Below, piece after piece: positions 1 to 64,000 of a stretch of DNA of 64,000 nt; position 1 is the stretch's first letter; each line of letters opens with the position of its first letter. Location of the stretch: positions 62,001 through 126,000 of IMG/VR virus record IMGVR_UViG_3300017917_003859; one strand, written 5' to 3'. This stretch comes from a virus. The position numbers and the translations under genes were made by a program. The notes under the pieces were generated by a model that saw nothing but the letters and a program-made list of their open reading frames with translations, did not search any database and was not told the DNA's origin.

Positions 1-2
1 GA

Positions 3-395
3 TTACCTGCTTCAAATGATCCTTCTGAAATTCCAGGAGCATCTGGAGGAAGTGCTTTATTTATGTCTGATGTTTCTGACACTCAGGCATATATAACTTT
101 ACCCGCTATAAATACTTTAGGTAAAACAAATATTAAATTACAATTTAAAGCTGTACAATTAAATCCAATAGCAATATATTATAGCACAAATAATATTTCA
201 TGGACACTTATAAACGCATCATATTCCATCTCAGGTACAATACAAAGTGGTAATAATTGGGGATACGATTCTATAAATTTACCAGCCGGAACAGCTAATA
301 AAGCAACATTATATATTAAATTCCAACAACTACCAGGAACAGGTGGTAATAATTGGCAATTATTTGATGATATACAAGTTTTAGCAACTTTTTAA
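3..395 (+). CDS. C-terminal end of a virion surface or fibre-type protein (partial)
   Basis: The frame is open from the first bases of the window, so only about the last 130 residues are visible and the real start lies upstream. The visible part is rich in Asn, Thr, Ser and Gly in alternating short strands and ends WQLFDDIQVLATF. This style is typical of beta-sandwich (jelly-roll or MAM/carbohydrate-binding) domains at the ends of adhesins and fibres. Tail genes follow, so I infer a virion protein. No exact family is recognised. Confidence 0.5.
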   Translation, partial: LPASNDPSEIPGASGGSALFMSDVSDTQAYITLPAINTLGKTNIKLQFKAVQLNPIAIYYSTNNISWTLINASYSISGTIQSGNNWGYDSINLPAGTANKATLYIKFQQLPGTGGNNWQLFDDIQVLATF

Positions 396-437
396 TTTAA
401 ACTTGATTTTTTAAAAAAATATATTATAATAAAGATT

Positions 438-689
438 ATGGAAAAAAAATTTTTAACTCTCGAAGAATTAAATGGTTTAAAAAAGATTAATGAAGATAAT
501 CAAAATCTTGTTGTATCTTATGGTCAAATTGAATACCAAATCCAATTATTAAAAGTTCAAAAACAAAATTTAAATGAACAATTAAAGATTAATAAAAATT
601 CTGAAATAGAATTTTTTAAAGAACTTGAAACTAAATATGGAATTATGAATATTAATTTAGAGACAGGAGAGATCACCCCAGTTAATTAA
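438..689 (+). CDS. Small coiled-coil protein, function unknown
   Basis: 83 residues. Residues 10-70 are charged and Gln/Leu-rich with heptad-like spacing, so a coiled coil is likely. The C-terminus (KYGIMNINLETGEITPVN) looks like a short beta hairpin. It sits between a virion surface gene and the tail sheath. I infer a small tail or head accessory factor, but no family is recognised. Confidence 0.6.
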   Translation: MEKKFLTLEELNGLKKINEDNQNLVVSYGQIEYQIQLLKVQKQNLNEQLKINKNSEIEFFKELETKYGIMNINLETGEITPVN

Positions 690-706
690 TTTTGAGCCCT
701 TTCTAG

Positions 707-715
707 ATATTTATT
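707..715 (+). promoter_or_regulatory. Late-type motif ATATTTATT before the tail sheath gene
   Basis: One of a set of AATAT(T/G)TATAA-like boxes found between genes in the structural region. It lies 32 bases before the sheath start. It resembles a -10 element and is read here as a candidate late promoter by recurrence only. Confidence 0.35.
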
Positions 716-747
716 GACAACAATAAACAATTAAATATTTTAGAAAA

Positions 748-2457
748 ATGGCAGAAACTTTAATATCCCCTGGTGTATTAGCTAGAGAAATCGACCGTTC
801 TCAAGTAGCAGCACAACCAGTGCAGGTAGGAGCAGCAATCATAGGCCCTACAGTAAAAGGTCCTGTAGAGTTACCTACAGTAGTAACTTCTTATAGTGAT
901 TATGTAAACAAATTTGGTGATGTATTAGTAAGTGGTAGTGATACTTATTCTTATTTTACATCTATTGCTGCTTACAATTATTTTAACAATGGTGGCGATT
1001 CATTACTAATAGCAAGAGTAGTAACCGGATCGTACACTTCAGCAACTAGTACTGCAATTAGCGCTAGTACTCAAGCTTCTTCACAACCAGCATTTACCTT
1101 AAAAACAATCTCTAAAGGTATTATAATGAATAGCTCTAGCTCAATTGATTCAGCAGGTGCTTTAGCTAGTGGTTCAAAAGATAATATTCGTTGGGAAATT
1201 ATTAATCCAAACACTTCATCTGGAACATTTGATTTATTAGTTCGTCAAGGTAATGATGTTACAAATAGTAAAATAGTATTAGAACAATTTACTGGATTAT
1301 CATTAGATCCTAAATCTCCAAACTTTGTTTCTAAAGTTGTTGGTGATTATGTTTACAACTATAATCCATCTACTCAACAAATTGAATTAACAGGTAGTTA
1401 CAAAAATAATTCAAATTATATATATGTTAGCTCAGTTAATTTATTAACTCCAGATTATTTAGATAATAACGGTGTAGCTAAAGTTCAATATACTTCATCT
1501 ATTCCTTTAGCAGCAAGTGGTTCATTCAGTGGCGCTACTGGTGATCTTAAAGGTGGAGCTGCTTTCTATAACAACATTACTATAGCAGGTAATACTCAAG
1601 GTTTAGATGCTGGTTGTTATACTAACATGATTAATTTATTAGCTAATAAAGATGATTATAGATTTAATGTATTGATCACTCCAGGTTTAATTGATTCATT
1701 ACATACAAGTGCTATAAGTACTATCATTACTAACACTCAACAACGTGGTGATAACATTTTTGTAGTTGACCCAGTAGTTTATGGTCAAGCATCTTCAGCT
1801 GTAATTTCTCAAGCCTCTTCTCGTGATACTTCATATGCAGCAGAATATTGGCCATGGTGTCAAATTCAAGACCCTGCAACCGGTAAAAATGTTTGGGTTC
1901 CAGCTTCTACAATGATTGTAGGTGTTTATGCTTATAATGATTCAGTAGCAGAACCTTGGTTTGCACCTGCAGGTATTAATCGTGGTGGATTAGGAACAGT
2001 ATTACGTGTTGAACAAAAATTAAATCAATCAACTCGTGATAACCTTTACAACGGTAAAGTAAATCCAATTGCTACATTCCCTGGACAAGGTATTGTAGTA
2101 TATGGTCAGAAAACATTACAACAAAAACCTTCTGCTCTTGACCGTGTAAATGTTCGTCGTTTATTAATTTCTCTTAAGTCTTATATTTCTCAAGTAGCAA
2201 ATAACTTAGTATTTGAACAAAATACAATTGCTACAAGAAATAGCTTCTTAAGCCAAGTTAATCCATACTTATCTTCAGTACAACAAAGACAAGGTTTATA
2301 TGCGTTTAAAGTTGTAATGGATGATACTAACAATACAGCAGACGTAATTGATAGAAATCAAATGATAGGTCAAATTTACGTTCAACCTACTAAAACTGCT
2401 GAATTTATCTACCTAGATTTCATCATTACTCCAACTGGCGCTACATTCCCAGCATAA
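748..2457 (+). CDS. Contractile tail sheath protein (gp18-like)
   Basis: 569 residues. It polymerises around the tail tube and contracts to drive injection. The N-terminus (LISPGVLAREIDRSQ, about residues 5-20) and the next block (AAIIGPTVKGPVELPTVVTSYSD) are the standard start of phage sheath proteins. The last about 120 residues (VNVRRLLISLKSYI through YLDFIITP) are the conserved sheath C-terminal domain. The middle third, Ser/Thr/Gly-rich, is the variable surface domain. It is followed by a strong terminator and then the tube gene, as in T4 genes 18-19. Confidence 0.95.
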   Translation: MAETLISPGVLAREIDRSQVAAQPVQVGAAIIGPTVKGPVELPTVVTSYSDYVNKFGDVLVSGSDTYSYFTSIAAYNYFNNGGDSLLIARVVTGSYTSATSTAISASTQASSQPAFTLKTISKGIIMNSSSSIDSAGALASGSKDNIRWEIINPNTSSGTFDLLVRQGNDVTNSKIVLEQFTGLSLDPKSPNFVSKVVGDYVYNYNPSTQQIELTGSYKNNSNYIYVSSVNLLTPDYLDNNGVAKVQYTSSIPLAASGSFSGATGDLKGGAAFYNNITIAGNTQGLDAGCYTNMINLLANKDDYRFNVLITPGLIDSLHTSAISTIITNTQQRGDNIFVVDPVVYGQASSAVISQASSRDTSYAAEYWPWCQIQDPATGKNVWVPASTMIVGVYAYNDSVAEPWFAPAGINRGGLGTVLRVEQKLNQSTRDNLYNGKVNPIATFPGQGIVVYGQKTLQQKPSALDRVNVRRLLISLKSYISQVANNLVFEQNTIATRNSFLSQVNPYLSSVQQRQGLYAFKVVMDDTNNTADVIDRNQMIGQIYVQPTKTAEFIYLDFIITPTGATFPA

Positions 2458-2467
2458 TAATTTAATT

Positions 2468-2501
2468 AATCTTCCCTCTGAAAAATGAGGGAAGATTTTT
2501 T
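2468..2501 (+). terminator. Intrinsic terminator after the tail sheath gene
   Basis: A perfect 11-bp stem (AATCTTCCCTC at 2468-2478 with GAGGGAAGATT at 2487-2497), an 8-base loop and a T run to 2501. It starts 10 bases after the sheath stop codon. Confidence 0.9.
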
Positions 2502-2508
2502 AAAACAT

Positions 2509-2520
2509 AATATGTATAAC
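2509..2520 (+). promoter_or_regulatory. Late-type motif AATATGTATAAC before the tail tube gene
   Basis: It lies directly downstream of the sheath terminator and 31 bases before the tube start, so the tube gene plausibly has its own late promoter here. The same AATATGTATA core recurs at 60615 and 62286. Confidence 0.45.
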
Positions 2521-2551
2521 AAAATAATAACACAACTAAATTAAATATAAA

Positions 2552-3040
2552 ATGGCAGTATTATCACCAAACGAAATATTTTTTACAGCATTTGAACCTA
2601 AAGTAAAAAACAGGTTTATTATGTATGTAGATGGAATCCCTTCATATATGATTAAATCAATTTCTGGAGTATCAGTAGATATGGGAGAAATAGTTTTAAA
2701 TCATATTAACATTTATCGTAAAATTAAAGGTAAAGCAAAATGGAGTGATTTAACTATGACTTTATTTGATCCAATTACTCCTTCTGGTGCTCAAGCAACA
2801 ATGGAATGGGTTCGTTTACATCATGAATCTGTAACTGGTCGTGATGGTTATTCTGATTTTTATAAAAAAGATGTAACTATTAACGTATTAGGCCCTGTAG
2901 GTGATATAGTGTCAGAATGGATCGTTAAAGGAGCATTCATTAAATCATCTAATTTTGGTGATTTTAATTGGGATACCGATGCTGAAGCTCAAAGTATTGA
3001 AGTAGTGTTAGGTATGGATTATATGATCTTAAATTACTAA
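2552..3040 (+). CDS. Tail tube protein (gp19-like)
   Basis: 162 residues, the length of T4 gp19. It forms the hexameric rings of the inner tube through which DNA passes. The start (FEPKVKNRFIMYVDGIPSYMIKSISGV), the middle KGKAKWSDLTMTLFDPI and the end IEVVLGMDYMILNY match the T4-like tube fold. The gene has its own upstream late motif and a terminator directly after it, fitting a need for high independent expression. Confidence 0.93.
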   Translation: MAVLSPNEIFFTAFEPKVKNRFIMYVDGIPSYMIKSISGVSVDMGEIVLNHINIYRKIKGKAKWSDLTMTLFDPITPSGAQATMEWVRLHHESVTGRDGYSDFYKKDVTINVLGPVGDIVSEWIVKGAFIKSSNFGDFNWDTDAEAQSIEVVLGMDYMILNY

Positions 3041-3061
3041 GATTTTAATAAAAATAAAATT

Positions 3062-3088
3062 AAGCTTGTCTTTCGACAAGCTTTTTTT
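3062..3088 (+). terminator. Intrinsic terminator after the tail tube gene
   Basis: A perfect 9-bp stem (AAGCTTGTC / GACAAGCTT) with a tetraloop TTTC, followed by a run of T. It isolates the tube transcript from the following baseplate genes. Confidence 0.93.
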
Positions 3089-3095
3089 ATCTTAC

Positions 3096-3106
3096 AATAG
3101 TTATAA
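3096..3106 (+). promoter_or_regulatory. Late-type motif AATAGTTATAA before the gp26-like gene
   Basis: It sits between the tube terminator and the next gene, 27 bases before that gene's start. It is a variant of the AATATTTATAA box seen before other late genes. Confidence 0.35.
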
Positions 3107-3133
3107 TAAACATTAAGTTATTAAATAAAAATT

Positions 3134-3889
3134 ATGGAACAAGTTACAAATCAAGAAACACCCAAATTTAATTTTCCAACAGAAACTGTTGAATTACCTT
3201 CAAAAGGATTACTATATCCTAAAGACAATCCTCTTTCAAAAGGTACAATCGAAATTAGATATATGACTGCTGCTCATGAAGATATTTTATCAAACCAAAC
3301 ATACATCCAGAAAGGAACAGTACTTGATAAATTAATGCAAGCTTTAATTGTATCTCCTATTAATTATGATGATTTAATTGTTGGAGATAAAAATGCAATT
3401 ATGGTTGCTTCACGTGTTTTAGGTTATGGTAAAAATTATACTTTTACTTATAATGGACAAGAGGAAACTATTGATTTAAGTACTCTTGATAATAAACCAT
3501 TTGATACATCATTGATTACCCCTGGTATAAACGAATTTAATTTTACTTTACCTAATTCAGGAATAGTGGTTACTTTTAAAATTTTAACTCATGCTGATGA
3601 GAAAAAAATAGACAATGAACTAGAAGGATTGAAAAAAATAAAAAAAGATTCATCCCCCGAATTATCAACTCGTTTAAAATATATTATCACTTCAGTAAAT
3701 GGGGATCGAACAGTCAAAACTATTCGAGATTTTGTCGATAATCATCTATTAGCTGTAGATTCTCGAGCATTAAGAGAATATATCAAAAAAGTTCAACCAG
3801 ATGTTGATCTAACTTTTTTTCCCGACGGGAGTGAAAAAGCAGTTAACATTCCAATTGGACTTAACTTTTTTTGGCCTGACTATAACTAA
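3134..3889 (+). CDS. Baseplate hub/assembly protein, T4 gp26-like
   Basis: 251 residues. The opening (ETVELPSKGLLYPKDNPLSKGTIEIRYMTAAHEDIL) is a hallmark of the T4 gp26-like baseplate family. The ending (IPIGLNFFWPDYN) matches its usual PI-x-FFWP C-terminus. In T4, gp26 with gp51 is needed to build the central baseplate hub. Here the gp51-like reading frame overlaps the last 59 bases in the +1 frame, over the run aacTTTTTTTgg near 3864-3873. This suggests either coupled translation or a programmed frameshift. Confidence 0.8.
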   Translation: MEQVTNQETPKFNFPTETVELPSKGLLYPKDNPLSKGTIEIRYMTAAHEDILSNQTYIQKGTVLDKLMQALIVSPINYDDLIVGDKNAIMVASRVLGYGKNYTFTYNGQEETIDLSTLDNKPFDTSLITPGINEFNFTLPNSGIVVTFKILTHADEKKIDNELEGLKKIKKDSSPELSTRLKYIITSVNGDRTVKTIRDFVDNHLLAVDSRALREYIKKVQPDVDLTFFPDGSEKAVNIPIGLNFFWPDYN

Positions 3890-4199
3890 CGCTGCCGAAT
3901 TTAGACTATATTTATTTAATCAAATTCATCAAATAGTATTTCATGGTAAAGGTGGATATGACTGGAATACAGTCTATAATATGCCTATTTGGTTAAGAAA
4001 ATATACCTTCAATGAAATCAAAAAATATTATGATGATGAAAAAGAGGCATATGAAAATAAATCTAATAAAAATTCTGTTATAGGAACAGATGGGTTAGTT
4101 AAAGATAGAAGTGTATTTGAAAATCAACAAGTACCACAAAAACAACCAAAAATTTCTAAACCGGGTATAACACCTAAAAAACCTGTTAGCTACAAGTAA
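3831..4199 (+). CDS. Baseplate hub assembly factor, T4 gp51-like; possible +1 frameshift product
   Basis: The gp51-like region starts near 3888 (NAAEFRLYLFNQIHQIVFHGKGGYDW then YNMPIWLRKYTFNEI). No ATG lies in this frame upstream of it. The only common start is GTG at 3831, inside the gp26-like gene, and it would add about 15 residues with no family look. The frame is +1 relative to the upstream gene and both pass over seven T at 3867-3873, where a Phe-tRNA could slip forward by one base. Expression is therefore either from GTG or as a gp26-gp51 fusion. The C-terminus is Lys/Pro-rich and probably disordered. The order gp26-gp51 is as in T4. Confidence 0.65.
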   Translation: MKKQLTFQLDLTFFGLTITNAAEFRLYLFNQIHQIVFHGKGGYDWNTVYNMPIWLRKYTFNEIKKYYDDEKEAYENKSNKNSVIGTDGLVKDRSVFENQQVPQKQPKISKPGITPKKPVSYK

Positions 4200-4210
4200 T
4201 TCTTGTAGCT
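4188..4210 (+). terminator. Hairpin spanning the gp51-like stop codon, weak terminator
   Basis: A perfect 9-bp stem (AGCTACAAG / CTTGTAGCT) whose 5-base loop holds the TAA stop. The run after it (ttcaatattta) is only partly T-rich, so it may end transcription inefficiently or protect the mRNA end. Confidence 0.55.
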
Positions 4211-4213
4211 TTC

Positions 4214-4224
4214 AATATTTATTA
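4214..4224 (+). promoter_or_regulatory. Late-type motif AATATTTATTA before the tape measure gene
   Basis: It follows the hairpin at 4188 and lies 19 bases before the tape measure start. It is a member of the recurring late-type box set. Confidence 0.4.
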
Positions 4225-4243
4225 TAGATAAATAATTTATAGA

Positions 4244-6562
4244 ATGGCAGAAGATCCAAAGAAAAAAGCTGATGAAACTAAAAAATCATTAGAAGAAATT
4301 AGTGAAATCACTGGTGCTTTAGAAGATGGTTTTAGATCTCTTACTAGTAGACTCTCAGACATAGTTGAGGAAATTAAAGAAGGCACTTCTGAAGCAAATT
4401 CTTTTAATTTAGCTTACAAAGATATAAATAGATCTGTAAAATCATTAAGTAAAATTACAGAAGACTTAATTAAGAATCAGGTAAAAATAAATGAAAAGTC
4501 TATAACTTCTAAAAGTATTCAAGATCAAATTAATAAAAAAATTGCCGAGCAACAAATTTTAACTACTAGGATAGGAAGTCTCCAAAAACAATTGGCCGAT
4601 GATGCTAGTATGAGTGAAGATGAAAGGATTGAAAAAGAAAAATTAATCCTTCAACTTCAAAAGAATTTTAATGAATTATCATTTAATGCTATAGAACCTC
4701 TTCAAAAACAAAAAGAAGAAATTGAAGCTATAGAAGAATCATTAAGGAAAGCAGATAAAGAATTAGGAGTATTTGCCGGAGTTTTAAAAGGAATAGGTAA
4801 GATTCCAATAGTAGGAGATTTAGTTGATACTAAAAAAGCTTTAGAAGCAGCTAGAGAAGCAACTGATAAAACAGGTAGTGGTTTAAAAGGTTTAGGAGCA
4901 GGATTATCTAATTTAAAAGGACAAGTATTTCAAAGTCTTACCAATCCAGCAAATGTTGCTTTATTTGTATTTACTCAATTAGGAAAAACATTTTTAGATT
5001 TAGATAAAGGTATTGGTGAATTTGCTAAAGGAATGAATATGAGTTATCGAGAAGCGGCTAATCTCGATAAAGAATTCAACAGCATAGCTAATTCATCCGG
5101 TGATATAGCTGTTACTACTAAAGGTATTAGAGAAACAATGCTTACTATGGGTAAGATAATGGGTTCTAATGCTATATTAAATGAAAAAGATGCTGTTACC
5201 TTTACTCAATTAAGAGAAAAAGCAGGATTAGCTAATGAAGAATTAGCTCAAATGGAAAAATTAACTCTAGCTACTGGAGGTAATTTGGAAGATAATGTTT
5301 CTAGCATGTTATATGCTGCTAAAACCACTGCTCTTAATAATGGTGTATTATTAAATGAAAAACAAATAATGCAAGAAGTAGCTAAAGCATCCTCAGCCAC
5401 TAAATTATCATTAGCTGGAAATCCTGAAGCATTAGCTAAAGCTGCTGCTCAAGCTAAAGCTTTAGGTATGTCTTTAGAGCAAGTTGATAAAATAGCAAGC
5501 GGTTTGCTTGAAATAGAATCTTCAATTTCTAATGAATTAGAAGCTGAATTATTAACTGGTAAAAATTTAAATTTAGAACAAGCTCGTCTATATGCATTAA
5601 ATAATGATATGGAGGGGTTATCTAAAGAAATAGCTAAAAACTTTGGTAGTGCTGCTGATTTTTCTAAGATGAATCGTATCCAACAAGAAGCTGCTGCTAA
5701 AGCTGTAGGGATGACTCGTGAAGAATTAGCTGCTACCTTAACAGATCAAGCAGCATTAAAAGGATTATCTGGGGAACAAGCTAAAAACGCTAAAGCTGCT
5801 TTGGATGCCGCTAGAGCAAGAGGGATGAGTGAAGAAGAAATTAAAAAACAAGGTATAGATGGATTAATGGCTCAACAATCTATGCAAGAACGCTTTAATA
5901 ATTCTGTTGAAAAATTAAAAGAAATATTTACCTCCTTACTAGAACCACTAATACCAGTATTTGATATATTCTCAGATATCTTTAATCTTGTAGGGCCTAT
6001 AATTAAATTATTAGGTAGTGTTTTAGTTCCTATAATAAAATTAATATCTGCAATATTAATGCCTGTAGTAGAAGGTTTAAAATGGGTATTTACTTTAGGC
6101 AGTAGTGGATTTGAAGGTACTAAAAAATCATGGAGTGGTTTAGGAAGCATGTTTACTGGAAATGATATAATATCACCAGGCTATGGTAAACGTACATTAA
6201 TGGGTCCTGAAGGCGCAATAGCACTAAATGATAAAGATACCGTAATAGCCGGAACAGATTTATTTAAAGGTAATGATACTATATCTGAACCCGGAGGAGG
6301 AACAACATTAAAACCTGCAGGTAGTCTTCAAGCTTCACCTTCAATAAGAGAAACAACATTAAAACCTGCAGGTAGTCTTCAAGCTTCACCTTCAATTGAT
6401 TACACAGCATTAGCAAACGCAATAGTATCTGCATTAGCGACATCCCCAATGAATGTAAATGTTAAAGGTGAAGTTGACGGTAAAACTTTAATCAATTTTA
6501 TAGAAAATAACGCTACCGCTGTAGGAACTGCTCAAGCTAAAGGTACTTCTAAGATTCAATAA
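4244..6562 (+). CDS. Tail tape measure protein
   Basis: 772 residues. It sets tail length and is thought to leave the tail with DNA. About residues 1-180 are charged coiled coil. A Gly/Ala-rich region follows (KGIGKIPIVGDLVDTKK, GSGLKGLGAGLSNLKG), then long Ala-rich helices with repeated KA/LG patterns to about residue 560. A hydrophobic, membrane-like segment follows (LLEPLIPVFDIF to LISAILMPVVEGL, about 570-625), typical of tape measures. The tail end has a 17-residue tandem duplication (TTLKPAGSLQASPSI twice). It is the longest gene between tube and hub, as expected. Confidence 0.88.
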   Translation: MAEDPKKKADETKKSLEEISEITGALEDGFRSLTSRLSDIVEEIKEGTSEANSFNLAYKDINRSVKSLSKITEDLIKNQVKINEKSITSKSIQDQINKKIAEQQILTTRIGSLQKQLADDASMSEDERIEKEKLILQLQKNFNELSFNAIEPLQKQKEEIEAIEESLRKADKELGVFAGVLKGIGKIPIVGDLVDTKKALEAAREATDKTGSGLKGLGAGLSNLKGQVFQSLTNPANVALFVFTQLGKTFLDLDKGIGEFAKGMNMSYREAANLDKEFNSIANSSGDIAVTTKGIRETMLTMGKIMGSNAILNEKDAVTFTQLREKAGLANEELAQMEKLTLATGGNLEDNVSSMLYAAKTTALNNGVLLNEKQIMQEVAKASSATKLSLAGNPEALAKAAAQAKALGMSLEQVDKIASGLLEIESSISNELEAELLTGKNLNLEQARLYALNNDMEGLSKEIAKNFGSAADFSKMNRIQQEAAAKAVGMTREELAATLTDQAALKGLSGEQAKNAKAALDAARARGMSEEEIKKQGIDGLMAQQSMQERFNNSVEKLKEIFTSLLEPLIPVFDIFSDIFNLVGPIIKLLGSVLVPIIKLISAILMPVVEGLKWVFTLGSSGFEGTKKSWSGLGSMFTGNDIISPGYGKRTLMGPEGAIALNDKDTVIAGTDLFKGNDTISEPGGGTTLKPAGSLQASPSIRETTLKPAGSLQASPSIDYTALANAIVSALATSPMNVNVKGEVDGKTLINFIENNATAVGTAQAKGTSKIQ
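6301..6396 (+). repeat. Two-copy tandem repeat, 51-base period, inside the tape measure gene
   Basis: 45 identical bases at 6301-6345 and 6352-6396. The period of 51 bases is 17 codons, so the frame is kept and TTLKPAGSLQASPSI is duplicated. The perfect identity suggests a recent duplication. Confidence 0.95.
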
Positions 6563-6571
6563 TATTTATAA
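6561..6571 (+). promoter_or_regulatory. Late-type motif AATATTTATAA after the tape measure gene
   Basis: It overlaps the tape measure stop codon region and lies 25 bases before the next start. It matches the late-type box best among the copies in this module. Confidence 0.4.
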
Positions 6572-6596
6572 TAAATTAATTTAAATTAAAAATACC

Positions 6597-6854
6597 ATGG
6601 GACTATTAGATAAACTAACACTTCAAGGATCTCCATTATCAATTGCAAATGGAGGATCAGTAGCAACTAACCCGTTAGCTACAGCTCAATCTAAAATGCA
6701 TGATGAATATTCACTTAACGGAAGTAATGCTTCATTAGTTAATTCACAATATCAACAATACAAAGATGGCGCAGTTAATATTTTACCTCCACCATCATTA
6801 TTAGATTTAGACGGGATAACACCATCAAAATATACAGATAACTTGCCTCAATAA
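6597..6854 (+). CDS. Small virion-module protein, unknown
   Basis: 85 residues, low complexity, rich in Ser, Asn, Pro and Gly with a PPPSLLDLDG segment. Its first residues (MGLL) are the same as those of the next gene, with which it shares a TAATG stop-start junction. Co-translation with the junction protein suggests a small tail component. No family is recognised. Confidence 0.6.
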   Translation: MGLLDKLTLQGSPLSIANGGSVATNPLATAQSKMHDEYSLNGSNASLVNSQYQQYKDGAVNILPPPSLLDLDGITPSKYTDNLPQ

Positions 6855-8812
6855 TGGGATTATTATCTCTCAAAACCAATCTTAAATCTCTTAAGTTTGG
6901 TAATGATCAAGCTGGAGGAGGATCTAGTAATCAACCATACATCCAAACACCCCTTACAGCTAATCTACCACCATCCTTAGATTTTCTCACTAGTGATTTT
7001 CTATTGAGGGGGGGCCCTATTGGGGCTCCAATATCTACAACTAACGATATTGTTAGATTAACTAAATATTTTACTGATCCTAAATCACCTTCTGGATTAT
7101 TATTTGCTTTAAAACAAAATTTATTATCTAGAACAGCAGTTCGCACTCAAGCTAGCGGTAAATTAGTTAATGAAGGTATTTATACACCTTTATCTACTTT
7201 AGCTCAAGCTAGTGTATCTGCTTTTGGTTTTCATTTTAATAAACAAGGATTAAATCCTATTCCTAATACTCCTGGATCTTTACGTACATATGAAGATGTT
7301 GTTAGTGGTCCTACAATTAATGTTGGGAATCTTAATTTAGGAACTAATATATCATTTTTAAATGTTACTCCTAATAGACTAGTTGATTTATATAAAGTAA
7401 AACAAGATAAAACAACCAATACAGTTACTTCTAATGGAATAATTATTTCTCAATTAGATACTGTTAATATATTGAGATATCAAGGTGGACCTGGTTCCAT
7501 TTTAGGTATTGGAACAACCAACATTAAATTTGCAGATCAAAGAACAGGTTTAAATAATCCTTTATATAAAAATGAAAATACAAGAAATGCATTTTTAAGA
7601 GGAGGAGTTCCTAATCCCCAAACTAAACCATTAGAAAAAACAATAGAAAAAACTCGTACTGCTCCTTATGCCAAAACTACATTATCTGGAAAGTATGCTG
7701 AATCTATCTACAATATAAATGAGGCTGATTATAATAAAATAAGCCAAGAAGGTGCATATAATGCCGGAATACCGGTTGATCAATTGTTAGATAGCTCTAA
7801 TAAAGATAATTATAGAGTTACTTTTAACCCAAGTGTATATACTTCAGGTTCAATTTTTGAACCTAACACTGAAAAAACTAATGAAAACAATACAATTACT
7901 TATAATCAACAAGATTTTTCATTAGCTGAAAGTTATAGATCAAATACTCAAAATTTAGTAGATTTTAGAGCTAAACTAAGAAAATCTTTTGATGAATCTA
8001 TAACAACTGAACAAGACCAGAAAGCTTTTAATGTATTAAGTAATTCTCCAAATTATAATACAAATAAAATTGAAACTAGAATAAACTTAGGAGATCCTGG
8101 AAATCCATTTGGTAAAAATTTATCTTCATATTCTACAGGCATTGGAAATGGAGCTGCTTCTAATAATTCATACGATAAAATAACTTCTTTACCTTTATAT
8201 AGAAGTAGTGGAGTTGATAATAATAAATCTATAAATGATTTAATTAAATTTAGAATAGCAGCAATTGATAATGATGATCCAACCCAGAAAGTATATATAC
8301 ATTTTAGAGCATTTTTAAATAGCATTAGTGATAATTATAATGCAGATTGGAATCCTTCTAAATATGTTGGAAGAGGTGAAAATTTTTATAATTATAGTGG
8401 ATTTGATAGAAAAATTTCATTATCATTTACTGTAGCTGCTCAATCTAAAGTTGAATTAATCCCAATGTATAAAAAATTAAATTACTTAGCATCAAATTTA
8501 GCCCCCGATTATAGTGGAGTAGGGTATATGAGAGGCCCTTTAGTTACATTAACTGTAGGAGGTTATTTATACGAACAACCCGGATTTATTACTGAATTAT
8601 CATTTGAAATGAGCGAAGAAACACCTTGGGAAATAGGAATAAATGAAGAAGGAGATTCGGATCCTAATGTAAAACAATTATCACATATTATAAAAGTATC
8701 TAGTTTTAACTTCACCCCAATCCATACTTTTATTCCTAGAAAAGCTCAGTGGAATAATTTAGGAAAAACTCCATTTATTGCTCTAACTAATGGTGCTAAC
8801 ACTAATTATTAA
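6854..8812 (+). CDS. Putative tail-tube/baseplate junction protein
   Basis: 652 residues. The long middle is Asn/Thr/Ser-rich. The last about 200 residues (KVYIHFRAFLNSISDNYNAD, FDRKISLSFTVAA, GPLVTLTVGGYLYEQPGFITELSFEM) look like a tube-type beta-barrel domain. The order tape measure, this gene, LysM protein, hub repeats the P2 order T-U-X-D and the T4 logic of gp48/gp54, so a tube-initiator role is inferred from context. The exact family is not recognised. Confidence 0.55.
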   Translation: MGLLSLKTNLKSLKFGNDQAGGGSSNQPYIQTPLTANLPPSLDFLTSDFLLRGGPIGAPISTTNDIVRLTKYFTDPKSPSGLLFALKQNLLSRTAVRTQASGKLVNEGIYTPLSTLAQASVSAFGFHFNKQGLNPIPNTPGSLRTYEDVVSGPTINVGNLNLGTNISFLNVTPNRLVDLYKVKQDKTTNTVTSNGIIISQLDTVNILRYQGGPGSILGIGTTNIKFADQRTGLNNPLYKNENTRNAFLRGGVPNPQTKPLEKTIEKTRTAPYAKTTLSGKYAESIYNINEADYNKISQEGAYNAGIPVDQLLDSSNKDNYRVTFNPSVYTSGSIFEPNTEKTNENNTITYNQQDFSLAESYRSNTQNLVDFRAKLRKSFDESITTEQDQKAFNVLSNSPNYNTNKIETRINLGDPGNPFGKNLSSYSTGIGNGAASNNSYDKITSLPLYRSSGVDNNKSINDLIKFRIAAIDNDDPTQKVYIHFRAFLNSISDNYNADWNPSKYVGRGENFYNYSGFDRKISLSFTVAAQSKVELIPMYKKLNYLASNLAPDYSGVGYMRGPLVTLTVGGYLYEQPGFITELSFEMSEETPWEIGINEEGDSDPNVKQLSHIIKVSSFNFTPIHTFIPRKAQWNNLGKTPFIALTNGANTNY

Positions 8813-8814
8813 TA

Positions 8815-9111
8815 ATGAATCGTTACCAAAACATACCTACTATAAAAATAGATAAAAAACCTGTTTATAGAACAGTTAAATATCCTGAAATTCCATTAGA
8901 TGAAAATGATATTTATGTTACTACTGTTCAAGGAGATAGATTTGATGTGTTAGCTTTACAATATTATCAAGATGAATCATTATGGTGGATTATATCTATT
9001 GCTAATGATTCTTTACCTCAAAATTCATTAATAATACCTGAAGGCATCCAATTAAGAATCCCAGCAAATACTGCTGTTATTATACAAAATTATAATATAT
9101 TAAATTCATAA
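8815..9111 (+). CDS. LysM-domain tail/baseplate protein (gpX or gp53-like)
   Basis: 98 residues. The core (VTTVQGDRFDVLALQYYQDESLWWIISIANDSL then PEGIQLRIPAN) is a LysM fold as in P2 gpX and the LysM part of T4 gp53. In contractile tails such small proteins link the tube end, hub and wedges. It lies directly between the junction-type protein and the hub protein with gaps of 2-3 bases, as expected for that role. Confidence 0.75.
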   Translation: MNRYQNIPTIKIDKKPVYRTVKYPEIPLDENDIYVTTVQGDRFDVLALQYYQDESLWWIISIANDSLPQNSLIIPEGIQLRIPANTAVIIQNYNILNS

Positions 9112-9114
9112 GTT

Positions 9115-12021
9115 ATGGCAAATATAGTAGGAGAACCATTTGATGATTATGTATCAAAACAAATAATAGATCGTCAAAAAATTCATGGTCAAGGATTTTC
9201 CCAAAATCGAGATAATTTTACTTTATCATACCTTAATTCTAAAACGAGTTGGATTAAATTATCATCTGGGGTAGCTATAGGTGTTGGAATTGGAGAATAT
9301 GAAGAAGCAAAAGAAAAATTAAAAAAAATAGGATTAGATAGTAATCCTTCATTTTACGGTCCTGACCCATCTGATATCAAAAATGGTAAAGTTACAGGAT
9401 TATCTAATTTTTTTGTTTTATTTAATGGTACTTCTGATAATTCAGGAACTTTATATGAAGGAATAGATATAGTTAATGGTAAAAATCCTAATCAATTTTT
9501 AGGGCAAAGTATTCTTAATAAAGTAGCATATGGTATTGGAGGAACAGAATTCGGATTAACCCCAATGCCTGGTATAACTTCAGCAGATACTAAATTTAGA
9601 AATAGAGGCTCAATTAGAGAAGGTACAGTAAACATTAAAGCATATAATCGAACTCAATTAGAAATTATTGATTTGCTTTATTTACGTTTAGGTTTTCCTA
9701 TGTTACTTGAATGGGGTCATTCTGTGATAGTAGATGAAAATGGTAATATAAATACCAAACCTGATTTTAGTATATCTAAAGAATTTTTAAGTTTAAAATA
9801 TAATACTGATAATGAAGTCTTAGCAGCATTAGAAACTCAAAGAAAAAAATCAGCAGGAAATTATGATGGAATGTATGGTAGAGTTGTAAATTTTGATTGG
9901 TCATTTAATAAAGATGGTTCATATGATATTACTTTAAAATTAATTAGTATAGGAGCAGTTATTGAATCACTTAAAGCAAATGTTTATATTAAAGATAACA
10001 TTTCTAAATCCGACCCTCCAAAAACAGATGAACAAACTCCTACCCCAGAATCTGATGCTGATTGGATAACAGCTTCTAAATATTCTCATACTATAGGAAA
10101 TTTCTTTTTTCAATTTTTTAAAAAAGAACCAAAACTACAAGATAAAGGAATATTTTATTGCAATATAGATGATATAGCACCCATAAGAGGAGGAACTAAT
10201 AAAGACTTTATATGGAGTTCAGAATTAAACAAATACTATATTAGACTAGGAGCATTTTGGAGTTTACTTCAACAAATAGTTCCTATAAAATTAGATGGAA
10301 AAAAAGAAGAAACTCCTATTATATATTTTTTACCTAGTGGAGTAGAAGATAACCCAGCATATACTGAAGAATACCAGATATCTTCTAATCCTAATGTGTG
10401 TTTGATAGGAAATTTTAAAATTAAATTAGATTATATTTTAAATCAACCAACGTATACTATTCTTCCTCAATTACGTTCATTTAAAGATACTACAGATGAT
10501 GGAATATTAAAAGGAAAAATTGAAAATATATATATTAATACTACATTAATTTTACAAAGTTTAGATAATAATAAAGATGAAAATGGAGATGTAAAGTTAT
10601 TTGATTTTATTCAAAGTATTTTAGATTCAATAAATGTTGCTTTAGGGGGAATCAATAAATTAACTTTAATAGTAGATGAAAATAATAATAATGCCAAAAT
10701 AATTGATGAAACCCCTGTTAAAGGATTACCTAAACAAACTAAACCTGAACCTCCAATATTCAATATTTTTGGATATTATAAAAATAAAACATCTGCTGGG
10801 TTTATTAAAGATTTTTCTTTAAAAACAGAAATAACTAACAATTTAGCTTCTATGTTAACTGTAGGAGCTACTGCTAATAAATCTGTAGTTGGTGAAGACG
10901 CTACTGCTTTTTCTAAATGGAATAAAGGCTTAACACCAATAATTGGAGATAAAATATATTATCCTAATGACGCAGCATCAAAACTTACCCCATCACGAGC
11001 TATTGCTCAATTTCAAAAAGAAAACCAACAAATAATTGATCAATATAAAAAATGGATAAGCAATCAAGAAATCGCAGGCCCTGATAATACTAGTATTAAT
11101 GTAGGTGGAGGCTCTACTCCTTTCCAATCCATAAAATCAGAAGATTTAAATAATTATATTGATACTGTTAAAAATTTTATAAATTTTAACAAAGAATATA
11201 ATCTAAAAAGCCCATTTAACAAAAATAAAACAACTGCAACTAGTAGTAAAGGATTTCTTCCAATTAATTTTTCTTTAACAATGGATGGATTATCTGGTAT
11301 AAAAATTTATCAACAAATAATAACTGATACTTCTTATTTACCATCAAACTACCCTACATCTTTAAAATTTATTATTAAAGGAGTATCCCACAAAATTGAT
11401 AGTAGTGGTTGGTTAACAACAATTGAAACAGTTTCTGTTCCTGTTATAGATGCTATAAAAAATATTTCATCCACGTCAACTACTTCTACACCATCATCAA
11501 CAACAGCACCAGCTCCTGCAGATAGAGCAGAATCTAGAAATAATCCAAATGCCGAGAATTTAAGAAAGACTTTATCTCAATTAGGATATAAAGAAAAAGG
11601 TAAAGAAATAGATAGTGGTGGAGTAGATATTAGTAATTCTATAGAAAAAGCAGCATCTGCTATATTAAAAACTATAAAACAAGAATTACCATCAGTACAA
11701 GTAACTGTAACTGGAGGTAATGATAATTATCATCAAAATTTAAATTATAATTCTAGACATAAAGCTGGAAACGCGGTTGATTTAACTGTAACTCCTAATG
11801 ATCCTGTTACTTTAGATAAAATAGTAAATATACTACAACGATATGCTGCAGGTAATGCTCCAAATTTTAGGTTTATAGATGAATATAGAAATTTAACTAA
11901 GGCTGGAACAGGTAATCATTTTCATTTATCTTGGGGAGCAGGTACTGAATCACAAAATGAATTAAATAAATCTTTAAAACTTGCCCAACAAGGAAAAATT
12001 ACACCTATTAAAATAGCATAA
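9115..12021 (+). CDS. Baseplate hub/spike protein with C-terminal M15-like peptidase
   Basis: 968 residues. About residues 130-310 and 560-790 look like hub-type beta domains (GSIREGTVNIKAYNRTQLEIIDLLYLRLGFPMLLEWGHS; INFSLTMDGLSGIKIYQQI). A Ser/Thr/Pro linker near 790-805 leads to about 160 residues with SRHKAGNAVDL and later GNHFHLSWG. That matches the metal-binding pattern of D-Ala-D-Ala carboxypeptidase/endopeptidase family M15 (SxHxxGxAxD ... HxH). I infer a gp27/gp5-like hub that carries its own peptidoglycan-cutting domain for entry. Confidence 0.8.
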   Translation: MANIVGEPFDDYVSKQIIDRQKIHGQGFSQNRDNFTLSYLNSKTSWIKLSSGVAIGVGIGEYEEAKEKLKKIGLDSNPSFYGPDPSDIKNGKVTGLSNFFVLFNGTSDNSGTLYEGIDIVNGKNPNQFLGQSILNKVAYGIGGTEFGLTPMPGITSADTKFRNRGSIREGTVNIKAYNRTQLEIIDLLYLRLGFPMLLEWGHSVIVDENGNINTKPDFSISKEFLSLKYNTDNEVLAALETQRKKSAGNYDGMYGRVVNFDWSFNKDGSYDITLKLISIGAVIESLKANVYIKDNISKSDPPKTDEQTPTPESDADWITASKYSHTIGNFFFQFFKKEPKLQDKGIFYCNIDDIAPIRGGTNKDFIWSSELNKYYIRLGAFWSLLQQIVPIKLDGKKEETPIIYFLPSGVEDNPAYTEEYQISSNPNVCLIGNFKIKLDYILNQPTYTILPQLRSFKDTTDDGILKGKIENIYINTTLILQSLDNNKDENGDVKLFDFIQSILDSINVALGGINKLTLIVDENNNNAKIIDETPVKGLPKQTKPEPPIFNIFGYYKNKTSAGFIKDFSLKTEITNNLASMLTVGATANKSVVGEDATAFSKWNKGLTPIIGDKIYYPNDAASKLTPSRAIAQFQKENQQIIDQYKKWISNQEIAGPDNTSINVGGGSTPFQSIKSEDLNNYIDTVKNFINFNKEYNLKSPFNKNKTTATSSKGFLPINFSLTMDGLSGIKIYQQIITDTSYLPSNYPTSLKFIIKGVSHKIDSSGWLTTIETVSVPVIDAIKNISSTSTTSTPSSTTAPAPADRAESRNNPNAENLRKTLSQLGYKEKGKEIDSGGVDISNSIEKAASAILKTIKQELPSVQVTVTGGNDNYHQNLNYNSRHKAGNAVDLTVTPNDPVTLDKIVNILQRYAAGNAPNFRFIDEYRNLTKAGTGNHFHLSWGAGTESQNELNKSLKLAQQGKITPIKIA

Positions 12022-12644
12022 TGTATTATCCTAAATCCCAAATAATAACCAATTTATACACAAACGGACAGGAATATGCTCTAAAATCCACCAACCAAAA
12101 TTATATAGGATTTTATTGGAAAACTTCTGATGGAAAGTTTTTTACAGGTAAAGCCCCAGAAGATAAAAATATACAAGAATTAATTCTATTTTCTAATACA
12201 GCAACTAAACAATACTCTAATCTTACATCGGATGCATTTACCGCCCCTTCAGGAGTATATTTAAATAATAATTATACTATAGCAAATGAGTATAATAAAT
12301 TAAATAAAACTTTACTTAATGTTAATAATCTCCCACTTTCATTTAATCCCCAACCAACTCAAGATGATTATAATTTAGGAGAATTTACAAGATATTTTTG
12401 TAAAAAAACAAATGAAATTCGTTATTTAGAAATTAATAAAGATACATACGAAAAACTTTTAGGACAAGATCCAACTTATCTTTGGCAATTATATACCCCA
12501 TTTAAATACCAATGGATAATATCAGGAGATAAAGAAACAGTTTATAAAACAAATGAACAAGTTACTAATTACATGATAACTAAATTTAAATTTCCTTTAT
12601 TTAATAAATTTCTTAAAGAAGATTATCTTAAATTTTGGAAATAA
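12021..12644 (+). CDS. Tail-module protein, unknown
   Basis: 207 residues, aromatic-rich (YIGFYWKTSDGKFFTG; FKYQWIISGDKETVYKTNEQV), mixed alpha/beta, no membrane segment. It starts on the last base of the hub stop codon (TAATG), so it is co-translated with the hub and precedes the operon terminator. A baseplate or fibre-attachment role is inferred by position only. Confidence 0.6.
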   Translation: MYYPKSQIITNLYTNGQEYALKSTNQNYIGFYWKTSDGKFFTGKAPEDKNIQELILFSNTATKQYSNLTSDAFTAPSGVYLNNNYTIANEYNKLNKTLLNVNNLPLSFNPQPTQDDYNLGEFTRYFCKKTNEIRYLEINKDTYEKLLGQDPTYLWQLYTPFKYQWIISGDKETVYKTNEQVTNYMITKFKFPLFNKFLKEDYLKFWK

Positions 12645-12679
12645 AGATACGGCTTAGGACCGTTATAGCTTACGCTATA

Positions 12680-12724
12680 GAAAGCACCTCTAAATCGCTA
12701 TCTGAGGTGCTTTCAATTTTTTAA
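12680..12724 (+). terminator. Strong terminator closing the tail operon
   Basis: A perfect 11-bp stem (GAAAGCACCTC at 12680-12690 with GAGGTGCTTTC at 12704-12714), 13-base loop, then aattttttaaattt. A smaller hairpin (TATAGC ttac GCTATA) sits just upstream. It separates the late tail genes from the replication genes. Confidence 0.93.
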
Positions 12725-12725
12725 A

Positions 12726-12757
12726 TTTGGAATACCTAAAATTTTTATATATAATTA
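12726..12757 (+). promoter_or_regulatory. Early-type promoter TTTGG-N19-TATAATTA
   Basis: The TTTGG box at 12726-12730 and TATAATTA at 12750-12757 lie right after the late terminator and 15 bases before the next start. The spacing equals that of the other copies in this window. Confidence 0.7.
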
Positions 12758-12772
12758 AGTTAATTAAAGGTT

Positions 12773-14062
12773 ATGGCATTCTATATTGTTGAAACAAATG
12801 AACAACTAAATGAAATATTTGATAAAGCTTATGATAAAGTCTTTATTGAGCCTATTTTTTATAATGATGATATTCATCCTTCATTAAATTATATTTCATT
12901 ACTATATTTAAAGCCGTTAAACAATGATAAAGGGTATGTTTTATGTCTTGATCATACTGAGGCCTTATCTTTGAATAAAGGTAGTATAGATAATTTACTT
13001 GCTACTTTTAAAGAAATATATATTAGAGATAGAAAATCATTTATATATTTTTTTCCATTAAAAAATTTAATTGATATATCATTTTATACTCCTGAATTTA
13101 TTGAGCCTACTACTTCTGCTCATGAAGTTTTTTATCAAAAATATGGAGATAAAGACAATATAAATACTATAATACCATTAGTTAAACATTATGAAAAATG
13201 TGAATTGATTTTTAATAAAGTAAAAGATTATTGTATTAAACTTGATAATTCAAAATTTTATACTAAATTAACTAATGTGTTTTTTGCTATTGAAAAAAAC
13301 GGAATTAAAATAGATAAACATGTTTTTGATAAATTCTTTGAACCAAATAATGAATTATTTTCTATTCAAAACAATAGAATATATACCCAATATAACTTAT
13401 ATACTACAACAGGAAGACCTTCTAATAGTTTTAATAATATCAACTTTGCTGCATTAACTAAAGATAATGGATGTAGAAAAGCATTTGTTCCTGAAAATAA
13501 TTATTTTATTGAAATAGACATTACAGCCTATCACCCAACATTAGCAGCCCAATTGGTTGGTTTTGATTTTAAAAATGAAACCCCATATCAATATTTAGCG
13601 CGTGAGGCTGAAGTAGATTTAACTGAGGCTAAAACATTAATGTTTAAACAATTATATGGTGGAGTATATAAAGAATATCAATATATAGAATTTTTACAAT
13701 CTATACAAGAATATGTAAAAAACTTATGGAATACATATTCTTCTACGGGTTCAATAAAAGCACCAATCTCTGGGCATGTGTTTGAAAATTTGAAAGATAT
13801 TAATCCTCAAAAATTATTTAATTATCTTTTACAAAATTTGGAAACTTCAACTAATGTTTTTATATTGTGGGATATTATAAAAATATTAAAAGGTAAATCT
13901 ACTAAAATTGTATTATATACTTACGATTCCATATTAATAGATTATAATGAAAATGATAATATATTAAATCAAATCCAACAAGTATTTGAAAAATATAAAC
14001 TAAAAATAAAAACAACCCAAGGTACAACGTACAATAACATGATTCTTTACAATAATTTATGA
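12773..14062 (+). CDS. Divergent family A (Pol I-like) DNA polymerase-type protein
   Basis: 429 residues. The N-terminal about 190 residues resemble a degenerate exonuclease-like region without a clear DxE. From about residue 205 there are PolA-like landmarks: TTGRPSNSFNNINFAAL, motif A-like FIEIDITAYHPTLAAQLVG, motif B-like EAKTLMFKQLYGG, and motif C-like LYTYDSILIDY, where YDS would replace HDE. It is far shorter than Pol I. It opens the replication module under its own early promoter, although a separate PolB is encoded at 30.4-33.7 kb. Gap-filling, repair or priming roles are possible. Confidence 0.65.
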   Translation: MAFYIVETNEQLNEIFDKAYDKVFIEPIFYNDDIHPSLNYISLLYLKPLNNDKGYVLCLDHTEALSLNKGSIDNLLATFKEIYIRDRKSFIYFFPLKNLIDISFYTPEFIEPTTSAHEVFYQKYGDKDNINTIIPLVKHYEKCELIFNKVKDYCIKLDNSKFYTKLTNVFFAIEKNGIKIDKHVFDKFFEPNNELFSIQNNRIYTQYNLYTTTGRPSNSFNNINFAALTKDNGCRKAFVPENNYFIEIDITAYHPTLAAQLVGFDFKNETPYQYLAREAEVDLTEAKTLMFKQLYGGVYKEYQYIEFLQSIQEYVKNLWNTYSSTGSIKAPISGHVFENLKDINPQKLFNYLLQNLETSTNVFILWDIIKILKGKSTKIVLYTYDSILIDYNENDNILNQIQQVFEKYKLKIKTTQGTTYNNMILYNNL

Positions 14063-14526
14063 AACAAATCGAATTTGAACCCTCTATAGATATTTATAAT
14101 CAGTATGATTTCATTACTAACAAAAATTTTACTGATTTTATGAATAACAGGTTATTTGCTACCTTCACCCAGCAAAATGAAATAGATAATTTAGTTAAAC
14201 AACTATCAAGTACTTACAACATAATGTATAATAAAATGTTTGTATTATTTGTTAAAAGTACAAACGAATATGTTGTGACTTACAATGTAGAGCAGGGAAA
14301 CGTTGATAGTATTCCTAGCAATACTATATTAGTACATAGAAAAAAAGAAACCAACACTTTATATACTATTAATGCTCTTAATGATTTAATTAAAAAATTA
14401 AATAATGGTATGTTAGATTCAAATTATAAAGTAGATTGGGTACAATATAAAAATTGTATATTATTAACTCAACAAGGTGAAGTAAAACAACTGAATACAA
14501 AAATATTTAAAATCGTAGACTTATAA
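14059..14526 (+). CDS. Unknown protein coupled to the PolA-like gene
   Basis: 155 residues, no recognised domain. It overlaps the PolA-like gene by ATGA, so the two are translationally coupled and probably work together. The sequence is mixed alpha/beta with many Asn and Thr (FVKSTNEYVVTYNVEQGN). The 132 bases after it hold only the gp32 promoter. Confidence 0.6.
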   Translation: MKQIEFEPSIDIYNQYDFITNKNFTDFMNNRLFATFTQQNEIDNLVKQLSSTYNIMYNKMFVLFVKSTNEYVVTYNVEQGNVDSIPSNTILVHRKKETNTLYTINALNDLIKKLNNGMLDSNYKVDWVQYKNCILLTQQGEVKQLNTKIFKIVDL

Positions 14527-14601
14527 TAAACCATAACTGGTACGAATAATACTAGAACAACACTACAAATAAAAAGGCATTCAAGAGCTTTGATAGCTAA
14601 A

Positions 14602-14633
14602 TTTGGCCTATAAAAATTAAAGTAGTATATTAA
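14602..14633 (+). promoter_or_regulatory. Early-type promoter TTTGG-N19-TATATTAA before gp32
   Basis: TTTGG at 14602-14606 and TATATTAA at 14626-14633, exact 19-base spacing, 25 bases before the SSB start. The rest of the 14527-14658 gap shows only weak self-complementarity (aggc...gcct), not enough to call an RNA. Confidence 0.75.
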
Positions 14634-14658
14634 TTAGTAACTTAAAAACCAAAATAAC

Positions 14659-15522
14659 ATGGATTTAAATTCAATCAAATCAAAACTGAATGCTCTACAG
14701 TCGCAAGGGCAAAAGAAAGAAAAGGTAGATTATTCAAAATACCTTTGGAAACCAAAACAAGAAGGTAAATATCAAATTCGAATTGTTCCTTCTAAATTAG
14801 ACAAAAATAATCCTTTTAAAGAAGTATTTCTTCATTATGGTATGTCTAAATTTCCAATGTATGCTTTAACTAATTGGGGAGAAAAAGATCCAATTGTAGA
14901 ATTTGCAAAACAACTTCGTTCAACTAATGATAAAGAAAATTGGAAATTAGCTAAAAAATTAGAACCAAAAATGCGTATTTTCGCCCCAGTAATTGTTAGG
15001 GGTGAAGAAGATAAAGGTGTACGTTTGTGGGAATTCGGTAAAGAAATTTACATGCAATTGTTAGGAATTGCTGATGATGAAGATTACGGTGATTATACTG
15101 ATATTAATGATGGTCGTGATTTTACTCTAGAAGCAGTAATTGGTGATATTGGTGGTCGCCAAGGTTTAAAAACCAGCATTCGTGCCAAAACAAAAATATC
15201 TCCATTAAGCACTAATAAATCAGATATTGAAAAATGGCTTGAAGAACAACCAAACATTTTAGAAATTCAGTCTACATACAAAATGAGTTTTGATAAAATG
15301 AAAGAAACTCTTCAAAACTGGCTAAACCCAGAAGCTGAAGTTGAAGAGGGAGATGAAGAAGAAAACGAAGTAGAAGAAACTTCAAATAATGATTTACCTT
15401 GGGAAGATAAAAAAGAAGAAAAAAAATCTACTCCTAATAAATCAAATTATACATTAAAAACTTCAACTAAAGTATCAAAAGCAGATAAATTTGATAAATT
15501 ATTTGAAGAAGAAGAAGACTAA
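14659..15522 (+). CDS. 32: Single-stranded DNA-binding protein (gp32-like)
   Basis: 287 residues, close to T4 gp32 (301). It coats single-stranded DNA at the fork and recruits replication and recombination proteins. The OB-fold core shows KYQIRIVPSKLDKNNPFKEVFLHYGM then the ALTNWGEKDPIVEFAKQLR block. The zinc-binding Cys/His set of T4 gp32 is not seen. From about residue 225 the tail is very acidic (EAEVEEGDEEENEVEE) and it ends FDKLFEEEED, the usual protein-docking tip. UvsX follows 14 bases later. Confidence 0.9.
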   Translation: MDLNSIKSKLNALQSQGQKKEKVDYSKYLWKPKQEGKYQIRIVPSKLDKNNPFKEVFLHYGMSKFPMYALTNWGEKDPIVEFAKQLRSTNDKENWKLAKKLEPKMRIFAPVIVRGEEDKGVRLWEFGKEIYMQLLGIADDEDYGDYTDINDGRDFTLEAVIGDIGGRQGLKTSIRAKTKISPLSTNKSDIEKWLEEQPNILEIQSTYKMSFDKMKETLQNWLNPEAEVEEGDEEENEVEETSNNDLPWEDKKEEKKSTPNKSNYTLKTSTKVSKADKFDKLFEEEED

Positions 15523-15536
15523 AAAATTAATAAGTT

Positions 15537-16619
15537 ATGGGAAAAAAATCAACGTCGTTAACTGAGGCAGTTAGCAATCAGTTAAAGGGAAATTTTGACT
15601 TAGATAAATTTAAAGAAAAAAAATCTTTAAACAATAATGTCAAATTTAAAGAACAAAAATGGATCCCATTCTCTAAAGCACTCCAGGATACTTTAAGTAT
15701 TCCTGGAGCGCCTATAGGACATATTACTCTCCTAAGAGGACATTCGGATACAGGTAAAACAACTGCTCTTCTAGAATTAGCAGTTAATGCTCAAAAAATG
15801 GGAATATTACCTGTATTCATTATCACTGAGATGAAATGGAGTTGGGCTCATGCTCGTCAAATGGGATTTCAATTAGAAGAAATCAAAAATGATAATGGAG
15901 AAGTAGTTAATTATAAAGGATTCTTTCTTTACGCAGATAGAGGTACATTGAATACTATTGAAGATGTAGCTGAATTTATTGCCGATTTATTAGATGAGCA
16001 ACGTAAAGGAAATTTACCTTATGATTTGTGTTTCTTTTGGGATAGTATTGGCTCTATACCATGTAAAATGAGTATAGAAGCAAATAAAAATAATCCTATG
16101 TGGAATGCAGGAGCAATGTCTCAACAATTTGGAAATTTTATAAACCAATATTTCCCTTTATCACGTAAAGAAAATTCAAAATACACCAATTCATTAGTAG
16201 CAATTAATAAAATTTGGGTAGCACCAGCTGAAACAATTATGTCTCAACCTAAAATCAAAATGAAAAATGGTGAAACAATGTTTTTAGATTCTACTATTGT
16301 TATAACATTTGGTAATGTTACTAATAGTGGTACAAGTAAAATTAAAGCTACTAAAAATGGTAAAGAAGTAGAATTTGCTAAACGCACTAAAGTTTCATGT
16401 GATAAAAATCATATTATGGGTATGCAAACCAAAGGAACTATTACTATGACAGTTCATGGCTTCATCCCAGATGAAAAATCAGCAATCGATGCTTATAAAA
16501 AAGAACACTCTAACGAATGGATCCAAATTTTAGGCTCAGCTGATTTTGATTTAATGGAAGATAACTCAGATTGGGAAGAAAATGTTAAAGATATACCTCT
16601 ATTAGAAGATGAACAATAA
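15537..16619 (+). CDS. uvsX: Recombinase UvsX (RecA-like)
   Basis: 360 residues. It forms ATP-dependent filaments on single-stranded DNA for strand exchange and recombination-dependent replication. Walker A is GHSDTGKTT at about 68-76, and Walker B-like DLCFFWDSIGSIP lies at about 163-175. The C-terminus is acidic (MEDNSDWEENVKDIPLLEDEQ), as in T4 UvsX. It overlaps the next gene by 11 bases and follows gp32, its functional partner. Confidence 0.92.
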   Translation: MGKKSTSLTEAVSNQLKGNFDLDKFKEKKSLNNNVKFKEQKWIPFSKALQDTLSIPGAPIGHITLLRGHSDTGKTTALLELAVNAQKMGILPVFIITEMKWSWAHARQMGFQLEEIKNDNGEVVNYKGFFLYADRGTLNTIEDVAEFIADLLDEQRKGNLPYDLCFFWDSIGSIPCKMSIEANKNNPMWNAGAMSQQFGNFINQYFPLSRKENSKYTNSLVAINKIWVAPAETIMSQPKIKMKNGETMFLDSTIVITFGNVTNSGTSKIKATKNGKEVEFAKRTKVSCDKNHIMGMQTKGTITMTVHGFIPDEKSAIDAYKKEHSNEWIQILGSADFDLMEDNSDWEENVKDIPLLEDEQ

Positions 16620-17658
16620 AGATCTCCTTAAACTCCTTGATAGTATCCAAGAAGATGATAAAAAAACTACCCAAACAGATGAAAATAGAATTTTAATTAT
16701 CGATGGATTAAACCTATTTTTCAGAAATTTTGCAGTATTAAATTATATCAATTCATATGGAACACACATTGGAGGACTAAGCGGCTTTTTGAGATCTCTA
16801 GGAGCATTAACTAAACAACTCCACCCAACTTCTGTTTATGTAGTATTTGACGGAGTAGGTTCTACCATAGCTAGGAAGAACCTTCTCCCCGAATACAAAT
16901 CTGGTAGGAATTCTACTAAAATGACTAAAGCTTTATTTAATGATATAGATGAAGAAAATGAATCTAAAGCTAATCAAATAGGGCGATTAATAAATTATTT
17001 ACAATGTCTTCCTATTAAAATCATATCTATTGATAAAGTAGAAGCAGATGATGTTATAGCGTTTTTAAGTAAAGAACTTACTAAAAATAATAAAACAAAA
17101 GCATATGTTGTTTCTACAGATAAAGATCTTCTTCAATTAGTAGATGATAACATTACTATTTATGGAGCTATTGAAAAAGAATTTTATACTCCAAAAGTTG
17201 TAAAAGAAAAATATGGATTACATTCATATAATTTTTTAATTTACAAAACATTAATGGGAGATGGATCTGATAAAATAAAAGGAATACAAGGCTTAGGAGC
17301 TAAAAAACTCCCTAAACTATTCCCAGAACTATTTGAAGATAAAAAAATCACTTTAGATGATTTATTTAAAATTTGTGAAGGAAAATATGATAAACATATT
17401 ATTTATTCTCGAATTGTATTTAATTCTGATGATGTAAAAAGAAATTATAAAGTTATGAATTTAGAAAACCCAATGTTGGATGATCAAGAAAAACTTTATA
17501 TATTAAATTGTATAAATTCTTCTCCATATAAATTAAATATAGTTGATTTTATTAAAATGTACCATGAAGATGGATTGAGTAATGTATTAAAAAATATAGA
17601 TTATTGGTTAAAAGATAACTGGACTATATTAGATAGATACAATAAAACAAAATACTAA
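16609..17658 (+). CDS. 5'-3' exonuclease / RNase H of the FEN family (T4 rnh-like)
   Basis: 349 residues. It removes RNA primers and 5' flaps from lagging-strand fragments. Acidic metal ligands are visible in ILIIDGLNLFFRN (Asp near 32), VYVVFDG, VEADDVIAFL, STDKDLLQL and GDGSDKIKGIQGLG, the last being the helix-three-turn-helix region. Length and motif order fit T4 RNase H. The 11-base overlap with UvsX suggests one transcript with gp32 and the helicase. Confidence 0.9.
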   Translation: MNNKDLLKLLDSIQEDDKKTTQTDENRILIIDGLNLFFRNFAVLNYINSYGTHIGGLSGFLRSLGALTKQLHPTSVYVVFDGVGSTIARKNLLPEYKSGRNSTKMTKALFNDIDEENESKANQIGRLINYLQCLPIKIISIDKVEADDVIAFLSKELTKNNKTKAYVVSTDKDLLQLVDDNITIYGAIEKEFYTPKVVKEKYGLHSYNFLIYKTLMGDGSDKIKGIQGLGAKKLPKLFPELFEDKKITLDDLFKICEGKYDKHIIYSRIVFNSDDVKRNYKVMNLENPMLDDQEKLYILNCINSSPYKLNIVDFIKMYHEDGLSNVLKNIDYWLKDNWTILDRYNKTKY

Positions 17659-17670
17659 ATAAGTTATAAA

Positions 17671-19062
17671 ATGACACTGAATTCAATAGAAAATTATGGA
17701 ATAGGATTCCAAACAAAAGTTATATCTGGTTTGTTAACAGATAAAACATTTTTACAAAATATTAATGATGTATTAACTGAAGAATACTTTACAAATAGTG
17801 CTCACCAATGGATTATAACTGAAATAATTAAGTATTATCAAAAATTCCATTGTCCCCCAACAATGGAGGTACTTAAAACTGAAATGAAAAAAATAGGTAA
17901 TGAAATTTTACAATTATCTATTAAAGAACAACTAAGAGAAGCATATAAACTCTCAGATGAAAATGATTTGCCATATATTAAACAAGAATTTGCTAATTTT
18001 TGTAAAAATCAACAATTAAAAAAAGCACTTCTTAATTCAGTTGATTTATTACAAGCTGGAGATTATGATTCTATTCGTTCATTAGTAAATAATGCTTTAA
18101 AAGCAGGGCAAGAAAAAAACATAGGCCATGAATATTCTAAAGATATAGAATCAAGGTATAGAGATGAAGATAGATCGCCAATCCCATTTCCGTGGAATAC
18201 ATTTAATAAAATTACTCAAGGAGGATATGGTAAAGGTGATTTAGTATTAATTTTTGGTAATCCAAAAGGAGGAAAATCCTGGTCAGTAATAGCTATGGCC
18301 GCTGAAGCAGTTAAATTAGGTTATAATATAATATATTATGCTCTAGAATTAGGAGAAACATATGTAGGGAAACGCTTTGATGCTTATTTCACAGGTATTC
18401 CAGTTGATCAATTAGATAAACATAGGGATAAAGTAGATGAAATAACAAAAAATCTTCCTGGAAAATTAATTATTAAAGGCTATCCACCAAAAAGAGCATC
18501 TTTAGCTACAATTGAAAATCATATTAATCAGGTAAGAGAATTAGGAGAAGAAGAAAACAAAAATTTTACAGTTGATGCTATATATATAGATTATTTAGAT
18601 TTATTAAAAAACAGAGCATCAAGAAAAGAAAGAAAAGATGATATAGATGATGTATATACAGATGCTAAAGGTTTAGCTAAAGAATTAAATATTCCTATAA
18701 TTTCTCCTTCCCAAGCAAATCGTTCAGGTGCAGAAAAAGAAATTCTTGAGAGTAGTCATATTGCTGGAAGTTTTGATAAAATAATGATCGGGGATATAAT
18801 TATATCCTTAGCTAGAGGAAGAAAAGATAGATTAGAAGGAACAGGTAGATGGCATATAATGGGTAATAGATATGGACCTGATGGTGTTACTTATAGTTCA
18901 ACAATAGATACATCTACAGGACATATAGAAATTAATGAAGAAGAATTAGATTTAGATAAAGTAGATATAAATATATCTTCAAAACCTGACTCTGTAGGTG
19001 TATTTAATGAAGAAAAAGAATTTTTAAGAAAGAAGTTTTTTGAGCTTGAAAATAATCTTTAA
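17671..19062 (+). CDS. 41: Replicative DnaB-type helicase (gp41-like)
   Basis: 463 residues, close to T4 gp41 (475). It unwinds DNA 5' to 3' as a hexamer and pairs with primase. The N-terminal helical domain spans about 1-150. The RecA-type core holds Walker A GNPKGGKSW (196-204), the EL motif region YYALELGE and Walker B-like VDAIYIDYLDLL, then the sensor SPSQANRSG. No primase gene was found in this window. It is followed by the nrdB promoter. Confidence 0.93.
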   Translation: MTLNSIENYGIGFQTKVISGLLTDKTFLQNINDVLTEEYFTNSAHQWIITEIIKYYQKFHCPPTMEVLKTEMKKIGNEILQLSIKEQLREAYKLSDENDLPYIKQEFANFCKNQQLKKALLNSVDLLQAGDYDSIRSLVNNALKAGQEKNIGHEYSKDIESRYRDEDRSPIPFPWNTFNKITQGGYGKGDLVLIFGNPKGGKSWSVIAMAAEAVKLGYNIIYYALELGETYVGKRFDAYFTGIPVDQLDKHRDKVDEITKNLPGKLIIKGYPPKRASLATIENHINQVRELGEEENKNFTVDAIYIDYLDLLKNRASRKERKDDIDDVYTDAKGLAKELNIPIISPSQANRSGAEKEILESSHIAGSFDKIMIGDIIISLARGRKDRLEGTGRWHIMGNRYGPDGVTYSSTIDTSTGHIEINEEELDLDKVDINISSKPDSVGVFNEEKEFLRKKFFELENNL

Positions 19063-19076
19063 TATTTTTATATTTA
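19045..19076 (+). promoter_or_regulatory. Early-type promoter CTTGA-N19-TATATTTA before nrdB
   Basis: The upstream box lies within the end of the helicase gene (19045-19049) and TATATTTA at 19069-19076, 18 bases before the nrdB start. The upstream box is a weaker match than in other copies. Confidence 0.55.
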
Positions 19077-19094
19077 TACTTATAACCTTAATTT

Positions 19095-20045
19095 ATGATT
19101 ACTGAACCTCGCTTATATTACAAGCCATTCGAATACCAAGATGCATTCGAATTTTACAAAAATCAACATCGTGCTCATTGGCTAGCAGATGAAGTACCAT
19201 TAGCTTCAGATTTAAATGATTGGAAATTAAAATTAAATGAATCTGAAAAGAACTTAGTAGGAAATATTTTAAAATCATTTGCACAAACAGAAGTACATGT
19301 AAATGATTATTGGTCAACAAAAGTATCTGTTTGGTTTCCAAAACCAGAAATTCAAGCAATGGCTCGTGTGTTTGCTGATTTTGAAAGTATTCATGCTGAA
19401 GCATATGCTCGTCTAAATGAAGAATTGGGTTTAGATGATTTTAAAGCATTTTTAGAAGATGAAGTATCTAAAGCTAAAATTGAACGTTTAATTGAAGTAC
19501 CTGGTAACACAATTGAAGAACAAGCAGTTTCATTAGCTATATTTTCAGCATTTACTGAAGGTGTAAATTTATTTTCTTCATTCGCTATATTAATGTCTTT
19601 TCAATTAAGAAATTTAATGAAAGGTACCGCTCAAATCGTGGAGTGGAGTGTTCGAGATGAATCATTACATTCAAAAGCAGGATGTTGGTTATTTAAAATA
19701 TTATTGAAAGAACGTCCTGATTTAGATACATTTGAATTAAGAGATAAAATTATAGAAGCATGTCAATTATCTGTTCAATTAGAATTTGATTTTATTGAGA
19801 AAGCATTTGAAATGGGAGATATTGAAGGTTTAAATAAAGAACAGTTAAAAGCATTTATTAAAGCAAGAGCAAATGAAAAAATGATTGAATTAGGTTACCA
19901 AGCAATTTATAACGATGTTGATCCTAATTTATTAAAACAAATGGAATGGTTTGGTCATTTAACAAGTGGTAAAACACACCAGGACTTTTTTGCAGGTCGA
20001 GTAACAAGTTATGCAAAATCAACAGCTGACTGGGACGATTTATAA
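19095..20045 (+). CDS. nrdB: Ribonucleotide reductase class I beta subunit
   Basis: 316 residues, the small radical-bearing subunit that makes dNTPs from NDPs together with NrdA. The pattern DFESIHAEAY (E97, H100, Y104) copies the spacing of E. coli R2 E115-H118-Y122, so a tyrosyl radical is expected. DESLH near 193-197 supplies the second iron site. The gene order is beta before alpha, and the two are separated by a leader-bearing ART-like gene. Confidence 0.95.
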   Translation: MITEPRLYYKPFEYQDAFEFYKNQHRAHWLADEVPLASDLNDWKLKLNESEKNLVGNILKSFAQTEVHVNDYWSTKVSVWFPKPEIQAMARVFADFESIHAEAYARLNEELGLDDFKAFLEDEVSKAKIERLIEVPGNTIEEQAVSLAIFSAFTEGVNLFSSFAILMSFQLRNLMKGTAQIVEWSVRDESLHSKAGCWLFKILLKERPDLDTFELRDKIIEACQLSVQLEFDFIEKAFEMGDIEGLNKEQLKAFIKARANEKMIELGYQAIYNDVDPNLLKQMEWFGHLTSGKTHQDFFAGRVTSYAKSTADWDDL

Positions 20046-20055
20046 AAATATAACT

Positions 20056-20607
20056 ATGATAAAATTAATTGATTTACTAAACGAAGGAAAACAAGTAGGC
20101 ACCTTATATCATTTTACTTCATTAAGTGGGGGAGAAAATATTATAAAATCAAACATCCTAAAACCTATAAATTATGATTTTATCTCTTTAACTAGAGATA
20201 AAAATTTATACAAAACCTCAGATCATATAGAAGGAGGATTAGTTAGATTAACTTTAGATGGAGATAAATTATCAAATAACTTTAAAATTAAACCATATGA
20301 TGAAGATCAAAGAAAAATATATGGTAGTTTTGAATCTGAAGAAAGAATTGATAAACCTATAAAAAATATTAAAGATTATATAACTAAAATTGATATAATT
20401 TTAGATTTTTATAAGTATGTTAATCGCAACTATCCTGAATTATTATTTTATGAACCTCAAGAAATAAAAAATGCTGTTTCTATTTTTAAATCATCTGGAA
20501 TACCATTTAATATATTATTAAAAAATAATAAAGTAGATTTAAAAACATGGTTAAAAATTTCTAAAGATTTTATACAAGATAATAAAAATGAATTTAACGA
20601 TTTTTAA
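20056..20607 (+). CDS. Leader-bearing ADP-ribosyltransferase-like protein, candidate virion cargo
   Basis: 183 residues from ATG 20056, chosen because an upstream in-frame ATG lies inside nrdB and because MIKLIDLLNE nearly equals the start of the protein at 44662. After this leader, GTLYHFTSLSGGENIIKSNIL resembles the His-containing first strand and helix of ART-fold enzymes (DarT and relatives). ISLTRDKNLY and VRLTLDGDKLSNNFKIKPYD follow, then a Glu-rich ESEERI that could hold the catalytic Glu. I infer a packaged T4 Alt-like effector, cut after LNE. The ART call rests on motif look only. Confidence 0.5.
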   Translation: MIKLIDLLNEGKQVGTLYHFTSLSGGENIIKSNILKPINYDFISLTRDKNLYKTSDHIEGGLVRLTLDGDKLSNNFKIKPYDEDQRKIYGSFESEERIDKPIKNIKDYITKIDIILDFYKYVNRNYPELLFYEPQEIKNAVSIFKSSGIPFNILLKNNKVDLKTWLKISKDFIQDNKNEFNDF

Positions 20608-20667
20608 AAAATTCACACCTAAAGATTTTATAGTAGACTTTAAAAATATAGAAATAATAATAAAAAT

Positions 20668-22392
20668 ATGAGCATACAAGTAGATACAAGTAAATGGATT
20701 AAAGGAAAAAATTATCCGGTATGGTTTGATGAAATAGGGTTAAGTATGATTTCAAAAGGTTATTTATTACCTGATGAAGATGTATTTGACGCATTTAAAC
20801 GAGTAAGTAGAGCAGCAGCTAAACGTCTTAAACGTAAAGATTTACAACCTTACTTTTATGAAGCAATTGAAAAAAATTGGTTATGTTTAGCTTCACCTGT
20901 TCTATCTAATTTAGGAACAGAACGTGGAATGCCTATTTCATGTTTTGGAATTGATGTAGGTGATTCTATTGAAGGAATTGCTGATGCAAATTCTGAATTA
21001 ATGAGATTATCTTCTCAAGGTGGAGGAGTAGGTATTGGTTTATCTCGCATTCGCGGAAGAGGAAAACCTATTAAAGACAATGGTGTAAGTGAAGGTGTTG
21101 TACCTTGGGCTAAAATTTACGATTCAACTATATTAGCAACAAATCAAGGTTCAGTTCGTAGAGGAGCAGCATCTGTAAACCTAAACATCAACCACCCAGA
21201 TATTGAAGAATTTTTAGGTATTCGTCGTCCTAAAGGAGATGTTAATCGCCAATGTTTAAATTTACATCAATGTGTTGTTATTGATGATGAATTTATGAAT
21301 AAACTAGAAAATGGAGATCCTAAAGCTAAAAGATTATGGGGTGAAATATTAAAAACTCGTCTTGAAACAGGTGAACCTTACCTTATGTTTGAGGACAACA
21401 TTAATAATGCAAACCCTGAAGCATACAAAAAGAACAATTTAAAAGTATCAATGACTAACATTTGTACCGAAATTGCTCTTTATACAGATGAATTACATTC
21501 ATTTATTTGTTGTTTATCTTCATTAAATTTAGCTCGTTGGGATGAATGGAAAGACTATAAATTTGAAAATGGAATGACTTTACCTGAACTATCAATTTGG
21601 TTTTTAGAAGGGGTACTTCAAGAATTTATTGATAGAGCTAAAAATATTAAATTTTTTGAAAATACTGTTCGATCAGCAACTAAAGGTAGAGCAGTTGGGT
21701 TGGGGGTTTTAGGATGGCATACATTTTTACAAGCAAAAAACATTCCATTTGTTGGTATTCAAGCATCTGCTTATACAAGAATTATGTTTGAATTTATTCA
21801 AAATGAAGCTCTTAAAGCCTCTAAAGCACAAGCGGAATTTTATGGTGAACCAGAATGGTGTAAAGGAACTGGACTAAGACATACACATCATCTAGCACCA
21901 GCACCTACAGTATCTAATGCTCATATTTCAGGAGGTGTTTCACCTTCAATTGAACCAATTCCTGCTAATGTTTATAATTTAAAGACAGCAAAAGGTGTTT
22001 TTATCAAACGTAATAAAATATTAGAAGAATTATTGGAGAAAAAAGGATATAACATTGATAGTGTTTGGGAACAAATTCTAAAAGACCAAGGCTCAGTTTT
22101 AGGTTTACCTGATTATATTTTAACAGATGAAGAAAAAGAAATATTTTTAACATTTAAAGAAATTAATCAGTTAGAAATTGTTAAACAAAATGGTATTAGA
22201 CAAAAATATGTTGATCAAGCAATTTCATTAAATTTAACATTTGATCCAAATGATACACCAAAATGGATTTCTCAAGTACATAAAGAAGCATGGAAACAAG
22301 GAATTAAAACATTGTATTATTTACGTACTGAAAGTGTATTAAGAGGAGATAATTTACAGCGTTTAGCTGATTGTGTTAGCTGCGAAGGATAA
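20668..22392 (+). CDS. nrdA: Ribonucleotide reductase class I alpha subunit, short form
   Basis: 574 residues against about 750 in E. coli, because the N-terminal ATP-cone is absent. The catalytic features remain: PISCFG, NICTEIAL with thiyl Cys and Glu, CCLSSLNLARW, a Tyr pair in TLYYLRTES, and the C-terminal CVSC redox pair in DCVSCEG. Loss of the ATP-cone should remove dATP feedback inhibition, useful for a phage. It is separated from nrdB by the ART-like gene. Confidence 0.95.
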   Translation: MSIQVDTSKWIKGKNYPVWFDEIGLSMISKGYLLPDEDVFDAFKRVSRAAAKRLKRKDLQPYFYEAIEKNWLCLASPVLSNLGTERGMPISCFGIDVGDSIEGIADANSELMRLSSQGGGVGIGLSRIRGRGKPIKDNGVSEGVVPWAKIYDSTILATNQGSVRRGAASVNLNINHPDIEEFLGIRRPKGDVNRQCLNLHQCVVIDDEFMNKLENGDPKAKRLWGEILKTRLETGEPYLMFEDNINNANPEAYKKNNLKVSMTNICTEIALYTDELHSFICCLSSLNLARWDEWKDYKFENGMTLPELSIWFLEGVLQEFIDRAKNIKFFENTVRSATKGRAVGLGVLGWHTFLQAKNIPFVGIQASAYTRIMFEFIQNEALKASKAQAEFYGEPEWCKGTGLRHTHHLAPAPTVSNAHISGGVSPSIEPIPANVYNLKTAKGVFIKRNKILEELLEKKGYNIDSVWEQILKDQGSVLGLPDYILTDEEKEIFLTFKEINQLEIVKQNGIRQKYVDQAISLNLTFDPNDTPKWISQVHKEAWKQGIKTLYYLRTESVLRGDNLQRLADCVSCEG

Positions 22393-22393
22393 T

Positions 22394-23371
22394 ATGAAAA
22401 AATACTTTTTACCAATTTTAATAGCGCTGTCTGCATTATCAATTAGTGCAGCAGCTGCTTTTTATAGCGTAACAGGTCTAGCAAAATTGTTTGCTGGAGT
22501 AGAAACAGCAGTTATATGGATGGCTTCTTCTCTTGAAGTAGCTAAATTAGTTGTAGCATCTTTACTTTATCAATACTGGAAAAAAATAGGATGGGTACTT
22601 AAAGTATACTTAACAATTGCCTTAATTACATTAATGATAATTACATCTGCAGGTATTTATGGATATTTAAGTAGTGGTTATCAAGATACAGCAAATAAAA
22701 CAGGAGTTGTAGATAAAGAAATCGCTTTAATTGATAATAGAATAAAAACACAAGAATCAAGTAAAGAATTTACTTTACAACAATTAAAAAATACCCAACA
22801 AAGTATTTCTCAATTAAGAGGAGCATTAGGTAATAATACACAAACCTATAAAGATAAAGATGGAAACATTTTAACTACTACTTCCTCGGCAAATAGAAAA
22901 GCATATGAAAAACAACTTGAATTGGCTTTAGTAGAAGAAAAAACACTAACTAACAAATTAAATACTTTAGATTCTACATTATCAGTTTTATCAGAGGAAA
23001 AGTTAATAAAAGAATCAAATGCTGAACTGGCAGGTGAATTAGGTCCATTAAAATATATTGCTAAATTAACTGGTAAATCTATGGATAAAATTATAAATTG
23101 GTTTTTATTAGTTATTATATTTGTATTTGATCCATTAGCTATTGCTTTAGTTATAGCAGCTAACTTTGCTTTTGCCCAATTAAAAAATCCTAATAAACTG
23201 GCTATATATGATGAAAAACCAGTTGAAGTAAAACCAATCATCACAGAGCATAAAGTTGATGATTTATCAGTTCCTCCTCCACCAAAACCTAAAAATTCAT
23301 GGTACAATTATGTTCCTCCGGTTTTTGGAAAAAAGAAAAATAAAGATGATGATGAAATAATTACTTATTAG
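22394..23371 (+). CDS. Membrane protein with coiled-coil extramembrane loop, unknown
   Basis: 325 residues from ATG 22394 (aataATG context). Three membrane segments lie near the N-terminus (about 5-30, 35-58 and 65-90) and a fourth at about 235-265 (WFLLVIIFVFDPLAIALVIAANF). Between them is about 140 residues of charged coiled coil (KEIALIDNRIKTQ ... EEKTLTNKLNTLDSTLSVLSEEK). The C-terminal tail has a Pro-rich patch. It overlaps no neighbour and sits before the DNA-modification genes. It could remodel the host envelope or exclude superinfecting phage, but no family is recognised. Confidence 0.7.
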   Translation: MKKYFLPILIALSALSISAAAAFYSVTGLAKLFAGVETAVIWMASSLEVAKLVVASLLYQYWKKIGWVLKVYLTIALITLMIITSAGIYGYLSSGYQDTANKTGVVDKEIALIDNRIKTQESSKEFTLQQLKNTQQSISQLRGALGNNTQTYKDKDGNILTTTSSANRKAYEKQLELALVEEKTLTNKLNTLDSTLSVLSEEKLIKESNAELAGELGPLKYIAKLTGKSMDKIINWFLLVIIFVFDPLAIALVIAANFAFAQLKNPNKLAIYDEKPVEVKPIITEHKVDDLSVPPPPKPKNSWYNYVPPVFGKKKNKDDDEIITY

Positions 23372-23399
23372 GCTTTTTAAATTTTTTATAATATATTTA
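23368..23399 (+). promoter_or_regulatory. Early-type promoter TTAGG-N19-TATATTTA
   Basis: TTAGG at 23368-23372 overlaps the stop codon of the membrane protein gene. TATATTTA is at 23392-23399, 15 bases before the next start. It would drive the deazaguanine gene set. Confidence 0.7.
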
Positions 23400-23414
23400 T
23401 AATAAATTAATGTT

Positions 23415-24206
23415 ATGATAAAGATTTCACATGAAGTGCCCCTTTGTTTATTAGAAAAAAGTAGAGAATTTAATGATTATGATTATTGTCTTCCTCATTT
23501 AATGGATGAAAATGAAGAATATAAACAATTTTTCCTTAAATCTAAAGAAATAGGTCGTCATATAATGATGGATAATAGTTTACATGAACTTGGAGTCCCA
23601 TATTCTGAAAAAAGATTGTTTTATTGGTTAAATGAATTACAACCACCAGAATTTTTTGTTCCTGATTATTGGGAAAATAAAACAGAATCTATTGTTTCTG
23701 CTAAAAAATGGATTGGATTTCAACAACAATATCCAAATACTACATTTATAGCTGTAGCACAGGCTAAATCATATGGTGAAGCATTAGAGTGTTATCAAAT
23801 TTATAAAGATTTAGGTTATAAAAAGATAGCATTTAGTTATGGAGCTTCTTTCTATAATAAATTATGTCCCCATCCTAATAAATCATTAGGAAAAGCATTA
23901 GGTAGAATTCATTTAATTTCTCATTTATATAAAGAAAATATTATTACTTCAACTGATAGAATCCATTTATTGGGTTGTGCTGTACCTCAAGAATTTAAAT
24001 GGTACAAAAACATGCCTTTTATTGAAAGTATAGATACTTCAAACCCAGTAATGGCTACTTTAGATGAAATGGAATATGGTAGTTATGGTTTATATGAAAA
24101 ACCTAAATCAAATATGAATGATTCATTTTATATAAAATTAAATCAAATAAATATTCCATTATTACATCATAATATTGAAAAATTTAGAAAAATAAATTCA
24201 TTATAA
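23415..24206 (+). CDS. Tgt/DpdA-like transglycosylase for 7-deazaguanine insertion
   Basis: 263 residues. Landmarks are HEVPLCLLEKSREFNDYDYCLPHL, the putative active-site strand GRHIMMDNSLHELG, then FFVPDYW and IAFSYGASFYNKL. These fit the phage tRNA-guanine transglycosylase-like family linked to DNA modification (DpdA types), which swaps guanine in DNA for a deazaguanine base. The four preQ0 synthesis genes follow within 4 kb, which supports DNA as substrate. The catalytic Asp residues cannot be proven by eye. Confidence 0.65.
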   Translation: MIKISHEVPLCLLEKSREFNDYDYCLPHLMDENEEYKQFFLKSKEIGRHIMMDNSLHELGVPYSEKRLFYWLNELQPPEFFVPDYWENKTESIVSAKKWIGFQQQYPNTTFIAVAQAKSYGEALECYQIYKDLGYKKIAFSYGASFYNKLCPHPNKSLGKALGRIHLISHLYKENIITSTDRIHLLGCAVPQEFKWYKNMPFIESIDTSNPVMATLDEMEYGSYGLYEKPKSNMNDSFYIKLNQINIPLLHHNIEKFRKINSL

Positions 24207-24207
24207 A

Positions 24208-24239
24208 TTTGGAATTTTAATTTAAAAATATTATATTTA
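24208..24239 (+). promoter_or_regulatory. Early-type promoter TTTGG-N19-TATATTTA before queC
   Basis: TTTGG at 24208-24212 and TATATTTA at 24232-24239, 14 bases before the queC start. A perfect match to the consensus. Confidence 0.8.
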
Positions 24240-24253
24240 TTATAAATACAGTT

Positions 24254-25138
24254 ATGAAAAAATACGCAGTTTTATCGTTAAGTGGGGGAATGGATAGCTC
24301 CACATTATTACTCCATTTATTAGCAAATAATTATGAAGTAACTGCTTTATCATTTGATTATGGTCAAAAACATAAAGTTGAATTAGAAAAAGCAAAAGAA
24401 TTAGTAGAATACATTAATGGGAATTTTAATATAGATGAAGAATCAAAAACAGTTGATTATCCATATTATGTTAAACATCAAATCATTAAATTAGATGGTC
24501 TCTCTCAATTACTCAATTCATCATTAGTTGAAGGTGGTTCTGAAGTACCTGAAGGACACTATGCTGAAGAAAATATGAAAGATACAGTTGTTCCTAATCG
24601 TAATAAAATATTCAGTTCTATTATTCAAGCAGTTGCCTTATCAATAGCTGAAAAAAATAACGCTGAATGTTCTATAGCAATGGGAATTCATGCTGGTGAC
24701 CATGCTATTTATCCGGATTGTCGTCAAGAATTTAGAGATGCTGATTTTGAAGCATTTAAACAAGGAAATTGGGGTGCTGAAAGAGTAAATGTATATACAC
24801 CTTATCTTGATACTGATAAATTTGGTATTTTAAAGGATGGAGAATCTTGTTGTGAGTGTTTAAATTTAAATTTTGACGAAGTATATTCACGTACTAATAC
24901 AAGTTATAAACCAATACATATCCCTTCTTACAATAAACAAGGATTTACAGAACAAGGAAAATGGTACTCAGATTACAAATCAGCTAGTTCAGTAGAACGT
25001 ATTGAAGCATTTATGAAATTAGGAAGAAAAGATCCTGTTAAATATGCTGAAATTATTCCAAGTGGAGAAGCAATCCCTCGCACTTGGGAAGAAGTAGTAA
25101 TTCATGTTAAAAATATTTTAGAAAATCATAATAAATAA
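24254..25138 (+). CDS. queC: 7-cyano-7-deazaguanine (preQ0) synthase QueC
   Basis: 294 residues. It converts 7-carboxy-7-deazaguanine to preQ0 with ATP and ammonia. The PP-loop is LSLSGGMDSSTLLLHLL (about 7-23). Other marks are ALSFDYGQKHKVELEKA, VVPNRNKIF and MGIHAGDHAIYPDCR. The Cys cluster DGESCCECLN probably binds zinc. It has a clean early promoter and acts last in the phage's own preQ0 pathway. Confidence 0.95.
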   Translation: MKKYAVLSLSGGMDSSTLLLHLLANNYEVTALSFDYGQKHKVELEKAKELVEYINGNFNIDEESKTVDYPYYVKHQIIKLDGLSQLLNSSLVEGGSEVPEGHYAEENMKDTVVPNRNKIFSSIIQAVALSIAEKNNAECSIAMGIHAGDHAIYPDCRQEFRDADFEAFKQGNWGAERVNVYTPYLDTDKFGILKDGESCCECLNLNFDEVYSRTNTSYKPIHIPSYNKQGFTEQGKWYSDYKSASSVERIEAFMKLGRKDPVKYAEIIPSGEAIPRTWEEVVIHVKNILENHNK

Positions 25139-25151
25139 AAAGGAGGTAAAT

Positions 25152-25493
25152 ATGTTTAATTTTGAAGATTATTTTAATTCATGGAATGATTTGTTTAAAT
25201 TTAATTATGAATACAAATCAACATCTTATAATTGGGATGAATTAAAAAAACAAGGTAAAGTAGAAGAAACTACTGAAGAAAAAAATGGTTTTAAAACTAT
25301 TACTCGAACCTTTATTTCAAAAGATGGAAATCAAAGAATTACTCAATCTGAAACTTTCCCTATTATTGATGAAACTAAACAAAAATTAATTAGTTTAGAT
25401 AAACAAATTTATGAAGCTGTAAAAAAAGAAGACTATGAAACAGCAGCTAAATTAAAAAAAGAAAAAGAAACTTTAATAAAAAATAAAAAATGA
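25152..25493 (+). CDS. Small protein with C-terminal UVR-like motif
   Basis: 113 residues. The last 30 (LDKQIYEAVKKEDYETAAKLKKEKETL) match the UVR/UvrB-UvrC interaction helix pair. The first 80 residues are aromatic and charged, with no known fold. The start is preceded by aaggaggt, an almost perfect Shine-Dalgarno box, rare in this genome. It overlaps the thioredoxin gene by ATGA. I infer a protein-protein adaptor. Confidence 0.65.
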   Translation: MFNFEDYFNSWNDLFKFNYEYKSTSYNWDELKKQGKVEETTEEKNGFKTITRTFISKDGNQRITQSETFPIIDETKQKLISLDKQIYEAVKKEDYETAAKLKKEKETLIKNKK

Positions 25494-25741
25494 AACAAGC
25501 AATTTTATTCACAGCAAATTGGTGTTCTGCATGTCAAACAATGAAACCAATTATTGAACAAGTAACTAAAGAAACTAAAACTCAATTAGCAAAAATTGAT
25601 ACTGATTATGATGTTAGTTTAACTCAACAATATAATATTAAAAGTATTCCTACTTTAGTAATTTTAGAAAACGGAAATGAAATTAATCGAGTAGTAGGCA
25701 CTCAATCTGCTGAAAGCATTAGAAATCTAATTAAAGGATAA
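25490..25741 (+). CDS. Thioredoxin-like protein
   Basis: 83 residues, a minimal thioredoxin fold with the redox centre WCSAC near residues 11-15 and cis-Pro in KSIPTLVIL. It probably reduces the phage ribonucleotide reductase or another enzyme. It is shorter than bacterial thioredoxin (about 105). It is flanked by ATGA overlap upstream and one base from queD. Confidence 0.9.
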   Translation: MKQAILFTANWCSACQTMKPIIEQVTKETKTQLAKIDTDYDVSLTQQYNIKSIPTLVILENGNEINRVVGTQSAESIRNLIKG

Positions 25742-25742
25742 T

Positions 25743-26219
25743 ATGGCAAGATACATCTCAACAAAATTATTCGAAAACTACTCAGTAGCAATTCGTCAAT
25801 GGAAAGCACAACATTCACATTGTCAATTATTACATGGATATGCTTTAAAATTTAAAGTATGGTTTGCATCTAATGAACCTGACATTGATAAACAACTCGA
25901 TGATATGAATTGGATTGTTGATTATGGTGGATTTAAAACTCCTCCTCATGGTAATGGATTAAAAGATTGGATGAATCATATGTGGGATCATACAACATTA
26001 ATTCAAAAAGATGATCCATATGCTGATATTTTTGAGCAATTAGGGCAAATGGGTTTAGCTAAAGTGCATTTTTTAGAAAAAATGGGAGCTGAGTCATGTG
26101 CACGTTTAGTTTATGAACATTTTAATGAAGTTTTATCTAAAACAGATGCAGGTCGTTGTAAATGTATCAAGGTAGAATGTTTTGAAAATGATAATAATTC
26201 TTCAATTTATGAAGAATAA
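25743..26219 (+). CDS. queD: 6-carboxy-5,6,7,8-tetrahydropterin synthase QueD
   Basis: 158 residues of the PTPS/QueD family. It makes carboxytetrahydropterin from dihydroneopterin triphosphate. Zinc-binding His residues lie in QHSHCQLLHGYALKFKVW, and DWMNHMWDHTTLI carries the conserved Asp-His region. The conserved CKCIKVECFEN strand is near the end. It is the second enzyme of the preQ0 route; its neighbours supply the others. Confidence 0.93.
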   Translation: MARYISTKLFENYSVAIRQWKAQHSHCQLLHGYALKFKVWFASNEPDIDKQLDDMNWIVDYGGFKTPPHGNGLKDWMNHMWDHTTLIQKDDPYADIFEQLGQMGLAKVHFLEKMGAESCARLVYEHFNEVLSKTDAGRCKCIKVECFENDNNSSIYEE

Positions 26220-26251
26220 TTTGGATTATAAAATAAATTAATTTATATTTA
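26220..26251 (+). promoter_or_regulatory. Early-type promoter TTTGG-N19-TATATTTA
   Basis: TTTGG at 26220-26224 and TATATTTA at 26244-26251, 12 bases before the next start. A perfect consensus. Confidence 0.8.
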
Positions 26252-26263
26252 AAAACAAAAGTT

Positions 26264-26509
26264 ATGGAAAATCAAGAAACAATGTTGTCCTTATATGATT
26301 ATTTAGGACATGCCGCTGGCTCTCAATTAGGAAAAGATGTAGCAGCTGCTGCTAAAAATGAAAAGTGTGGATTTGAAATTAGAGTAGTCTCTAATCCTAA
26401 ATATACTGGTGAAGTTATGTTATATCCTAAATCTTTTTTAGATAAGTATTTTAAAAAAACAAAAACAACTGACCAGAATATTTCTGATAATGACATACTA
26501 CCATTTTAA
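26264..26509 (+). CDS. Small protein in the deazaguanine cluster, unknown
   Basis: 81 residues. An N-terminal helical part (LYDYLGHAAGSQLGKDVAAAAK) is followed by a strand pair (FEIRVVSNPKYTGEVMLYPKSFLDKYF) and an acidic end. It sits between queD and queE, two bases from queE, so a helper role in base modification is possible but unproven. Confidence 0.65.
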   Translation: MENQETMLSLYDYLGHAAGSQLGKDVAAAAKNEKCGFEIRVVSNPKYTGEVMLYPKSFLDKYFKKTKTTDQNISDNDILPF

Positions 26510-26511
26510 TT

Positions 26512-27351
26512 ATGAGTAAAATACAAAAAGATAAATTATTAATTAGTTCCGACTTCTATTCAGTACAAGGAGAAGGAAAAACTACAGGTGTACCTTCATA
26601 TTTTGTACGTTTAGGTATGTGCAATTTAACTTGTGGAATGTCTCGTTTATTTGCCAATAAGTTAATGAAAGAAAAATCATTAGAAGATGGTGAAATCTTT
26701 GAAGGTGACTTACATAAGGAAGGTAAAGCAACTTGGACTTGTGATTCTACTTCTCAGTGGTTATGGAGAGGTGAAGATAAAGATTTCCAATACTTAATTG
26801 ATAGGTGGAAAGAACAAGGCATCTATGAAGATATTAAGAACGGTACTATCCATATTATTTGGACAGGTGGTGAACCTACAATTAAAGGACATCAGGAAGC
26901 AATTTGTAATTTTTTAGATTATTGGAATCAAATAGATCCACATTATTCATATAATGAAATAGAGACAAATGGTACTGTTTATATTGAAGATGGAGAAAAT
27001 AAAGGAGTATTTAATTACATAAATCAAATTAACTGCTCACCAAAGTTAGCTAACTCAGGTATGACTGAGAAACAGCGTATTAATCCCGATGCTATTAAAC
27101 GCATTATGGAACACGCTAACTATCAATTCAAATTCGTTATTAGTACAGAAGATGATGTTAAGGAAATATTTCGTGATTTTGTAGAACCATTTAATATACC
27201 GCTTAAAAATGTAGTTTGTATGCCTGGGTTAGATGATCAAACTGATTTTCATGAGCGTACTCAATTTTGTTTAGAAATGGCTAAAAAATATAAATTTATT
27301 GGTCTTACTCGTTTACATATTTCGGCTTGGGATAAAACATTAAATGTATAA
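26512..27351 (+). CDS. queE: 7-carboxy-7-deazaguanine synthase QueE (radical SAM), with insertion in the cluster loop
   Basis: 279 residues. The start FYSVQGEGKTTGVPSYFVRLGMCNLTC is typical QueE. The third cluster Cys, expected two residues later, appears only after about 35 residues in WTCDSTSQW, giving CX3CX35C instead of CX3CX2C. IIWTGGEPT, NEIETNGT and NCSPKLANSG are the standard later motifs. The inserted loop is charged and helical. The enzyme forms the deazaguanine ring. The insertion resembles those in some phage and bacterial QueE proteins, so activity is likely kept. Confidence 0.9.
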   Translation: MSKIQKDKLLISSDFYSVQGEGKTTGVPSYFVRLGMCNLTCGMSRLFANKLMKEKSLEDGEIFEGDLHKEGKATWTCDSTSQWLWRGEDKDFQYLIDRWKEQGIYEDIKNGTIHIIWTGGEPTIKGHQEAICNFLDYWNQIDPHYSYNEIETNGTVYIEDGENKGVFNYINQINCSPKLANSGMTEKQRINPDAIKRIMEHANYQFKFVISTEDDVKEIFRDFVEPFNIPLKNVVCMPGLDDQTDFHERTQFCLEMAKKYKFIGLTRLHISAWDKTLNV

Positions 27352-27352
27352 A

Positions 27353-27505
27353 ATGGAAAAGGAAGACGCTAAAAAACACTTAATGAAATTAAGAATAGAA
27401 GCTTTATATAGAGAGTGGGCTATTTTAAAAGAAGTTGTATCTTCAACCCCTAATGATCAAGATTTAGGTAAAAAAATTAGAGAATATTTTAATAATAAAA
27501 AATAA
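27353..27505 (+). CDS. Short helical protein between queE and folE
   Basis: 50 residues (MEKEDAKKHLMKLRIEALYR...), highly charged and helical. It starts 1 base after the queE stop and ends 1 base before folE. The tight fit and aaaATG context support translation. Function unknown. Confidence 0.55.
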   Translation: MEKEDAKKHLMKLRIEALYREWAILKEVVSSTPNDQDLGKKIREYFNNKK

Positions 27506-27506
27506 T

Positions 27507-28148
27507 ATGAAATATATCAATAAAGCAAATGAAAATACTCCTCGTACTGCTAAGGAGATTGAAAAGATGATTAAAGAAGCATCTAAACATTATGGTAAAT
27601 TTTTAAAATCAATGGGATTTGATTATGAACAAGATCCTCAAACCCTAGATACTCCTCGTCGTGTAGCTAAAGCCTGGTTAAAAGATCTAGTTATAGGCTC
27701 AGTTACCGAAGAACCATCAATGACTGTATTTCCTAATGAAGAAAATTATAATGGAGTAGTAATTCAAACAGGAATTCCTGTAGTATCACTTTGTGCGCAC
27801 CATAATCTACCTTTTACAGGTTATGCTTCGGTAGCATATGTGCCTAAAGATAAAGTAGTAGGTTTAAGTAAATTAAATCGTGTTGTTGATTGGTTTTCTC
27901 GTCGCCCACAAATGCAAGAATCTCTTACTCAACAAATTCATAGTTTTTTATCTGAAAAATTAGGATGTGAGTCTGTAGCTGTTAGTATTGCTTCTAAACA
28001 TATGTGTTGTTCAAATCGTGGTATTAAACATCCCACATCAACTATGACTACTAATAAATTTAGTGGTGTATTTATGGAACCAAATAATATGATTCGTGAA
28101 GAATTTTTACATGCAATTGCAAAAAATGGAAAAGATATCAATCAATAA
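27507..28148 (+). CDS. folE: GTP cyclohydrolase I
   Basis: 213 residues. It turns GTP into dihydroneopterin triphosphate, the first step to preQ0. Zinc ligands and active-site motifs are visible in VSLCAHHNLPFTG and ASKHMCCSNRGIKHP, with YVPKDKVVGLSKLNRVVDWFSRRPQ between. It completes the set FolE-QueD-QueE-QueC. Its 3' end overlaps the following membrane gene by 23 bases. Confidence 0.96.
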   Translation: MKYINKANENTPRTAKEIEKMIKEASKHYGKFLKSMGFDYEQDPQTLDTPRRVAKAWLKDLVIGSVTEEPSMTVFPNEENYNGVVIQTGIPVVSLCAHHNLPFTGYASVAYVPKDKVVGLSKLNRVVDWFSRRPQMQESLTQQIHSFLSEKLGCESVAVSIASKHMCCSNRGIKHPTSTMTTNKFSGVFMEPNNMIREEFLHAIAKNGKDINQ

Positions 28149-28410
28149 AGAAAAATTTAAAGAAGCATCACTATTAGCTATAATTCAAATATTTTTATAC
28201 GGATTATTATGTATAAATTATAGATCAGTAGCTGCTGCTCATTATCATGAAGCTGCAATTTCTGATTTTTTAATAGCTTCTATGAATTTTTTTATTATTA
28301 AAAAAATATCTCAATCCACAGATGCTTTATATCAATGGGTAGGGTATGTTATAGGATCAGTTATAGGTTCATATTTAGGAATTTATTTATCAATAATGCT
28401 AAATTCATGA
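28126..28410 (+). CDS. Small membrane protein, unknown
   Basis: 94 residues from ATG 28126. Three hydrophobic stretches (about 15-38 LLAIIQIFLYGLLC, 45-63 AISDFLIASMNFFII, 72-92 YVIGSVIGSYLGIYLSIML) suggest three membrane helices. It overlaps folE by 23 bases and the kinase-like gene by ATGA. A holin-like role cannot be excluded but there is no lysis gene nearby. Confidence 0.6.
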   Translation: MEKISINKEKFKEASLLAIIQIFLYGLLCINYRSVAAAHYHEAAISDFLIASMNFFIIKKISQSTDALYQWVGYVIGSVIGSYLGIYLSIMLNS

Positions 28411-28904
28411 ATCCGGCAGATTTAATTACTCCTCAAATATTAAATTTTTGTAAACCTATGAATACAATAGTAGTATGTGGATTTACAAAAACTGGAAAAA
28501 TAGCAATTGCTGAAAAATTATCTAAAGAACTTAATAGAAAACTTTTCATTTCAGATGATTTTCAATATGTTAAACCTGAAGAATCATTATATGAATTTAT
28601 AAAAAATATTTCTCCTTATCATCAACAGCGTGTTCCTATTATTGTTGAAGGAATTTTATGTTTTAGATTATTGAGAAAAGGAATACAAGAAGGAATATTT
28701 TTTCCTGATTTAATTATAAAAACTAAATGTGATGAAAAAACAATTAGGTATTTTTATGATAAAGATGGAGAAGGGCATAAAGCAAATAGAGCAATATCTT
28801 TTAATAAAGGATTAGATACTATATGGAATGAATATTTAAATTTATTGAATAAAAATCCATGGTTTAAAAAACCCCAATTTATAGAATTGAATACATCATT
28901 ATGA
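28407..28904 (+). CDS. P-loop kinase-like protein
   Basis: 165 residues from ATG 28407, which overlaps the upstream stop (ATGA). The P-loop is VVCGFTKTGKIAIAEKLSKEL. Then come LFISDDFQY and VPIIVEGILCFRLLRKG, as in small nucleotide or metabolite kinases. The last Walker A residue is Ile instead of Ser/Thr, an odd change. Substrate unknown; a nucleotide kinase for modified dNTP supply is one possibility. Confidence 0.6.
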   Translation: MNPADLITPQILNFCKPMNTIVVCGFTKTGKIAIAEKLSKELNRKLFISDDFQYVKPEESLYEFIKNISPYHQQRVPIIVEGILCFRLLRKGIQEGIFFPDLIIKTKCDEKTIRYFYDKDGEGHKANRAISFNKGLDTIWNEYLNLLNKNPWFKKPQFIELNTSL

Positions 28905-29077
28905 TTCAAGAACAACATCCACCAATCAAAATTACTCTTTCTAGTTTTGGAAATGAGTTTATAGCTATTTTACCTAAAAATTATGATTTAGATTTAGTAT
29001 GCAGAGCATTTGAAGGACTACTTATTAGTGCTGGATATGAAAAAGAACAAATAAATAAATTTATAAACACAAAATAA
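28901..29077 (+). CDS. Short conserved-looking protein, unknown
   Basis: 58 residues (MIQEQHPPIKITLSSFGNEF...). It begins with strands and ends with a helix, starts by ATGA overlap with the kinase-like gene and ends 1 base before the MazG-like gene. The tight coupling supports it as a real gene. Confidence 0.6.
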   Translation: MIQEQHPPIKITLSSFGNEFIAILPKNYDLDLVCRAFEGLLISAGYEKEQINKFINTK

Positions 29078-29078
29078 T

Positions 29079-29582
29079 ATGGAAAACAAATACATACCTT
29101 TTATCTCTGAGGTAGAAGAATTTAATGAAACAATGGGTAAAGGATGGCAAAATCGTACTACACCAACAATTAATAAAGTAGATGCTGATTTTGTAATTAA
29201 TTTTATTCAAGAAGAACTTGATGAATTAAAAGAAGCAGTTGAAGAAAATGATATTGTAGGAGTATTTGATGCTATTTTAGATATTACTTATGTAGGATTA
29301 GGAAATGGGGCTTTAGTATTTGGATTAAAAGATAAAATATTAGATGGATATGCTGAAGTACAAGCATCTAATATGTCTAAACTTTGCAAATCAGAAGAAG
29401 AAGCACGTTTAACAGTTATTAAGCGCTCTGAAGAACAAGGTCGCCCGTGTCATTATGTAAAAGTAGGAGACAATTGGATTGTATATAGAGATGATAAAAA
29501 AATTATGAAAAGTTTAAACTATTTTCCTCCAAACCTAAACCAATTTTTTACAGAGGATGAAATAAATTCATGTAAAAAATAG
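29079..29582 (+). CDS. MazG-like nucleotide pyrophosphohydrolase
   Basis: 167 residues. All-alpha NTP pyrophosphatase signature: FIQEELDELKEAVEENDIVGVFDAILDITYVGLG (about 47-80), with the EExxE and later D metal ligands. The family hydrolyses dNTPs or PRA-like substrates. In phages it may lower (p)ppGpp or remove unwanted nucleotides such as host dGTP in a modified-base system. The C-terminal about 60 residues are an added domain of unknown role. Confidence 0.8.
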   Translation: MENKYIPFISEVEEFNETMGKGWQNRTTPTINKVDADFVINFIQEELDELKEAVEENDIVGVFDAILDITYVGLGNGALVFGLKDKILDGYAEVQASNMSKLCKSEEEARLTVIKRSEEQGRPCHYVKVGDNWIVYRDDKKIMKSLNYFPPNLNQFFTEDEINSCKK

Positions 29583-29591
29583 ATCTCTTAT

Positions 29592-29601
29592 ATATTTATT
29601 A
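29592..29601 (+). promoter_or_regulatory. Late-type motif ATATTTATTA before a GIY-YIG endonuclease
   Basis: It lies 23 bases before the endonuclease start, in the short gap after the MazG-like gene. Same core as the boxes before tail genes. Confidence 0.35.
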
Positions 29602-29624
29602 TCGATAACTAGATAGTAAAATAT

Positions 29625-30347
29625 ATGACAAAAATTTATTTAATTGAAAACTGTTTTGGAGATCCAAACAAAGTATATATTGGGAAAACCATTAATAGTA
29701 GATATAATCCTCACAAATATATATTTGGAGAAAATATCAAATATACTATTATAGATGAAATTAATTCTTTAGATAAAAAAGATTGGAAACCTTTAGAGTG
29801 TTATTGGATTGAACAATTTAAACAGTGGAATTTTAATGTTTTAAATAAAAATAAAGGAGGAAGTGGTCCTTCTTATTTAGATGAAGAACAAAGAAAAAAT
29901 TTAAGAGTTCCTAAAAAGAATAAAGAAAAATATTCATATCCTAAAACTCAATGTTTTATAAATTCTGTAAAGGGAAAACACAAAATTCACCCTGAAAGTA
30001 GAAATAGGAATATAAGTCAATCTTTAAAAGGATATAAACAAACAGAAGAACATATTGAAAAAAGAATTAAAAAATTAAAAAATAAACCCAATATAAAAAA
30101 TCGAAAACCAAAACCAGAAGGATTTGGAAAAATTATTAGTGAAAAGTTGAAAGGAAAAAAACATGATTTTACATCAAAACCTATTATTCAATATGATTTG
30201 AATAAAAATCTTATACAAGAATTTCCTTCCATTACTAATGCATGTGATGTTATATTTAATGATAGATCTAAAAATCCAAATATAACTAAATGTTGTCAAG
30301 GAAAAATAAAAACTGCTTATGGATTTATTTGGAAATATAAAAATTAA
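29625..30347 (+). CDS. GIY-YIG homing endonuclease, free-standing
   Basis: 240 residues. The N-terminal nuclease domain shows KIYLIENCFGDPNKVYIGKT (YIG-type core) and later WKPLECYWIEQFKQWNFNVLN with the Glu ligand. A basic middle with a NUMOD-like SQSLKGYKQTEEHIEK repeat follows, and the end (IIQYDLNKNL ... AYGFIWKYKN) is a DNA-binding module. It sits directly before the split DNA polymerase gene, a usual homing target in T4-like phages. It is similar in plan and wording to the protein at 45350. Confidence 0.85.
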   Translation: MTKIYLIENCFGDPNKVYIGKTINSRYNPHKYIFGENIKYTIIDEINSLDKKDWKPLECYWIEQFKQWNFNVLNKNKGGSGPSYLDEEQRKNLRVPKKNKEKYSYPKTQCFINSVKGKHKIHPESRNRNISQSLKGYKQTEEHIEKRIKKLKNKPNIKNRKPKPEGFGKIISEKLKGKKHDFTSKPIIQYDLNKNLIQEFPSITNACDVIFNDRSKNPNITKCCQGKIKTAYGFIWKYKN

Positions 30348-30357
30348 TTTATATTTT
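30328..30357 (+). promoter_or_regulatory. Possible early-type promoter TTTGG-N17-TATATTTT before polB
   Basis: TTTGG at 30328-30332 lies inside the end of the endonuclease gene and TATATTTT at 30350-30357. The spacing of 17 is shorter than the 19 of the other copies, so it is a weaker call. Confidence 0.4.
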
Positions 30358-30382
30358 TATTAAAAATTTAAAACTAAAACAC

Positions 30383-32131
30383 TTGTATCAGTCAATTTAC
30401 TACGATCACCAATCATATACTTATTATCTCCGTGATGATGATATGGGTTGGTCTGAATTTAAATATCAACCAACATATTGGAAACGAGTAGATGAATGGC
30501 AAGAAAATGCTCAACCTGTACTGACCGGAGGATGGGCAGTACCAACTAAAAAATATAATAAAGATGATTCTAATTTATTAGAAAAAGATATTGATAAATG
30601 TCTTGTTGTATTACGAGAATTATATTACAAATTAGATGATGTTGTGCCTAAATGGCATAACATTGTTTATTTAGATATTGAAATCGAAATGGGAGGTGCT
30701 TTAACACCTGAATACATCAAAGCTGCACCTATGCCTCTTACATCCATTGCTTTAATTGACATTACCACTAAACAAAAAATATGTTTAATTGTTGATAAAA
30801 CAGGTGAAATTAAAGAAACAAATCAAGATAGCAAACATATTATACCTTGTGGTTCAGAAAAAGAATTAATTAAACGCTTTCTAGATAAATGGGAAGAATT
30901 AGACCCAACAATCATCTGTGGATATAACTCAGAATATTTTGATGTACCTTACTTGTATTTTAGAATTAAACAAGTACTAGGTGAGGATGAAGTATTGCGT
31001 TTATCTCCCATTAAAAAAATTAATTATAGAGAATTTGCTGGTCAAATGCAACTTACTATAGGAGGTGTTAACCATTTAGATTATATGCTTTTACATAAAA
31101 AGTATATTATGAAAGAAGAACCCTCATATAAATTAGGAGATATAGGAACTAAATATGTTAATTTAGGTAAAATAGAGTATGAAGGTAATTTAAATACTTT
31201 ATTTAAAAACGATATAAATAAATTTATAGATTATAACTTACGAGATGTTGAAATTATAGAAGCATTAGAAGGTAAATTAAAATTTATCGACTTAACAATC
31301 ATGATTTCTCATATTTGTAATATACCTTACGAAAGTATTTACTACAATACAGTAATGAATGAAGGTGCTATTTTAAAGTATTTAAGACGTGAAGGCATCA
31401 TTTCACCAAACAAACCAACTACTCATAATCCATCACTTAAAAACATTAAGGAAAGTTATGCTGGTGGTTATTTATTGGAACCTATTCCTGGATTATATTT
31501 TGATGTTATTGATTTAGACTTTACTTCACTATATCCTTCAATTATTAAATCACTTAATTTAGGTATTGAAACATTAGTAGGTAGAATTAAAGTACCTTAC
31601 AATGCTACTTACGAGCAAAATCATAGTTTAGAAAAACTTAAAGAACGCAATCCTGAAGAAGAAATAACTATTGAAAAATTAGACAAAACAAATTATACAC
31701 TTAAATCAGCTAAAATTAAATTAAAAACATTAATTGATATAATTGAAAAAAACAATTACACAATATCTGCTTCAGGTGCTATGTTTGATACTAACGAAAA
31801 AAGTATTGTATCTAAAATATTAGCAGGGTGGTTTGACAAACGAGAGCATTATTGTGGTTTAAAGAAAAAAGCAGGTAAAGCAGAGGATTGGGCCAATTAT
31901 AAATTATATGATTTGTTTCAACATGCTTTTAAAATCTTACAAAACGCAATGTATGGCACATTTGCTATTAATGGATGGAGATACACTGATGGTCATTTGA
32001 TTTGTAGTGCTGCTATTACAAATAGTGGACAAAGATTAACTATGTCTACTATAGATTTTGTAAATGATAAAATAAACAATGAATATTTACAATTAAGTAA
32101 AGATAAGTTAATTACTAAATTTGGTTTATGA
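30383..32131 (+). CDS. 43: Family B DNA polymerase, N-terminal part (gp43-like; split gene)
   Basis: 582 residues. The start is TTG at 30383, chosen because the protein then opens YQSIYYDHQSYTYYLRDDD, the normal gp43-like N-terminus. Exonuclease motifs: IVYLDIEIEMG, IICGYNSEYFDVPY and YNLRDVEII. Polymerase motif A is DLDFTSLYPSII and motif B is KILQNAMYGTFA. The frame ends at KLITKFGL, before catalytic motif C. Motif C lies in the gene at 32820. Together the parts total 875 residues, near T4 gp43 (898), so little or nothing is missing. Confidence 0.93.
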   Translation: MYQSIYYDHQSYTYYLRDDDMGWSEFKYQPTYWKRVDEWQENAQPVLTGGWAVPTKKYNKDDSNLLEKDIDKCLVVLRELYYKLDDVVPKWHNIVYLDIEIEMGGALTPEYIKAAPMPLTSIALIDITTKQKICLIVDKTGEIKETNQDSKHIIPCGSEKELIKRFLDKWEELDPTIICGYNSEYFDVPYLYFRIKQVLGEDEVLRLSPIKKINYREFAGQMQLTIGGVNHLDYMLLHKKYIMKEEPSYKLGDIGTKYVNLGKIEYEGNLNTLFKNDINKFIDYNLRDVEIIEALEGKLKFIDLTIMISHICNIPYESIYYNTVMNEGAILKYLRREGIISPNKPTTHNPSLKNIKESYAGGYLLEPIPGLYFDVIDLDFTSLYPSIIKSLNLGIETLVGRIKVPYNATYEQNHSLEKLKERNPEEEITIEKLDKTNYTLKSAKIKLKTLIDIIEKNNYTISASGAMFDTNEKSIVSKILAGWFDKREHYCGLKKKAGKAEDWANYKLYDLFQHAFKILQNAMYGTFAINGWRYTDGHLICSAAITNSGQRLTMSTIDFVNDKINNEYLQLSKDKLITKFGL

Positions 32132-32141
32132 TATTTATAAC
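32130..32141 (+). promoter_or_regulatory. Late-type motif GATATTTATAAC between polB part 1 and the leader protein gene
   Basis: It overlaps the polB stop region and lies 12 bases before the leader protein start. It has the same core as the boxes before sheath, tube and tape measure genes, which would give the inserted gene late timing unlike its early neighbours. Confidence 0.4.
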
Positions 32142-32153
32142 AAATACTGGATT

Positions 32154-32795
32154 ATGAAAAAATCACAACTTAGGCAAATAATTAAAGAAGAAATATTTAA
32201 AATATTAAATGAGAATATTTCTAAAATCATAGATAATTTTGAACAAGGACTAATGGTTTATATTATGGATGCATATCAACGATTAGACAATGATGAAGCT
32301 GAGTTATTAGAACTAAATGAATTATATGATTCTATAAATTGGTTTCTTAAAAATACCCCAGAAAAAGAGTTTATAGAATATGAAAAAGAAAATATGGAAT
32401 TTTTTATAAATAATAGATCTCAAATTGAACATTATTTAATAGATAATATAAATGAACCTATTAAAGTTCAATGGCCCGGATTACCAGATGTATTTTATTA
32501 TACTCCATTAGTAAAAAAGAATCAAATCTGGATTAAATTAGGGACTACCCCTAATTCAAAATTAGACCCCAAATATGATTACTACAACCCCAGTGAAGAT
32601 TTAGAGTTCCCTATACGAATTAAAAATAAAGATGATTTTGAAAAATATTCTAAAGAATTAGAGGTAAAAGGGTATTATTGGTATGGAGGAAAACCCCCAT
32701 CATCGTTTAACCCTGCAGAACAAACAAACGGAATAGAATATCCTTTTAAATTATTAAGAATAGATAAAAATTCAAAACAGTTAGGATATAATTAA
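32154..32795 (+). CDS. Leader-bearing protein inserted between polymerase halves, candidate virion cargo
   Basis: 213 residues from ATG 32154. The first 20 residues, MKKSQLRQIIKEEIFKILNE, are almost the same as those of the gene at 37725 and related to three more. The rest is acidic and unlike them: a helical part (about 20-110), then a beta-rich part with VQWPGLPDVFYYTPLV and GYYWYGGKPPSSFNP. No known domain. ILNE fits an L-x-E prohead protease site. It splits polB before motif C and has its own late-type motif. Confidence 0.75.
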   Translation: MKKSQLRQIIKEEIFKILNENISKIIDNFEQGLMVYIMDAYQRLDNDEAELLELNELYDSINWFLKNTPEKEFIEYEKENMEFFINNRSQIEHYLIDNINEPIKVQWPGLPDVFYYTPLVKKNQIWIKLGTTPNSKLDPKYDYYNPSEDLEFPIRIKNKDDFEKYSKELEVKGYYWYGGKPPSSFNPAEQTNGIEYPFKLLRIDKNSKQLGYN

Positions 32796-32819
32796 ACTAA
32801 AATCATTTTAATAAAAGTT

Positions 32820-33701
32820 ATGCAAAATATTATTATAAGCGACACAGATAGTTTATACATCTGTTTAGGCCCTATCTTAGAACATATGCGCTCTCAAGGT
32901 ATCGAAATCAACGACACTAACAAAAATGAGATCATATTAAAATTAGCAAACCAAATACAAGAAGAATCAAACGCTAATTTAGATTCAATTAGTAAAAATT
33001 TATACAACATCACCCCAGGCTCTCACTATTTCCAATTAAAACAAGAAGTAATATGTGCTGGTGTACTTACAACAGGTAAACGTCGTTATGCAATGTATGT
33101 TACTAATAAAGAAGGTGTACCTGTTGAGGAATTAGACATGAAAGGACTTGAATTAATGAAGTCCAACATGAATAAATTATTTAAAAAGTTTGGTGAAGAC
33201 TTAATTAAGAATGTATTGTTTGGTAAACCCAAAAATAAAATAGATAATTCAATAATTGAATTTTACAAATCACTTAAAACATTAGATCCAAGATCACTTG
33301 GTAAACCTACAGGAGTAAAACAAATAGAAGCATATTATGTTCCTGCTCGTGCTGGAGAAATGTTTAGTTCGTTTAAATTAAAAGCCCCAGCTAATACAAA
33401 AGCTGCTGTACGATATAATGATTTGCTTAAATTTAAAAAATTAGATAAAAAATATGAATCTATTATTGAAGGTGATAAAATATTTATTATTAATTTGAAG
33501 AAAAACCCATATAATTTAGAAACAATTGGTTTACCAAATGCTCAAGTACCTAAAGAAATAGAGGAATTTGTTAAAGCATATATTGATATTGAAGAAATAT
33601 TTGAATCATTGTTAGCAAATAAATTGAAGAATTTATATGATGATTTAAAATGGGAGTTTCCTCCTCTTAATTCAAATGTTGGAAAATTCTTTGCCTTTTA
33701 A
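32820..33701 (+). CDS. 43: Family B DNA polymerase, C-terminal part (motif C and thumb; split gene)
   Basis: 293 residues starting MQNIIISDTDSLYICLG, so motif C (DTDS) is at residues 8-11. The conserved KKRYAM-like block appears as TTGKRRYAMYVTNKEG, and the thumb follows to KWEFPPLNSNVGKFFAF. It must assemble with the product at 30383 to give an active enzyme. There is no intein-type sequence at either end, so this is a two-chain polymerase, as known for some T4 relatives split by homing elements. Confidence 0.93.
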   Translation: MQNIIISDTDSLYICLGPILEHMRSQGIEINDTNKNEIILKLANQIQEESNANLDSISKNLYNITPGSHYFQLKQEVICAGVLTTGKRRYAMYVTNKEGVPVEELDMKGLELMKSNMNKLFKKFGEDLIKNVLFGKPKNKIDNSIIEFYKSLKTLDPRSLGKPTGVKQIEAYYVPARAGEMFSSFKLKAPANTKAAVRYNDLLKFKKLDKKYESIIEGDKIFIINLKKNPYNLETIGLPNAQVPKEIEEFVKAYIDIEEIFESLLANKLKNLYDDLKWEFPPLNSNVGKFFAF

Positions 33702-33720
33702 ATTAAATTATTTATATTAA
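33690..33720 (+). promoter_or_regulatory. Early-type promoter TTTGC-N18-TATATTAA before the sliding clamp
   Basis: TTTGC at 33690-33694 in the last codons of the polymerase gene, TATATTAA at 33713-33720, 9 bases before the clamp start. Confidence 0.55.
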
Positions 33721-33729
33721 ATAAAAGTT

Positions 33730-34470
33730 ATGATACAAAAATTCGAATTACAAGCAATTATCAACAAATATTACCTAAATGGTTTAGTTGAATCTACTAA
33801 ATGGGATGTTAAAGATAATAAATTAAATATTAAATTTACTTCACCTACTAGAGAAATGGTTGGTGAATTAATATGTGATAAATTTCCATTAGAGAATTCA
33901 ACATTTGGTATTATAAATACTTCTCAACTACTTAAATTAATTAATATTACATCAGGAGATGTATTGTTAAGTTTTGTTAAAAATAATAAAATATTTTCAA
34001 AATTAGTAATATCTGATAATCAATTCACTACTTATTATACTTTAGCAGATATTTTAACTATACCTAAATCAGGAGAATATAATGGGCCTGATGAATTTGA
34101 TATAGAAGCAATATTGGATAAAGATATAATTAATTCTTTAATTAAAGCTAAAAATGCATTACCTGATAATTCTACAATGATTATTAGGCCATCTATGGGA
34201 TTAGATGGTGATTTTCAATTAGAATTAACATTTGGTGGAGATAATGAATATTCAAATAAAGTTTCTTATTTTCTTTCAAATTTTTCCAAACAAATTACCA
34301 ATTCAACATTTGAACTAGCATTCAACTCAGATTTATTTAAAGAAATATTATCTGCTAATAAAGACGTAGATGAAGCTAAGTTATTTATTAATTTACAAGG
34401 ATTAATTAAATTAGAATTTAAATCTAAAACAACAACAAATAAATATTATTTAGTTCAAAAAGAAATATAA
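33730..34470 (+). CDS. 45: Sliding clamp (gp45-like)
   Basis: 246 residues, near T4 gp45 (228). It forms a trimeric ring that tethers the polymerase and, in T4, activates late transcription. Family marks are LNIKFTSPTREMVGELICDKFPLE, GIINTSQLLKLINI and the ending LEFKSKTTTNKYYLVQKEI. Downstream genes include the clamp loader pair, so order 45-44-62 is kept with insertions. Confidence 0.88.
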   Translation: MIQKFELQAIINKYYLNGLVESTKWDVKDNKLNIKFTSPTREMVGELICDKFPLENSTFGIINTSQLLKLINITSGDVLLSFVKNNKIFSKLVISDNQFTTYYTLADILTIPKSGEYNGPDEFDIEAILDKDIINSLIKAKNALPDNSTMIIRPSMGLDGDFQLELTFGGDNEYSNKVSYFLSNFSKQITNSTFELAFNSDLFKEILSANKDVDEAKLFINLQGLIKLEFKSKTTTNKYYLVQKEI

Positions 34471-34673
34471 TGTTAAATATAGTTAATCAATATATTGAAT
34501 ATCAAGGCTGTTTACATAAAATTTTACGAACAGTTAAAGAAAGCAGTAAACCAATCATAGATGATTGGAAAGAACATTTAAATGCTGATTTAGTATTAAA
34601 AAATGAAGGAATATTTTATTTTGTTCAAAAAATGGGAGAAGCTGAAATTATTGAAGAAGATAATAAAGCTTGA
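34470..34673 (+). CDS. Small protein after the sliding clamp, unknown
   Basis: 67 residues, coupled to the clamp gene by TAATG. Contains YIEYQGCLHKILRTVKE and an acidic end. T4 has small late-transcription factors near here (gp33, RpbA), but no motif lets me assign it. Confidence 0.6.
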   Translation: MLNIVNQYIEYQGCLHKILRTVKESSKPIIDDWKEHLNADLVLKNEGIFYFVQKMGEAEIIEEDNKA

Positions 34674-34700
34674 TAAGTAAATTAAAATTTATTATATTTA
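34669..34700 (+). promoter_or_regulatory. Early-type promoter CTTGA-N19-TATATTTA before groES
   Basis: The upstream box overlaps the stop codon region of the preceding gene and TATATTTA is at 34693-34700, 31 bases before groES. The upstream box is degenerate. Confidence 0.5.
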
Positions 34701-34731
34701 TTAAAGTAAAACAGTTATAAAAATAAAATTT

Positions 34732-35025
34732 ATGTCAAAATTAGAAGCAGTTTTTAATTCAATTATCGTTAAACCTCAAGAAGAGGAAGAAACAACCTAC
34801 GGCTCAATTGTAGTTCCAGATTTAGGCAAAGAAAAAGGACTACGTGGAACTATTATTTCAATAGGCCCTGGTTACTACTCAGCCACAGGAACATTTGTTA
34901 ATACTACTTTGGAAGAAGGACAGAAAGTAATTCTACCTCCAATAGGACCAGTTAAAATTGAACATGATGGTCAAGAATATTGGTCATGTCAAGAAAATCA
35001 AGTACTTGCAATCATTAATGATTAA
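34732..35025 (+). CDS. groES: Co-chaperonin GroES
   Basis: 97 residues, typical GroES length. The beta-barrel core (NSIIVKPQEEEETTYGSIVVPD, GTIISIGPGYY, EEGQKVILPPIGPVKIEHDGQEYW, NQVLAIIND) is clear, with a short mobile loop. In T4, gp31 replaces GroES to fold the large capsid protein. Here a GroEL is also encoded, after one inserted gene. Confidence 0.93.
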   Translation: MSKLEAVFNSIIVKPQEEEETTYGSIVVPDLGKEKGLRGTIISIGPGYYSATGTFVNTTLEEGQKVILPPIGPVKIEHDGQEYWSCQENQVLAIIND

Positions 35026-35035
35026 TTAAAAATCG

Positions 35036-37453
<2,418 letters not shown>

Positions 37454-37454
<1 letters not shown>

Positions 37455-37702
37455 TGGAAATTAAAGAAAACTACATACTAATTGCCACCAGGCGTGCGCC
37501 TGGTGATAATTGGGTTTTAGTAGATGATGATAAACAAATTATTCATAAATCATTGACTGAAACATTAGAGGCTTATTTTCAAAAAACTCAAGCAAGATGT
37601 GATTTTAAACTTTCACCTTTGAAAGGTGAGTTATATATAATTACTACTGAAGAGGTAGCATCTCCTCCACCTAAGAAATTTAATTTATATGGGGATTACT
37701 AA
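37454..37702 (+). CDS. Small protein after groEL, unknown
   Basis: 82 residues, coupled to groEL by TAATG. Strand-rich start (YILIATRRAPGDNWVLVDDD), a middle helix and an ending ASPPPKKFNLYGDY. No family recognised. Confidence 0.6.
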
Positions 37703-37711
37703 TATTTATAG
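37701..37711 (+). promoter_or_regulatory. Late-type motif AATATTTATAG before a leader protein gene
   Basis: It begins at the stop codon of the preceding gene and ends 13 bases before the start at 37725. Confidence 0.4.
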
Positions 37712-37724
37712 TAAATATTAACTC

Positions 37725-38162
37725 ATGAAAAAATCTGAATTACGCCAAATCATTAAAGAAGAAATACATAAAGTATTAAATGAAATAACATATATTGGAC
37801 CTGATGGAGAATTGATGGGAGATTTTACTTTAAATCAACTCCAATTAACCCCAGAAGTAAAAAAATATATAGATAAAATAGTAGAAGATGCTAAAAATGA
37901 TGGTGAATTTGAAAATTTAATTTCATTTGGCTATTTTGATACTGAATTACCTATTCATCTTCTTCAAAAATTTAATGGGGATATTATAGAAAAATTATTA
38001 GATGTCTCTCCTGAAGATTTAGAATACTTAGAATCAGCTATAGAAGATTTAGAGGATCCTGAAGATTTAGAAGATTTAGATATTGATGATGATATTAAAG
38101 AAAAATTATATACCTCCATTAGCGATAGAGTAAAAAGTTATATAGAATCTAAAATAGAATAA
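37725..38162 (+). CDS. Leader-bearing acidic protein, candidate virion cargo
   Basis: 145 residues. It starts MKKSELRQIIKEEIHKVLNE, 17 of 20 residues equal to the leader at 32154. The remainder is unrelated: a YIGPDGELMG start, then strongly acidic helices (EDLEDPEDLEDLDIDDDIKEK). VLNE fits an L-x-E cleavage site. Very acidic bodies are also found in T4-type scaffold and internal head proteins. It has a late-type motif upstream. Function unknown. Confidence 0.75.
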   Translation: MKKSELRQIIKEEIHKVLNEITYIGPDGELMGDFTLNQLQLTPEVKKYIDKIVEDAKNDGEFENLISFGYFDTELPIHLLQKFNGDIIEKLLDVSPEDLEYLESAIEDLEDPEDLEDLDIDDDIKEKLYTSISDRVKSYIESKIE

Positions 38163-38165
38163 GTT

Positions 38166-38525
38166 ATGAAACTAGAATTAGAAAAACTTTACAAAGAATA
38201 TTGTGAAAGTGAATTAGAATCATTAAAGGGTGAAGATAAATTTATAGACATGATGTTAATGTTTGTAGAATTTAGATTATATGTAAGTGGTGGTAGTGAA
38301 TATGGTTGTACGGTAAGTATGACAACTGTAAATAATTTTTTAGATGAAATATTCTTATATGATAATATGATGGATGATTGGGGTGGGGCATATAGAGGAG
38401 AGTGTTGTTGGGAAAAGTATAGTTCTTTAAAAAGATTAGTGAATGAAAGTGAATTAAAAGAAAATATTAAAATTGAAATATTAGAAGGTTATAAGAAAGA
38501 AAATGGAATGGATGAAGAATTCTAG
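38166..38525 (+). CDS. Unknown acidic protein
   Basis: 119 residues, helical, with GGSEYGCTVSMTTVNNFLDEIF and a Cys pair in RGECCWEKY. It lies 3 bases after the leader gene and before the clamp-loader promoter. No family recognised. Confidence 0.6.
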   Translation: MKLELEKLYKEYCESELESLKGEDKFIDMMLMFVEFRLYVSGGSEYGCTVSMTTVNNFLDEIFLYDNMMDDWGGAYRGECCWEKYSSLKRLVNESELKENIKIEILEGYKKENGMDEEF

Positions 38526-38526
38526 A

Positions 38527-38558
38527 TTTGGTTTTTTAAAAAAATTTTCATATATTAA
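38527..38558 (+). promoter_or_regulatory. Early-type promoter TTTGG-N19-TATATTAA before the clamp loader
   Basis: TTTGG at 38527-38531 and TATATTAA at 38551-38558, exact spacing, 11 bases before the gene start. Confidence 0.8.
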
Positions 38559-38569
38559 AAATAAAAGTT

Positions 38570-39502
38570 ATGTCAAAAAGATTACACACTATTCTGAACG
38601 AAAAATATCGTCCTGATACTTTAGAAGGATATATTTGCAAAGATGAAATTAAAACTAAATTTGAGGAATTTATTAAACAACAAGATATTCCTCATCTTTT
38701 ATTTGCTGGTAAACCAGGTACTGGCAAGACCACAATTGCTAAAATATTAACTAAAAATATTGACTGTGATTTTATTTACATTAATGCGACTGATGAACGT
38801 TCAATAGAAGTGATGAGAGATAAAGTAGGAGCATTTGCTGCTGCTGGTTCATTTAAGCCACTTAAAATAGTAATTTTAGATGAAGCAACTCATATACTTC
38901 AAGCATCACAAGTAGTTCTATTAAACATGATAGAAACGTATAGTTTAACTACTCGTTTCATACTAACTGGTAACTACCCAGAACGACTTATACAACCGCT
39001 TAGAAGTAGATTACAAGAATTTGATTTAGTACCTCCAACTAAAAAAATAGTAGCTCAGCATATTGATGATATTTTAAATAAAGAAGGAATAGAACATACA
39101 CTTGAAGATATAGCAACTATCATTAAAAAATCATACCCTGATTTTCGTAAAATACTCAATAATTGTCAGTTAAATACTGTTAATAATAAATTGGTTTTAA
39201 CTAATTCAAATAATGATGATGATTATAAAGAAAACATTTTAAATGAACTTAAAACACCATCTACTAAATCATTTAATATTATTAGACAAATTATAGCAAA
39301 TGCTGATTTAGATAATTTTGATGATTTATATAAATTTTTATATGAAAAAATGAATGAATATTCTAAAGGTAATGAAGGTATAATAATTTGTACTTTAGAA
39401 GAATATCAATACCACTCAGTACTAGTTCTTGATAAAGAAATTAATATCATGGCTTGTATATCTAAAATATTAGAAACAATTTTAAATAAACGAATAATAT
39501 GA
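38570..39502 (+). CDS. 44: Clamp loader large subunit, AAA+ ATPase (gp44-like)
   Basis: 310 residues, near T4 gp44 (319). It opens and loads the sliding clamp using ATP. It starts with the usual ILNEKYRPDTLEGYI. Walker A is FAGKPGTGKTTIAK (about 46-59), Walker B IVILDEATHIL, sensor 1 FILTGNYPERL and the arginine-finger region PLRSRLQEF. It is followed within 400 bases by the gp62-like subunit. Confidence 0.95.
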   Translation: MSKRLHTILNEKYRPDTLEGYICKDEIKTKFEEFIKQQDIPHLLFAGKPGTGKTTIAKILTKNIDCDFIYINATDERSIEVMRDKVGAFAAAGSFKPLKIVILDEATHILQASQVVLLNMIETYSLTTRFILTGNYPERLIQPLRSRLQEFDLVPPTKKIVAQHIDDILNKEGIEHTLEDIATIIKKSYPDFRKILNNCQLNTVNNKLVLTNSNNDDDYKENILNELKTPSTKSFNIIRQIIANADLDNFDDLYKFLYEKMNEYSKGNEGIIICTLEEYQYHSVLVLDKEINIMACISKILETILNKRII

Positions 39503-39666
39503 ACAACAACAAACACTTAACAATCGAAATTATTAGAACATTAGAATCTCTTTTACATAAAGAGTATCACCCAGATAATAGTATTATTACTAATCGTTTA
39601 GGATTTACTCCTAAACAAGAAGAAGAAATTAGAAATAAAATTTTATCACTAATTAAAACCCTATAA
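39499..39666 (+). CDS. Short helical protein in the clamp-loader operon, unknown
   Basis: 55 residues (MNNNKHLTIEIIRTLESLLH...), starting with ATGA overlap on the gp44-like gene. It contains a KEYHPDNSIITNRLGFTPKQ segment. Translational coupling supports a real gene. Confidence 0.55.
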   Translation: MNNNKHLTIEIIRTLESLLHKEYHPDNSIITNRLGFTPKQEEEIRNKILSLIKTL

Positions 39667-39671
39667 TATAA

Positions 39672-39917
39672 ATGAAAGAACAAATACAAATGAAAGTAGA
39701 TATTACTCAATCTACACCAATCAAATCCACAGACGGAAATCAAATATTTCAAGAAGCAGTAATACTTCGCAAAATCAGTAAATTTATTGCTGGTACAAGT
39801 GAAGATGCTGTTGTTCCAATTCCTGTATTCATCGATACAAAAACAGGAAAAATATTAATTGAAATGTTACCTAAAGAGCTTCGAGCAGAATATGAAGAGT
39901 ACAACAAAACAGCCTAA
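39672..39917 (+). CDS. Small protein before the clamp-loader small subunit, unknown
   Basis: 81 residues; an internal ATG at 39690 is an alternative start. Beta-rich, with PVFIDTKTGKILIEMLPKELRAEYEEY at the end. It overlaps the following gp62-like gene by 26 bases. Confidence 0.6.
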   Translation: MKEQIQMKVDITQSTPIKSTDGNQIFQEAVILRKISKFIAGTSEDAVVPIPVFIDTKTGKILIEMLPKELRAEYEEYNKTA

Positions 39918-40338
39918 ACAATTTTCAGTATTTGATTTTGTAAAAGCAATTATCGATACTAAACAATCGTGGGAATCATTTACTCCTGAACAGCAAAAAC
40001 AATTTAATAAATTTATGATTAATAAAATATTATCTATGAATCGTAAATATATTGATATTGTTAATTATGTTCAAAAATTAAATATAGAAAATAATAAAAA
40101 GGTATATGATGTGTATTGTTGGATGATTCCTCAATCAAAAAATACATATTCTCAATTTATTAAATCTGCTTCTAAAAAGTCTACTTCTGATGAATTACTT
40201 AATTATATTAAAGAATATTTTGAATGTTCATTAAAGGAAGCAGAAGAATATATCAAATTAATGGAAAACGAACATGTAATTGATATACTTACTAGTAGAG
40301 GAGCAGATGAAAAAGAAATTAAAAAATTATTAAAGTAA
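39892..40338 (+). CDS. 62: Clamp loader small subunit (gp62-like)
   Basis: 148 residues from ATG 39892. The start pattern FSVFDFVKAIIDTKQSW ... FNKFMINKILSMNRKYIDIVNYVQ and the later DVYCWMIPQSKNTYSQFIK resemble the small clamp-loader subunit of marine T4-like phages. Position next to gp44, as in T4, supports it. The sequence family is weakly conserved, so the name is partly from context. Confidence 0.7.
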   Translation: MKSTTKQPKQFSVFDFVKAIIDTKQSWESFTPEQQKQFNKFMINKILSMNRKYIDIVNYVQKLNIENNKKVYDVYCWMIPQSKNTYSQFIKSASKKSTSDELLNYIKEYFECSLKEAEEYIKLMENEHVIDILTSRGADEKEIKKLLK

Positions 40339-40685
40339 TGGCTGAAAAAGAAATGTCTGTTATTGAACAGTTAGAGAAAGAATACCCTACAATCGCTCAG
40401 GGGTATAAACAAATAATAAAAGAACAATATACTTTATTTGCAAAAAAGCACCTAGACTATGGAATGTCAAACATTGCAGCTGGTACTCAATTAGCAAATG
40501 ATGAAGAAAAAGATTTCGCGTTAACTGGGCTTTGGTATAGACTTTCAGATAAAGTAAACAGATGGAAAAATCTTATTATTACTAAACAAACAAGTAAAAA
40601 CGAACCATTAACTGATACATATCAAGACATTACTAATTATGGTATTATTGCTCAATTAGTAGAGAGAGGATTATGGAAAAAATAA
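40338..40685 (+). CDS. Nucleotide modification associated domain 1 (DUF1599-like) protein
   Basis: 115 residues, one domain: FAKKHLDYGMSNIA, TGLWYRLSDKVNRWKNLI and NEPLTDTYQDITNYGIIAQLV match the Nmad1/DUF1599 family. It occurs with phage base-modification systems, fitting the deazaguanine genes at 23-28 kb. The biochemical role is not established. It starts on the stop of the clamp-loader subunit (TAATG). Confidence 0.8.
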   Translation: MAEKEMSVIEQLEKEYPTIAQGYKQIIKEQYTLFAKKHLDYGMSNIAAGTQLANDEEKDFALTGLWYRLSDKVNRWKNLIITKQTSKNEPLTDTYQDITNYGIIAQLVERGLWKK

Positions 40686-40686
40686 T

Positions 40687-41640
40687 ATGGCTAAAGATAA
40701 AATTCCATCTATAATAAAGAAAATCCAAAACCATAAACCTAAGGAAATAAACTACTCAATTCATAAAACTATTTCTTATTCTCAAATCTCAATGTATATG
40801 CAATGTCCTAAAAAATGGGCGCTGCAATATAAAGATGGCCATAAATTATTCACATCTAGTATTAATACAGTATTTGGAACTGCTATTCATGAAACTATAC
40901 AGCATTATATATCTGAATTGTATAACAAAAGTGGAGCAGAAGCAGACAGAATTGATTTAGAAGAATATTTCGAAAATAAATTTAGAGAAATATATTTAGA
41001 AGAATATAAATCAAACAAAAATACTCATTTTAGCAACTCAGAAGAGATGAGAGAATTTTTCGATGATGGGGTTGCAATATTAGATTTTATTAAGAAAAAA
41101 CGAAGTGAATATTTTGGTAAAAGAGGATGGCATTTGGTAGGTATTGAATTACCTATCATTTTATCACCAGATAAACGCTATAACAACATTTTATTCAATG
41201 GATATATTGATTTAGTGCTTTACCATGAACCAACAGAAAAATTCATTATTTACGATATTAAAACAAGTACTCGAGGGTGGGGTGATAGAGAAAAAAAAGA
41301 TGAATTGAAACAACTCCAAATATTAGTTTACAAAAATTATTTCAGTGAACAATTTGGAGTACCTAAAGAAAATATAGATGTGGAGTTTTTCATAGTAAAA
41401 CGTAAAATTTGGGAAGAGAGTGAGTTTCCTCAAAAAAGAATACAAATTTTTTCTCCGGCTAATGGTAAAACAAAAACCAATAAAGCTGTTACATTAGTAA
41501 CCCAATTTATAGAAGAAACATTTAATTTTGATGGAACCTATAAACAAACAGATTACCAAGCTAAACCGGATAAATACAATTGTACATATTGTCCTTTTAA
41601 AAATAAAAAAGAACTTTGCAATAAAGCAATTTTTTCCTAA
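40687..41640 (+). CDS. RecB/Cas4-like PD-(D/E)XK nuclease with Fe-S-type cysteines
   Basis: 317 residues. Nuclease core: GIELPI, FNGYIDLVLYH, FIIYDIKTS (D-x-K) and KQLQILVYKNYF (QxxxY). One Cys near the N-terminus (YMQCPKKWALQY) and three near the end (YNCTYCPFKNKKELCN) form the iron-sulphur staple seen in Cas4 and AddB. It may process DNA ends for recombination or packaging. It ends the replication region. Confidence 0.85.
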   Translation: MAKDKIPSIIKKIQNHKPKEINYSIHKTISYSQISMYMQCPKKWALQYKDGHKLFTSSINTVFGTAIHETIQHYISELYNKSGAEADRIDLEEYFENKFREIYLEEYKSNKNTHFSNSEEMREFFDDGVAILDFIKKKRSEYFGKRGWHLVGIELPIILSPDKRYNNILFNGYIDLVLYHEPTEKFIIYDIKTSTRGWGDREKKDELKQLQILVYKNYFSEQFGVPKENIDVEFFIVKRKIWEESEFPQKRIQIFSPANGKTKTNKAVTLVTQFIEETFNFDGTYKQTDYQAKPDKYNCTYCPFKNKKELCNKAIFS

Positions 41641-41671
41641 TTTTCTATATATTTATATATAAACATACGTT

Positions 41672-41860
41672 ATGGAAAACAATACAACATTAACCTCAGT
41701 AAAAGTAGATAAGGATCTATTTGAAACATTCAAAATAGAATGTGTAAAACGAAAATTTTCATTAAATAAACTTGTGAATCGAGCAATAGATTTATATCTT
41801 AATGATGAAAATTTTAGAAAACAAGTTGGTAATCACACTAACATAAAAATCCAAGATTAA
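41672..41860 (+). CDS. Ribbon-helix-helix (Arc/MetJ-type) small regulator
   Basis: 62 residues. SVKVDKDLFETFKIECVKRKFSLNKLVNRAIDLYL matches the strand-helix-helix pattern of RHH DNA-binding proteins. The region upstream contains TATATTTA at 41648 without a clear upstream box. It lies directly before the sugar cassette, so it may regulate that operon. Confidence 0.75.
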   Translation: MENNTTLTSVKVDKDLFETFKIECVKRKFSLNKLVNRAIDLYLNDENFRKQVGNHTNIKIQD

Positions 41861-41889
41861 TTATTAACAACAAAACAACAATTAGTTTT

Positions 41890-43341
41890 ATGAATTCAAG
41901 TTTTGCTTACTTACCTCCCAAAGAGAGGAAAAAAATCCTTCTAATATGTGATGACCTCAGAGCATATTCAGGAGTAGCAACAGTAGCTAAAGAAATTGTA
42001 TTAGGAACAGCTCAACATTTCAATTGGGTAAATATTGCAGGAGCAATGAATCATCCTGATAAAGGGAAAAAATTTGATTTATCCCAAGATATTAACAATC
42101 ATACAAATATTACAGATTCTTCTGTGGTAATTTATCCTGTAGATGGTTATGGAGATACAATGTTTATTAGACAAATGATTCAATTAGAAAAACCAGATGC
42201 TGTATTTTTAATTACTGATCCTAGGTATTTTACTTGGTTATTTAATATTGAAAACGAAATTCGCAAACAAATTCCTATTATTTATTTAAATATTTGGGAT
42301 AGTCCATATCCATATCCTTTATGGAATAAAGTATTTTATGAATCATGTGATGCTTTATTGGCGATTTCTAAACAAACCAAAAATATCAATGAAGTTGTTT
42401 TAAATGAAAAAGCTAAATCAAAAATAATAAAATATGTTCCTCATGGATTAAATGATAAAACATTTTTCCCTATTGATCCTTCTTATGAAAAATATACTGA
42501 GTTTAAGAAATTTAAGTCAGATTTATTTAAAGGTAAAGAATATGATTTTGTGTTGTTTTTTAATTCTAGAAACATTCGTAGAAAACAAATTCCAGATACT
42601 TTACTAGCATTTAGAATGTTCTTAGATACATTACCTAAAGAACAAGCAGATAAATGTTGCATTTTATTACATACAGATTTAGTTAGTGAACATGGAACTG
42701 ATTTACCTGCAGTAACTAATTATTTATTTGATAAATATAGAAACAATATAATTTACCATACTCAAGGATTAGCTCCAGAACAAATGAATTGGCTATATAA
42801 TTGTTCAGATGGACAAATACTAATTACAGACAATGAAGGATGGGGATTAAGTTTAACTGAAGCCTTATTAGCTGGGAAGCCAATTATAGCAAATGTTCAA
42901 GGAGGAATGCAAGATCAGATGCGATTTGAAAATGAAAAAGGTGAATGGATTAATTTTAATTTAGATTTTCCTTCAAACCATAGAGGTACCTATAAAAAAC
43001 ATGGTAGTTGGGCTTTTCCAGTTTATCCAGCAAGTATTTCAATTCAAGGCTCTCCTCAAACCCCATACATAAGTGCTGATAGAGTTAAACCAGAAGAAGC
43101 TGCAGAACAAATATCTGCATTATATAATATTCCTAAAGATATTAGAAAACAAATAGGATTAGAGGGAAGAAAATGGGCTACAAGTGATGAAGCAGGTTTT
43201 ACAACTCAACATCAAGCAAAAAGAATAATTGAAGCTTTAGATGAATTGTTTGAAACTTGGGAACCTAGAGAAATTTATGAACTTATAAATGCAACAGAGT
43301 ATACTCCTGATGTAACTCGTGATCACAAATTAATTTATTAA
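41890..43341 (+). CDS. Glycosyltransferase, GT4/GT-B type
   Basis: 483 residues. The N-terminal Rossmann half begins KKILLICDDLRAYSGVATVAKEI. The C-terminal half has FFNSRNIRRKQIPDTLLAF and the nucleotide-sugar motif DNEGWGLSLTEALLAGKPI (E-x7-E). It is the first gene of a long accessory sugar cassette. Acceptor unknown; virion protein, phage DNA or host surface are options. Confidence 0.88.
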   Translation: MNSSFAYLPPKERKKILLICDDLRAYSGVATVAKEIVLGTAQHFNWVNIAGAMNHPDKGKKFDLSQDINNHTNITDSSVVIYPVDGYGDTMFIRQMIQLEKPDAVFLITDPRYFTWLFNIENEIRKQIPIIYLNIWDSPYPYPLWNKVFYESCDALLAISKQTKNINEVVLNEKAKSKIIKYVPHGLNDKTFFPIDPSYEKYTEFKKFKSDLFKGKEYDFVLFFNSRNIRRKQIPDTLLAFRMFLDTLPKEQADKCCILLHTDLVSEHGTDLPAVTNYLFDKYRNNIIYHTQGLAPEQMNWLYNCSDGQILITDNEGWGLSLTEALLAGKPIIANVQGGMQDQMRFENEKGEWINFNLDFPSNHRGTYKKHGSWAFPVYPASISIQGSPQTPYISADRVKPEEAAEQISALYNIPKDIRKQIGLEGRKWATSDEAGFTTQHQAKRIIEALDELFETWEPREIYELINATEYTPDVTRDHKLIY

Positions 43342-43352
43342 AAATAAAATCT

Positions 43353-44669
43353 ATGAATAAACCGTTATTTGTAATTAGTTGTGCCATCGACACATATAGT
43401 GGCTATGGGGCACGTTCTCGTGATATAGTAAAATCCATTATTGAATTAAAAAAAGATGAATGGGATATTAAAATAATGCCTCAACGTTGGGGTGACTGTA
43501 GTTGGGGTTTTATACAAGATAATCCTGAATGGGAATTCTTAACACAATATTTCCTTAATACTCCACAGTTAAATCAACAACCAGATATTTGGGCTCAAAT
43601 TACAGTGCCTAATGAATTTCAACCTATTGGAAAATACAATATAGGAATTACTGCGGGAATTGAAACCACAATTTGTGCCCCAGAATGGATTGAAGGAGTA
43701 AACCGAATGAATATTACTTGGGTTTCATCAAACCATTCCAAAAAAGTATTTGAAGATACTAAATATAATAAACAAGATCCTCAAGGTAGAAATGTAGGAG
43801 TAGTACAATTAGAAAAACCAATTGAGGTAGTATTTGAGGGAGCAGATCTAAATAAATATAAATTATTAAGTGATGTTAAGTCAAGTGAAATTGATTTATC
43901 ATCTATTAAAGAATCATTTTGTTATTTATTTGTAGGCCACTGGATTAATTTAAATTCTCCATTAGGTGAAGATAGAAAAAATGTAGGTTTATTAATTAAA
44001 GCATTCTTTGAAACATTTAAAAATAAACAAAATAAACCAGCATTAATTTTAAAAACATCAAGTGCTGTTAATTCATACATGGATAGGGATGCTATATTAA
44101 AAAACATACATGCTATTAAACAAACAGTAAACAGTACAAATTTACCTAATATTTATTTATTACATGGTGATTTTACTGATGCTGAAATGAATGAGCTTTA
44201 TAATAATATTAAAGTAAAAGCTATGGTTTCATTAACTAAAGGAGAAGGTTTTGGTCGTCCATTACTTGAATTTAGTTTAGTTAAAAAACCTATTGTTACT
44301 ACAAATTGGAGTGGACATATAGATTTCTTAAATAAAGCAAATGTTACTTTATTAGGTGGAGAATTAAAACCTGTGCACCCAGCAGTATCAAATCAATTTT
44401 TACTTAAAGAAAGTTCTTGGTTTAATGTAAATCCTGTAGAGGTTGGAGAAGCATTAATGGATGTTTATAAAAACTATGACAAATATCTACCAGGTGCTCG
44501 TAAACAAGGAGAACAAAATAAAGAGAAATTTAGTTTTGATGCGATGAAGCAAGTTGTAAAAGAACAATTAGCTAAAGTACCTGAGTTTCCAAAACAAATT
44601 CAATTAAAATTGCCCTCTCTTCGTAAAATTGAATTACCAAAACTTACTAAAATAGAAAACAATGATTAA
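43353..44669 (+). CDS. Glycosyltransferase, GT4/GT-B type
   Basis: 438 residues. Starts FVISCAIDTYSGYGARSRDIVKSI. The donor-site motif is TKGEGFGRPLLEFSLVKKPIV. The C-terminal 30 residues are a Pro/Leu/Lys repeat (LKLPSLRKIELPKLTK) that may act as a tether. Related in plan to the preceding gene. Its end overlaps the leader of the 2H gene by 8 bases. Confidence 0.87.
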   Translation: MNKPLFVISCAIDTYSGYGARSRDIVKSIIELKKDEWDIKIMPQRWGDCSWGFIQDNPEWEFLTQYFLNTPQLNQQPDIWAQITVPNEFQPIGKYNIGITAGIETTICAPEWIEGVNRMNITWVSSNHSKKVFEDTKYNKQDPQGRNVGVVQLEKPIEVVFEGADLNKYKLLSDVKSSEIDLSSIKESFCYLFVGHWINLNSPLGEDRKNVGLLIKAFFETFKNKQNKPALILKTSSAVNSYMDRDAILKNIHAIKQTVNSTNLPNIYLLHGDFTDAEMNELYNNIKVKAMVSLTKGEGFGRPLLEFSLVKKPIVTTNWSGHIDFLNKANVTLLGGELKPVHPAVSNQFLLKESSWFNVNPVEVGEALMDVYKNYDKYLPGARKQGEQNKEKFSFDAMKQVVKEQLAKVPEFPKQIQLKLPSLRKIELPKLTKIENND

Positions 44670-45210
44670 GCTAGTAGATTTACTTAAAGAAAATAGTGAT
44701 AGTAAATACAAGTATGGATGTGTAATGTTATATTTTGATTTTCCCGAAATTAATAAAATACATGATGCTATCAACCCAAATGATATATATGAAGAAGATG
44801 GAGATAAAACTTTTGGATTAGAAGATGAACCCCATACAACTTTACTGTATGGTCTTCACCCTGAAGTTAGTTTAGATGAAGTTAAAAAAATATTAAATTC
44901 ATACACTTATTATCCTTGTACTATCAAGAATGCTTCATTATTTAAAAATGAAAAATATGATGTATTAAAATTTGATGTTGAAGGAAAAAATTTACATGAA
45001 ACTAATAATGATTTAAAACGATATCCATTTACAAGTGATTACCCTGATTATCACCCCCACCTTACAATTGGATATATTAAACCTGGATTTGGAAAAAAGT
45101 ATACTAAAATGTTAAAAGAGATAGAATTCAAATTAATCCCCCAGTATGTAGTATATTCTCACCCAGATGGAACTAAAGATAAAATTAAAATAAAAGTAGA
45201 AAATTTGTAA
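44662..45210 (+). CDS. Leader-bearing 2H phosphoesterase, candidate packaged anti-CBASS or RNA-processing enzyme
   Basis: 182 residues. It opens MIKLVDLLKE, matching MIKLIDLLNE of the unrelated protein at 20056. The body has the two HxT motifs of the 2H superfamily: EPHTTLLYGLH (about 54-64) and YHPHLTIGYIK (about 131-141), with the right spacing. Relatives include LigT/CPDases and T4 Acb1, which cuts cyclic nucleotide signals of CBASS. LLKE fits an L-x-E protease site. I infer delivery in the capsid so that it acts at once after entry. Substrate unknown. Confidence 0.75.
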   Translation: MIKLVDLLKENSDSKYKYGCVMLYFDFPEINKIHDAINPNDIYEEDGDKTFGLEDEPHTTLLYGLHPEVSLDEVKKILNSYTYYPCTIKNASLFKNEKYDVLKFDVEGKNLHETNNDLKRYPFTSDYPDYHPHLTIGYIKPGFGKKYTKMLKEIEFKLIPQYVVYSHPDGTKDKIKIKVENL

Positions 45211-45238
45211 TCTCTTTTGTGATCTTTATCTTTTATTT

Positions 45239-45250
45239 AATATTTATAAC
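45239..45250 (+). promoter_or_regulatory. Late-type motif AATATTTATAAC
   Basis: It sits in the gap after the 2H gene, only 2 bases before the small ORF at 45253. If it is a -10 box the transcript would start inside that ORF, so it may serve the endonuclease instead. Confidence 0.3.
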
Positions 45251-45252
45251 CG

Positions 45253-45402
45253 ATGGGAAGAATTAAAAAATACCAAACACCTGAAGAAAAACAAAAAGCT
45301 AGGGCAAATGCTTCCAAAAAATATTACTGGAAAAATAAAGAACAAGAAGATGAAAAAGCAAGACAACGATATAAAAATAACAAAAATATATCTCGTGACT
45401 AA
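45253..45402 (+). CDS. Short basic protein overlapping an endonuclease gene
   Basis: 49 residues (MGRIKKYQTPEEKQKARANA...KNISRD), highly charged. The EEK...ASKKYYWKNKE pattern is like the N-terminal basic strip of small phage HNH/GIY proteins. It overlaps the endonuclease gene in another frame, so one of the two may use a later start. It may be a remnant of a mobile gene. Confidence 0.4.
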   Translation: MGRIKKYQTPEEKQKARANASKKYYWKNKEQEDEKARQRYKNNKNISRD

Positions 45403-46006
45403 CTGCTATGGAGATCCCAATAAAATTTATATAGGTAAAACAAAAGGATCAAGAAAAGCAGCTCATAAAAGAAAATTTGGAAAACAAATTGAATATACTT
45501 ATATTGATGAAGTTTTAAGCTTAAATAAAATACATTGGAAACCATTAGAAACATTTTGGATCCAACAATTCAAACAGTGGGATTTTAAAATATTAAATGA
45601 AAATGAAGGTGGTGGAGGACCAGAATTTATATCTGAAGAAGTTAAAAGAAAAATTAGTATAAATAACACAGGAAAACCCAAATCAAAAGAACACTGTAAT
45701 AAAATAAGTCAATCTAAAAAAGGATGTAAAGTATGGAGTAAAGGTAAAAAATTTTCAAAAGAACATTGTGAAAAAATAAGCAAAAATTCAGCAGGAAAAT
45801 CAAAACCTTCATCTTCTTATTTAAATAATCAACATAGTGCTAAATCTATTTTTCAATATGATTTAAATTTAAATTTTATTAAAGAATGGTCTAGTATTAA
45901 AAAAGCAGCTTTAGAACTAAATATAACTCCTGAAGCAATTGGGAATTGTTTAAGAAAAGGAACAAATTCATCATCAGGAGGATTTAAATGGAAATATAAA
46001 AACTAA
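45350..46006 (+). CDS. GIY-YIG homing endonuclease, free-standing
   Basis: 218 residues from ATG 45350; an earlier in-frame ATG at 45308 would add 14 residues. KIYLVTNCYGDPNKIYIGKT, WKPLETFWIQQFKQWDFKILNENEGGGGP and the end SGGFKWKYKN parallel the enzyme at 29625. Two NUMOD-like repeats (SKEHCNKISQSKKG, SKEHCEKISKNSAG) bind DNA. It lies next to the leader-bearing 2H gene, and so could have mobilised it. Confidence 0.82.
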   Translation: MKKQDNDIKITKIYLVTNCYGDPNKIYIGKTKGSRKAAHKRKFGKQIEYTYIDEVLSLNKIHWKPLETFWIQQFKQWDFKILNENEGGGGPEFISEEVKRKISINNTGKPKSKEHCNKISQSKKGCKVWSKGKKFSKEHCEKISKNSAGKSKPSSSYLNNQHSAKSIFQYDLNLNFIKEWSSIKKAALELNITPEAIGNCLRKGTNSSSGGFKWKYKN

Positions 46007-46011
46007 ATAAA

Positions 46012-46470
46012 ATGAATGATAATCTAATTATTTGCAACCACTGTAGTGGAGATTGTTGCTATGTAACAGAAAACTCCCCAGAAATAAAAACATACAGTTG
46101 TTTCTCCTGCGGATTTACAACAAACACCTTAATGAAAGAAGGAGAACAATTTTATATAGAACAAACAGAAATTCTACCTGAACTTTATAAAGATGTAATG
46201 TATAAAGATAAAGATGGTTTGATTTGGATGCCTACAACTATTAATGTTCCTGATAAAGGTATGGTATTTTACAATGGTACTAAAAAAGAAAATGCTAAAT
46301 GGGCAGCTGTAAAAGCAGTAGAGGTATTAGAAGAAGAAAAAGAAAAATACCCAATCAAAAACAAACCTGGAGAATACTATAAATTTAGAATGGATATGAG
46401 TACTATGAAACCATTTGAAATGAAAGAATTCATGGATGCTCTTTCATATATTGAAATTCTACCAGAATAA
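46012..46470 (+). CDS. Zinc-ribbon protein, unknown
   Basis: 152 residues. Two Cys pairs near the N-terminus (CNHCSGDCC and YSCFSCGF) form a zinc ribbon. The rest is mixed alpha/beta with WAAVKAVEVLEEEKEKYPIK. Of a type often seen in large phages; no role assigned. Confidence 0.65.
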   Translation: MNDNLIICNHCSGDCCYVTENSPEIKTYSCFSCGFTTNTLMKEGEQFYIEQTEILPELYKDVMYKDKDGLIWMPTTINVPDKGMVFYNGTKKENAKWAAVKAVEVLEEEKEKYPIKNKPGEYYKFRMDMSTMKPFEMKEFMDALSYIEILPE

Positions 46471-46502
46471 TTTGGCTTACAAAATATAAATTCATACATT
46501 TA
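46471..46502 (+). promoter_or_regulatory. Early-type promoter TTTGG-N19-TACATTTA
   Basis: TTTGG at 46471-46475 directly after the stop codon, TACATTTA at 46495-46502, only 4 bases before the ATG at 46507, implying a leaderless or very short-leader transcript. Confidence 0.7.
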
Positions 46503-46506
46503 AAGT

Positions 46507-46848
46507 ATGAAATTAGCTATTATAGGTAGTCGTACTTTTAATGATTATAAATTGCTTCAAGAAATTCTTGAACAACATAAATCAAAAATAACTTTAGTAG
46601 TATCTGGTGCTGCTAAAGGAGCCGATTCATTAGGAGAAAAATGGGCGTTAGAAAATAATATTCAAACGCTCATTTTTCCTGCTGAGTGGGGTAAATATGG
46701 TAAAAGAGCAGGGTATATTAGAAATGAAGATATAATTAAAAATTGTGATTACTGTATTGCATTTTGGGATGGTGAAAGTAAAGGAACAAAACATTCTATT
46801 TCATTATGTAAAAAATATAGCAAACCCTGTCAAATAATAAAAATATGA
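46507..46848 (+). CDS. SLOG-fold protein (YspA/DUF2493-like)
   Basis: 113 residues. Rossmann-like start KLAIIGSRTFNDY, then LVVSGAAKGADSLGEKWA with the SGGAxGAD-type loop, and IKNCDYCIAFWDGESKGTKHSI. This is the DprA/LOG-related SLOG family that binds nucleotide ligands. In phages it could act on nucleotide signals or DNA; the target is unknown. It overlaps the next gene by ATGA. Confidence 0.82.
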   Translation: MKLAIIGSRTFNDYKLLQEILEQHKSKITLVVSGAAKGADSLGEKWALENNIQTLIFPAEWGKYGKRAGYIRNEDIIKNCDYCIAFWDGESKGTKHSISLCKKYSKPCQIIKI

Positions 46849-47495
46849 AAATTAGTTATTGTATCACAGCATGTAATGAACATCTTGAATTAGAAAGATT
46901 ACTTAGATTTCTTAAAAAACATATTAGAAAACAAGATGAAGTAATTATTCAATTAGACACTAATTATACAAGTGAAGTGTTAGAAGTATGCAATTTATTT
47001 ACAGGGTTTAATCATCAAGAAAATTTAGTTGATGCAATTGAAAACAGTCAATTTTATATTTTTGCATTAGATAATAATTTTGCTCAATTCAAAAACCAAC
47101 TGTCTAAATTTGCAACAGGTGATTATATCTTTCAGTTAGATGCAGATGAATTACCTCATGAAGATTTAATTAAAATACTCTATATGTTACTAGAACAAAA
47201 TTCAGAAGTGGATATGTTTTTAGTTCCTAGAGTAAACACAGTAGAAGGGCTTACTCAAGAACATATATTAAAATGGGGATGGAATGTTAATGAAAAAGGT
47301 TGGGTTAATTTTCCTGATTACCAAACCAGAATATATAAAAATATTCCTGAAATACATTGGATAGGAAAAGTACATGAAAGAATAAATGGTACTAAAACTT
47401 TTTCTCCATTACCCGCTGAAGAGGTTTGGTGTTTGTATCATCCAAAAAATATAGAAAAACAAGAAAAACAAAACAATTACTACGAGACAATATGA
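46845..47495 (+). CDS. Glycosyltransferase, GT2 type
   Basis: 216 residues. GT-A fold start KISYCITACNEHLELERLL, metal-binding motif FQLDADELPHED and the GWVNFPDYQTRIYKN segment. The end overlaps the methyltransferase gene by ATGA. Part of the sugar cassette. Confidence 0.85.
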   Translation: MKISYCITACNEHLELERLLRFLKKHIRKQDEVIIQLDTNYTSEVLEVCNLFTGFNHQENLVDAIENSQFYIFALDNNFAQFKNQLSKFATGDYIFQLDADELPHEDLIKILYMLLEQNSEVDMFLVPRVNTVEGLTQEHILKWGWNVNEKGWVNFPDYQTRIYKNIPEIHWIGKVHERINGTKTFSPLPAEEVWCLYHPKNIEKQEKQNNYYETI

Positions 47496-48013
47496 AATTA
47501 CATTTAGGTTGTGGAACTAAACATCTTGAAGGATACACTAATATAGATATTAGATACCTCCCAGGAGTAGATGAAGTGAATAATATTCGCTTTTTACGAA
47601 ATTATAAAGAAAATTCAGTTGATGAAATTTATGCTTGCCATGTTCTAGAACATTTTGGTAGGTGGGAATATAAAGAAGTACTTAAACGTTGGTTAGAGAT
47701 TCTAAAACCAGAAGGAAAATTACGTTTAGCTATTCCTAATTTTCAATCAATTTGTACTTATTATACTAAAACTGGTGATTTAAATTCATTGATTGGACTA
47801 CTTTATGGAGGCCAAGATTATGATGAAAATTACCACTATATCACTTTTGATTATTTAACTTTATCTAGAGATTTAAAAAACATTGGATACAAAACTATTG
47901 ATATTTGGAATGCTGAAGATTATCAAGGAGATGATTTTAGTAAAGCATATCTTCCTCACATGGATAAAGAAAACGGAATATTAATGAGTTTAAATATATT
48001 AGCAATAAAATAA
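47492..48013 (+). CDS. SAM-dependent methyltransferase
   Basis: 173 residues from ATG 47492. Motif I is KLHLGCGTKHLEGYTNIDI, and post-motifs are VDEIYACHVLEHF and LKPEGKLRLAIPNF, typical of class I type-11 enzymes acting on small molecules or sugars. It is coupled to the GT2 gene, so methylation of the transferred glycan is inferred. Confidence 0.87.
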   Translation: MKLHLGCGTKHLEGYTNIDIRYLPGVDEVNNIRFLRNYKENSVDEIYACHVLEHFGRWEYKEVLKRWLEILKPEGKLRLAIPNFQSICTYYTKTGDLNSLIGLLYGGQDYDENYHYITFDYLTLSRDLKNIGYKTIDIWNAEDYQGDDFSKAYLPHMDKENGILMSLNILAIK

Positions 48014-48014
48014 C

Positions 48015-48572
48015 ATGGAACATTTTTACAAAACATTAGGAGAAAATTGGTTTACATACCCAGAACTCTATACTTACATGGTAAATAAATTCCCAACAAA
48101 TTCACATTTCGTTGAAGTAGGAACTTGGAAAGGAATGAGTGCAGCTTATATGGCTGTAGAAATCATCAATTCAGGAAAAAATATTAAATTCGATTGTATT
48201 GATACTTGGGATTTTGTAGATTCACAAAAAGAAATTACTCAAGAAATGTGTGAAGGATTATATGAAACATTTCTTAAAAATATAGAACCTGTAAAACATC
48301 AAATCAACCCAATTAAGGCTTTATCATGGGATGGAGCTGCATTTTATAAAGATAATTCATTAGATTTTGTTTTCATTGATGCTGCTCATGATTATGAATC
48401 AGTAAAAAAAGATATTAATGCTTGGTTTCCTAAAGTTAAAAAAGGAGGAGTAATAGCAGGTCATGATTATACTTGGTGTGCTGATGTGCAAAAAGCAGTT
48501 AATGAATTTTTTAAAGGAAAAACAATTTATGAAACTGAAGGATGTTGGGCTTATTTTACTGAAGAAGAATAA
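48015..48572 (+). CDS. SAM-dependent methyltransferase (type 24-like)
   Basis: 185 residues. Motif I SHFVEVGTWKGMSAAYMAVEI, acidic motif IKFDCIDTWD, DFVFIDAAHDYESVKKDI and GGVIAGHDY match the Methyltransf_24 family found in glycan clusters. It is joined to the next gene by TAATG. Confidence 0.87.
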   Translation: MEHFYKTLGENWFTYPELYTYMVNKFPTNSHFVEVGTWKGMSAAYMAVEIINSGKNIKFDCIDTWDFVDSQKEITQEMCEGLYETFLKNIEPVKHQINPIKALSWDGAAFYKDNSLDFVFIDAAHDYESVKKDINAWFPKVKKGGVIAGHDYTWCADVQKAVNEFFKGKTIYETEGCWAYFTEEE

Positions 48573-49381
48573 TGAAAATATTTAGTAAATTTTTTAATCC
48601 AAAAACATTTGAAGAAAAATTACCACATTTAAAACATGTAGATTTTTCTTTATTTGTAGATGAAGTTCCTCAAAAACAAGAAGATTTATCTTCAATTAAT
48701 ATAATGGTGCTAGCTGAACCAAATGAATATTTTGGTTTACATGATTGGACTATACAAAATAAACACCTATTCTCAGTTATATTAACTTGGGATGATAAAA
48801 TTTTAAATACTTGTGATAATTCATTATTTTTCCCATTTGGTCAGACTTGGTTCAAACCTGAACAATATGAAAAAGAACATGAGAAAAAATTTGAAGTGGC
48901 ACACTTATGTGGTGTTCTTTTAAAATCATATGGACATCAAATGCGTCATGAAATTTTAGTAAGAGAAAACGAATTTAAAATACCTACAAATTTCTATAAA
49001 ACAATAGGAGATAGACATAATGAAGATGATGCTCGTATTGGTAAAGAAACGGTGTTTGGTAATTCAATGTTCGGGATAGTAATTGAGAATTTTTCACATA
49101 GAGGATATTTTAGTGAAAAAATATTAGATTGTTTTTTAATGAAAACTATTCCTATATATTGGGGGTGTTCTAATATATATAATTATTTTTTTGAACCTGG
49201 ATTTTTTAAATTTGAAAATGTTGATGATTTAATATACCTTTCAAACAAATTTACCCCAGAGATATATGAATCAAGAAAAGATGCTATAGAACATAATTAT
49301 AAATTAGCTCTTAATTATGTTAATTATGAACAAAGTATTATAAATAAATTAGAAGAAATATTTAAATTAAATGGGTTATGA
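48572..49381 (+). CDS. Glycosyltransferase family 10 (fucosyltransferase-like)
   Basis: 269 residues. FGIVIENFSHRGYFSEKILDCFLMKTIPIYWGCSNIYNYF is the GT10 donor-binding signature (E-N ... EKI-DCF-GT-P-YWG). Such enzymes add fucose or a similar deoxysugar from GDP-sugars. Overlaps the next gene by ATGA. Confidence 0.82.
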   Translation: MKIFSKFFNPKTFEEKLPHLKHVDFSLFVDEVPQKQEDLSSINIMVLAEPNEYFGLHDWTIQNKHLFSVILTWDDKILNTCDNSLFFPFGQTWFKPEQYEKEHEKKFEVAHLCGVLLKSYGHQMRHEILVRENEFKIPTNFYKTIGDRHNEDDARIGKETVFGNSMFGIVIENFSHRGYFSEKILDCFLMKTIPIYWGCSNIYNYFFEPGFFKFENVDDLIYLSNKFTPEIYESRKDAIEHNYKLALNYVNYEQSIINKLEEIFKLNGL

Positions 49382-50253
49382 TTCAAATAGTTATACACAC
49401 TTTACCGCATGAAATAGATCAATTAGAACAAACTTTAATTCGTTTAAAATATAATGCTAATTATTTAACTGATGAAAAAATATTAGTAGACGTTGTTTTA
49501 AATTGCAATTTAGTTGATTGGAACACTTCAATTATACCTAAATCATTTTTTATAAATAAATTTAATCAACTAGAACAATTAACCAAAACATGGGCCCAGA
49601 CTAAATTTGAGATGAATGAAGATGGAACTATTCAAGGATGTGTTTCTCATAGAAGAAAATCTATTAATGAAACAAATGCTGATGCTTTGCTTATTTTAGA
49701 TACAGATATATTTTTTAATAATACATTACTTTATCTTATATATAATGCAGTCGAACATTTAAAAAATGAAAATCCATATTTTATATTAACACCTCAAACT
49801 ACCCCAATGTGGGATAATAGTTGGGATCCAATTGTTAATGATAAATTTAAAGATGATGGTATTCATTTCCAAAATAGAGATCCATATAAATCATTTCAAC
49901 CTCTTTCAGATAATGTTATGATCAAACCTATAAATGGATTTAAATTTGGAGGAGGATGGGCTACAGTAATTAGTACCAAATTAGCTAAAAAAATAGGTGT
50001 ACCTGAATCATTAGGACATTATGGGTTAGAAGATACATTTATAATGTATTGCTCTTATATGATGCAACAAAAAGGTTTAGGTGTGGTACAATATATTTTA
50101 GAAAATGAAGTAATAGTAGAAGATCATTTATATAGATTTAATCCATATAAAGATTACCTAACTATAATTAATAAACAAGAAGAATTTAAAAAAATCGCCC
50201 ATGAAAATTTTCAAGAAGAATTAATTAAATTTGGGAATTTATTAAATAAATAA
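49378..50253 (+). CDS. GT-A type glycosyltransferase-like protein
   Basis: 291 residues. It contains ALLILDTDIFFNNTLL (DxD motif), GFKFGGGWATVISTKLAKKIG and GHYGLEDTFIMY, consistent with a GT-A fold with the catalytic ED motif. Family not certain. Confidence 0.7.
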   Translation: MIQIVIHTLPHEIDQLEQTLIRLKYNANYLTDEKILVDVVLNCNLVDWNTSIIPKSFFINKFNQLEQLTKTWAQTKFEMNEDGTIQGCVSHRRKSINETNADALLILDTDIFFNNTLLYLIYNAVEHLKNENPYFILTPQTTPMWDNSWDPIVNDKFKDDGIHFQNRDPYKSFQPLSDNVMIKPINGFKFGGGWATVISTKLAKKIGVPESLGHYGLEDTFIMYCSYMMQQKGLGVVQYILENEVIVEDHLYRFNPYKDYLTIINKQEEFKKIAHENFQEELIKFGNLLNK

Positions 50254-50267
50254 TATATTTACTTTAT

Positions 50268-51158
50268 ATGAAACAATATAAAAAAATCTTTATAGCAGGA
50301 GCTAATGGAATGTTAGGTACTACTCTACAAAATATTGTTAATACCAAAAATTTCTTACTCACAGATAAAGAAACATCAGAAAATATTAGTTGGTGTGATA
50401 TTAGAGATCTACAATATACAACCAACCTAATTAAAGAATACCAACCAGACATAATCTTAAATTTTGCAGCATTAGTAGATTTAGAATATTGTGAAAAAAA
50501 CCAAGACGATTGTTATTCAACAAATACAATTGCTGCCATCCATTTATTTAATTTAGCTAAAGATTTAAATATTCCATACGTGTTTATAAGTACAGCAGGT
50601 ATATTTGGTAATGATAAAGAATTTTACACGGAAGAAGACCAACCATACCCATTAAGTGCTTATGGCAAAAGTAAATATTTTACAGAACAGCTTTTACTAA
50701 ATCAAAATTACCCTAAATATTGGATATTCAGAGCAGGATGGATGATGGGTGGTGGGCCTGAAAAAGATAAGAAATTTGTTAATAAAATTATGAAACAAGT
50801 TAAATCTGGGGTTAAAGAACTATTTGTTGTAGATGATAAATTAGGAGTACCTACTTATACTAAAGATTTTGCTAGTTCAATTTTAAAACATATAGAAGAA
50901 GAATTACCTTATGGTTTATATAATATGGTAAGCCAAGGTGAAGCAAGTAGATATGATACTGCTGTTGCTATAAATGAATATCTTAATTTAGGATTAAAAA
51001 TAAATAAAGTAGATAGTAACCACTTCAATCAAGAATATTTTGCTCCACGCCCATACTCAGAAAAACTAATAAATAAATCATTAAATGATTTAGGACGAAA
51101 TTATATGAGAGATTGGAAATTATGTTTACATGAATATTTAAATGAATATTACAAATGA
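50268..51158 (+). CDS. RmlD-like NAD(P)-dependent sugar reductase
   Basis: 296 residues, like dTDP-4-dehydrorhamnose reductase. Start KKIFIAGANGMLGTTLQ (GxxGxxG), PDIILNFAALVDLEYCE, YVFISTAGIFG and active-site YGKSK, then YWIFRAGWMMGGG. It makes a deoxysugar nucleotide for the cassette. Substrate not proven. No RmlA/B/C genes are seen in the window, so earlier steps would come from the host or outside. Confidence 0.83.
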   Translation: MKQYKKIFIAGANGMLGTTLQNIVNTKNFLLTDKETSENISWCDIRDLQYTTNLIKEYQPDIILNFAALVDLEYCEKNQDDCYSTNTIAAIHLFNLAKDLNIPYVFISTAGIFGNDKEFYTEEDQPYPLSAYGKSKYFTEQLLLNQNYPKYWIFRAGWMMGGGPEKDKKFVNKIMKQVKSGVKELFVVDDKLGVPTYTKDFASSILKHIEEELPYGLYNMVSQGEASRYDTAVAINEYLNLGLKINKVDSNHFNQEYFAPRPYSEKLINKSLNDLGRNYMRDWKLCLHEYLNEYYK

Positions 51159-51805
51159 AAAATGTTTACGATATAACAAATGAATTTGAAAAAAAATTAG
51201 GAGAATATACTGGAGCTCCATACGTAGTAACTTTAGATAACCAAAGTAATGCTTTATTTCTAGCATTATATTATGAACACTACATAACCAAAAATATAAC
51301 CTCAGAGTATATTACTATCCCATCTAGAACTTATCCTTCAGTACCATGTGAAATTATTCATGCTGGTTTGAAAGTAAAATTTAGACAAGTAGAAGGTAAA
51401 ACTATTAAAGGCGCTTATCAACTAGAAGGCTCAAATGTATGGGACTCAGCTCTATCCTTTACCACCAATATGTACAAACCAGAACAACACATGTGTATTA
51501 GTTTTACTGGACCTTATAAACATTTTAAATTAAGTAAAGGAGGAGCAATATTAACTGATAATTATGAAGCTTACCTATGGTTCAAAAGAGCTAGATATTC
51601 AGGAAGAAGAGAATGTTCATATCATGATGATAATTTAGATATGTTGGGGTGGAATTTTTATATGATGCCTGAATTAGCAGCACGTGGATTATTATTAATG
51701 GGGCAATTTTATAATGGAGAAGGAAAACCAAAACATAATGCTGATTTAGAATTACCATATCCAGACCTATCCAAATTTCCTGTCTATACAAATTTTAATA
51801 AATAA
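51155..51805 (+). CDS. Reduced DegT/DnrJ/EryC1-type aminotransferase
   Basis: 216 residues against about 370 usual. It keeps EYTGAPYVVTLDNQSNALFLAL, a VWDSALSF strand and the PLP-lysine region CISFTGPYKHFKLSKGGAILTD, but the middle and C-terminal domain are missing. It may be a minimal sugar aminotransferase, a dehydratase-like variant, or a degraded copy. It is not frameshifted: both ends couple neatly to neighbours. Confidence 0.65.
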   Translation: MKNVYDITNEFEKKLGEYTGAPYVVTLDNQSNALFLALYYEHYITKNITSEYITIPSRTYPSVPCEIIHAGLKVKFRQVEGKTIKGAYQLEGSNVWDSALSFTTNMYKPEQHMCISFTGPYKHFKLSKGGAILTDNYEAYLWFKRARYSGRRECSYHDDNLDMLGWNFYMMPELAARGLLLMGQFYNGEGKPKHNADLELPYPDLSKFPVYTNFNK

Positions 51806-51807
51806 GT

Positions 51808-53052
51808 ATGAAAAAATTATTAATTTTAGGAGCAAATCCTGAAACTATACCACTTATTGAAACAGCTAAGGCTATGGGTGTGTATACTATAGTTACTGAT
51901 CACAACCCTGAAGCACCCGCTAAAAAATTTGCCGATAAAGGTATTAACATTAACGGAATGGATGTTGATGCTTTAGTAAATTTTTGTAGGCAAGAAAATG
52001 TAGATGGTGTTTTAGTAGGTGTTGCTGATAGATTAATAGAACCTTATCAAAAGGTATGTGAAGCTTTGAATTTACCATGTTATGGTAATCAATACCAATG
52101 TGAAGTACTTACAAATAAAGGAAAATTTAATGATTTATGCAAAAAATATAATCTTAATACAATTCCTTCATTTAAATATTTTAAAAATAAATTTTATAGC
52201 CAACATAGATTCAACTATCCATTATTTATAAAACCAATAGATAAAAACTCAGGAAAAGGTATGTCTTTGGTTTATAATATAGATGAATTAGTTGAAGGAA
52301 TTGAAAAAGCATTTAAGAATACTAATAGTGAATATGTTTTAATAGAAAAATATATGGATTGTCCTGATGTTATGATTAATTATACTATCATAAATGGAAA
52401 TCCTGTATTATCTGCTATTACTGATAGATTTACAACTAATGAACAAACAAATGCAAGTAAAGTATGTTTAGGAAATATATATCCATCTAATTTATTAGAT
52501 AAATATTTAAATACTGAGCATTTAAAAGTTTCAAATTTACTAAAAGATATAGGTTTAAAAAATGCTATATTTACTGTATCTGCATTTGTTGAAAATGATA
52601 AATTTTATTATTATGACCCTGGATTTAGACTTCAAGGTGAAGCTCCTAATCTCCATATCCAACAAGTAAGTGGATTTGATCAAAAAGAATTTTTAATAGA
52701 TATAGCTTTATATAATATTATTATCAATAAATATAATATTACACAGCAAAATGATAAAGCTTATTCTGCTACTATATGGTTTTTATTAAAAAAAGGAACA
52801 ATAGAACAAATATTGGGTTTTGATAAAATTAAAGAAGATCCATCTGTATTTTATATTTCAAAACGATTATCTGAAAATGATACAATTACTGATGAAGATG
52901 TAGGAACTGAAGCTCAAGTTTTAGCTAGAGTATATGTAATTTGTAAAACAAAAGATGAATTAAAAAATAAAATTATAAAAATTCAAAATACTATAAAAGT
53001 ATTTGATACTGAGGGTAATAATCAACTTCTCAATGGATTTAAATATGAATAA
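51808..53052 (+). CDS. ATP-grasp ligase
   Basis: 414 residues. N-terminal Rossmann-like KKLLILGANPETIPLIETAKAMG and VLVGVADRLIEPY. The ATP-grasp region has FNYPLFIKPIDKNSGKGMSLVYN and EYVLIEKYMDCPDVMINYTI, with metal ligands near DPGFRLQGEA. It probably joins a carboxylate to an amine in a sugar or its substituent. Overlaps the next gene by 8 bases. Confidence 0.85.
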   Translation: MKKLLILGANPETIPLIETAKAMGVYTIVTDHNPEAPAKKFADKGININGMDVDALVNFCRQENVDGVLVGVADRLIEPYQKVCEALNLPCYGNQYQCEVLTNKGKFNDLCKKYNLNTIPSFKYFKNKFYSQHRFNYPLFIKPIDKNSGKGMSLVYNIDELVEGIEKAFKNTNSEYVLIEKYMDCPDVMINYTIINGNPVLSAITDRFTTNEQTNASKVCLGNIYPSNLLDKYLNTEHLKVSNLLKDIGLKNAIFTVSAFVENDKFYYYDPGFRLQGEAPNLHIQQVSGFDQKEFLIDIALYNIIINKYNITQQNDKAYSATIWFLLKKGTIEQILGFDKIKEDPSVFYISKRLSENDTITDEDVGTEAQVLARVYVICKTKDELKNKIIKIQNTIKVFDTEGNNQLLNGFKYE

Positions 53053-53803
53053 AAAAACATTTGTTATAGCAGGAGGAACTACTGGGGTAGCTAGACAAGT
53101 AGTAATTGAACTTGTTAAAATGGGCCATAATGTAGTTTTTGGTGATGTGGGTACAATGGTTAATGTTGATCATCTTCTAGATGAATTAAAAAAATACAAT
53201 GGAAAAGCCCATTTTATTCCAACCAACGTAGCCAACATAAAAGATTGTAAAATATTATTTGATTATGCTAAAGAAAAATTTGAACACATTGATGGATTCT
53301 TTAGCTATGCGGGAATCACCCCAGCACAATCATTATTAGAATGTACTGAGGATGTTTATGATGATATATTTGATATAAATGTTAAAGGAGCTCTATTTTG
53401 TTCTAAATATGCTGTAAAATATATGAAAGAAAATGGAGGTGGTTCTATAGTATTTACTGGATCTCCTCATTCCGATGCTGGTGAAATAGATAGAGTGGCA
53501 TATGCTTGCTCAAAAGGAGCAGTAGTTACATTATCAAATCATATAGCTAAAAATTATGGAAAACACAATATCCGCTCTAATTATATTACTATGGGGTGGA
53601 CACCAACAGAAGGTGAATTAAATTTAAGAAAAAGTCAAGGTATTACAAAAGAAGATTTAGAAAAAACTGCTAAACAGATTGTTCCTATGGGTAGAATGAA
53701 CACATATGAAGATATTGTTCCAGCAATTATATATCTATTATCTGATAATTCATTAATGGTGTCAGGTTCTAATATTAGAATTACTGGTGGTTGGTTTATG
53801 TAA
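53045..53803 (+). CDS. Short-chain dehydrogenase/reductase
   Basis: 252 residues from ATG 53045. Cofactor loop TFVIAGGTTGVARQ, NAG-like FFSYAGITPAQ, Ser in VFTGSPHSD and catalytic YACSK, ending SGSNIRITGGWFM. A classic SDR, likely oxidising or reducing a sugar nucleotide in the cassette. Confidence 0.92.
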   Translation: MNKKTFVIAGGTTGVARQVVIELVKMGHNVVFGDVGTMVNVDHLLDELKKYNGKAHFIPTNVANIKDCKILFDYAKEKFEHIDGFFSYAGITPAQSLLECTEDVYDDIFDINVKGALFCSKYAVKYMKENGGGSIVFTGSPHSDAGEIDRVAYACSKGAVVTLSNHIAKNYGKHNIRSNYITMGWTPTEGELNLRKSQGITKEDLEKTAKQIVPMGRMNTYEDIVPAIIYLLSDNSLMVSGSNIRITGGWFM

Positions 53804-53811
53804 AATTAGTT

Positions 53812-55008
53812 ATGAATAAATTAGTAAGCATAATAATTCCTATATATAACAGTGAAGAATTTCTAGATAAATGCATTCAAAGTGCTATAAATCAATCTTA
53901 TAAGAATATTGAAATTGTTCTTGTTAATGATGGTTCAACAGATTCGAGTAAATCAATATGTGATAGTTATGCTTCTAAAGATAATCGAATTAAAGTAATT
54001 CATAAAAATAATGGGGGGTTAGTTAGTTCTCGCAAAGCAGGACTTAAAGTCTCTACTGGGGAATATATTTTGTATATTGATGGAGATGATTGGATTGAAC
54101 CTGAATTAGTACAACATTATATGAATCAAGTATTTGAATTTAATGCTGATGTTGTAATATCATCTCATATAGTGAATTTAGAAGGTAGAGAAGATATTTT
54201 ACCAAATTCACTTCCACCCGGAGTTTACAATAAAGATCAACTTAATTCAATTGTATACCCAAAAATGCTACATACTGGAAAATTCTCTCAGTTTGGCATA
54301 TTTTCATATTCGTGGGGGAAATTATATAAAAAAGAAATATTGTTTGAAAATCAATTAAATGTTGATGAAAGTATAACTATCGGAGAAGATGCATTATGTT
54401 TGTATCCTACATTATTAGATACTAATAAATTAGTTATTTTAAAACAACCTTATTATCATTATAGACAACGAGCTAATTCTTTAATTAAAACTTTAAGAAC
54501 TATTGATATTCTTAAAATGCAAAAAGTATATGATGACCTTAAAAATGTATTTTCCAACAAAAAAGTTTTAGATATAATGTTACCTCAATTACAACATTAT
54601 CTTTTAAGTTTATTAATCATCAATACTAAAGGACCAGATTTCATTAATACAAATATATATCCATTTGATAATATTAATAATAAATCAAATCTAGTTATAT
54701 ATGGTGGAGGTACATTTGGGCAACATTTATATAAAAAAATCACCACTCATAGTTCTCACAACATAGTAGCTTGGGTAGATGAAAAATATAAACATTATTC
54801 CAAACTAAATCTCCCAGTAACTGGATTTGAGAGTATTCAAAATCTTGAATATGATGCTGTTTTGATAGCTTTAATTGATGAAGATAACTCTAATCAAGCA
54901 TTATTAAAATTAATAAGTTATGGAGTAAATAATAAAAAAATAATTCAAATACCTTATTACAAAACTAACATACAAGAATCATTACTTAAATATGAAATTA
55001 AATTATAA
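53812..55008 (+). CDS. GT2 glycosyltransferase with C-terminal Rossmann-type domain
   Basis: 398 residues from ATG 53812. The GT2 domain has VSIIIPIYNSEEFLDKCI, VLVNDGSTDSS and LYIDGDDWIE. From about residue 290 a second domain begins NLVIYGGGTFGQHLYKKI and VAWVDEKYKHYSKLNLPV, like the nucleotide-binding part of PglD/NeuD-type or sugar-modifying enzymes. The fusion suggests coupled sugar editing and transfer. Overlaps the SMP-30 gene by 17 bases. Confidence 0.85.
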   Translation: MNKLVSIIIPIYNSEEFLDKCIQSAINQSYKNIEIVLVNDGSTDSSKSICDSYASKDNRIKVIHKNNGGLVSSRKAGLKVSTGEYILYIDGDDWIEPELVQHYMNQVFEFNADVVISSHIVNLEGREDILPNSLPPGVYNKDQLNSIVYPKMLHTGKFSQFGIFSYSWGKLYKKEILFENQLNVDESITIGEDALCLYPTLLDTNKLVILKQPYYHYRQRANSLIKTLRTIDILKMQKVYDDLKNVFSNKKVLDIMLPQLQHYLLSLLIINTKGPDFINTNIYPFDNINNKSNLVIYGGGTFGQHLYKKITTHSSHNIVAWVDEKYKHYSKLNLPVTGFESIQNLEYDAVLIALIDEDNSNQALLKLISYGVNNKKIIQIPYYKTNIQESLLKYEIKL

Positions 55009-55831
55009 AAATTTAGACTTAATTTTTCATGCCGGATCAAGTTTATTAGAAGGCCCAATATGGGATAACAAAAATAAATTAATATATTGCGTATCAATAG
55101 AACAAGGGCTAATTTACCAAATCAACCCATCCTCAGGAGAAGTACAATCATATCCTACTAAAGGAAATGTAGGGTGTGTAGCTTTAATCCCAGGTGGAGA
55201 TTTAATTTCAGCAGAAAAAGAAGGTATTTTTGTTACAAATCCTAAAACAAAAGAAAAAATATATATTGATCAATTTGAATCAAATCCCGATTTACGATAT
55301 AATGATGGTAGATTTGATCCTGTTGGTAGATTTCTTGTTGGAACAAAAAGTGAAAAAGATTTTTTTCTTGAAAAAGAAATTGAGAAAGGTAAATTGTTTT
55401 CGTATTTTCAAGGTGAATGTAAAGTATTATTAGATAATTTACTAATATCAAATGGAATTGGATTTTCTCTTGATAATAAAAAAATGTATTTTATAGACAC
55501 TCCTACAAAAAAAGTAGCTCAATATGAATATAATTTAAACACAGGGGATATTAAATTTGAAAAATATATAGTAGAAATTGATGGACCAGGATGGCCTGAT
55601 GGTATGTGTGTTGATTTAGATGGGAATATTTGGGTAGCCGAATGGGAGGGATGGGGAATCAGAAAATGGGATGTAAATACTGGAAAAATGTTAGATGAAA
55701 TACTTTTGCCTTGTCCAAGAGTAACTTCATGTTGTTTAGGTGGAGAAAATATGAATGAAATTTTTATTACAACCGCTAAAAGTGAAGGTAATATTTTTGG
55801 AGGAGGTTTATTTAAAACAAAATTAAAATAA
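54992..55831 (+). CDS. SMP-30/gluconolactonase-like beta-propeller
   Basis: 279 residues. Conserved metal-site motifs: LLEGPIWD (Glu), YNDGRFDPVGRFLVGT, ISNGIGFSLDNKKMYFIDT and WPDGMCVDLDGNIWVAEWEG. The family hydrolyses sugar lactones. It is unusual in a phage. It may process an oxidised sugar made by the SDR enzyme next to it. Confidence 0.88.
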   Translation: MKLNYKNLDLIFHAGSSLLEGPIWDNKNKLIYCVSIEQGLIYQINPSSGEVQSYPTKGNVGCVALIPGGDLISAEKEGIFVTNPKTKEKIYIDQFESNPDLRYNDGRFDPVGRFLVGTKSEKDFFLEKEIEKGKLFSYFQGECKVLLDNLLISNGIGFSLDNKKMYFIDTPTKKVAQYEYNLNTGDIKFEKYIVEIDGPGWPDGMCVDLDGNIWVAEWEGWGIRKWDVNTGKMLDEILLPCPRVTSCCLGGENMNEIFITTAKSEGNIFGGGLFKTKLK

Positions 55832-55834
55832 TAT

Positions 55835-56413
55835 ATGGCTACACCATCAAAATTTGATAATGATACTTTTTTAATGACTAGAGAACATTTAAATTCTTTT
55901 ATTAATAGAGTAGCTAAAATATATAATCAAGAAGGAAAAAAATTACTTGAAATAGGTTCCCAAGATAGATCTGAAGTTAAAGAAGCTTTTAATAAATGTA
56001 GTATTGAAACTCTAGACCTAGTATCTGATTACAACCCCGATATTATAGGTGATATTACTAAATATAATGCTCATATAAACGATTCTACATATGATATTAT
56101 AACTTGTTTAGAAATATTAGAACATACTTTAAATCCATTTTCTGCTATAGAAGAATTAAGACGCATCTGTAAACATGAAGGATATATTTTGTTTTCTGCC
56201 CCATTAAATTGGAGAATTCATGGTCCTGTTCCTGATTGTTGGAGATTTACAGAATTTGGTTGGAGAGTATTATTAAAAGATTTTGATATTATTGAAATAG
56301 ACAAATTAGAAACACCAGATAGGAATTTGTTTCCTATTAAATATAATATTTTAGCAAGATGTAATAAAAACAAAAATACTCAAGAACATGAATTAAAATT
56401 TCAAAGAATCTAA
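55835..56413 (+). CDS. SAM-dependent methyltransferase
   Basis: 192 residues. Motifs KLLEIGSQDRSEVKEAF, IETLDLVSDYNPDIIGDI, YDIITCLEILEHTLNPFSAIEELRRI and GYILFSAPL fit Methyltransf_11/23. Third methyltransferase of the sugar cassette. Confidence 0.85.
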   Translation: MATPSKFDNDTFLMTREHLNSFINRVAKIYNQEGKKLLEIGSQDRSEVKEAFNKCSIETLDLVSDYNPDIIGDITKYNAHINDSTYDIITCLEILEHTLNPFSAIEELRRICKHEGYILFSAPLNWRIHGPVPDCWRFTEFGWRVLLKDFDIIEIDKLETPDRNLFPIKYNILARCNKNKNTQEHELKFQRI

Positions 56414-56417
56414 ATTT

Positions 56418-57104
56418 ATGAAAATACATATATTTTATAGCCACTATAATGTAACTGGAACTGATAATAAAAGTAGACCAAACTGGTTTGATTATGAAAA
56501 ATGTTTTGTTAATTTATTAGAAACTATCAAAACCAAAAACAATATTATCCTTAATGTTGTTATGGATGGAAAAATAGAAAATAATTGGATTAATAAATAC
56601 AAACAATATTTCAACACATATGAATTTACAGGTGGTAATATGGAAATTGTTACTAAAGCTGTATATAATATTATAAAAGAATACAAATGTGATGATGGTG
56701 ATTTGATTTATATATTAGAAAATGATTATTTACATCTTGAAAATTGGAGTGATAAAGTAATTGAACTTTATAAAACATTTAATGGATTAAACTATATTAG
56801 TCTGTATGATCACAATGATAAATATTTTTTACCTCAATATGAAGATTTAATATCAAAAATAATAGTTACAAATTCTCATCATTGGAGGACAACTCCAAGT
56901 ACTTGCGGTTCATATATTGTTCCAAAACATATTTTTAATGATGATTATGAAATCCAAACCACAGTAATAGGGGATCATGTTAAACATGTTTACCTTAATG
57001 AACATAAAGGAAGATTTATACTAACACCAGTTCCTGGTTTGTCAACTCATTGTATGGAATATTTATTAAGTCCTACTATTGATTGGCAAAAAATAAATAA
57101 TTAA
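56418..57104 (+). CDS. GT-A-like protein, possible glycosyltransferase
   Basis: 228 residues. KIHIFYSHYNVTGTD start, DLIYILENDYLHLENW (ExD-type metal site) and THCMEYLLSPTIDW end. The plan resembles small GT-A enzymes, but the family is not certain. Confidence 0.6.
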   Translation: MKIHIFYSHYNVTGTDNKSRPNWFDYEKCFVNLLETIKTKNNIILNVVMDGKIENNWINKYKQYFNTYEFTGGNMEIVTKAVYNIIKEYKCDDGDLIYILENDYLHLENWSDKVIELYKTFNGLNYISLYDHNDKYFLPQYEDLISKIIVTNSHHWRTTPSTCGSYIVPKHIFNDDYEIQTTVIGDHVKHVYLNEHKGRFILTPVPGLSTHCMEYLLSPTIDWQKINN

Positions 57105-57749
57105 ATGAGAAAATATAAATACGATACCCAAAGTTATAATTTTGCAGATGGTTTAAGAAATATTTTTGATATATATCATCTTGATAGAATAAATGAAAAT
57201 AGAGATGTATTAAAACGAGAAGAAGATCAAAGTACTAGATATCATAAATTATATTATGGGTGGGCCAGAACTGAAAAATTTACTAAAATGTATGAATCTT
57301 TAATTCAACATATAATTAAAAAACATGTATACAACAATGAATCTATAGTATACCAAGCCATTCCTACTTTTAGAATAGCCTTTCCTAACAACATAGCTGT
57401 TGGTGAATGGCATAAAGATAAATGGTATAGAAATGGAGAATGGGCTTCTAAAGTAAAAGAAATGAATTTTTTCCTTCCTATCACAGATGCATTCGATACA
57501 AATACTATTTGGGCAGAAACAGAAGAAGATAAAGAAGATTTTATTCCTATGAATTGCAATTATGGAGAAATAATTCAGTGGGATGGATGTAATTTAACAC
57601 ATGGGAATAAAATTAATGAGACTGGGAGAACTAGAATTTCAATTGATTTTAGAGTCATAGAATATAAAAATTATATTCCAAGTGATCATGGATCAATAAA
57701 CACAAAAACTCCATTTGCTATTGGAGGTTATTATAAATTAATGAAATAA
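57105..57749 (+). CDS. 2-oxoglutarate/Fe(II) oxygenase-like protein (StrG-like)
   Basis: 214 residues. A double-stranded beta-helix with HxD in VGEWHKDKWYR, distal His in GCNLTHGN and Arg in GRTRISIDFRV, which gives the iron and 2OG ligands. MNFFLPITDAFDTNTIWAE is the usual middle. It could hydroxylate a sugar or its amino group, as in aminoglycoside and glycan clusters. Confidence 0.78.
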   Translation: MRKYKYDTQSYNFADGLRNIFDIYHLDRINENRDVLKREEDQSTRYHKLYYGWARTEKFTKMYESLIQHIIKKHVYNNESIVYQAIPTFRIAFPNNIAVGEWHKDKWYRNGEWASKVKEMNFFLPITDAFDTNTIWAETEEDKEDFIPMNCNYGEIIQWDGCNLTHGNKINETGRTRISIDFRVIEYKNYIPSDHGSINTKTPFAIGGYYKLMK

Positions 57750-57750
57750 T

Positions 57751-58533
57751 ATGGAAAAAATAAGTGTAATTATACCTACATTCAAGACACCTCAAGCTCT
57801 TGATTTATGCCTTAAATCAGCAATTTTAGGTCAACATGATAGAAAAAATCAAATTATTGTTGTTGTAGATGGACATTATGATATAAATAAAGAGGTACTT
57901 GAAAAATGGAAAGAACATATTGATGTATTAAATCTAGAAGAAAATGTAGGAACAGTTAGAGCTACTAATTTAGGAGTATATAATGCCCAACATGAAAAAA
58001 TATTAATAGCAAACGATGACAATGTGTTCCCTGATGATTGGGATTTAAATTTACTAGAAAGTTACTGGCCTAACTCAGTCATGTCTCCAAACCAAATTGA
58101 ACCATACCCAAGTATTTTTTCTCAATTTATTATTGAAGATTTAGGACGTGATCCTAAAACATTTGATTTAGAAAAATTTTGGAAATTTGATAAGGAACAT
58201 GCTTCTAGAGATAAAATAGATCAAACTGGTTCAACATTTCCATTTTTTATGAATAAAAGAGATTATATGCGAGTAGGTGGATTTGCTGAAGATTACCCTT
58301 CACCTAGTGGGTTTGTCGCTGATTGGGAATTTTTTATGAAATGTCAAATGAATGGATTAAATATGATGAGAGCACATAATTGTCATTTTTATCATTTTGT
58401 TTCATTAAGTGCTAAGACTCCTGAACAGTTAGCTCAATCAAAACAATATGAAATTGCTTGCCATGAATATGCTAAATATAAATGGGGTTCTTATATAAAG
58501 CATGATCCTAAAACTAATTTAAAATTTATATAA
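57751..58533 (+). CDS. Glycosyltransferase, GT2 type
   Basis: 260 residues. KISVIIPTFKTPQALDLCLKSAI start, VVVDGHYD, ILIANDDNVFPDDWDLNLL (metal site) and FVADWEFFMKCQMNGL (catalytic Asp/Glu region). It ends the sugar cassette, before a new early-type promoter. Confidence 0.9.
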   Translation: MEKISVIIPTFKTPQALDLCLKSAILGQHDRKNQIIVVVDGHYDINKEVLEKWKEHIDVLNLEENVGTVRATNLGVYNAQHEKILIANDDNVFPDDWDLNLLESYWPNSVMSPNQIEPYPSIFSQFIIEDLGRDPKTFDLEKFWKFDKEHASRDKIDQTGSTFPFFMNKRDYMRVGGFAEDYPSPSGFVADWEFFMKCQMNGLNMMRAHNCHFYHFVSLSAKTPEQLAQSKQYEIACHEYAKYKWGSYIKHDPKTNLKFI

Positions 58534-58538
58534 TTTAA

Positions 58539-58569
58539 ATAGGCTTTAAAATATTTATTAGTATATTTA
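58539..58569 (+). promoter_or_regulatory. Early-type promoter ATAGG-N18-TATATTTA
   Basis: ATAGG at 58539-58543, TATATTTA at 58562-58569, 12 bases before the next start. One base shorter than the common spacing. Confidence 0.5.
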
Positions 58570-58581
58570 AAAAAAGAAATT

Positions 58582-58764
58582 ATGGGAGCTAAAAAATTAT
58601 ATATATGTTACTTGAAAAGTGATCCTAATAAAGAACCAATAAATAGAATTAGTGCATATTCATACGAGGAAGCACTTGAATTTTTCTCTCAGAGGAAAAA
58701 AATAGATAAACAAGCATTTTTAAGTATATTTGAAATAGAGGTATATGAAACTGAATCTAAATAA
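58582..58764 (+). CDS. Small protein, unknown
   Basis: 60 residues: KLYICYLKSDPNKEPINRISAYSYEEALEFFSQRKK, a strand-helix pattern common in short phage proteins with a YEEA helix. Overlaps the next gene by 20 bases. Confidence 0.6.
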   Translation: MGAKKLYICYLKSDPNKEPINRISAYSYEEALEFFSQRKKIDKQAFLSIFEIEVYETESK

Positions 58765-59146
58765 TTTTGGTAGTAAATTAAAAATTACTCAAAAAGAAGA
58801 AAAAACTAAATTTATTACTGAGGAGCAATTGTTTATTGAAACGGTTGATCGATTAGATACATGTTGGAGTAAATCAAATAAATTATATGAAATATTTAAA
58901 ATAAATGCTCTAGAATATGAAGAGGATTTTTATCAAGTAATTGAAGATTTATTTTTACTTAAATATGGTCCTTGGAAAACAGAAATAGTAATGTGGTATA
59001 TTTTCGGTAGAATAGATATCGATGGGAATATGTATCCTTTAATAGTTCAACTAGATGAGGATGACGAAGAAAAAGAAGTACTCCTTAAAACTCCTAAAGA
59101 GTTGTGGGATTTTTTAATAATGGTAGAAAAAAAAAGAAAAAAATAA
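58745..59146 (+). CDS. Unknown protein
   Basis: 133 residues, with ETVDRLDTCWSKSNKLYEIFKINALEYEEDFYQVIEDLFLLKYG and a strand pair WYIFGRIDIDGNMYPLIVQ. The C-terminus is Lys-rich. No family recognised. Confidence 0.6.
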   Translation: MKLNLNNFGSKLKITQKEEKTKFITEEQLFIETVDRLDTCWSKSNKLYEIFKINALEYEEDFYQVIEDLFLLKYGPWKTEIVMWYIFGRIDIDGNMYPLIVQLDEDDEEKEVLLKTPKELWDFLIMVEKKRKK

Positions 59147-59147
59147 T

Positions 59148-59438
59148 ATGAAACTTTGTATATCTTGTGGAAAAGAAATACACCCAAAACGTTTGGAAAT
59201 TCTTCCTAACGCAACTAAATGTGTAGATTGTTCAACCACAAATAAAAAAGCAGGTGTAACTGTTACTAAAGGAAAGGGAGACCATACTTACAATGACATA
59301 GTAATTATGGATCATGAAGACTATCTTAAATATCAAGAACTAGAAAACAAAACCTACAAACGTAGAACAGATGAAATATCTCATCCTGATGAAACAGATG
59401 ATGTTGAAGACACTGAATCTACTGAACCTAATATTTAA
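59148..59438 (+). CDS. DksA/TraR-type C4 zinc-finger protein
   Basis: 96 residues. KLCISCGKEIHPKRLEILPNATKCVDCS is the DksA/TraR zinc finger (C-x2-C ... C-x2-C) near the N-terminus. The long coiled-coil of DksA is missing and the tail is acidic. It may bind host RNA polymerase or another protein. Confidence 0.78.
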   Translation: MKLCISCGKEIHPKRLEILPNATKCVDCSTTNKKAGVTVTKGKGDHTYNDIVIMDHEDYLKYQELENKTYKRRTDEISHPDETDDVEDTESTEPNI

Positions 59439-59443
59439 TTAGT

Positions 59444-60133
59444 ATGCCTAAAGCAAAACCATTAACTAAAGAACAAGTACTAATGGCTATGCAGCATACC
59501 AAATCAAATAAAGCTGCGGCCCGTTATTTAAATTGCTCATACATTCACTACAAAAGGTATGCCAAAATGTACCGTGAATTTGATGGTGGAAGAACACTAT
59601 TTGAAATCCATAAAAATCAATGTGGTAAAGGAATTTCTAAATATGGATCAGGAAATAATGCAATGCAAGCCAGAAAAAACTGGAGAGTAATAGATGTGGT
59701 TGAGGGAAGACTATCCCCACATCATTACAAACCTGAATTAATTAAACAAAAAATGATTGAGGAAGGATTATTGAAGGAGGAATGTGCGTTGTGTGGTTTT
59801 CATGAGCGAAGAGTAAATGACTATAAAATACCCTTAATATTAAATTTCAAAGATAATAATTCAAATCATTATAATTTAGGAAATGTTAGATTTTTGTGTT
59901 ACAATTGTTATTTTTTAAATATTGGAAATATTTTCAATCAACAAGACATGAAACAATTGGAAACGCACCAACCAACTTTTGGTATTACTAAAACACAAAT
60001 TGGAGATAGAAAATTTGAAAAAGCAATAGATTTCCAATTAGATGAATTCCAATTAGCCCAATTAGAAAAACTAGGCCTTTATCAGCCACCCAAACCCGAG
60101 GATGATGGTTCTGAGTTTATTTCAAGACTTTAA
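59444..60133 (+). CDS. HNH-like zinc protein with N-terminal DNA-binding region
   Basis: 229 residues. An HTH-like N-terminus (KEQVLMAMQHTKSNKAAARYLNCSYIHYKRYAKMY) precedes a Cys4 zinc site (ECALCGF and FLCYNCYF) around ILNFKDNNSNHYNLGNV, as in HNH nucleases of large phages. The catalytic His pair is not clear, so it may be a DNA-binding relative. Confidence 0.65.
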   Translation: MPKAKPLTKEQVLMAMQHTKSNKAAARYLNCSYIHYKRYAKMYREFDGGRTLFEIHKNQCGKGISKYGSGNNAMQARKNWRVIDVVEGRLSPHHYKPELIKQKMIEEGLLKEECALCGFHERRVNDYKIPLILNFKDNNSNHYNLGNVRFLCYNCYFLNIGNIFNQQDMKQLETHQPTFGITKTQIGDRKFEKAIDFQLDEFQLAQLEKLGLYQPPKPEDDGSEFISRL

Positions 60134-60143
60134 ATATTTATTA
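60133..60143 (+). promoter_or_regulatory. Late-type motif AATATTTATTA
   Basis: It overlaps the HNH-like gene's stop region and is only 2 bases from the next ATG. As a promoter it would serve genes further down. Confidence 0.3.
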
Positions 60144-60145
60144 TC

Positions 60146-60301
60146 ATGAAACATCAAAAACATGATAAGATAGTTAAAGACTACCAAAACCAAAAATCAG
60201 AGCATCTTGATAAGTTGGCTACTAAAATGTTGAAAAATGATGAGAAGATGCAAAAGTTAAAAACTAAAAAAATTAATAAAAATTTCCTAAACTTATTTTA
60301 A
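60146..60301 (+). CDS. Short basic helical protein
   Basis: 51 residues (MKHQKHDKIVKDYQNQKSEH...), many Lys and one long helix. Ends 1 base before the next gene. May bind nucleic acid. Confidence 0.5.
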   Translation: MKHQKHDKIVKDYQNQKSEHLDKLATKMLKNDEKMQKLKTKKINKNFLNLF

Positions 60302-60302
60302 T

Positions 60303-60608
60303 ATGAAGCCAAAAGAATTTAAAGTTAATACACTTGAAGATTTCCAACAAATGGTAGATAATAAAACCTTTAGTATATCTGAGGCTTTAGTAAATTCTAT
60401 TTTAAATAATTTAAAGACACGTAAAAAAAACATACATGTTCTTTCTGTAAAATGTATTAATGAGAATACAGAATTTGATATAACTTTGGAAAAGCGTCAC
60501 TTTGTTGAAACTCTTAAAGAAAATTTAAAATATTATGAAGAGCGCGAAATGTATGAAGAGTGTTCGAAAATAAATAAAGCTATTAAAGATTTAACAAAAA
60601 CTAAATAA
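60303..60608 (+). CDS. Small protein with UVR-like C-terminal helices
   Basis: 101 residues. The end (LKENLKYYEEREMYEECSKINKAIKDL) resembles a UVR-type helix pair like that of the protein at 25152. The N-terminus has EDFQQMVDNKTFSISEALVNSIL. Function unknown. Confidence 0.55.
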   Translation: MKPKEFKVNTLEDFQQMVDNKTFSISEALVNSILNNLKTRKKNIHVLSVKCINENTEFDITLEKRHFVETLKENLKYYEEREMYEECSKINKAIKDLTKTK

Positions 60609-60614
60609 TTCTGC

Positions 60615-60625
60615 AATATGTATAG
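60615..60625 (+). promoter_or_regulatory. Late-type motif AATATGTATAG
   Basis: Same AATATGTATA core as before the tail tube gene and at 62286. It lies before the basic protein and the leader gene at 60765. Confidence 0.35.
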
Positions 60626-60627
60626 TC

Positions 60628-60768
60628 ATGGCAAAATTAAAAGAACAAATCATTAGTTTTTTCAACAAATTCAAGAAAAAACGCAAGGGTATACATAGTA
60701 AGAAAAAATCTAGTAAACTTAAAACTAGCAAAAATTACAAAAAACCATATAAAGGACAAGGTAGATGA
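60628..60768 (+). CDS. Short, very basic protein upstream of a leader gene
   Basis: 46 residues, about 40% Lys/Arg, ending SKNYKKPYKGQGR. Its stop overlaps the start of the leader gene (ATGA). A DNA-binding or head-interior role is possible. Confidence 0.55.
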   Translation: MAKLKEQIISFFNKFKKKRKGIHSKKKSSKLKTSKNYKKPYKGQGR

Positions 60769-61292
60769 AGCGCTCAGAACTCAAACAAATTATTAAGGAA
60801 GAATTAGCAGAAGCTAAGAAAAAAGATAAAACAGGTTTATCATTTGCTCTAGCAGCAAACCTTGAAAAATACGGAAAACCTCAAACCCCAAAAGGCGCTA
60901 AACCTGTTGATTTTACTAAAAAACAAGAAAAACACGTAAAGAAAACAGCAGAAAAACTTAAAAAATCAATTAAAGAAGATTTAGGTAACTACATGTTTTT
61001 CCAAAACCTTAAAACCATTAAACAAATGGTTGATGATTTACTTAAGTTAGATGAAAAAATGGTTGATGGTATTTTAGCAAGTGGGCATGATTGGGCTGAA
61101 GATCATATTGCAACATCAAAAGATGATGTTGAAGAAGTACATAATTTTCTAATGAATAAAAAAGTTGCTATGCCTGTTGGGATGAATGAAAAGAAACAAT
61201 TGTCTCCTAAACAAAAGAAAATAGCAGCAGCTGCTCCACCAGAAGATGAAATAACGGGTGCTGATTTTAAAGTATTAAGAAATAAAAAATAA
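60765..61292 (+). CDS. Leader-bearing lysine-rich protein, candidate virion cargo
   Basis: 175 residues. Starts MKRSELKQIIKEELAEAKKK, a relative of the leader at 37725. ELAE followed by Ala matches the T4-type cut site (IAE|A). The body is helical and Lys-rich (KPVDFTKKQEKHVKKTAEKLKKSIKEDLG), with SGHDWAEDHIATSKDDVEEVHNFL and a C-terminal KKIAAAAPPEDEITGADFKVL. Basic, packaged DNA-binding proteins would look like this, but the function is unknown. Confidence 0.7.
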   Translation: MKRSELKQIIKEELAEAKKKDKTGLSFALAANLEKYGKPQTPKGAKPVDFTKKQEKHVKKTAEKLKKSIKEDLGNYMFFQNLKTIKQMVDDLLKLDEKMVDGILASGHDWAEDHIATSKDDVEEVHNFLMNKKVAMPVGMNEKKQLSPKQKKIAAAAPPEDEITGADFKVLRNKK

Positions 61293-61293
61293 A

Positions 61294-61314
61294 TTGAAGG
61301 CTTGGCTTCCAATG
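61294..61314 (+). terminator. Weak imperfect hairpin, relict of the GGCTTGG terminators
   Basis: attgaaggcttggcttccaat folds imperfectly (mismatch near base 5) with no T run. It shares the (G)GCTTGG text of the perfect hairpins at 61773 and 62974. Confidence 0.3.
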
Positions 61315-61332
61315 TAAATTAATATATATTTA
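61301..61332 (+). promoter_or_regulatory. Early-type promoter CTTGG-N19-TATATTTA
   Basis: CTTGG at 61301-61305 within the imperfect hairpin, TATATTTA at 61325-61332, 17 bases before the next start. Confidence 0.7.
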
Positions 61333-61349
61333 TATTAAACAATTAAACA

Positions 61350-61748
61350 ATGAAACAACAACTCAACGAAGAATTCTGTCGCATGCAAAAACTTGCAGGA
61401 ATTAAATTAAATGAAAATGAAAACTCACGTGAAGGAATTATAAGCTTTGGTCCATTTAAAAATGTAGAATGGTATTTACGTGACAATAATCAAGTATTTT
61501 TAACTGTTACTGAAAGTGATAATTTTAGAAAAATAGAAAATGAACTTGAATACACTAGTGATGAACTTACTGATGAACAGAAATCATTTTTAGATAATGA
61601 AGTAAATAATTTAGCTGAGGAAATGAGTGATTATTTAATGTCTATTGGAGTTAAAAATGAAATATATGATAATCCAATTGGTTATGGTCAAGAAATTGAC
61701 AATTTAGTGGTTGCTTTTGATAAAAATGATTTATCTAAACTTAAATAA
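61350..61748 (+). CDS. Leader-bearing protein of a second type, candidate virion cargo
   Basis: 132 residues. Starts MKQQLNEEFCRMQKLAGIKL followed by NE, then NENSREG. This MQKLAG-type start differs from the other leaders but also ends in L-N-E. The body is acidic and beta/alpha: GIISFGPFKNVEWYLRDNNQVFLTVTES. Function unknown; the cargo claim is weaker than for the MKK and MIK leaders. Confidence 0.55.
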   Translation: MKQQLNEEFCRMQKLAGIKLNENENSREGIISFGPFKNVEWYLRDNNQVFLTVTESDNFRKIENELEYTSDELTDEQKSFLDNEVNNLAEEMSDYLMSIGVKNEIYDNPIGYGQEIDNLVVAFDKNDLSKLK

Positions 61749-61772
61749 TAGAATTATATAAAAATTAAATAA

Positions 61773-61798
61773 AAGGCTTGGGAAACCAAGCCTTCTTT
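61773..61798 (+). terminator. Perfect hairpin terminator carrying the next promoter's -33 box
   Basis: 9-bp stem AAGGCTTGG / CCAAGCCTT with GAAA tetraloop and a pyrimidine-rich tail (ctttct). The CTTGG of its left arm is also the upstream box of the promoter at 61777-61808. Confidence 0.88.
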
Positions 61799-61808
61799 CT
61801 TATATTTA
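61777..61808 (+). promoter_or_regulatory. Early-type promoter CTTGG-N19-TATATTTA overlapping a terminator stem
   Basis: CTTGG at 61777-61781 and TATATTTA at 61801-61808, 17 bases before the start at 61826. Confidence 0.8.
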
Positions 61809-61825
61809 CGTTAAATAAATAAGTT

Positions 61826-62287
61826 ATGAAAGTAGTTACAGACAACAGTGTATTCCCTCCCCGCAAACATTACGAGGATGTAGAATTAAAATTTACAAAA
61901 TTTACCCCAAAATGTCGTGTTCTCCCAGCAAATTATTTTGAAGAACCAAACACCCATTTTATCCTTAAAGCTAGATATGAACCTGGTGAAAATAAATTTT
62001 TCCCAATGGGTGGATTTGAAGTAAAACATTCCGAAGGAGGCACATACAATTATTATTTAGATGAAGTAATTGTTCATCCGTATGAATTAGGAATGAATAA
62101 ATTTTTCACTAAAGCCCCACCAGAAATTAAAGAAAAAGTAAAAGACCCAAATGCTCCTAAAGGAAAACGTGGTCGTAAAGCATTAGATCCTGAAGTAAAA
62201 GCTGCTAAAGAAGCAACAAAATTGGCTGAAGCTGAGGAAAGACGTAAGCGAAGCGGTGGAAAACGTGGAAGACCGAAGAAGTCATAA
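61826..62287 (+). CDS. AT-hook-type protein
   Basis: 153 residues. A globular N-terminal part (about 1-95) and a basic tail with KGKRGRKALDP and the AT-hook KRGRPKK at the very end. It likely binds AT-rich DNA, such as the phage genome. Its own promoter (61777) suggests strong early expression. Confidence 0.72.
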   Translation: MKVVTDNSVFPPRKHYEDVELKFTKFTPKCRVLPANYFEEPNTHFILKARYEPGENKFFPMGGFEVKHSEGGTYNYYLDEVIVHPYELGMNKFFTKAPPEIKEKVKDPNAPKGKRGRKALDPEVKAAKEATKLAEAEERRKRSGGKRGRPKKS

Positions 62288-62296
62288 TATGTATAA
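62286..62296 (+). promoter_or_regulatory. Late-type motif AATATGTATAA before a leader gene
   Basis: If used as a -10 box, the transcript would start near 62303 and make ATG 62341 the first usable start, which is the leader start. Confidence 0.35.
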
Positions 62297-62340
62297 TAGT
62301 CATGAACGACGAATATCAAACTTATCAATATTGGAATAAT

Positions 62341-62601
62341 ATGAAAAAACAACAACTCAAACAAATAATCAGAGAAGAAGTACGCAAAGTATTAACTGAA
62401 GGATTAAAATTTGGAAATGTAGGAAAAGGTGAAGAATATTTTGCTACTGAAGATTTTAGTATTTTTAAAAAAGGTGATAAAGTATATGTAGATACTGTTA
62501 GAAATTCAGGAACTGAAGTTGTTCTTGAATTATCTAATGATGCTGGAGAGCATGATTCTATTAAAGGTGATTTAAACGACGAAATTGAAGTATTTGATTA
62601 A
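62341..62601 (+). CDS. Leader-bearing small protein, candidate virion cargo
   Basis: 86 residues from ATG 62341 (aataATG context; an upstream in-frame ATG at 62302 would hide the leader). Starts MKKQQLKQIIREEVRKVLTE. The L-T-E end fits a prohead protease cut. The body is a small beta domain (EEYFATEDFSIFKKGDKVYVDTVRNSGTEV), acidic overall. The next leader gene begins 1 base after its stop. Confidence 0.7.
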   Translation: MKKQQLKQIIREEVRKVLTEGLKFGNVGKGEEYFATEDFSIFKKGDKVYVDTVRNSGTEVVLELSNDAGEHDSIKGDLNDEIEVFD

Positions 62602-62602
62602 T

Positions 62603-62947
62603 ATGAAAAAAATTGAATTAAAAGAAATTATACGTAAAGAAGTACGCGAAGCTCTAGACTCAGAATTCGAAAAGGCTCAAGACAAATTATATACTTCAGT
62701 AACTGGAAAAGAACCAGGTTCAAAAGGTTTAAATAAATTTAGAACCGATTCTAGTAATCCTAACAAAAAATATATAGTATCATATTGGTATACTACTAAT
62801 AATGGTAATGATGTTGATAACGATTATATAACAGATGTTATAGCTACTTCTCCTGAAGAAGCTATTGAGGTGGTAATGAATAATAGGTTTGAGTATGGTG
62901 TTCCTAGAACTGCTAAAAATTTTAAAGCAACAGAACAAAAAAATTAA
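62603..62947 (+). CDS. Leader-bearing small protein, candidate virion cargo
   Basis: 114 residues from ATG 62603. Starts MKKIELKEIIRKEVREALDS, the most divergent MKK leader; it ends LDSE, so the L-x-E site is not exact. The body has a strand region KKYIVSYWYTTNNG and a YEEA-like TSPEEAIEVVMNN helix. Adjacent to another leader gene, possibly a duplicated leader. Confidence 0.65.
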   Translation: MKKIELKEIIRKEVREALDSEFEKAQDKLYTSVTGKEPGSKGLNKFRTDSSNPNKKYIVSYWYTTNNGNDVDNDYITDVIATSPEEAIEVVMNNRFEYGVPRTAKNFKATEQKN

Positions 62948-62973
62948 ATTAAATATTAAATAAATTTTAATTG

Positions 62974-63000
62974 AAGGCTTGGGAAACCAAGCCTTTGTTT
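62974..63000 (+). terminator. Perfect hairpin terminator, second copy, carrying a -33 box
   Basis: Same 9-bp stem and GAAA loop as at 61773, followed by tgtttg. Its CTTGG arm serves the next promoter. Confidence 0.85.
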
Positions 63001-63009
63001 GTATATTTA
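62978..63009 (+). promoter_or_regulatory. Early-type promoter CTTGG-N19-TATATTTA overlapping a terminator stem
   Basis: CTTGG at 62978-62982, TATATTTA at 63002-63009, 17 bases before 63027. The downstream text to the ATG is nearly the same as at 61809-61825. Confidence 0.8.
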
Positions 63010-63026
63010 CATTAAATAAATAAGTT

Positions 63027-63281
63027 ATGGAAAAAAAGATTATTACAAAGACTTTCAAATCGCTTAACGGAGTTATTAGTACTTGGTTTTATGAAGAAGA
63101 CAAATTAAACCTAGGACCATTTAAAGTATTAATCAAATATCCTGATGATTATACTTCAGATGCTGAAGATATAAGAAATAAAAATAAAAAACTTCCAAAA
63201 ACAAAACAAAAATATTTCAACCCAGCAAATGGGAAAATGATCGGATACAACCGTGCAGTGCAGTTGGGATTAATAAAATAA
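63027..63281 (+). CDS. Small protein, unknown
   Basis: 84 residues, KTFKSLNGVISTWFYEEDKLNLGPFKVLIKYPDD then a basic loop KNKKLPKTKQKYFNP. Five bases before the next gene. No family recognised. Confidence 0.6.
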   Translation: MEKKIITKTFKSLNGVISTWFYEEDKLNLGPFKVLIKYPDDYTSDAEDIRNKNKKLPKTKQKYFNPANGKMIGYNRAVQLGLIK

Positions 63282-63285
63282 GATT

Positions 63286-63720
63286 ATGAAAGATGAATTT
63301 GTAACATATGAACAGGCACTAGCTCTTAAAGAGTTAGGGTTTGATGAGTCTTGTTTGGCTTATTGGTTTAATACAACCCCACCTAATCCAGAAGGACCGT
63401 GTATTGTTTATCATGAGAAACCGTATAATAATAGAGAAATAATTAAAAATGTAATTAGGGAATTTTGTTGGGCACCACTCAAACAACAAGCCTTTAGATG
63501 GTTTAGGGATAAACATAATTTGTTAGTCACTATTCAAGCTATGATGAAAGATAGTTGGTTACTTACTATACAATCTACTGATTCAACTACTGCTAATGGT
63601 GTTTATAATGGTAAAAGATGGGAATTAGATAATGATGAAGGTTATGTTGAACCAAAGTCATATGAAGAAGCAGAACAAGCCTGTCTAGATAAATTAATAG
63701 AAATTTGTAAAAATAAATAA
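63286..63720 (+). CDS. Conserved small Bacteroidetes/phage-type protein, copy 1
   Basis: 144 residues. EFVTYEQALALKELGFDE, CWAPLKQQAFRWFRDKHNL and the ending KSYEEAEQACLDKLIEICK are the pattern of a common short protein of Bacteroidetes genomes and their phages. Function not known. The next gene is a paralog, so the gene has been duplicated in tandem. Confidence 0.7.
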   Translation: MKDEFVTYEQALALKELGFDESCLAYWFNTTPPNPEGPCIVYHEKPYNNREIIKNVIREFCWAPLKQQAFRWFRDKHNLLVTIQAMMKDSWLLTIQSTDSTTANGVYNGKRWELDNDEGYVEPKSYEEAEQACLDKLIEICKNK

Positions 63721-63727
63721 GACTAAT

Positions 63728-64000
63728 ATGGAAAAAGAATTTGTAACATATGAACAAGCTCTAGCTCTTGAAGAATTGGGTTTTGATGAACCTGTAATTA
63801 ATGTATATGATCTTAAATCTAAGGAACTAGTATTAGATGAAGATGATGAAATGATATGGGCACCAGTTCTTCATAATAATGGAGCAACTATTTCAGCCCC
63901 ACTTTACCAACAAGCATTTAGATGGTTTAGAGAGAAGTATAAATTGATATCTTTTATAGGTTGTGATGAAAAGTTTTTCTTTTCAATAACTGACATACCC
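63728..64000 (+). CDS. Conserved small Bacteroidetes/phage-type protein, copy 2 (partial)
   Basis: The frame is open to the window end, so the C-terminus is cut off. MEKEFVTYEQALALEELGFDE and SAPLYQQAFRWFREKYKLIS match the gene at 63286; the middle (NVYDLKSKELVLDEDDEMIW) differs. It is a diverged tandem copy. Confidence 0.7.
   Translation, partial: MEKEFVTYEQALALEELGFDEPVINVYDLKSKELVLDEDDEMIWAPVLHNNGATISAPLYQQAFRWFREKYKLISFIGCDEKFFFSITDIP

Follow-up and report, generated by a model that had tools for sequence, protein, structure and literature searches.

The window analysed here is a stretch of 64,000 nucleotides (G000:C1:62001-126000) from a virus record of 155,027 bases. Its plus strand carries a replication gene cluster, which a terminator-like hairpin (z -6.1, with a 57-base stretch folded) sets apart from the upstream gene, and a regular replicase encoded in two pieces further along. 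The first two genes of the cluster share their stop and start codons in an ATGA at 14059-14062; the four genes after them were identified by database match and gene order. The features are as follows:

12680-12714, plus strand: terminator-like hairpin with an 11-bp stem and a T run
12773-14062, plus strand: predicted family A DNA polymerase of 429 aa, almost certainly of the divPolA1 type (from the ORF, the family profile and the model)
14059-14526, plus strand: 155-aa partner protein, overlapping the polymerase gene by ATGA (from the ORF and its conservation)
14659-15522, plus strand: single-strand DNA binding protein (SSB) of the gp32 type
15537-16619, plus strand: UvsX/RecA-type recombinase
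16609-17658, plus strand: FEN-type 5'-3' exonuclease, equivalent to the domain at the N terminus of Pol I
17671-19062, plus strand: gp41/DnaB-type replicative helicase
30383-32131, plus strand: N-terminal piece of the regular PolB replicase, with the exonuclease and the first part of the polymerase domain
32820-33701, plus strand: C-terminal piece of the regular PolB replicase, beginning just before motif C

A 968-aa ORF lies at 9115-12021, and its C-terminal part looks, by eye, D,D-carboxypeptidase-like.

As a single sequence, the 429-aa protein gave nothing significant in Pfam, PHROGs or the PDB. Its best scores were E 0.062 for Pfam mCpol (below the cut-off of that family), E 0.78 for PHROG 9991 and E 0.29 for a capsid protein in the PDB, and Pfam DNA_pol_A did not match it even at E 1. 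An alignment (A4) was made of the window protein and 102 relatives, out of 106 relatives chosen for diversity; L036, L053, L093 and L132 are absent from it, the last two being cut at a contig edge. The profile of these 103 members matched Klenow fragments at E = 8.4e-9, and Pfam DNA_pol_A was matched by 46 of the 103 (E 0.01 or better; best 2.4e-14), the window protein not being one of them. The AlphaFold2 model of the 429-aa protein has a mean pLDDT of 96.8, and Foldseek with this model matched 246 PDB chains with an E of at most 0.001, of which the 50 listed carry titles naming Klenow, Bst, apicoplast, theta, nu and similar polymerases. VIA-align placed Bst and M. smegmatis Pol I fragments in its ten best rows, with Z scores of 26.0-26.4 over 374-398 residues, and the matches cover model residues 1-425. 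By profile and model, the 429-aa ORF is a family A DNA polymerase. The initial annotation had read PolA-like motifs A and C in it and had proposed a structure prediction against Pol I as a check; that reading is correct, motifs 1 and B are present as well, and the check bears it out. A chance match of the motifs is ruled out by the Klenow match of the profile and the Z of about 26.

A divergent group of such polymerases, divPolA1, was described by Yutin et al. 2024 (PMC11348598) from 14 phages including Flavobacterium phage immuto. Its members have an intact palm, a truncated thumb, an inactivated exonuclease and conserved replication genes downstream, and the phages also encode a regular polymerase, which may be of family A, B or C, close to a GroEL or GroES gene (PMC11348598). 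Among the papers listed by a literature search, the names divPolA1 and divPolA2 occurred only in this study and its preprint. The immuto divPolA1 is a relative of the 429-aa protein (tblastn against MW353175-7: 37% identity over 99% of the query, E 4e-84), and the immuto gene matched is the one with replication genes after it. Further carriers of relatives are Microcystis phage Mel-JY01 and one 484-kb uncultured phage; in IMG/VR, two scans, each covering its first 599 pattern matches, gave at least 580 and at least 552 relatives. We assign the 429-aa protein to divPolA1 with high confidence.

The protein is divided, with approximate limits, into a vestigial exonuclease-like domain (about residues 1-125), a strongly shortened thumb, a palm and small fingers. 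Residue equivalences were obtained by alignment to E. coli Pol I, the numbering of which was checked, and locate the motifs as follows:

13403-13426, plus strand: motif 1, TTTGRPSN, with R215 equivalent to R668 of E. coli Pol I in 103/103 members
13517-13534, plus strand: motif A, D249-I-T-A-Y-H254, with D249 equivalent to D705 in 103/103 members
13631-13660, plus strand: motif B, K287xxxF291xxxY295-G296, equivalent to K758, F762, Y766 and G767
13922-13930, plus strand: motif C, Y384-D385-S386, equivalent to H881, D882 and E883

All 103 members of A4 keep D249, K287, Y295, R215, R235, Q354 and D385, so that the catalytic Asp pair of the palm (D249 and D385) is retained throughout, as in published divPolA1, and the F762 position (F291 here) is Phe in 101. 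The position of the steric-gate residue E710, H254 here, is His in all 103; the Glu is thus absent from motif A of these members. It is typical of family A rather than strictly defining, and was checked only in immuto gp199 and in E. coli Pol I, with a statement in PMC9324360 besides. The R754 position holds Tyr in 79 members, Ile in 12, Val in 5, Leu in 4, Arg in 2 and Gln in 1, and the E883 position holds Ser in 80 and Ala in 23. An active polymerase, that of phage Tt72, also has Ser where Pol I has E883, and severe impairment was reported for its two Asp mutants only (PMC9324360), so Ser or Ala at this position need not mean a dead enzyme. Nothing fitting a family A polymerase with His as its steric gate turned up in a literature search at the level of titles and abstract starts. 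From the conserved Gly of NG(V/I)xI to the Arg of TGR, the spacing has a median of 36 residues (20-40, 103 members) compared with 124 in E. coli Pol I; most of the thumb is therefore missing, as in published divPolA1, and long unaided synthesis is unlikely because the thumb is short. Judged by these residues, the divPolA1 here is probably a catalytically active polymerase.

In the exonuclease-like domain, the positions of Pol I D355 and E357 are acidic in none of the 103 members, and the Pol I segment holding D501 has no counterpart in the A4 alignment. D101 (Asp in 88/103) aligns with the exonuclease residue D424, by sequence alone, and an acidic residue stands one place before the D355 position in 77/103. 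Yutin et al. 2024 reported all three exonuclease Asp as replaced, using a structure-guided alignment (PMC11348598). Our sequence alignment confirms two of these three losses, and the D424 equivalent may be retained as D101; proofreading by divPolA1 is unlikely. Short forms of the polymerase of about 332-346 aa were seen in L188, L199, L208, L198 and G020. The G020 protein matches only from profile position 100, so the short forms may be without the N-terminal exonuclease-like domain.

The 155-aa protein was followed in 248 loci other than that of the window, which were fetched with polymerase or partner as the query and several of which share one contig. The polymerase was found in 246, the partner in 237 and both in 235; in all 235 the partner lies downstream on the same strand, adjacent in 194 and within 3 kb in 41. 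After duplicate removal 213 loci remained, and the partner was present in 140 of the 141 unique loci with at least 3.5 kb after the polymerase. The remaining one, L227, has divPolA1 and no detectable partner across its whole contig of 15.3 kb. In the annotated phage collection the polymerase and the partner matched the same six records, and the partner is present in each of the 13 records of 115 kb or more that carry divPolA1. The coupling proposed in the initial annotation thus holds, by the ATGA overlap and by this count, and the 155-aa protein is a near-obligate downstream partner of divPolA1.

Residues H93-R94, Y102, N105, N108 and W127 of the partner are invariant. Its model is alpha/beta (pLDDT 88.1); the best Foldseek match in the PDB had E 0.095, and VIA-align gave Z up to 6.8, which the tool itself counts as background. 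A match to the SV40 T-antigen origin-binding domain falls in that same background range (Z 6.6, rmsd 3.8, 82 residues), so a reading of the partner as an origin-binding-domain or HUH-like protein has no confident fold match behind it. The fold searches yielded one uncultured-phage homologue in BFVD and no solved structure above background. In Rhodothermus phage RM378, p131 (208 aa, L291:18648-19274, minus strand) resembles the most conserved motif of the partner, with E 0.0014 unfiltered in a small set; a whole-record search of RM378 for the partner did not reach 0.001, and the best divPolA1 match in this phage had E 0.016 on an unconvincing stretch.

The cluster as a whole is strongly conserved. 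The order divPolA1-partner-SSB-UvsX-FEN-gp41 is identical in all 54 loci with enough sequence, and where sequence suffices downstream of divPolA1, SSB was found in 116/118, UvsX in 62/62, FEN in 62/62 and gp41 in 54/54, in agreement with the downstream replication genes of published divPolA1. A survey starting from gp41 (80 loci, within the available flank) found FEN in 72/72, UvsX in 63/63, SSB in 49/49, the partner in 30/39 and the polymerase in 25/30. Two of the five polymerase misses were located further along their contigs; the other three are on contigs of 9.9, 17.6 and 23.6 kb, with the partner at the contig edge in the latter two. Two of the nine partner misses were checked, and one was located further along and one was not. 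Via gp41, four records of 115 kb or more were reached, and each of them carries divPolA1. The initial annotation had regarded a second polymerase beside PolB as an oddity; instead, these four records and the constant gene order give it a fixed place in a replication cluster.

Rank correlations of pairwise protein distances over 83 loci were highest, among 15 pairs, for divPolA1 and FEN (0.88), and divPolA1 correlated with the partner at 0.83, the helicase at 0.81, UvsX at 0.63 and SSB at 0.62; these values are a weak pointer because genes in a common cluster are expected to covary. The Mel-JY01 homologue of the window FEN (346 aa, L003:17030-18070) is annotated 'DNA polymerase I' (TIGR00593).

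The rest of the genome was compared in a census of the 13 records of 115 kb or more in which divPolA1 occurs (G000, which is the record of the window, G001-G005, G019-G022, immuto, Mel-JY01 and LR756508). For nine of these the entry point was the polymerase or its partner, so their carrying divPolA1 is no test; for the four reached via gp41 it is one. The PolB noted in the initial annotation is indeed present in the window, split into the two pieces listed above, and GroEL at 35823-37454 lies near it, which reproduces the regular polymerase near a chaperonin gene in divPolA1 phages. Between the PolB pieces lies a 224-aa ORF (32121-32795) without a Pfam match. The PolB of G002 (L271) and that of G006 (L273) are split at the same place, where the 224-aa ORF is not matched; in nine other loci PolB is one ORF of 840-888 aa, and in LR756508 it matches in two frames about 5 kb apart.

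PolB occurs in 8/13 census records. The regular replicase of immuto is a 777-aa PolA, with no PolB match, and G020 carries PolC (G020:C1:113366-114467), which may be split as well, since its matches fall in two distinct open frames (447 and 750 aa). G003, G021 and G022, which may be fragments, gave no PolB or PolC match; the search for PolA covered the census records other than G019-G022, and that for PolC the records other than G001, G002, G004, G005, Mel-JY01 and LR756508. The cluster persists whether the regular replicase is PolB, PolA or PolC. That the replicase varies while divPolA1, partner, FEN and helicase stay points towards a task that none of the replicases performs.

Primase genes were searched with a profile (A6) of T4 gp61, immuto DnaG and the primase of the window genome itself, which was preferred because the Zn-ribbon PF01807 matched 5/17 records and missed the T4 control. 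A DnaG-type primase of 311 aa is encoded at G000:C1:13061-13996, upstream of the window. The earlier statement that no primase was seen is therefore true for the window and false for the genome, its cause being the limits of the window. The same type of primase is present in 12/13 census records, G005 being the exception; among eight shorter records (69-95 kb) it was found in two.

Window positions 23415-28148 hold homologues of immuto DpdA, QueC, QueD and FolE, and 7-deazaguanine DNA modification in this phage is probable from these matches; homologues of immuto QueE and QueF were not found at E 0.001. A DpdA homologue occurs in 6/13 census records, in one of which the contig edge truncates it. 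The other seven, some of which may be fragments, show no DpdA-type gene.

The likeliest role of divPolA1, to which we give a probability of roughly 40%, is short-patch DNA synthesis in concert with FEN, whose gene lies in the same cluster. The nuclease would strip RNA primers or flaps, divPolA1 would fill the resulting gap, and ligase would then seal it. The two proteins would form a Pol I in separate pieces, with the polymerase and the 5'-3' nuclease as separate genes of one cluster. The partner may supply the DNA grip or the recruitment lost with the shortened thumb, and both would take part in phage replication but act separately from the main replicase. Polymerase activity, physical contact with the partner and gap filling are inferred. 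The constant presence of FEN (62/62) and its top distance correlation with divPolA1 count for this role, and the helicase, which correlates almost as well, counts against it. T4 processes its Okazaki fragments with FEN (RNase H), gp43 and ligase, without a PolA, so a gap-filling PolA is no logical need. The shortened thumb might also make the enzyme poor at nick translation, and the invariant His at the steric gate and the lost R754 are not accounted for by plain gap filling. A bolder reading, improbable on the present data, is an obligate two-subunit polymerase of a kind not described before: divPolA1 would be the thumb-poor, His-gated catalytic subunit and the partner a small DNA-binding subunit that replaces the thumb in trans, and the pair would initiate or prime DNA synthesis, or else process Okazaki fragments, beside any replicase of family A, B or C.

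Other roles would draw on different parts of the same evidence. It is unlikely that divPolA1 and its partner extend or start primers before an interchangeable replicase takes over, in a Pol-alpha-like hand-off or in origin initiation. The short thumb would suit short, non-processive synthesis, the helicase gene is always nearby, and His in place of the steric-gate Glu could relax sugar choice, since E710 blocks ribonucleotides in E. coli Pol I (PMC9324360). The partner model also weakly resembles polyomavirus origin-binding domains, but its Z score lies in the background range. Moreover, F291 at the F762 position is DNA-polymerase-like, and with a DnaG-type primase in nearly all census records, this phage included, a new primase is unneeded; the initial suggestion of priming for want of a primase thus loses its premise. 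Extension of UvsX-made D-loops, in recombination-dependent replication or double-strand break repair, is quite unlikely: UvsX and SSB belong to the same cluster in all 54 loci, but their distance correlations with divPolA1 are the lowest among the cluster genes, and in T4 the replicase itself extends D-loops.

A translesion or modified-base polymerase, which the initial annotation had also suggested, is a very doubtful reading. Proofreading is unlikely and this phage has the 7-deazaguanine genes, both of which would suit bypass, but a pure bypass enzyme would not be expected as a fixed gene of a core cluster. Damage bypass keeps a small probability; bypass of modified bases as the general role is ruled out by the seven census records, some of which may be fragments, that show no DpdA homologue. 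That divPolA1 is an inactive leftover of Pol I with a structural or regulatory function is highly improbable. The equivalents of E883, E710 and R754 are lost, but both metal-binding Asp and the equivalents of K758, Y766 and R668 are invariant in 103 diverse members, and the active Tt72 polymerase likewise has Ser at the E883 position (PMC9324360). The near-obligate partner and the invariant His offer concrete hypotheses for a family that was published without a tested function, and the question is testable because a cultured isolate, immuto in Flavobacterium LMO8, carries divPolA1 as gp001 and the partner as gp002.

Compared with known systems, the protein shares motifs 1, A, B and C with E. 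coli Pol I Klenow, the chains of which were matched by Foldseek. It has 429 residues and Klenow about 605; here the thumb is largely missing and the fingers are missing in part. E710 is replaced by His, R754 mostly by Tyr or Ile, and E883 by Ser or Ala; in the exonuclease domain, D355 and E357 are replaced and the D501 segment is absent. Immuto gp199, the regular PolA replicase of that phage, is also of family A and lies beside GroES/GroEL, as the window PolB lies near GroEL. Unlike divPolA1, gp199 is full length and retains, by eye, the acidic exonuclease motif and the steric-gate Glu; the divPolA1 profile scored E 0.093 against it, and hhalign of A4 with gp199 was not significant. The divPolA2 of barbaviruses is likewise a second PolA variant beside a regular PolB, with a variable context and another N-terminal globular domain (PMC11348598), and it is set apart here by this published description alone.

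With published divPolA1, the window protein has in common the truncated thumb, the intact palm, the degenerate exonuclease domain, the downstream replication genes and the separate polymerase near GroEL. No defining feature differs, the loss of exonuclease Asp being confirmed for two of three. Since the published features are present, the exonuclease one in part, we regard the protein as a member of divPolA1 and not as a new family. The accessible part of the text of Yutin et al. 2024 makes no mention of the 155-aa partner, the steric-gate residue or the primases of these phages. New in comparison with the published description are the near-obligate partner, the constant order of the six cluster genes, the invariant His together with the lost R754, the presence of a DnaG-type primase alongside divPolA1 and the wide spread of the family.
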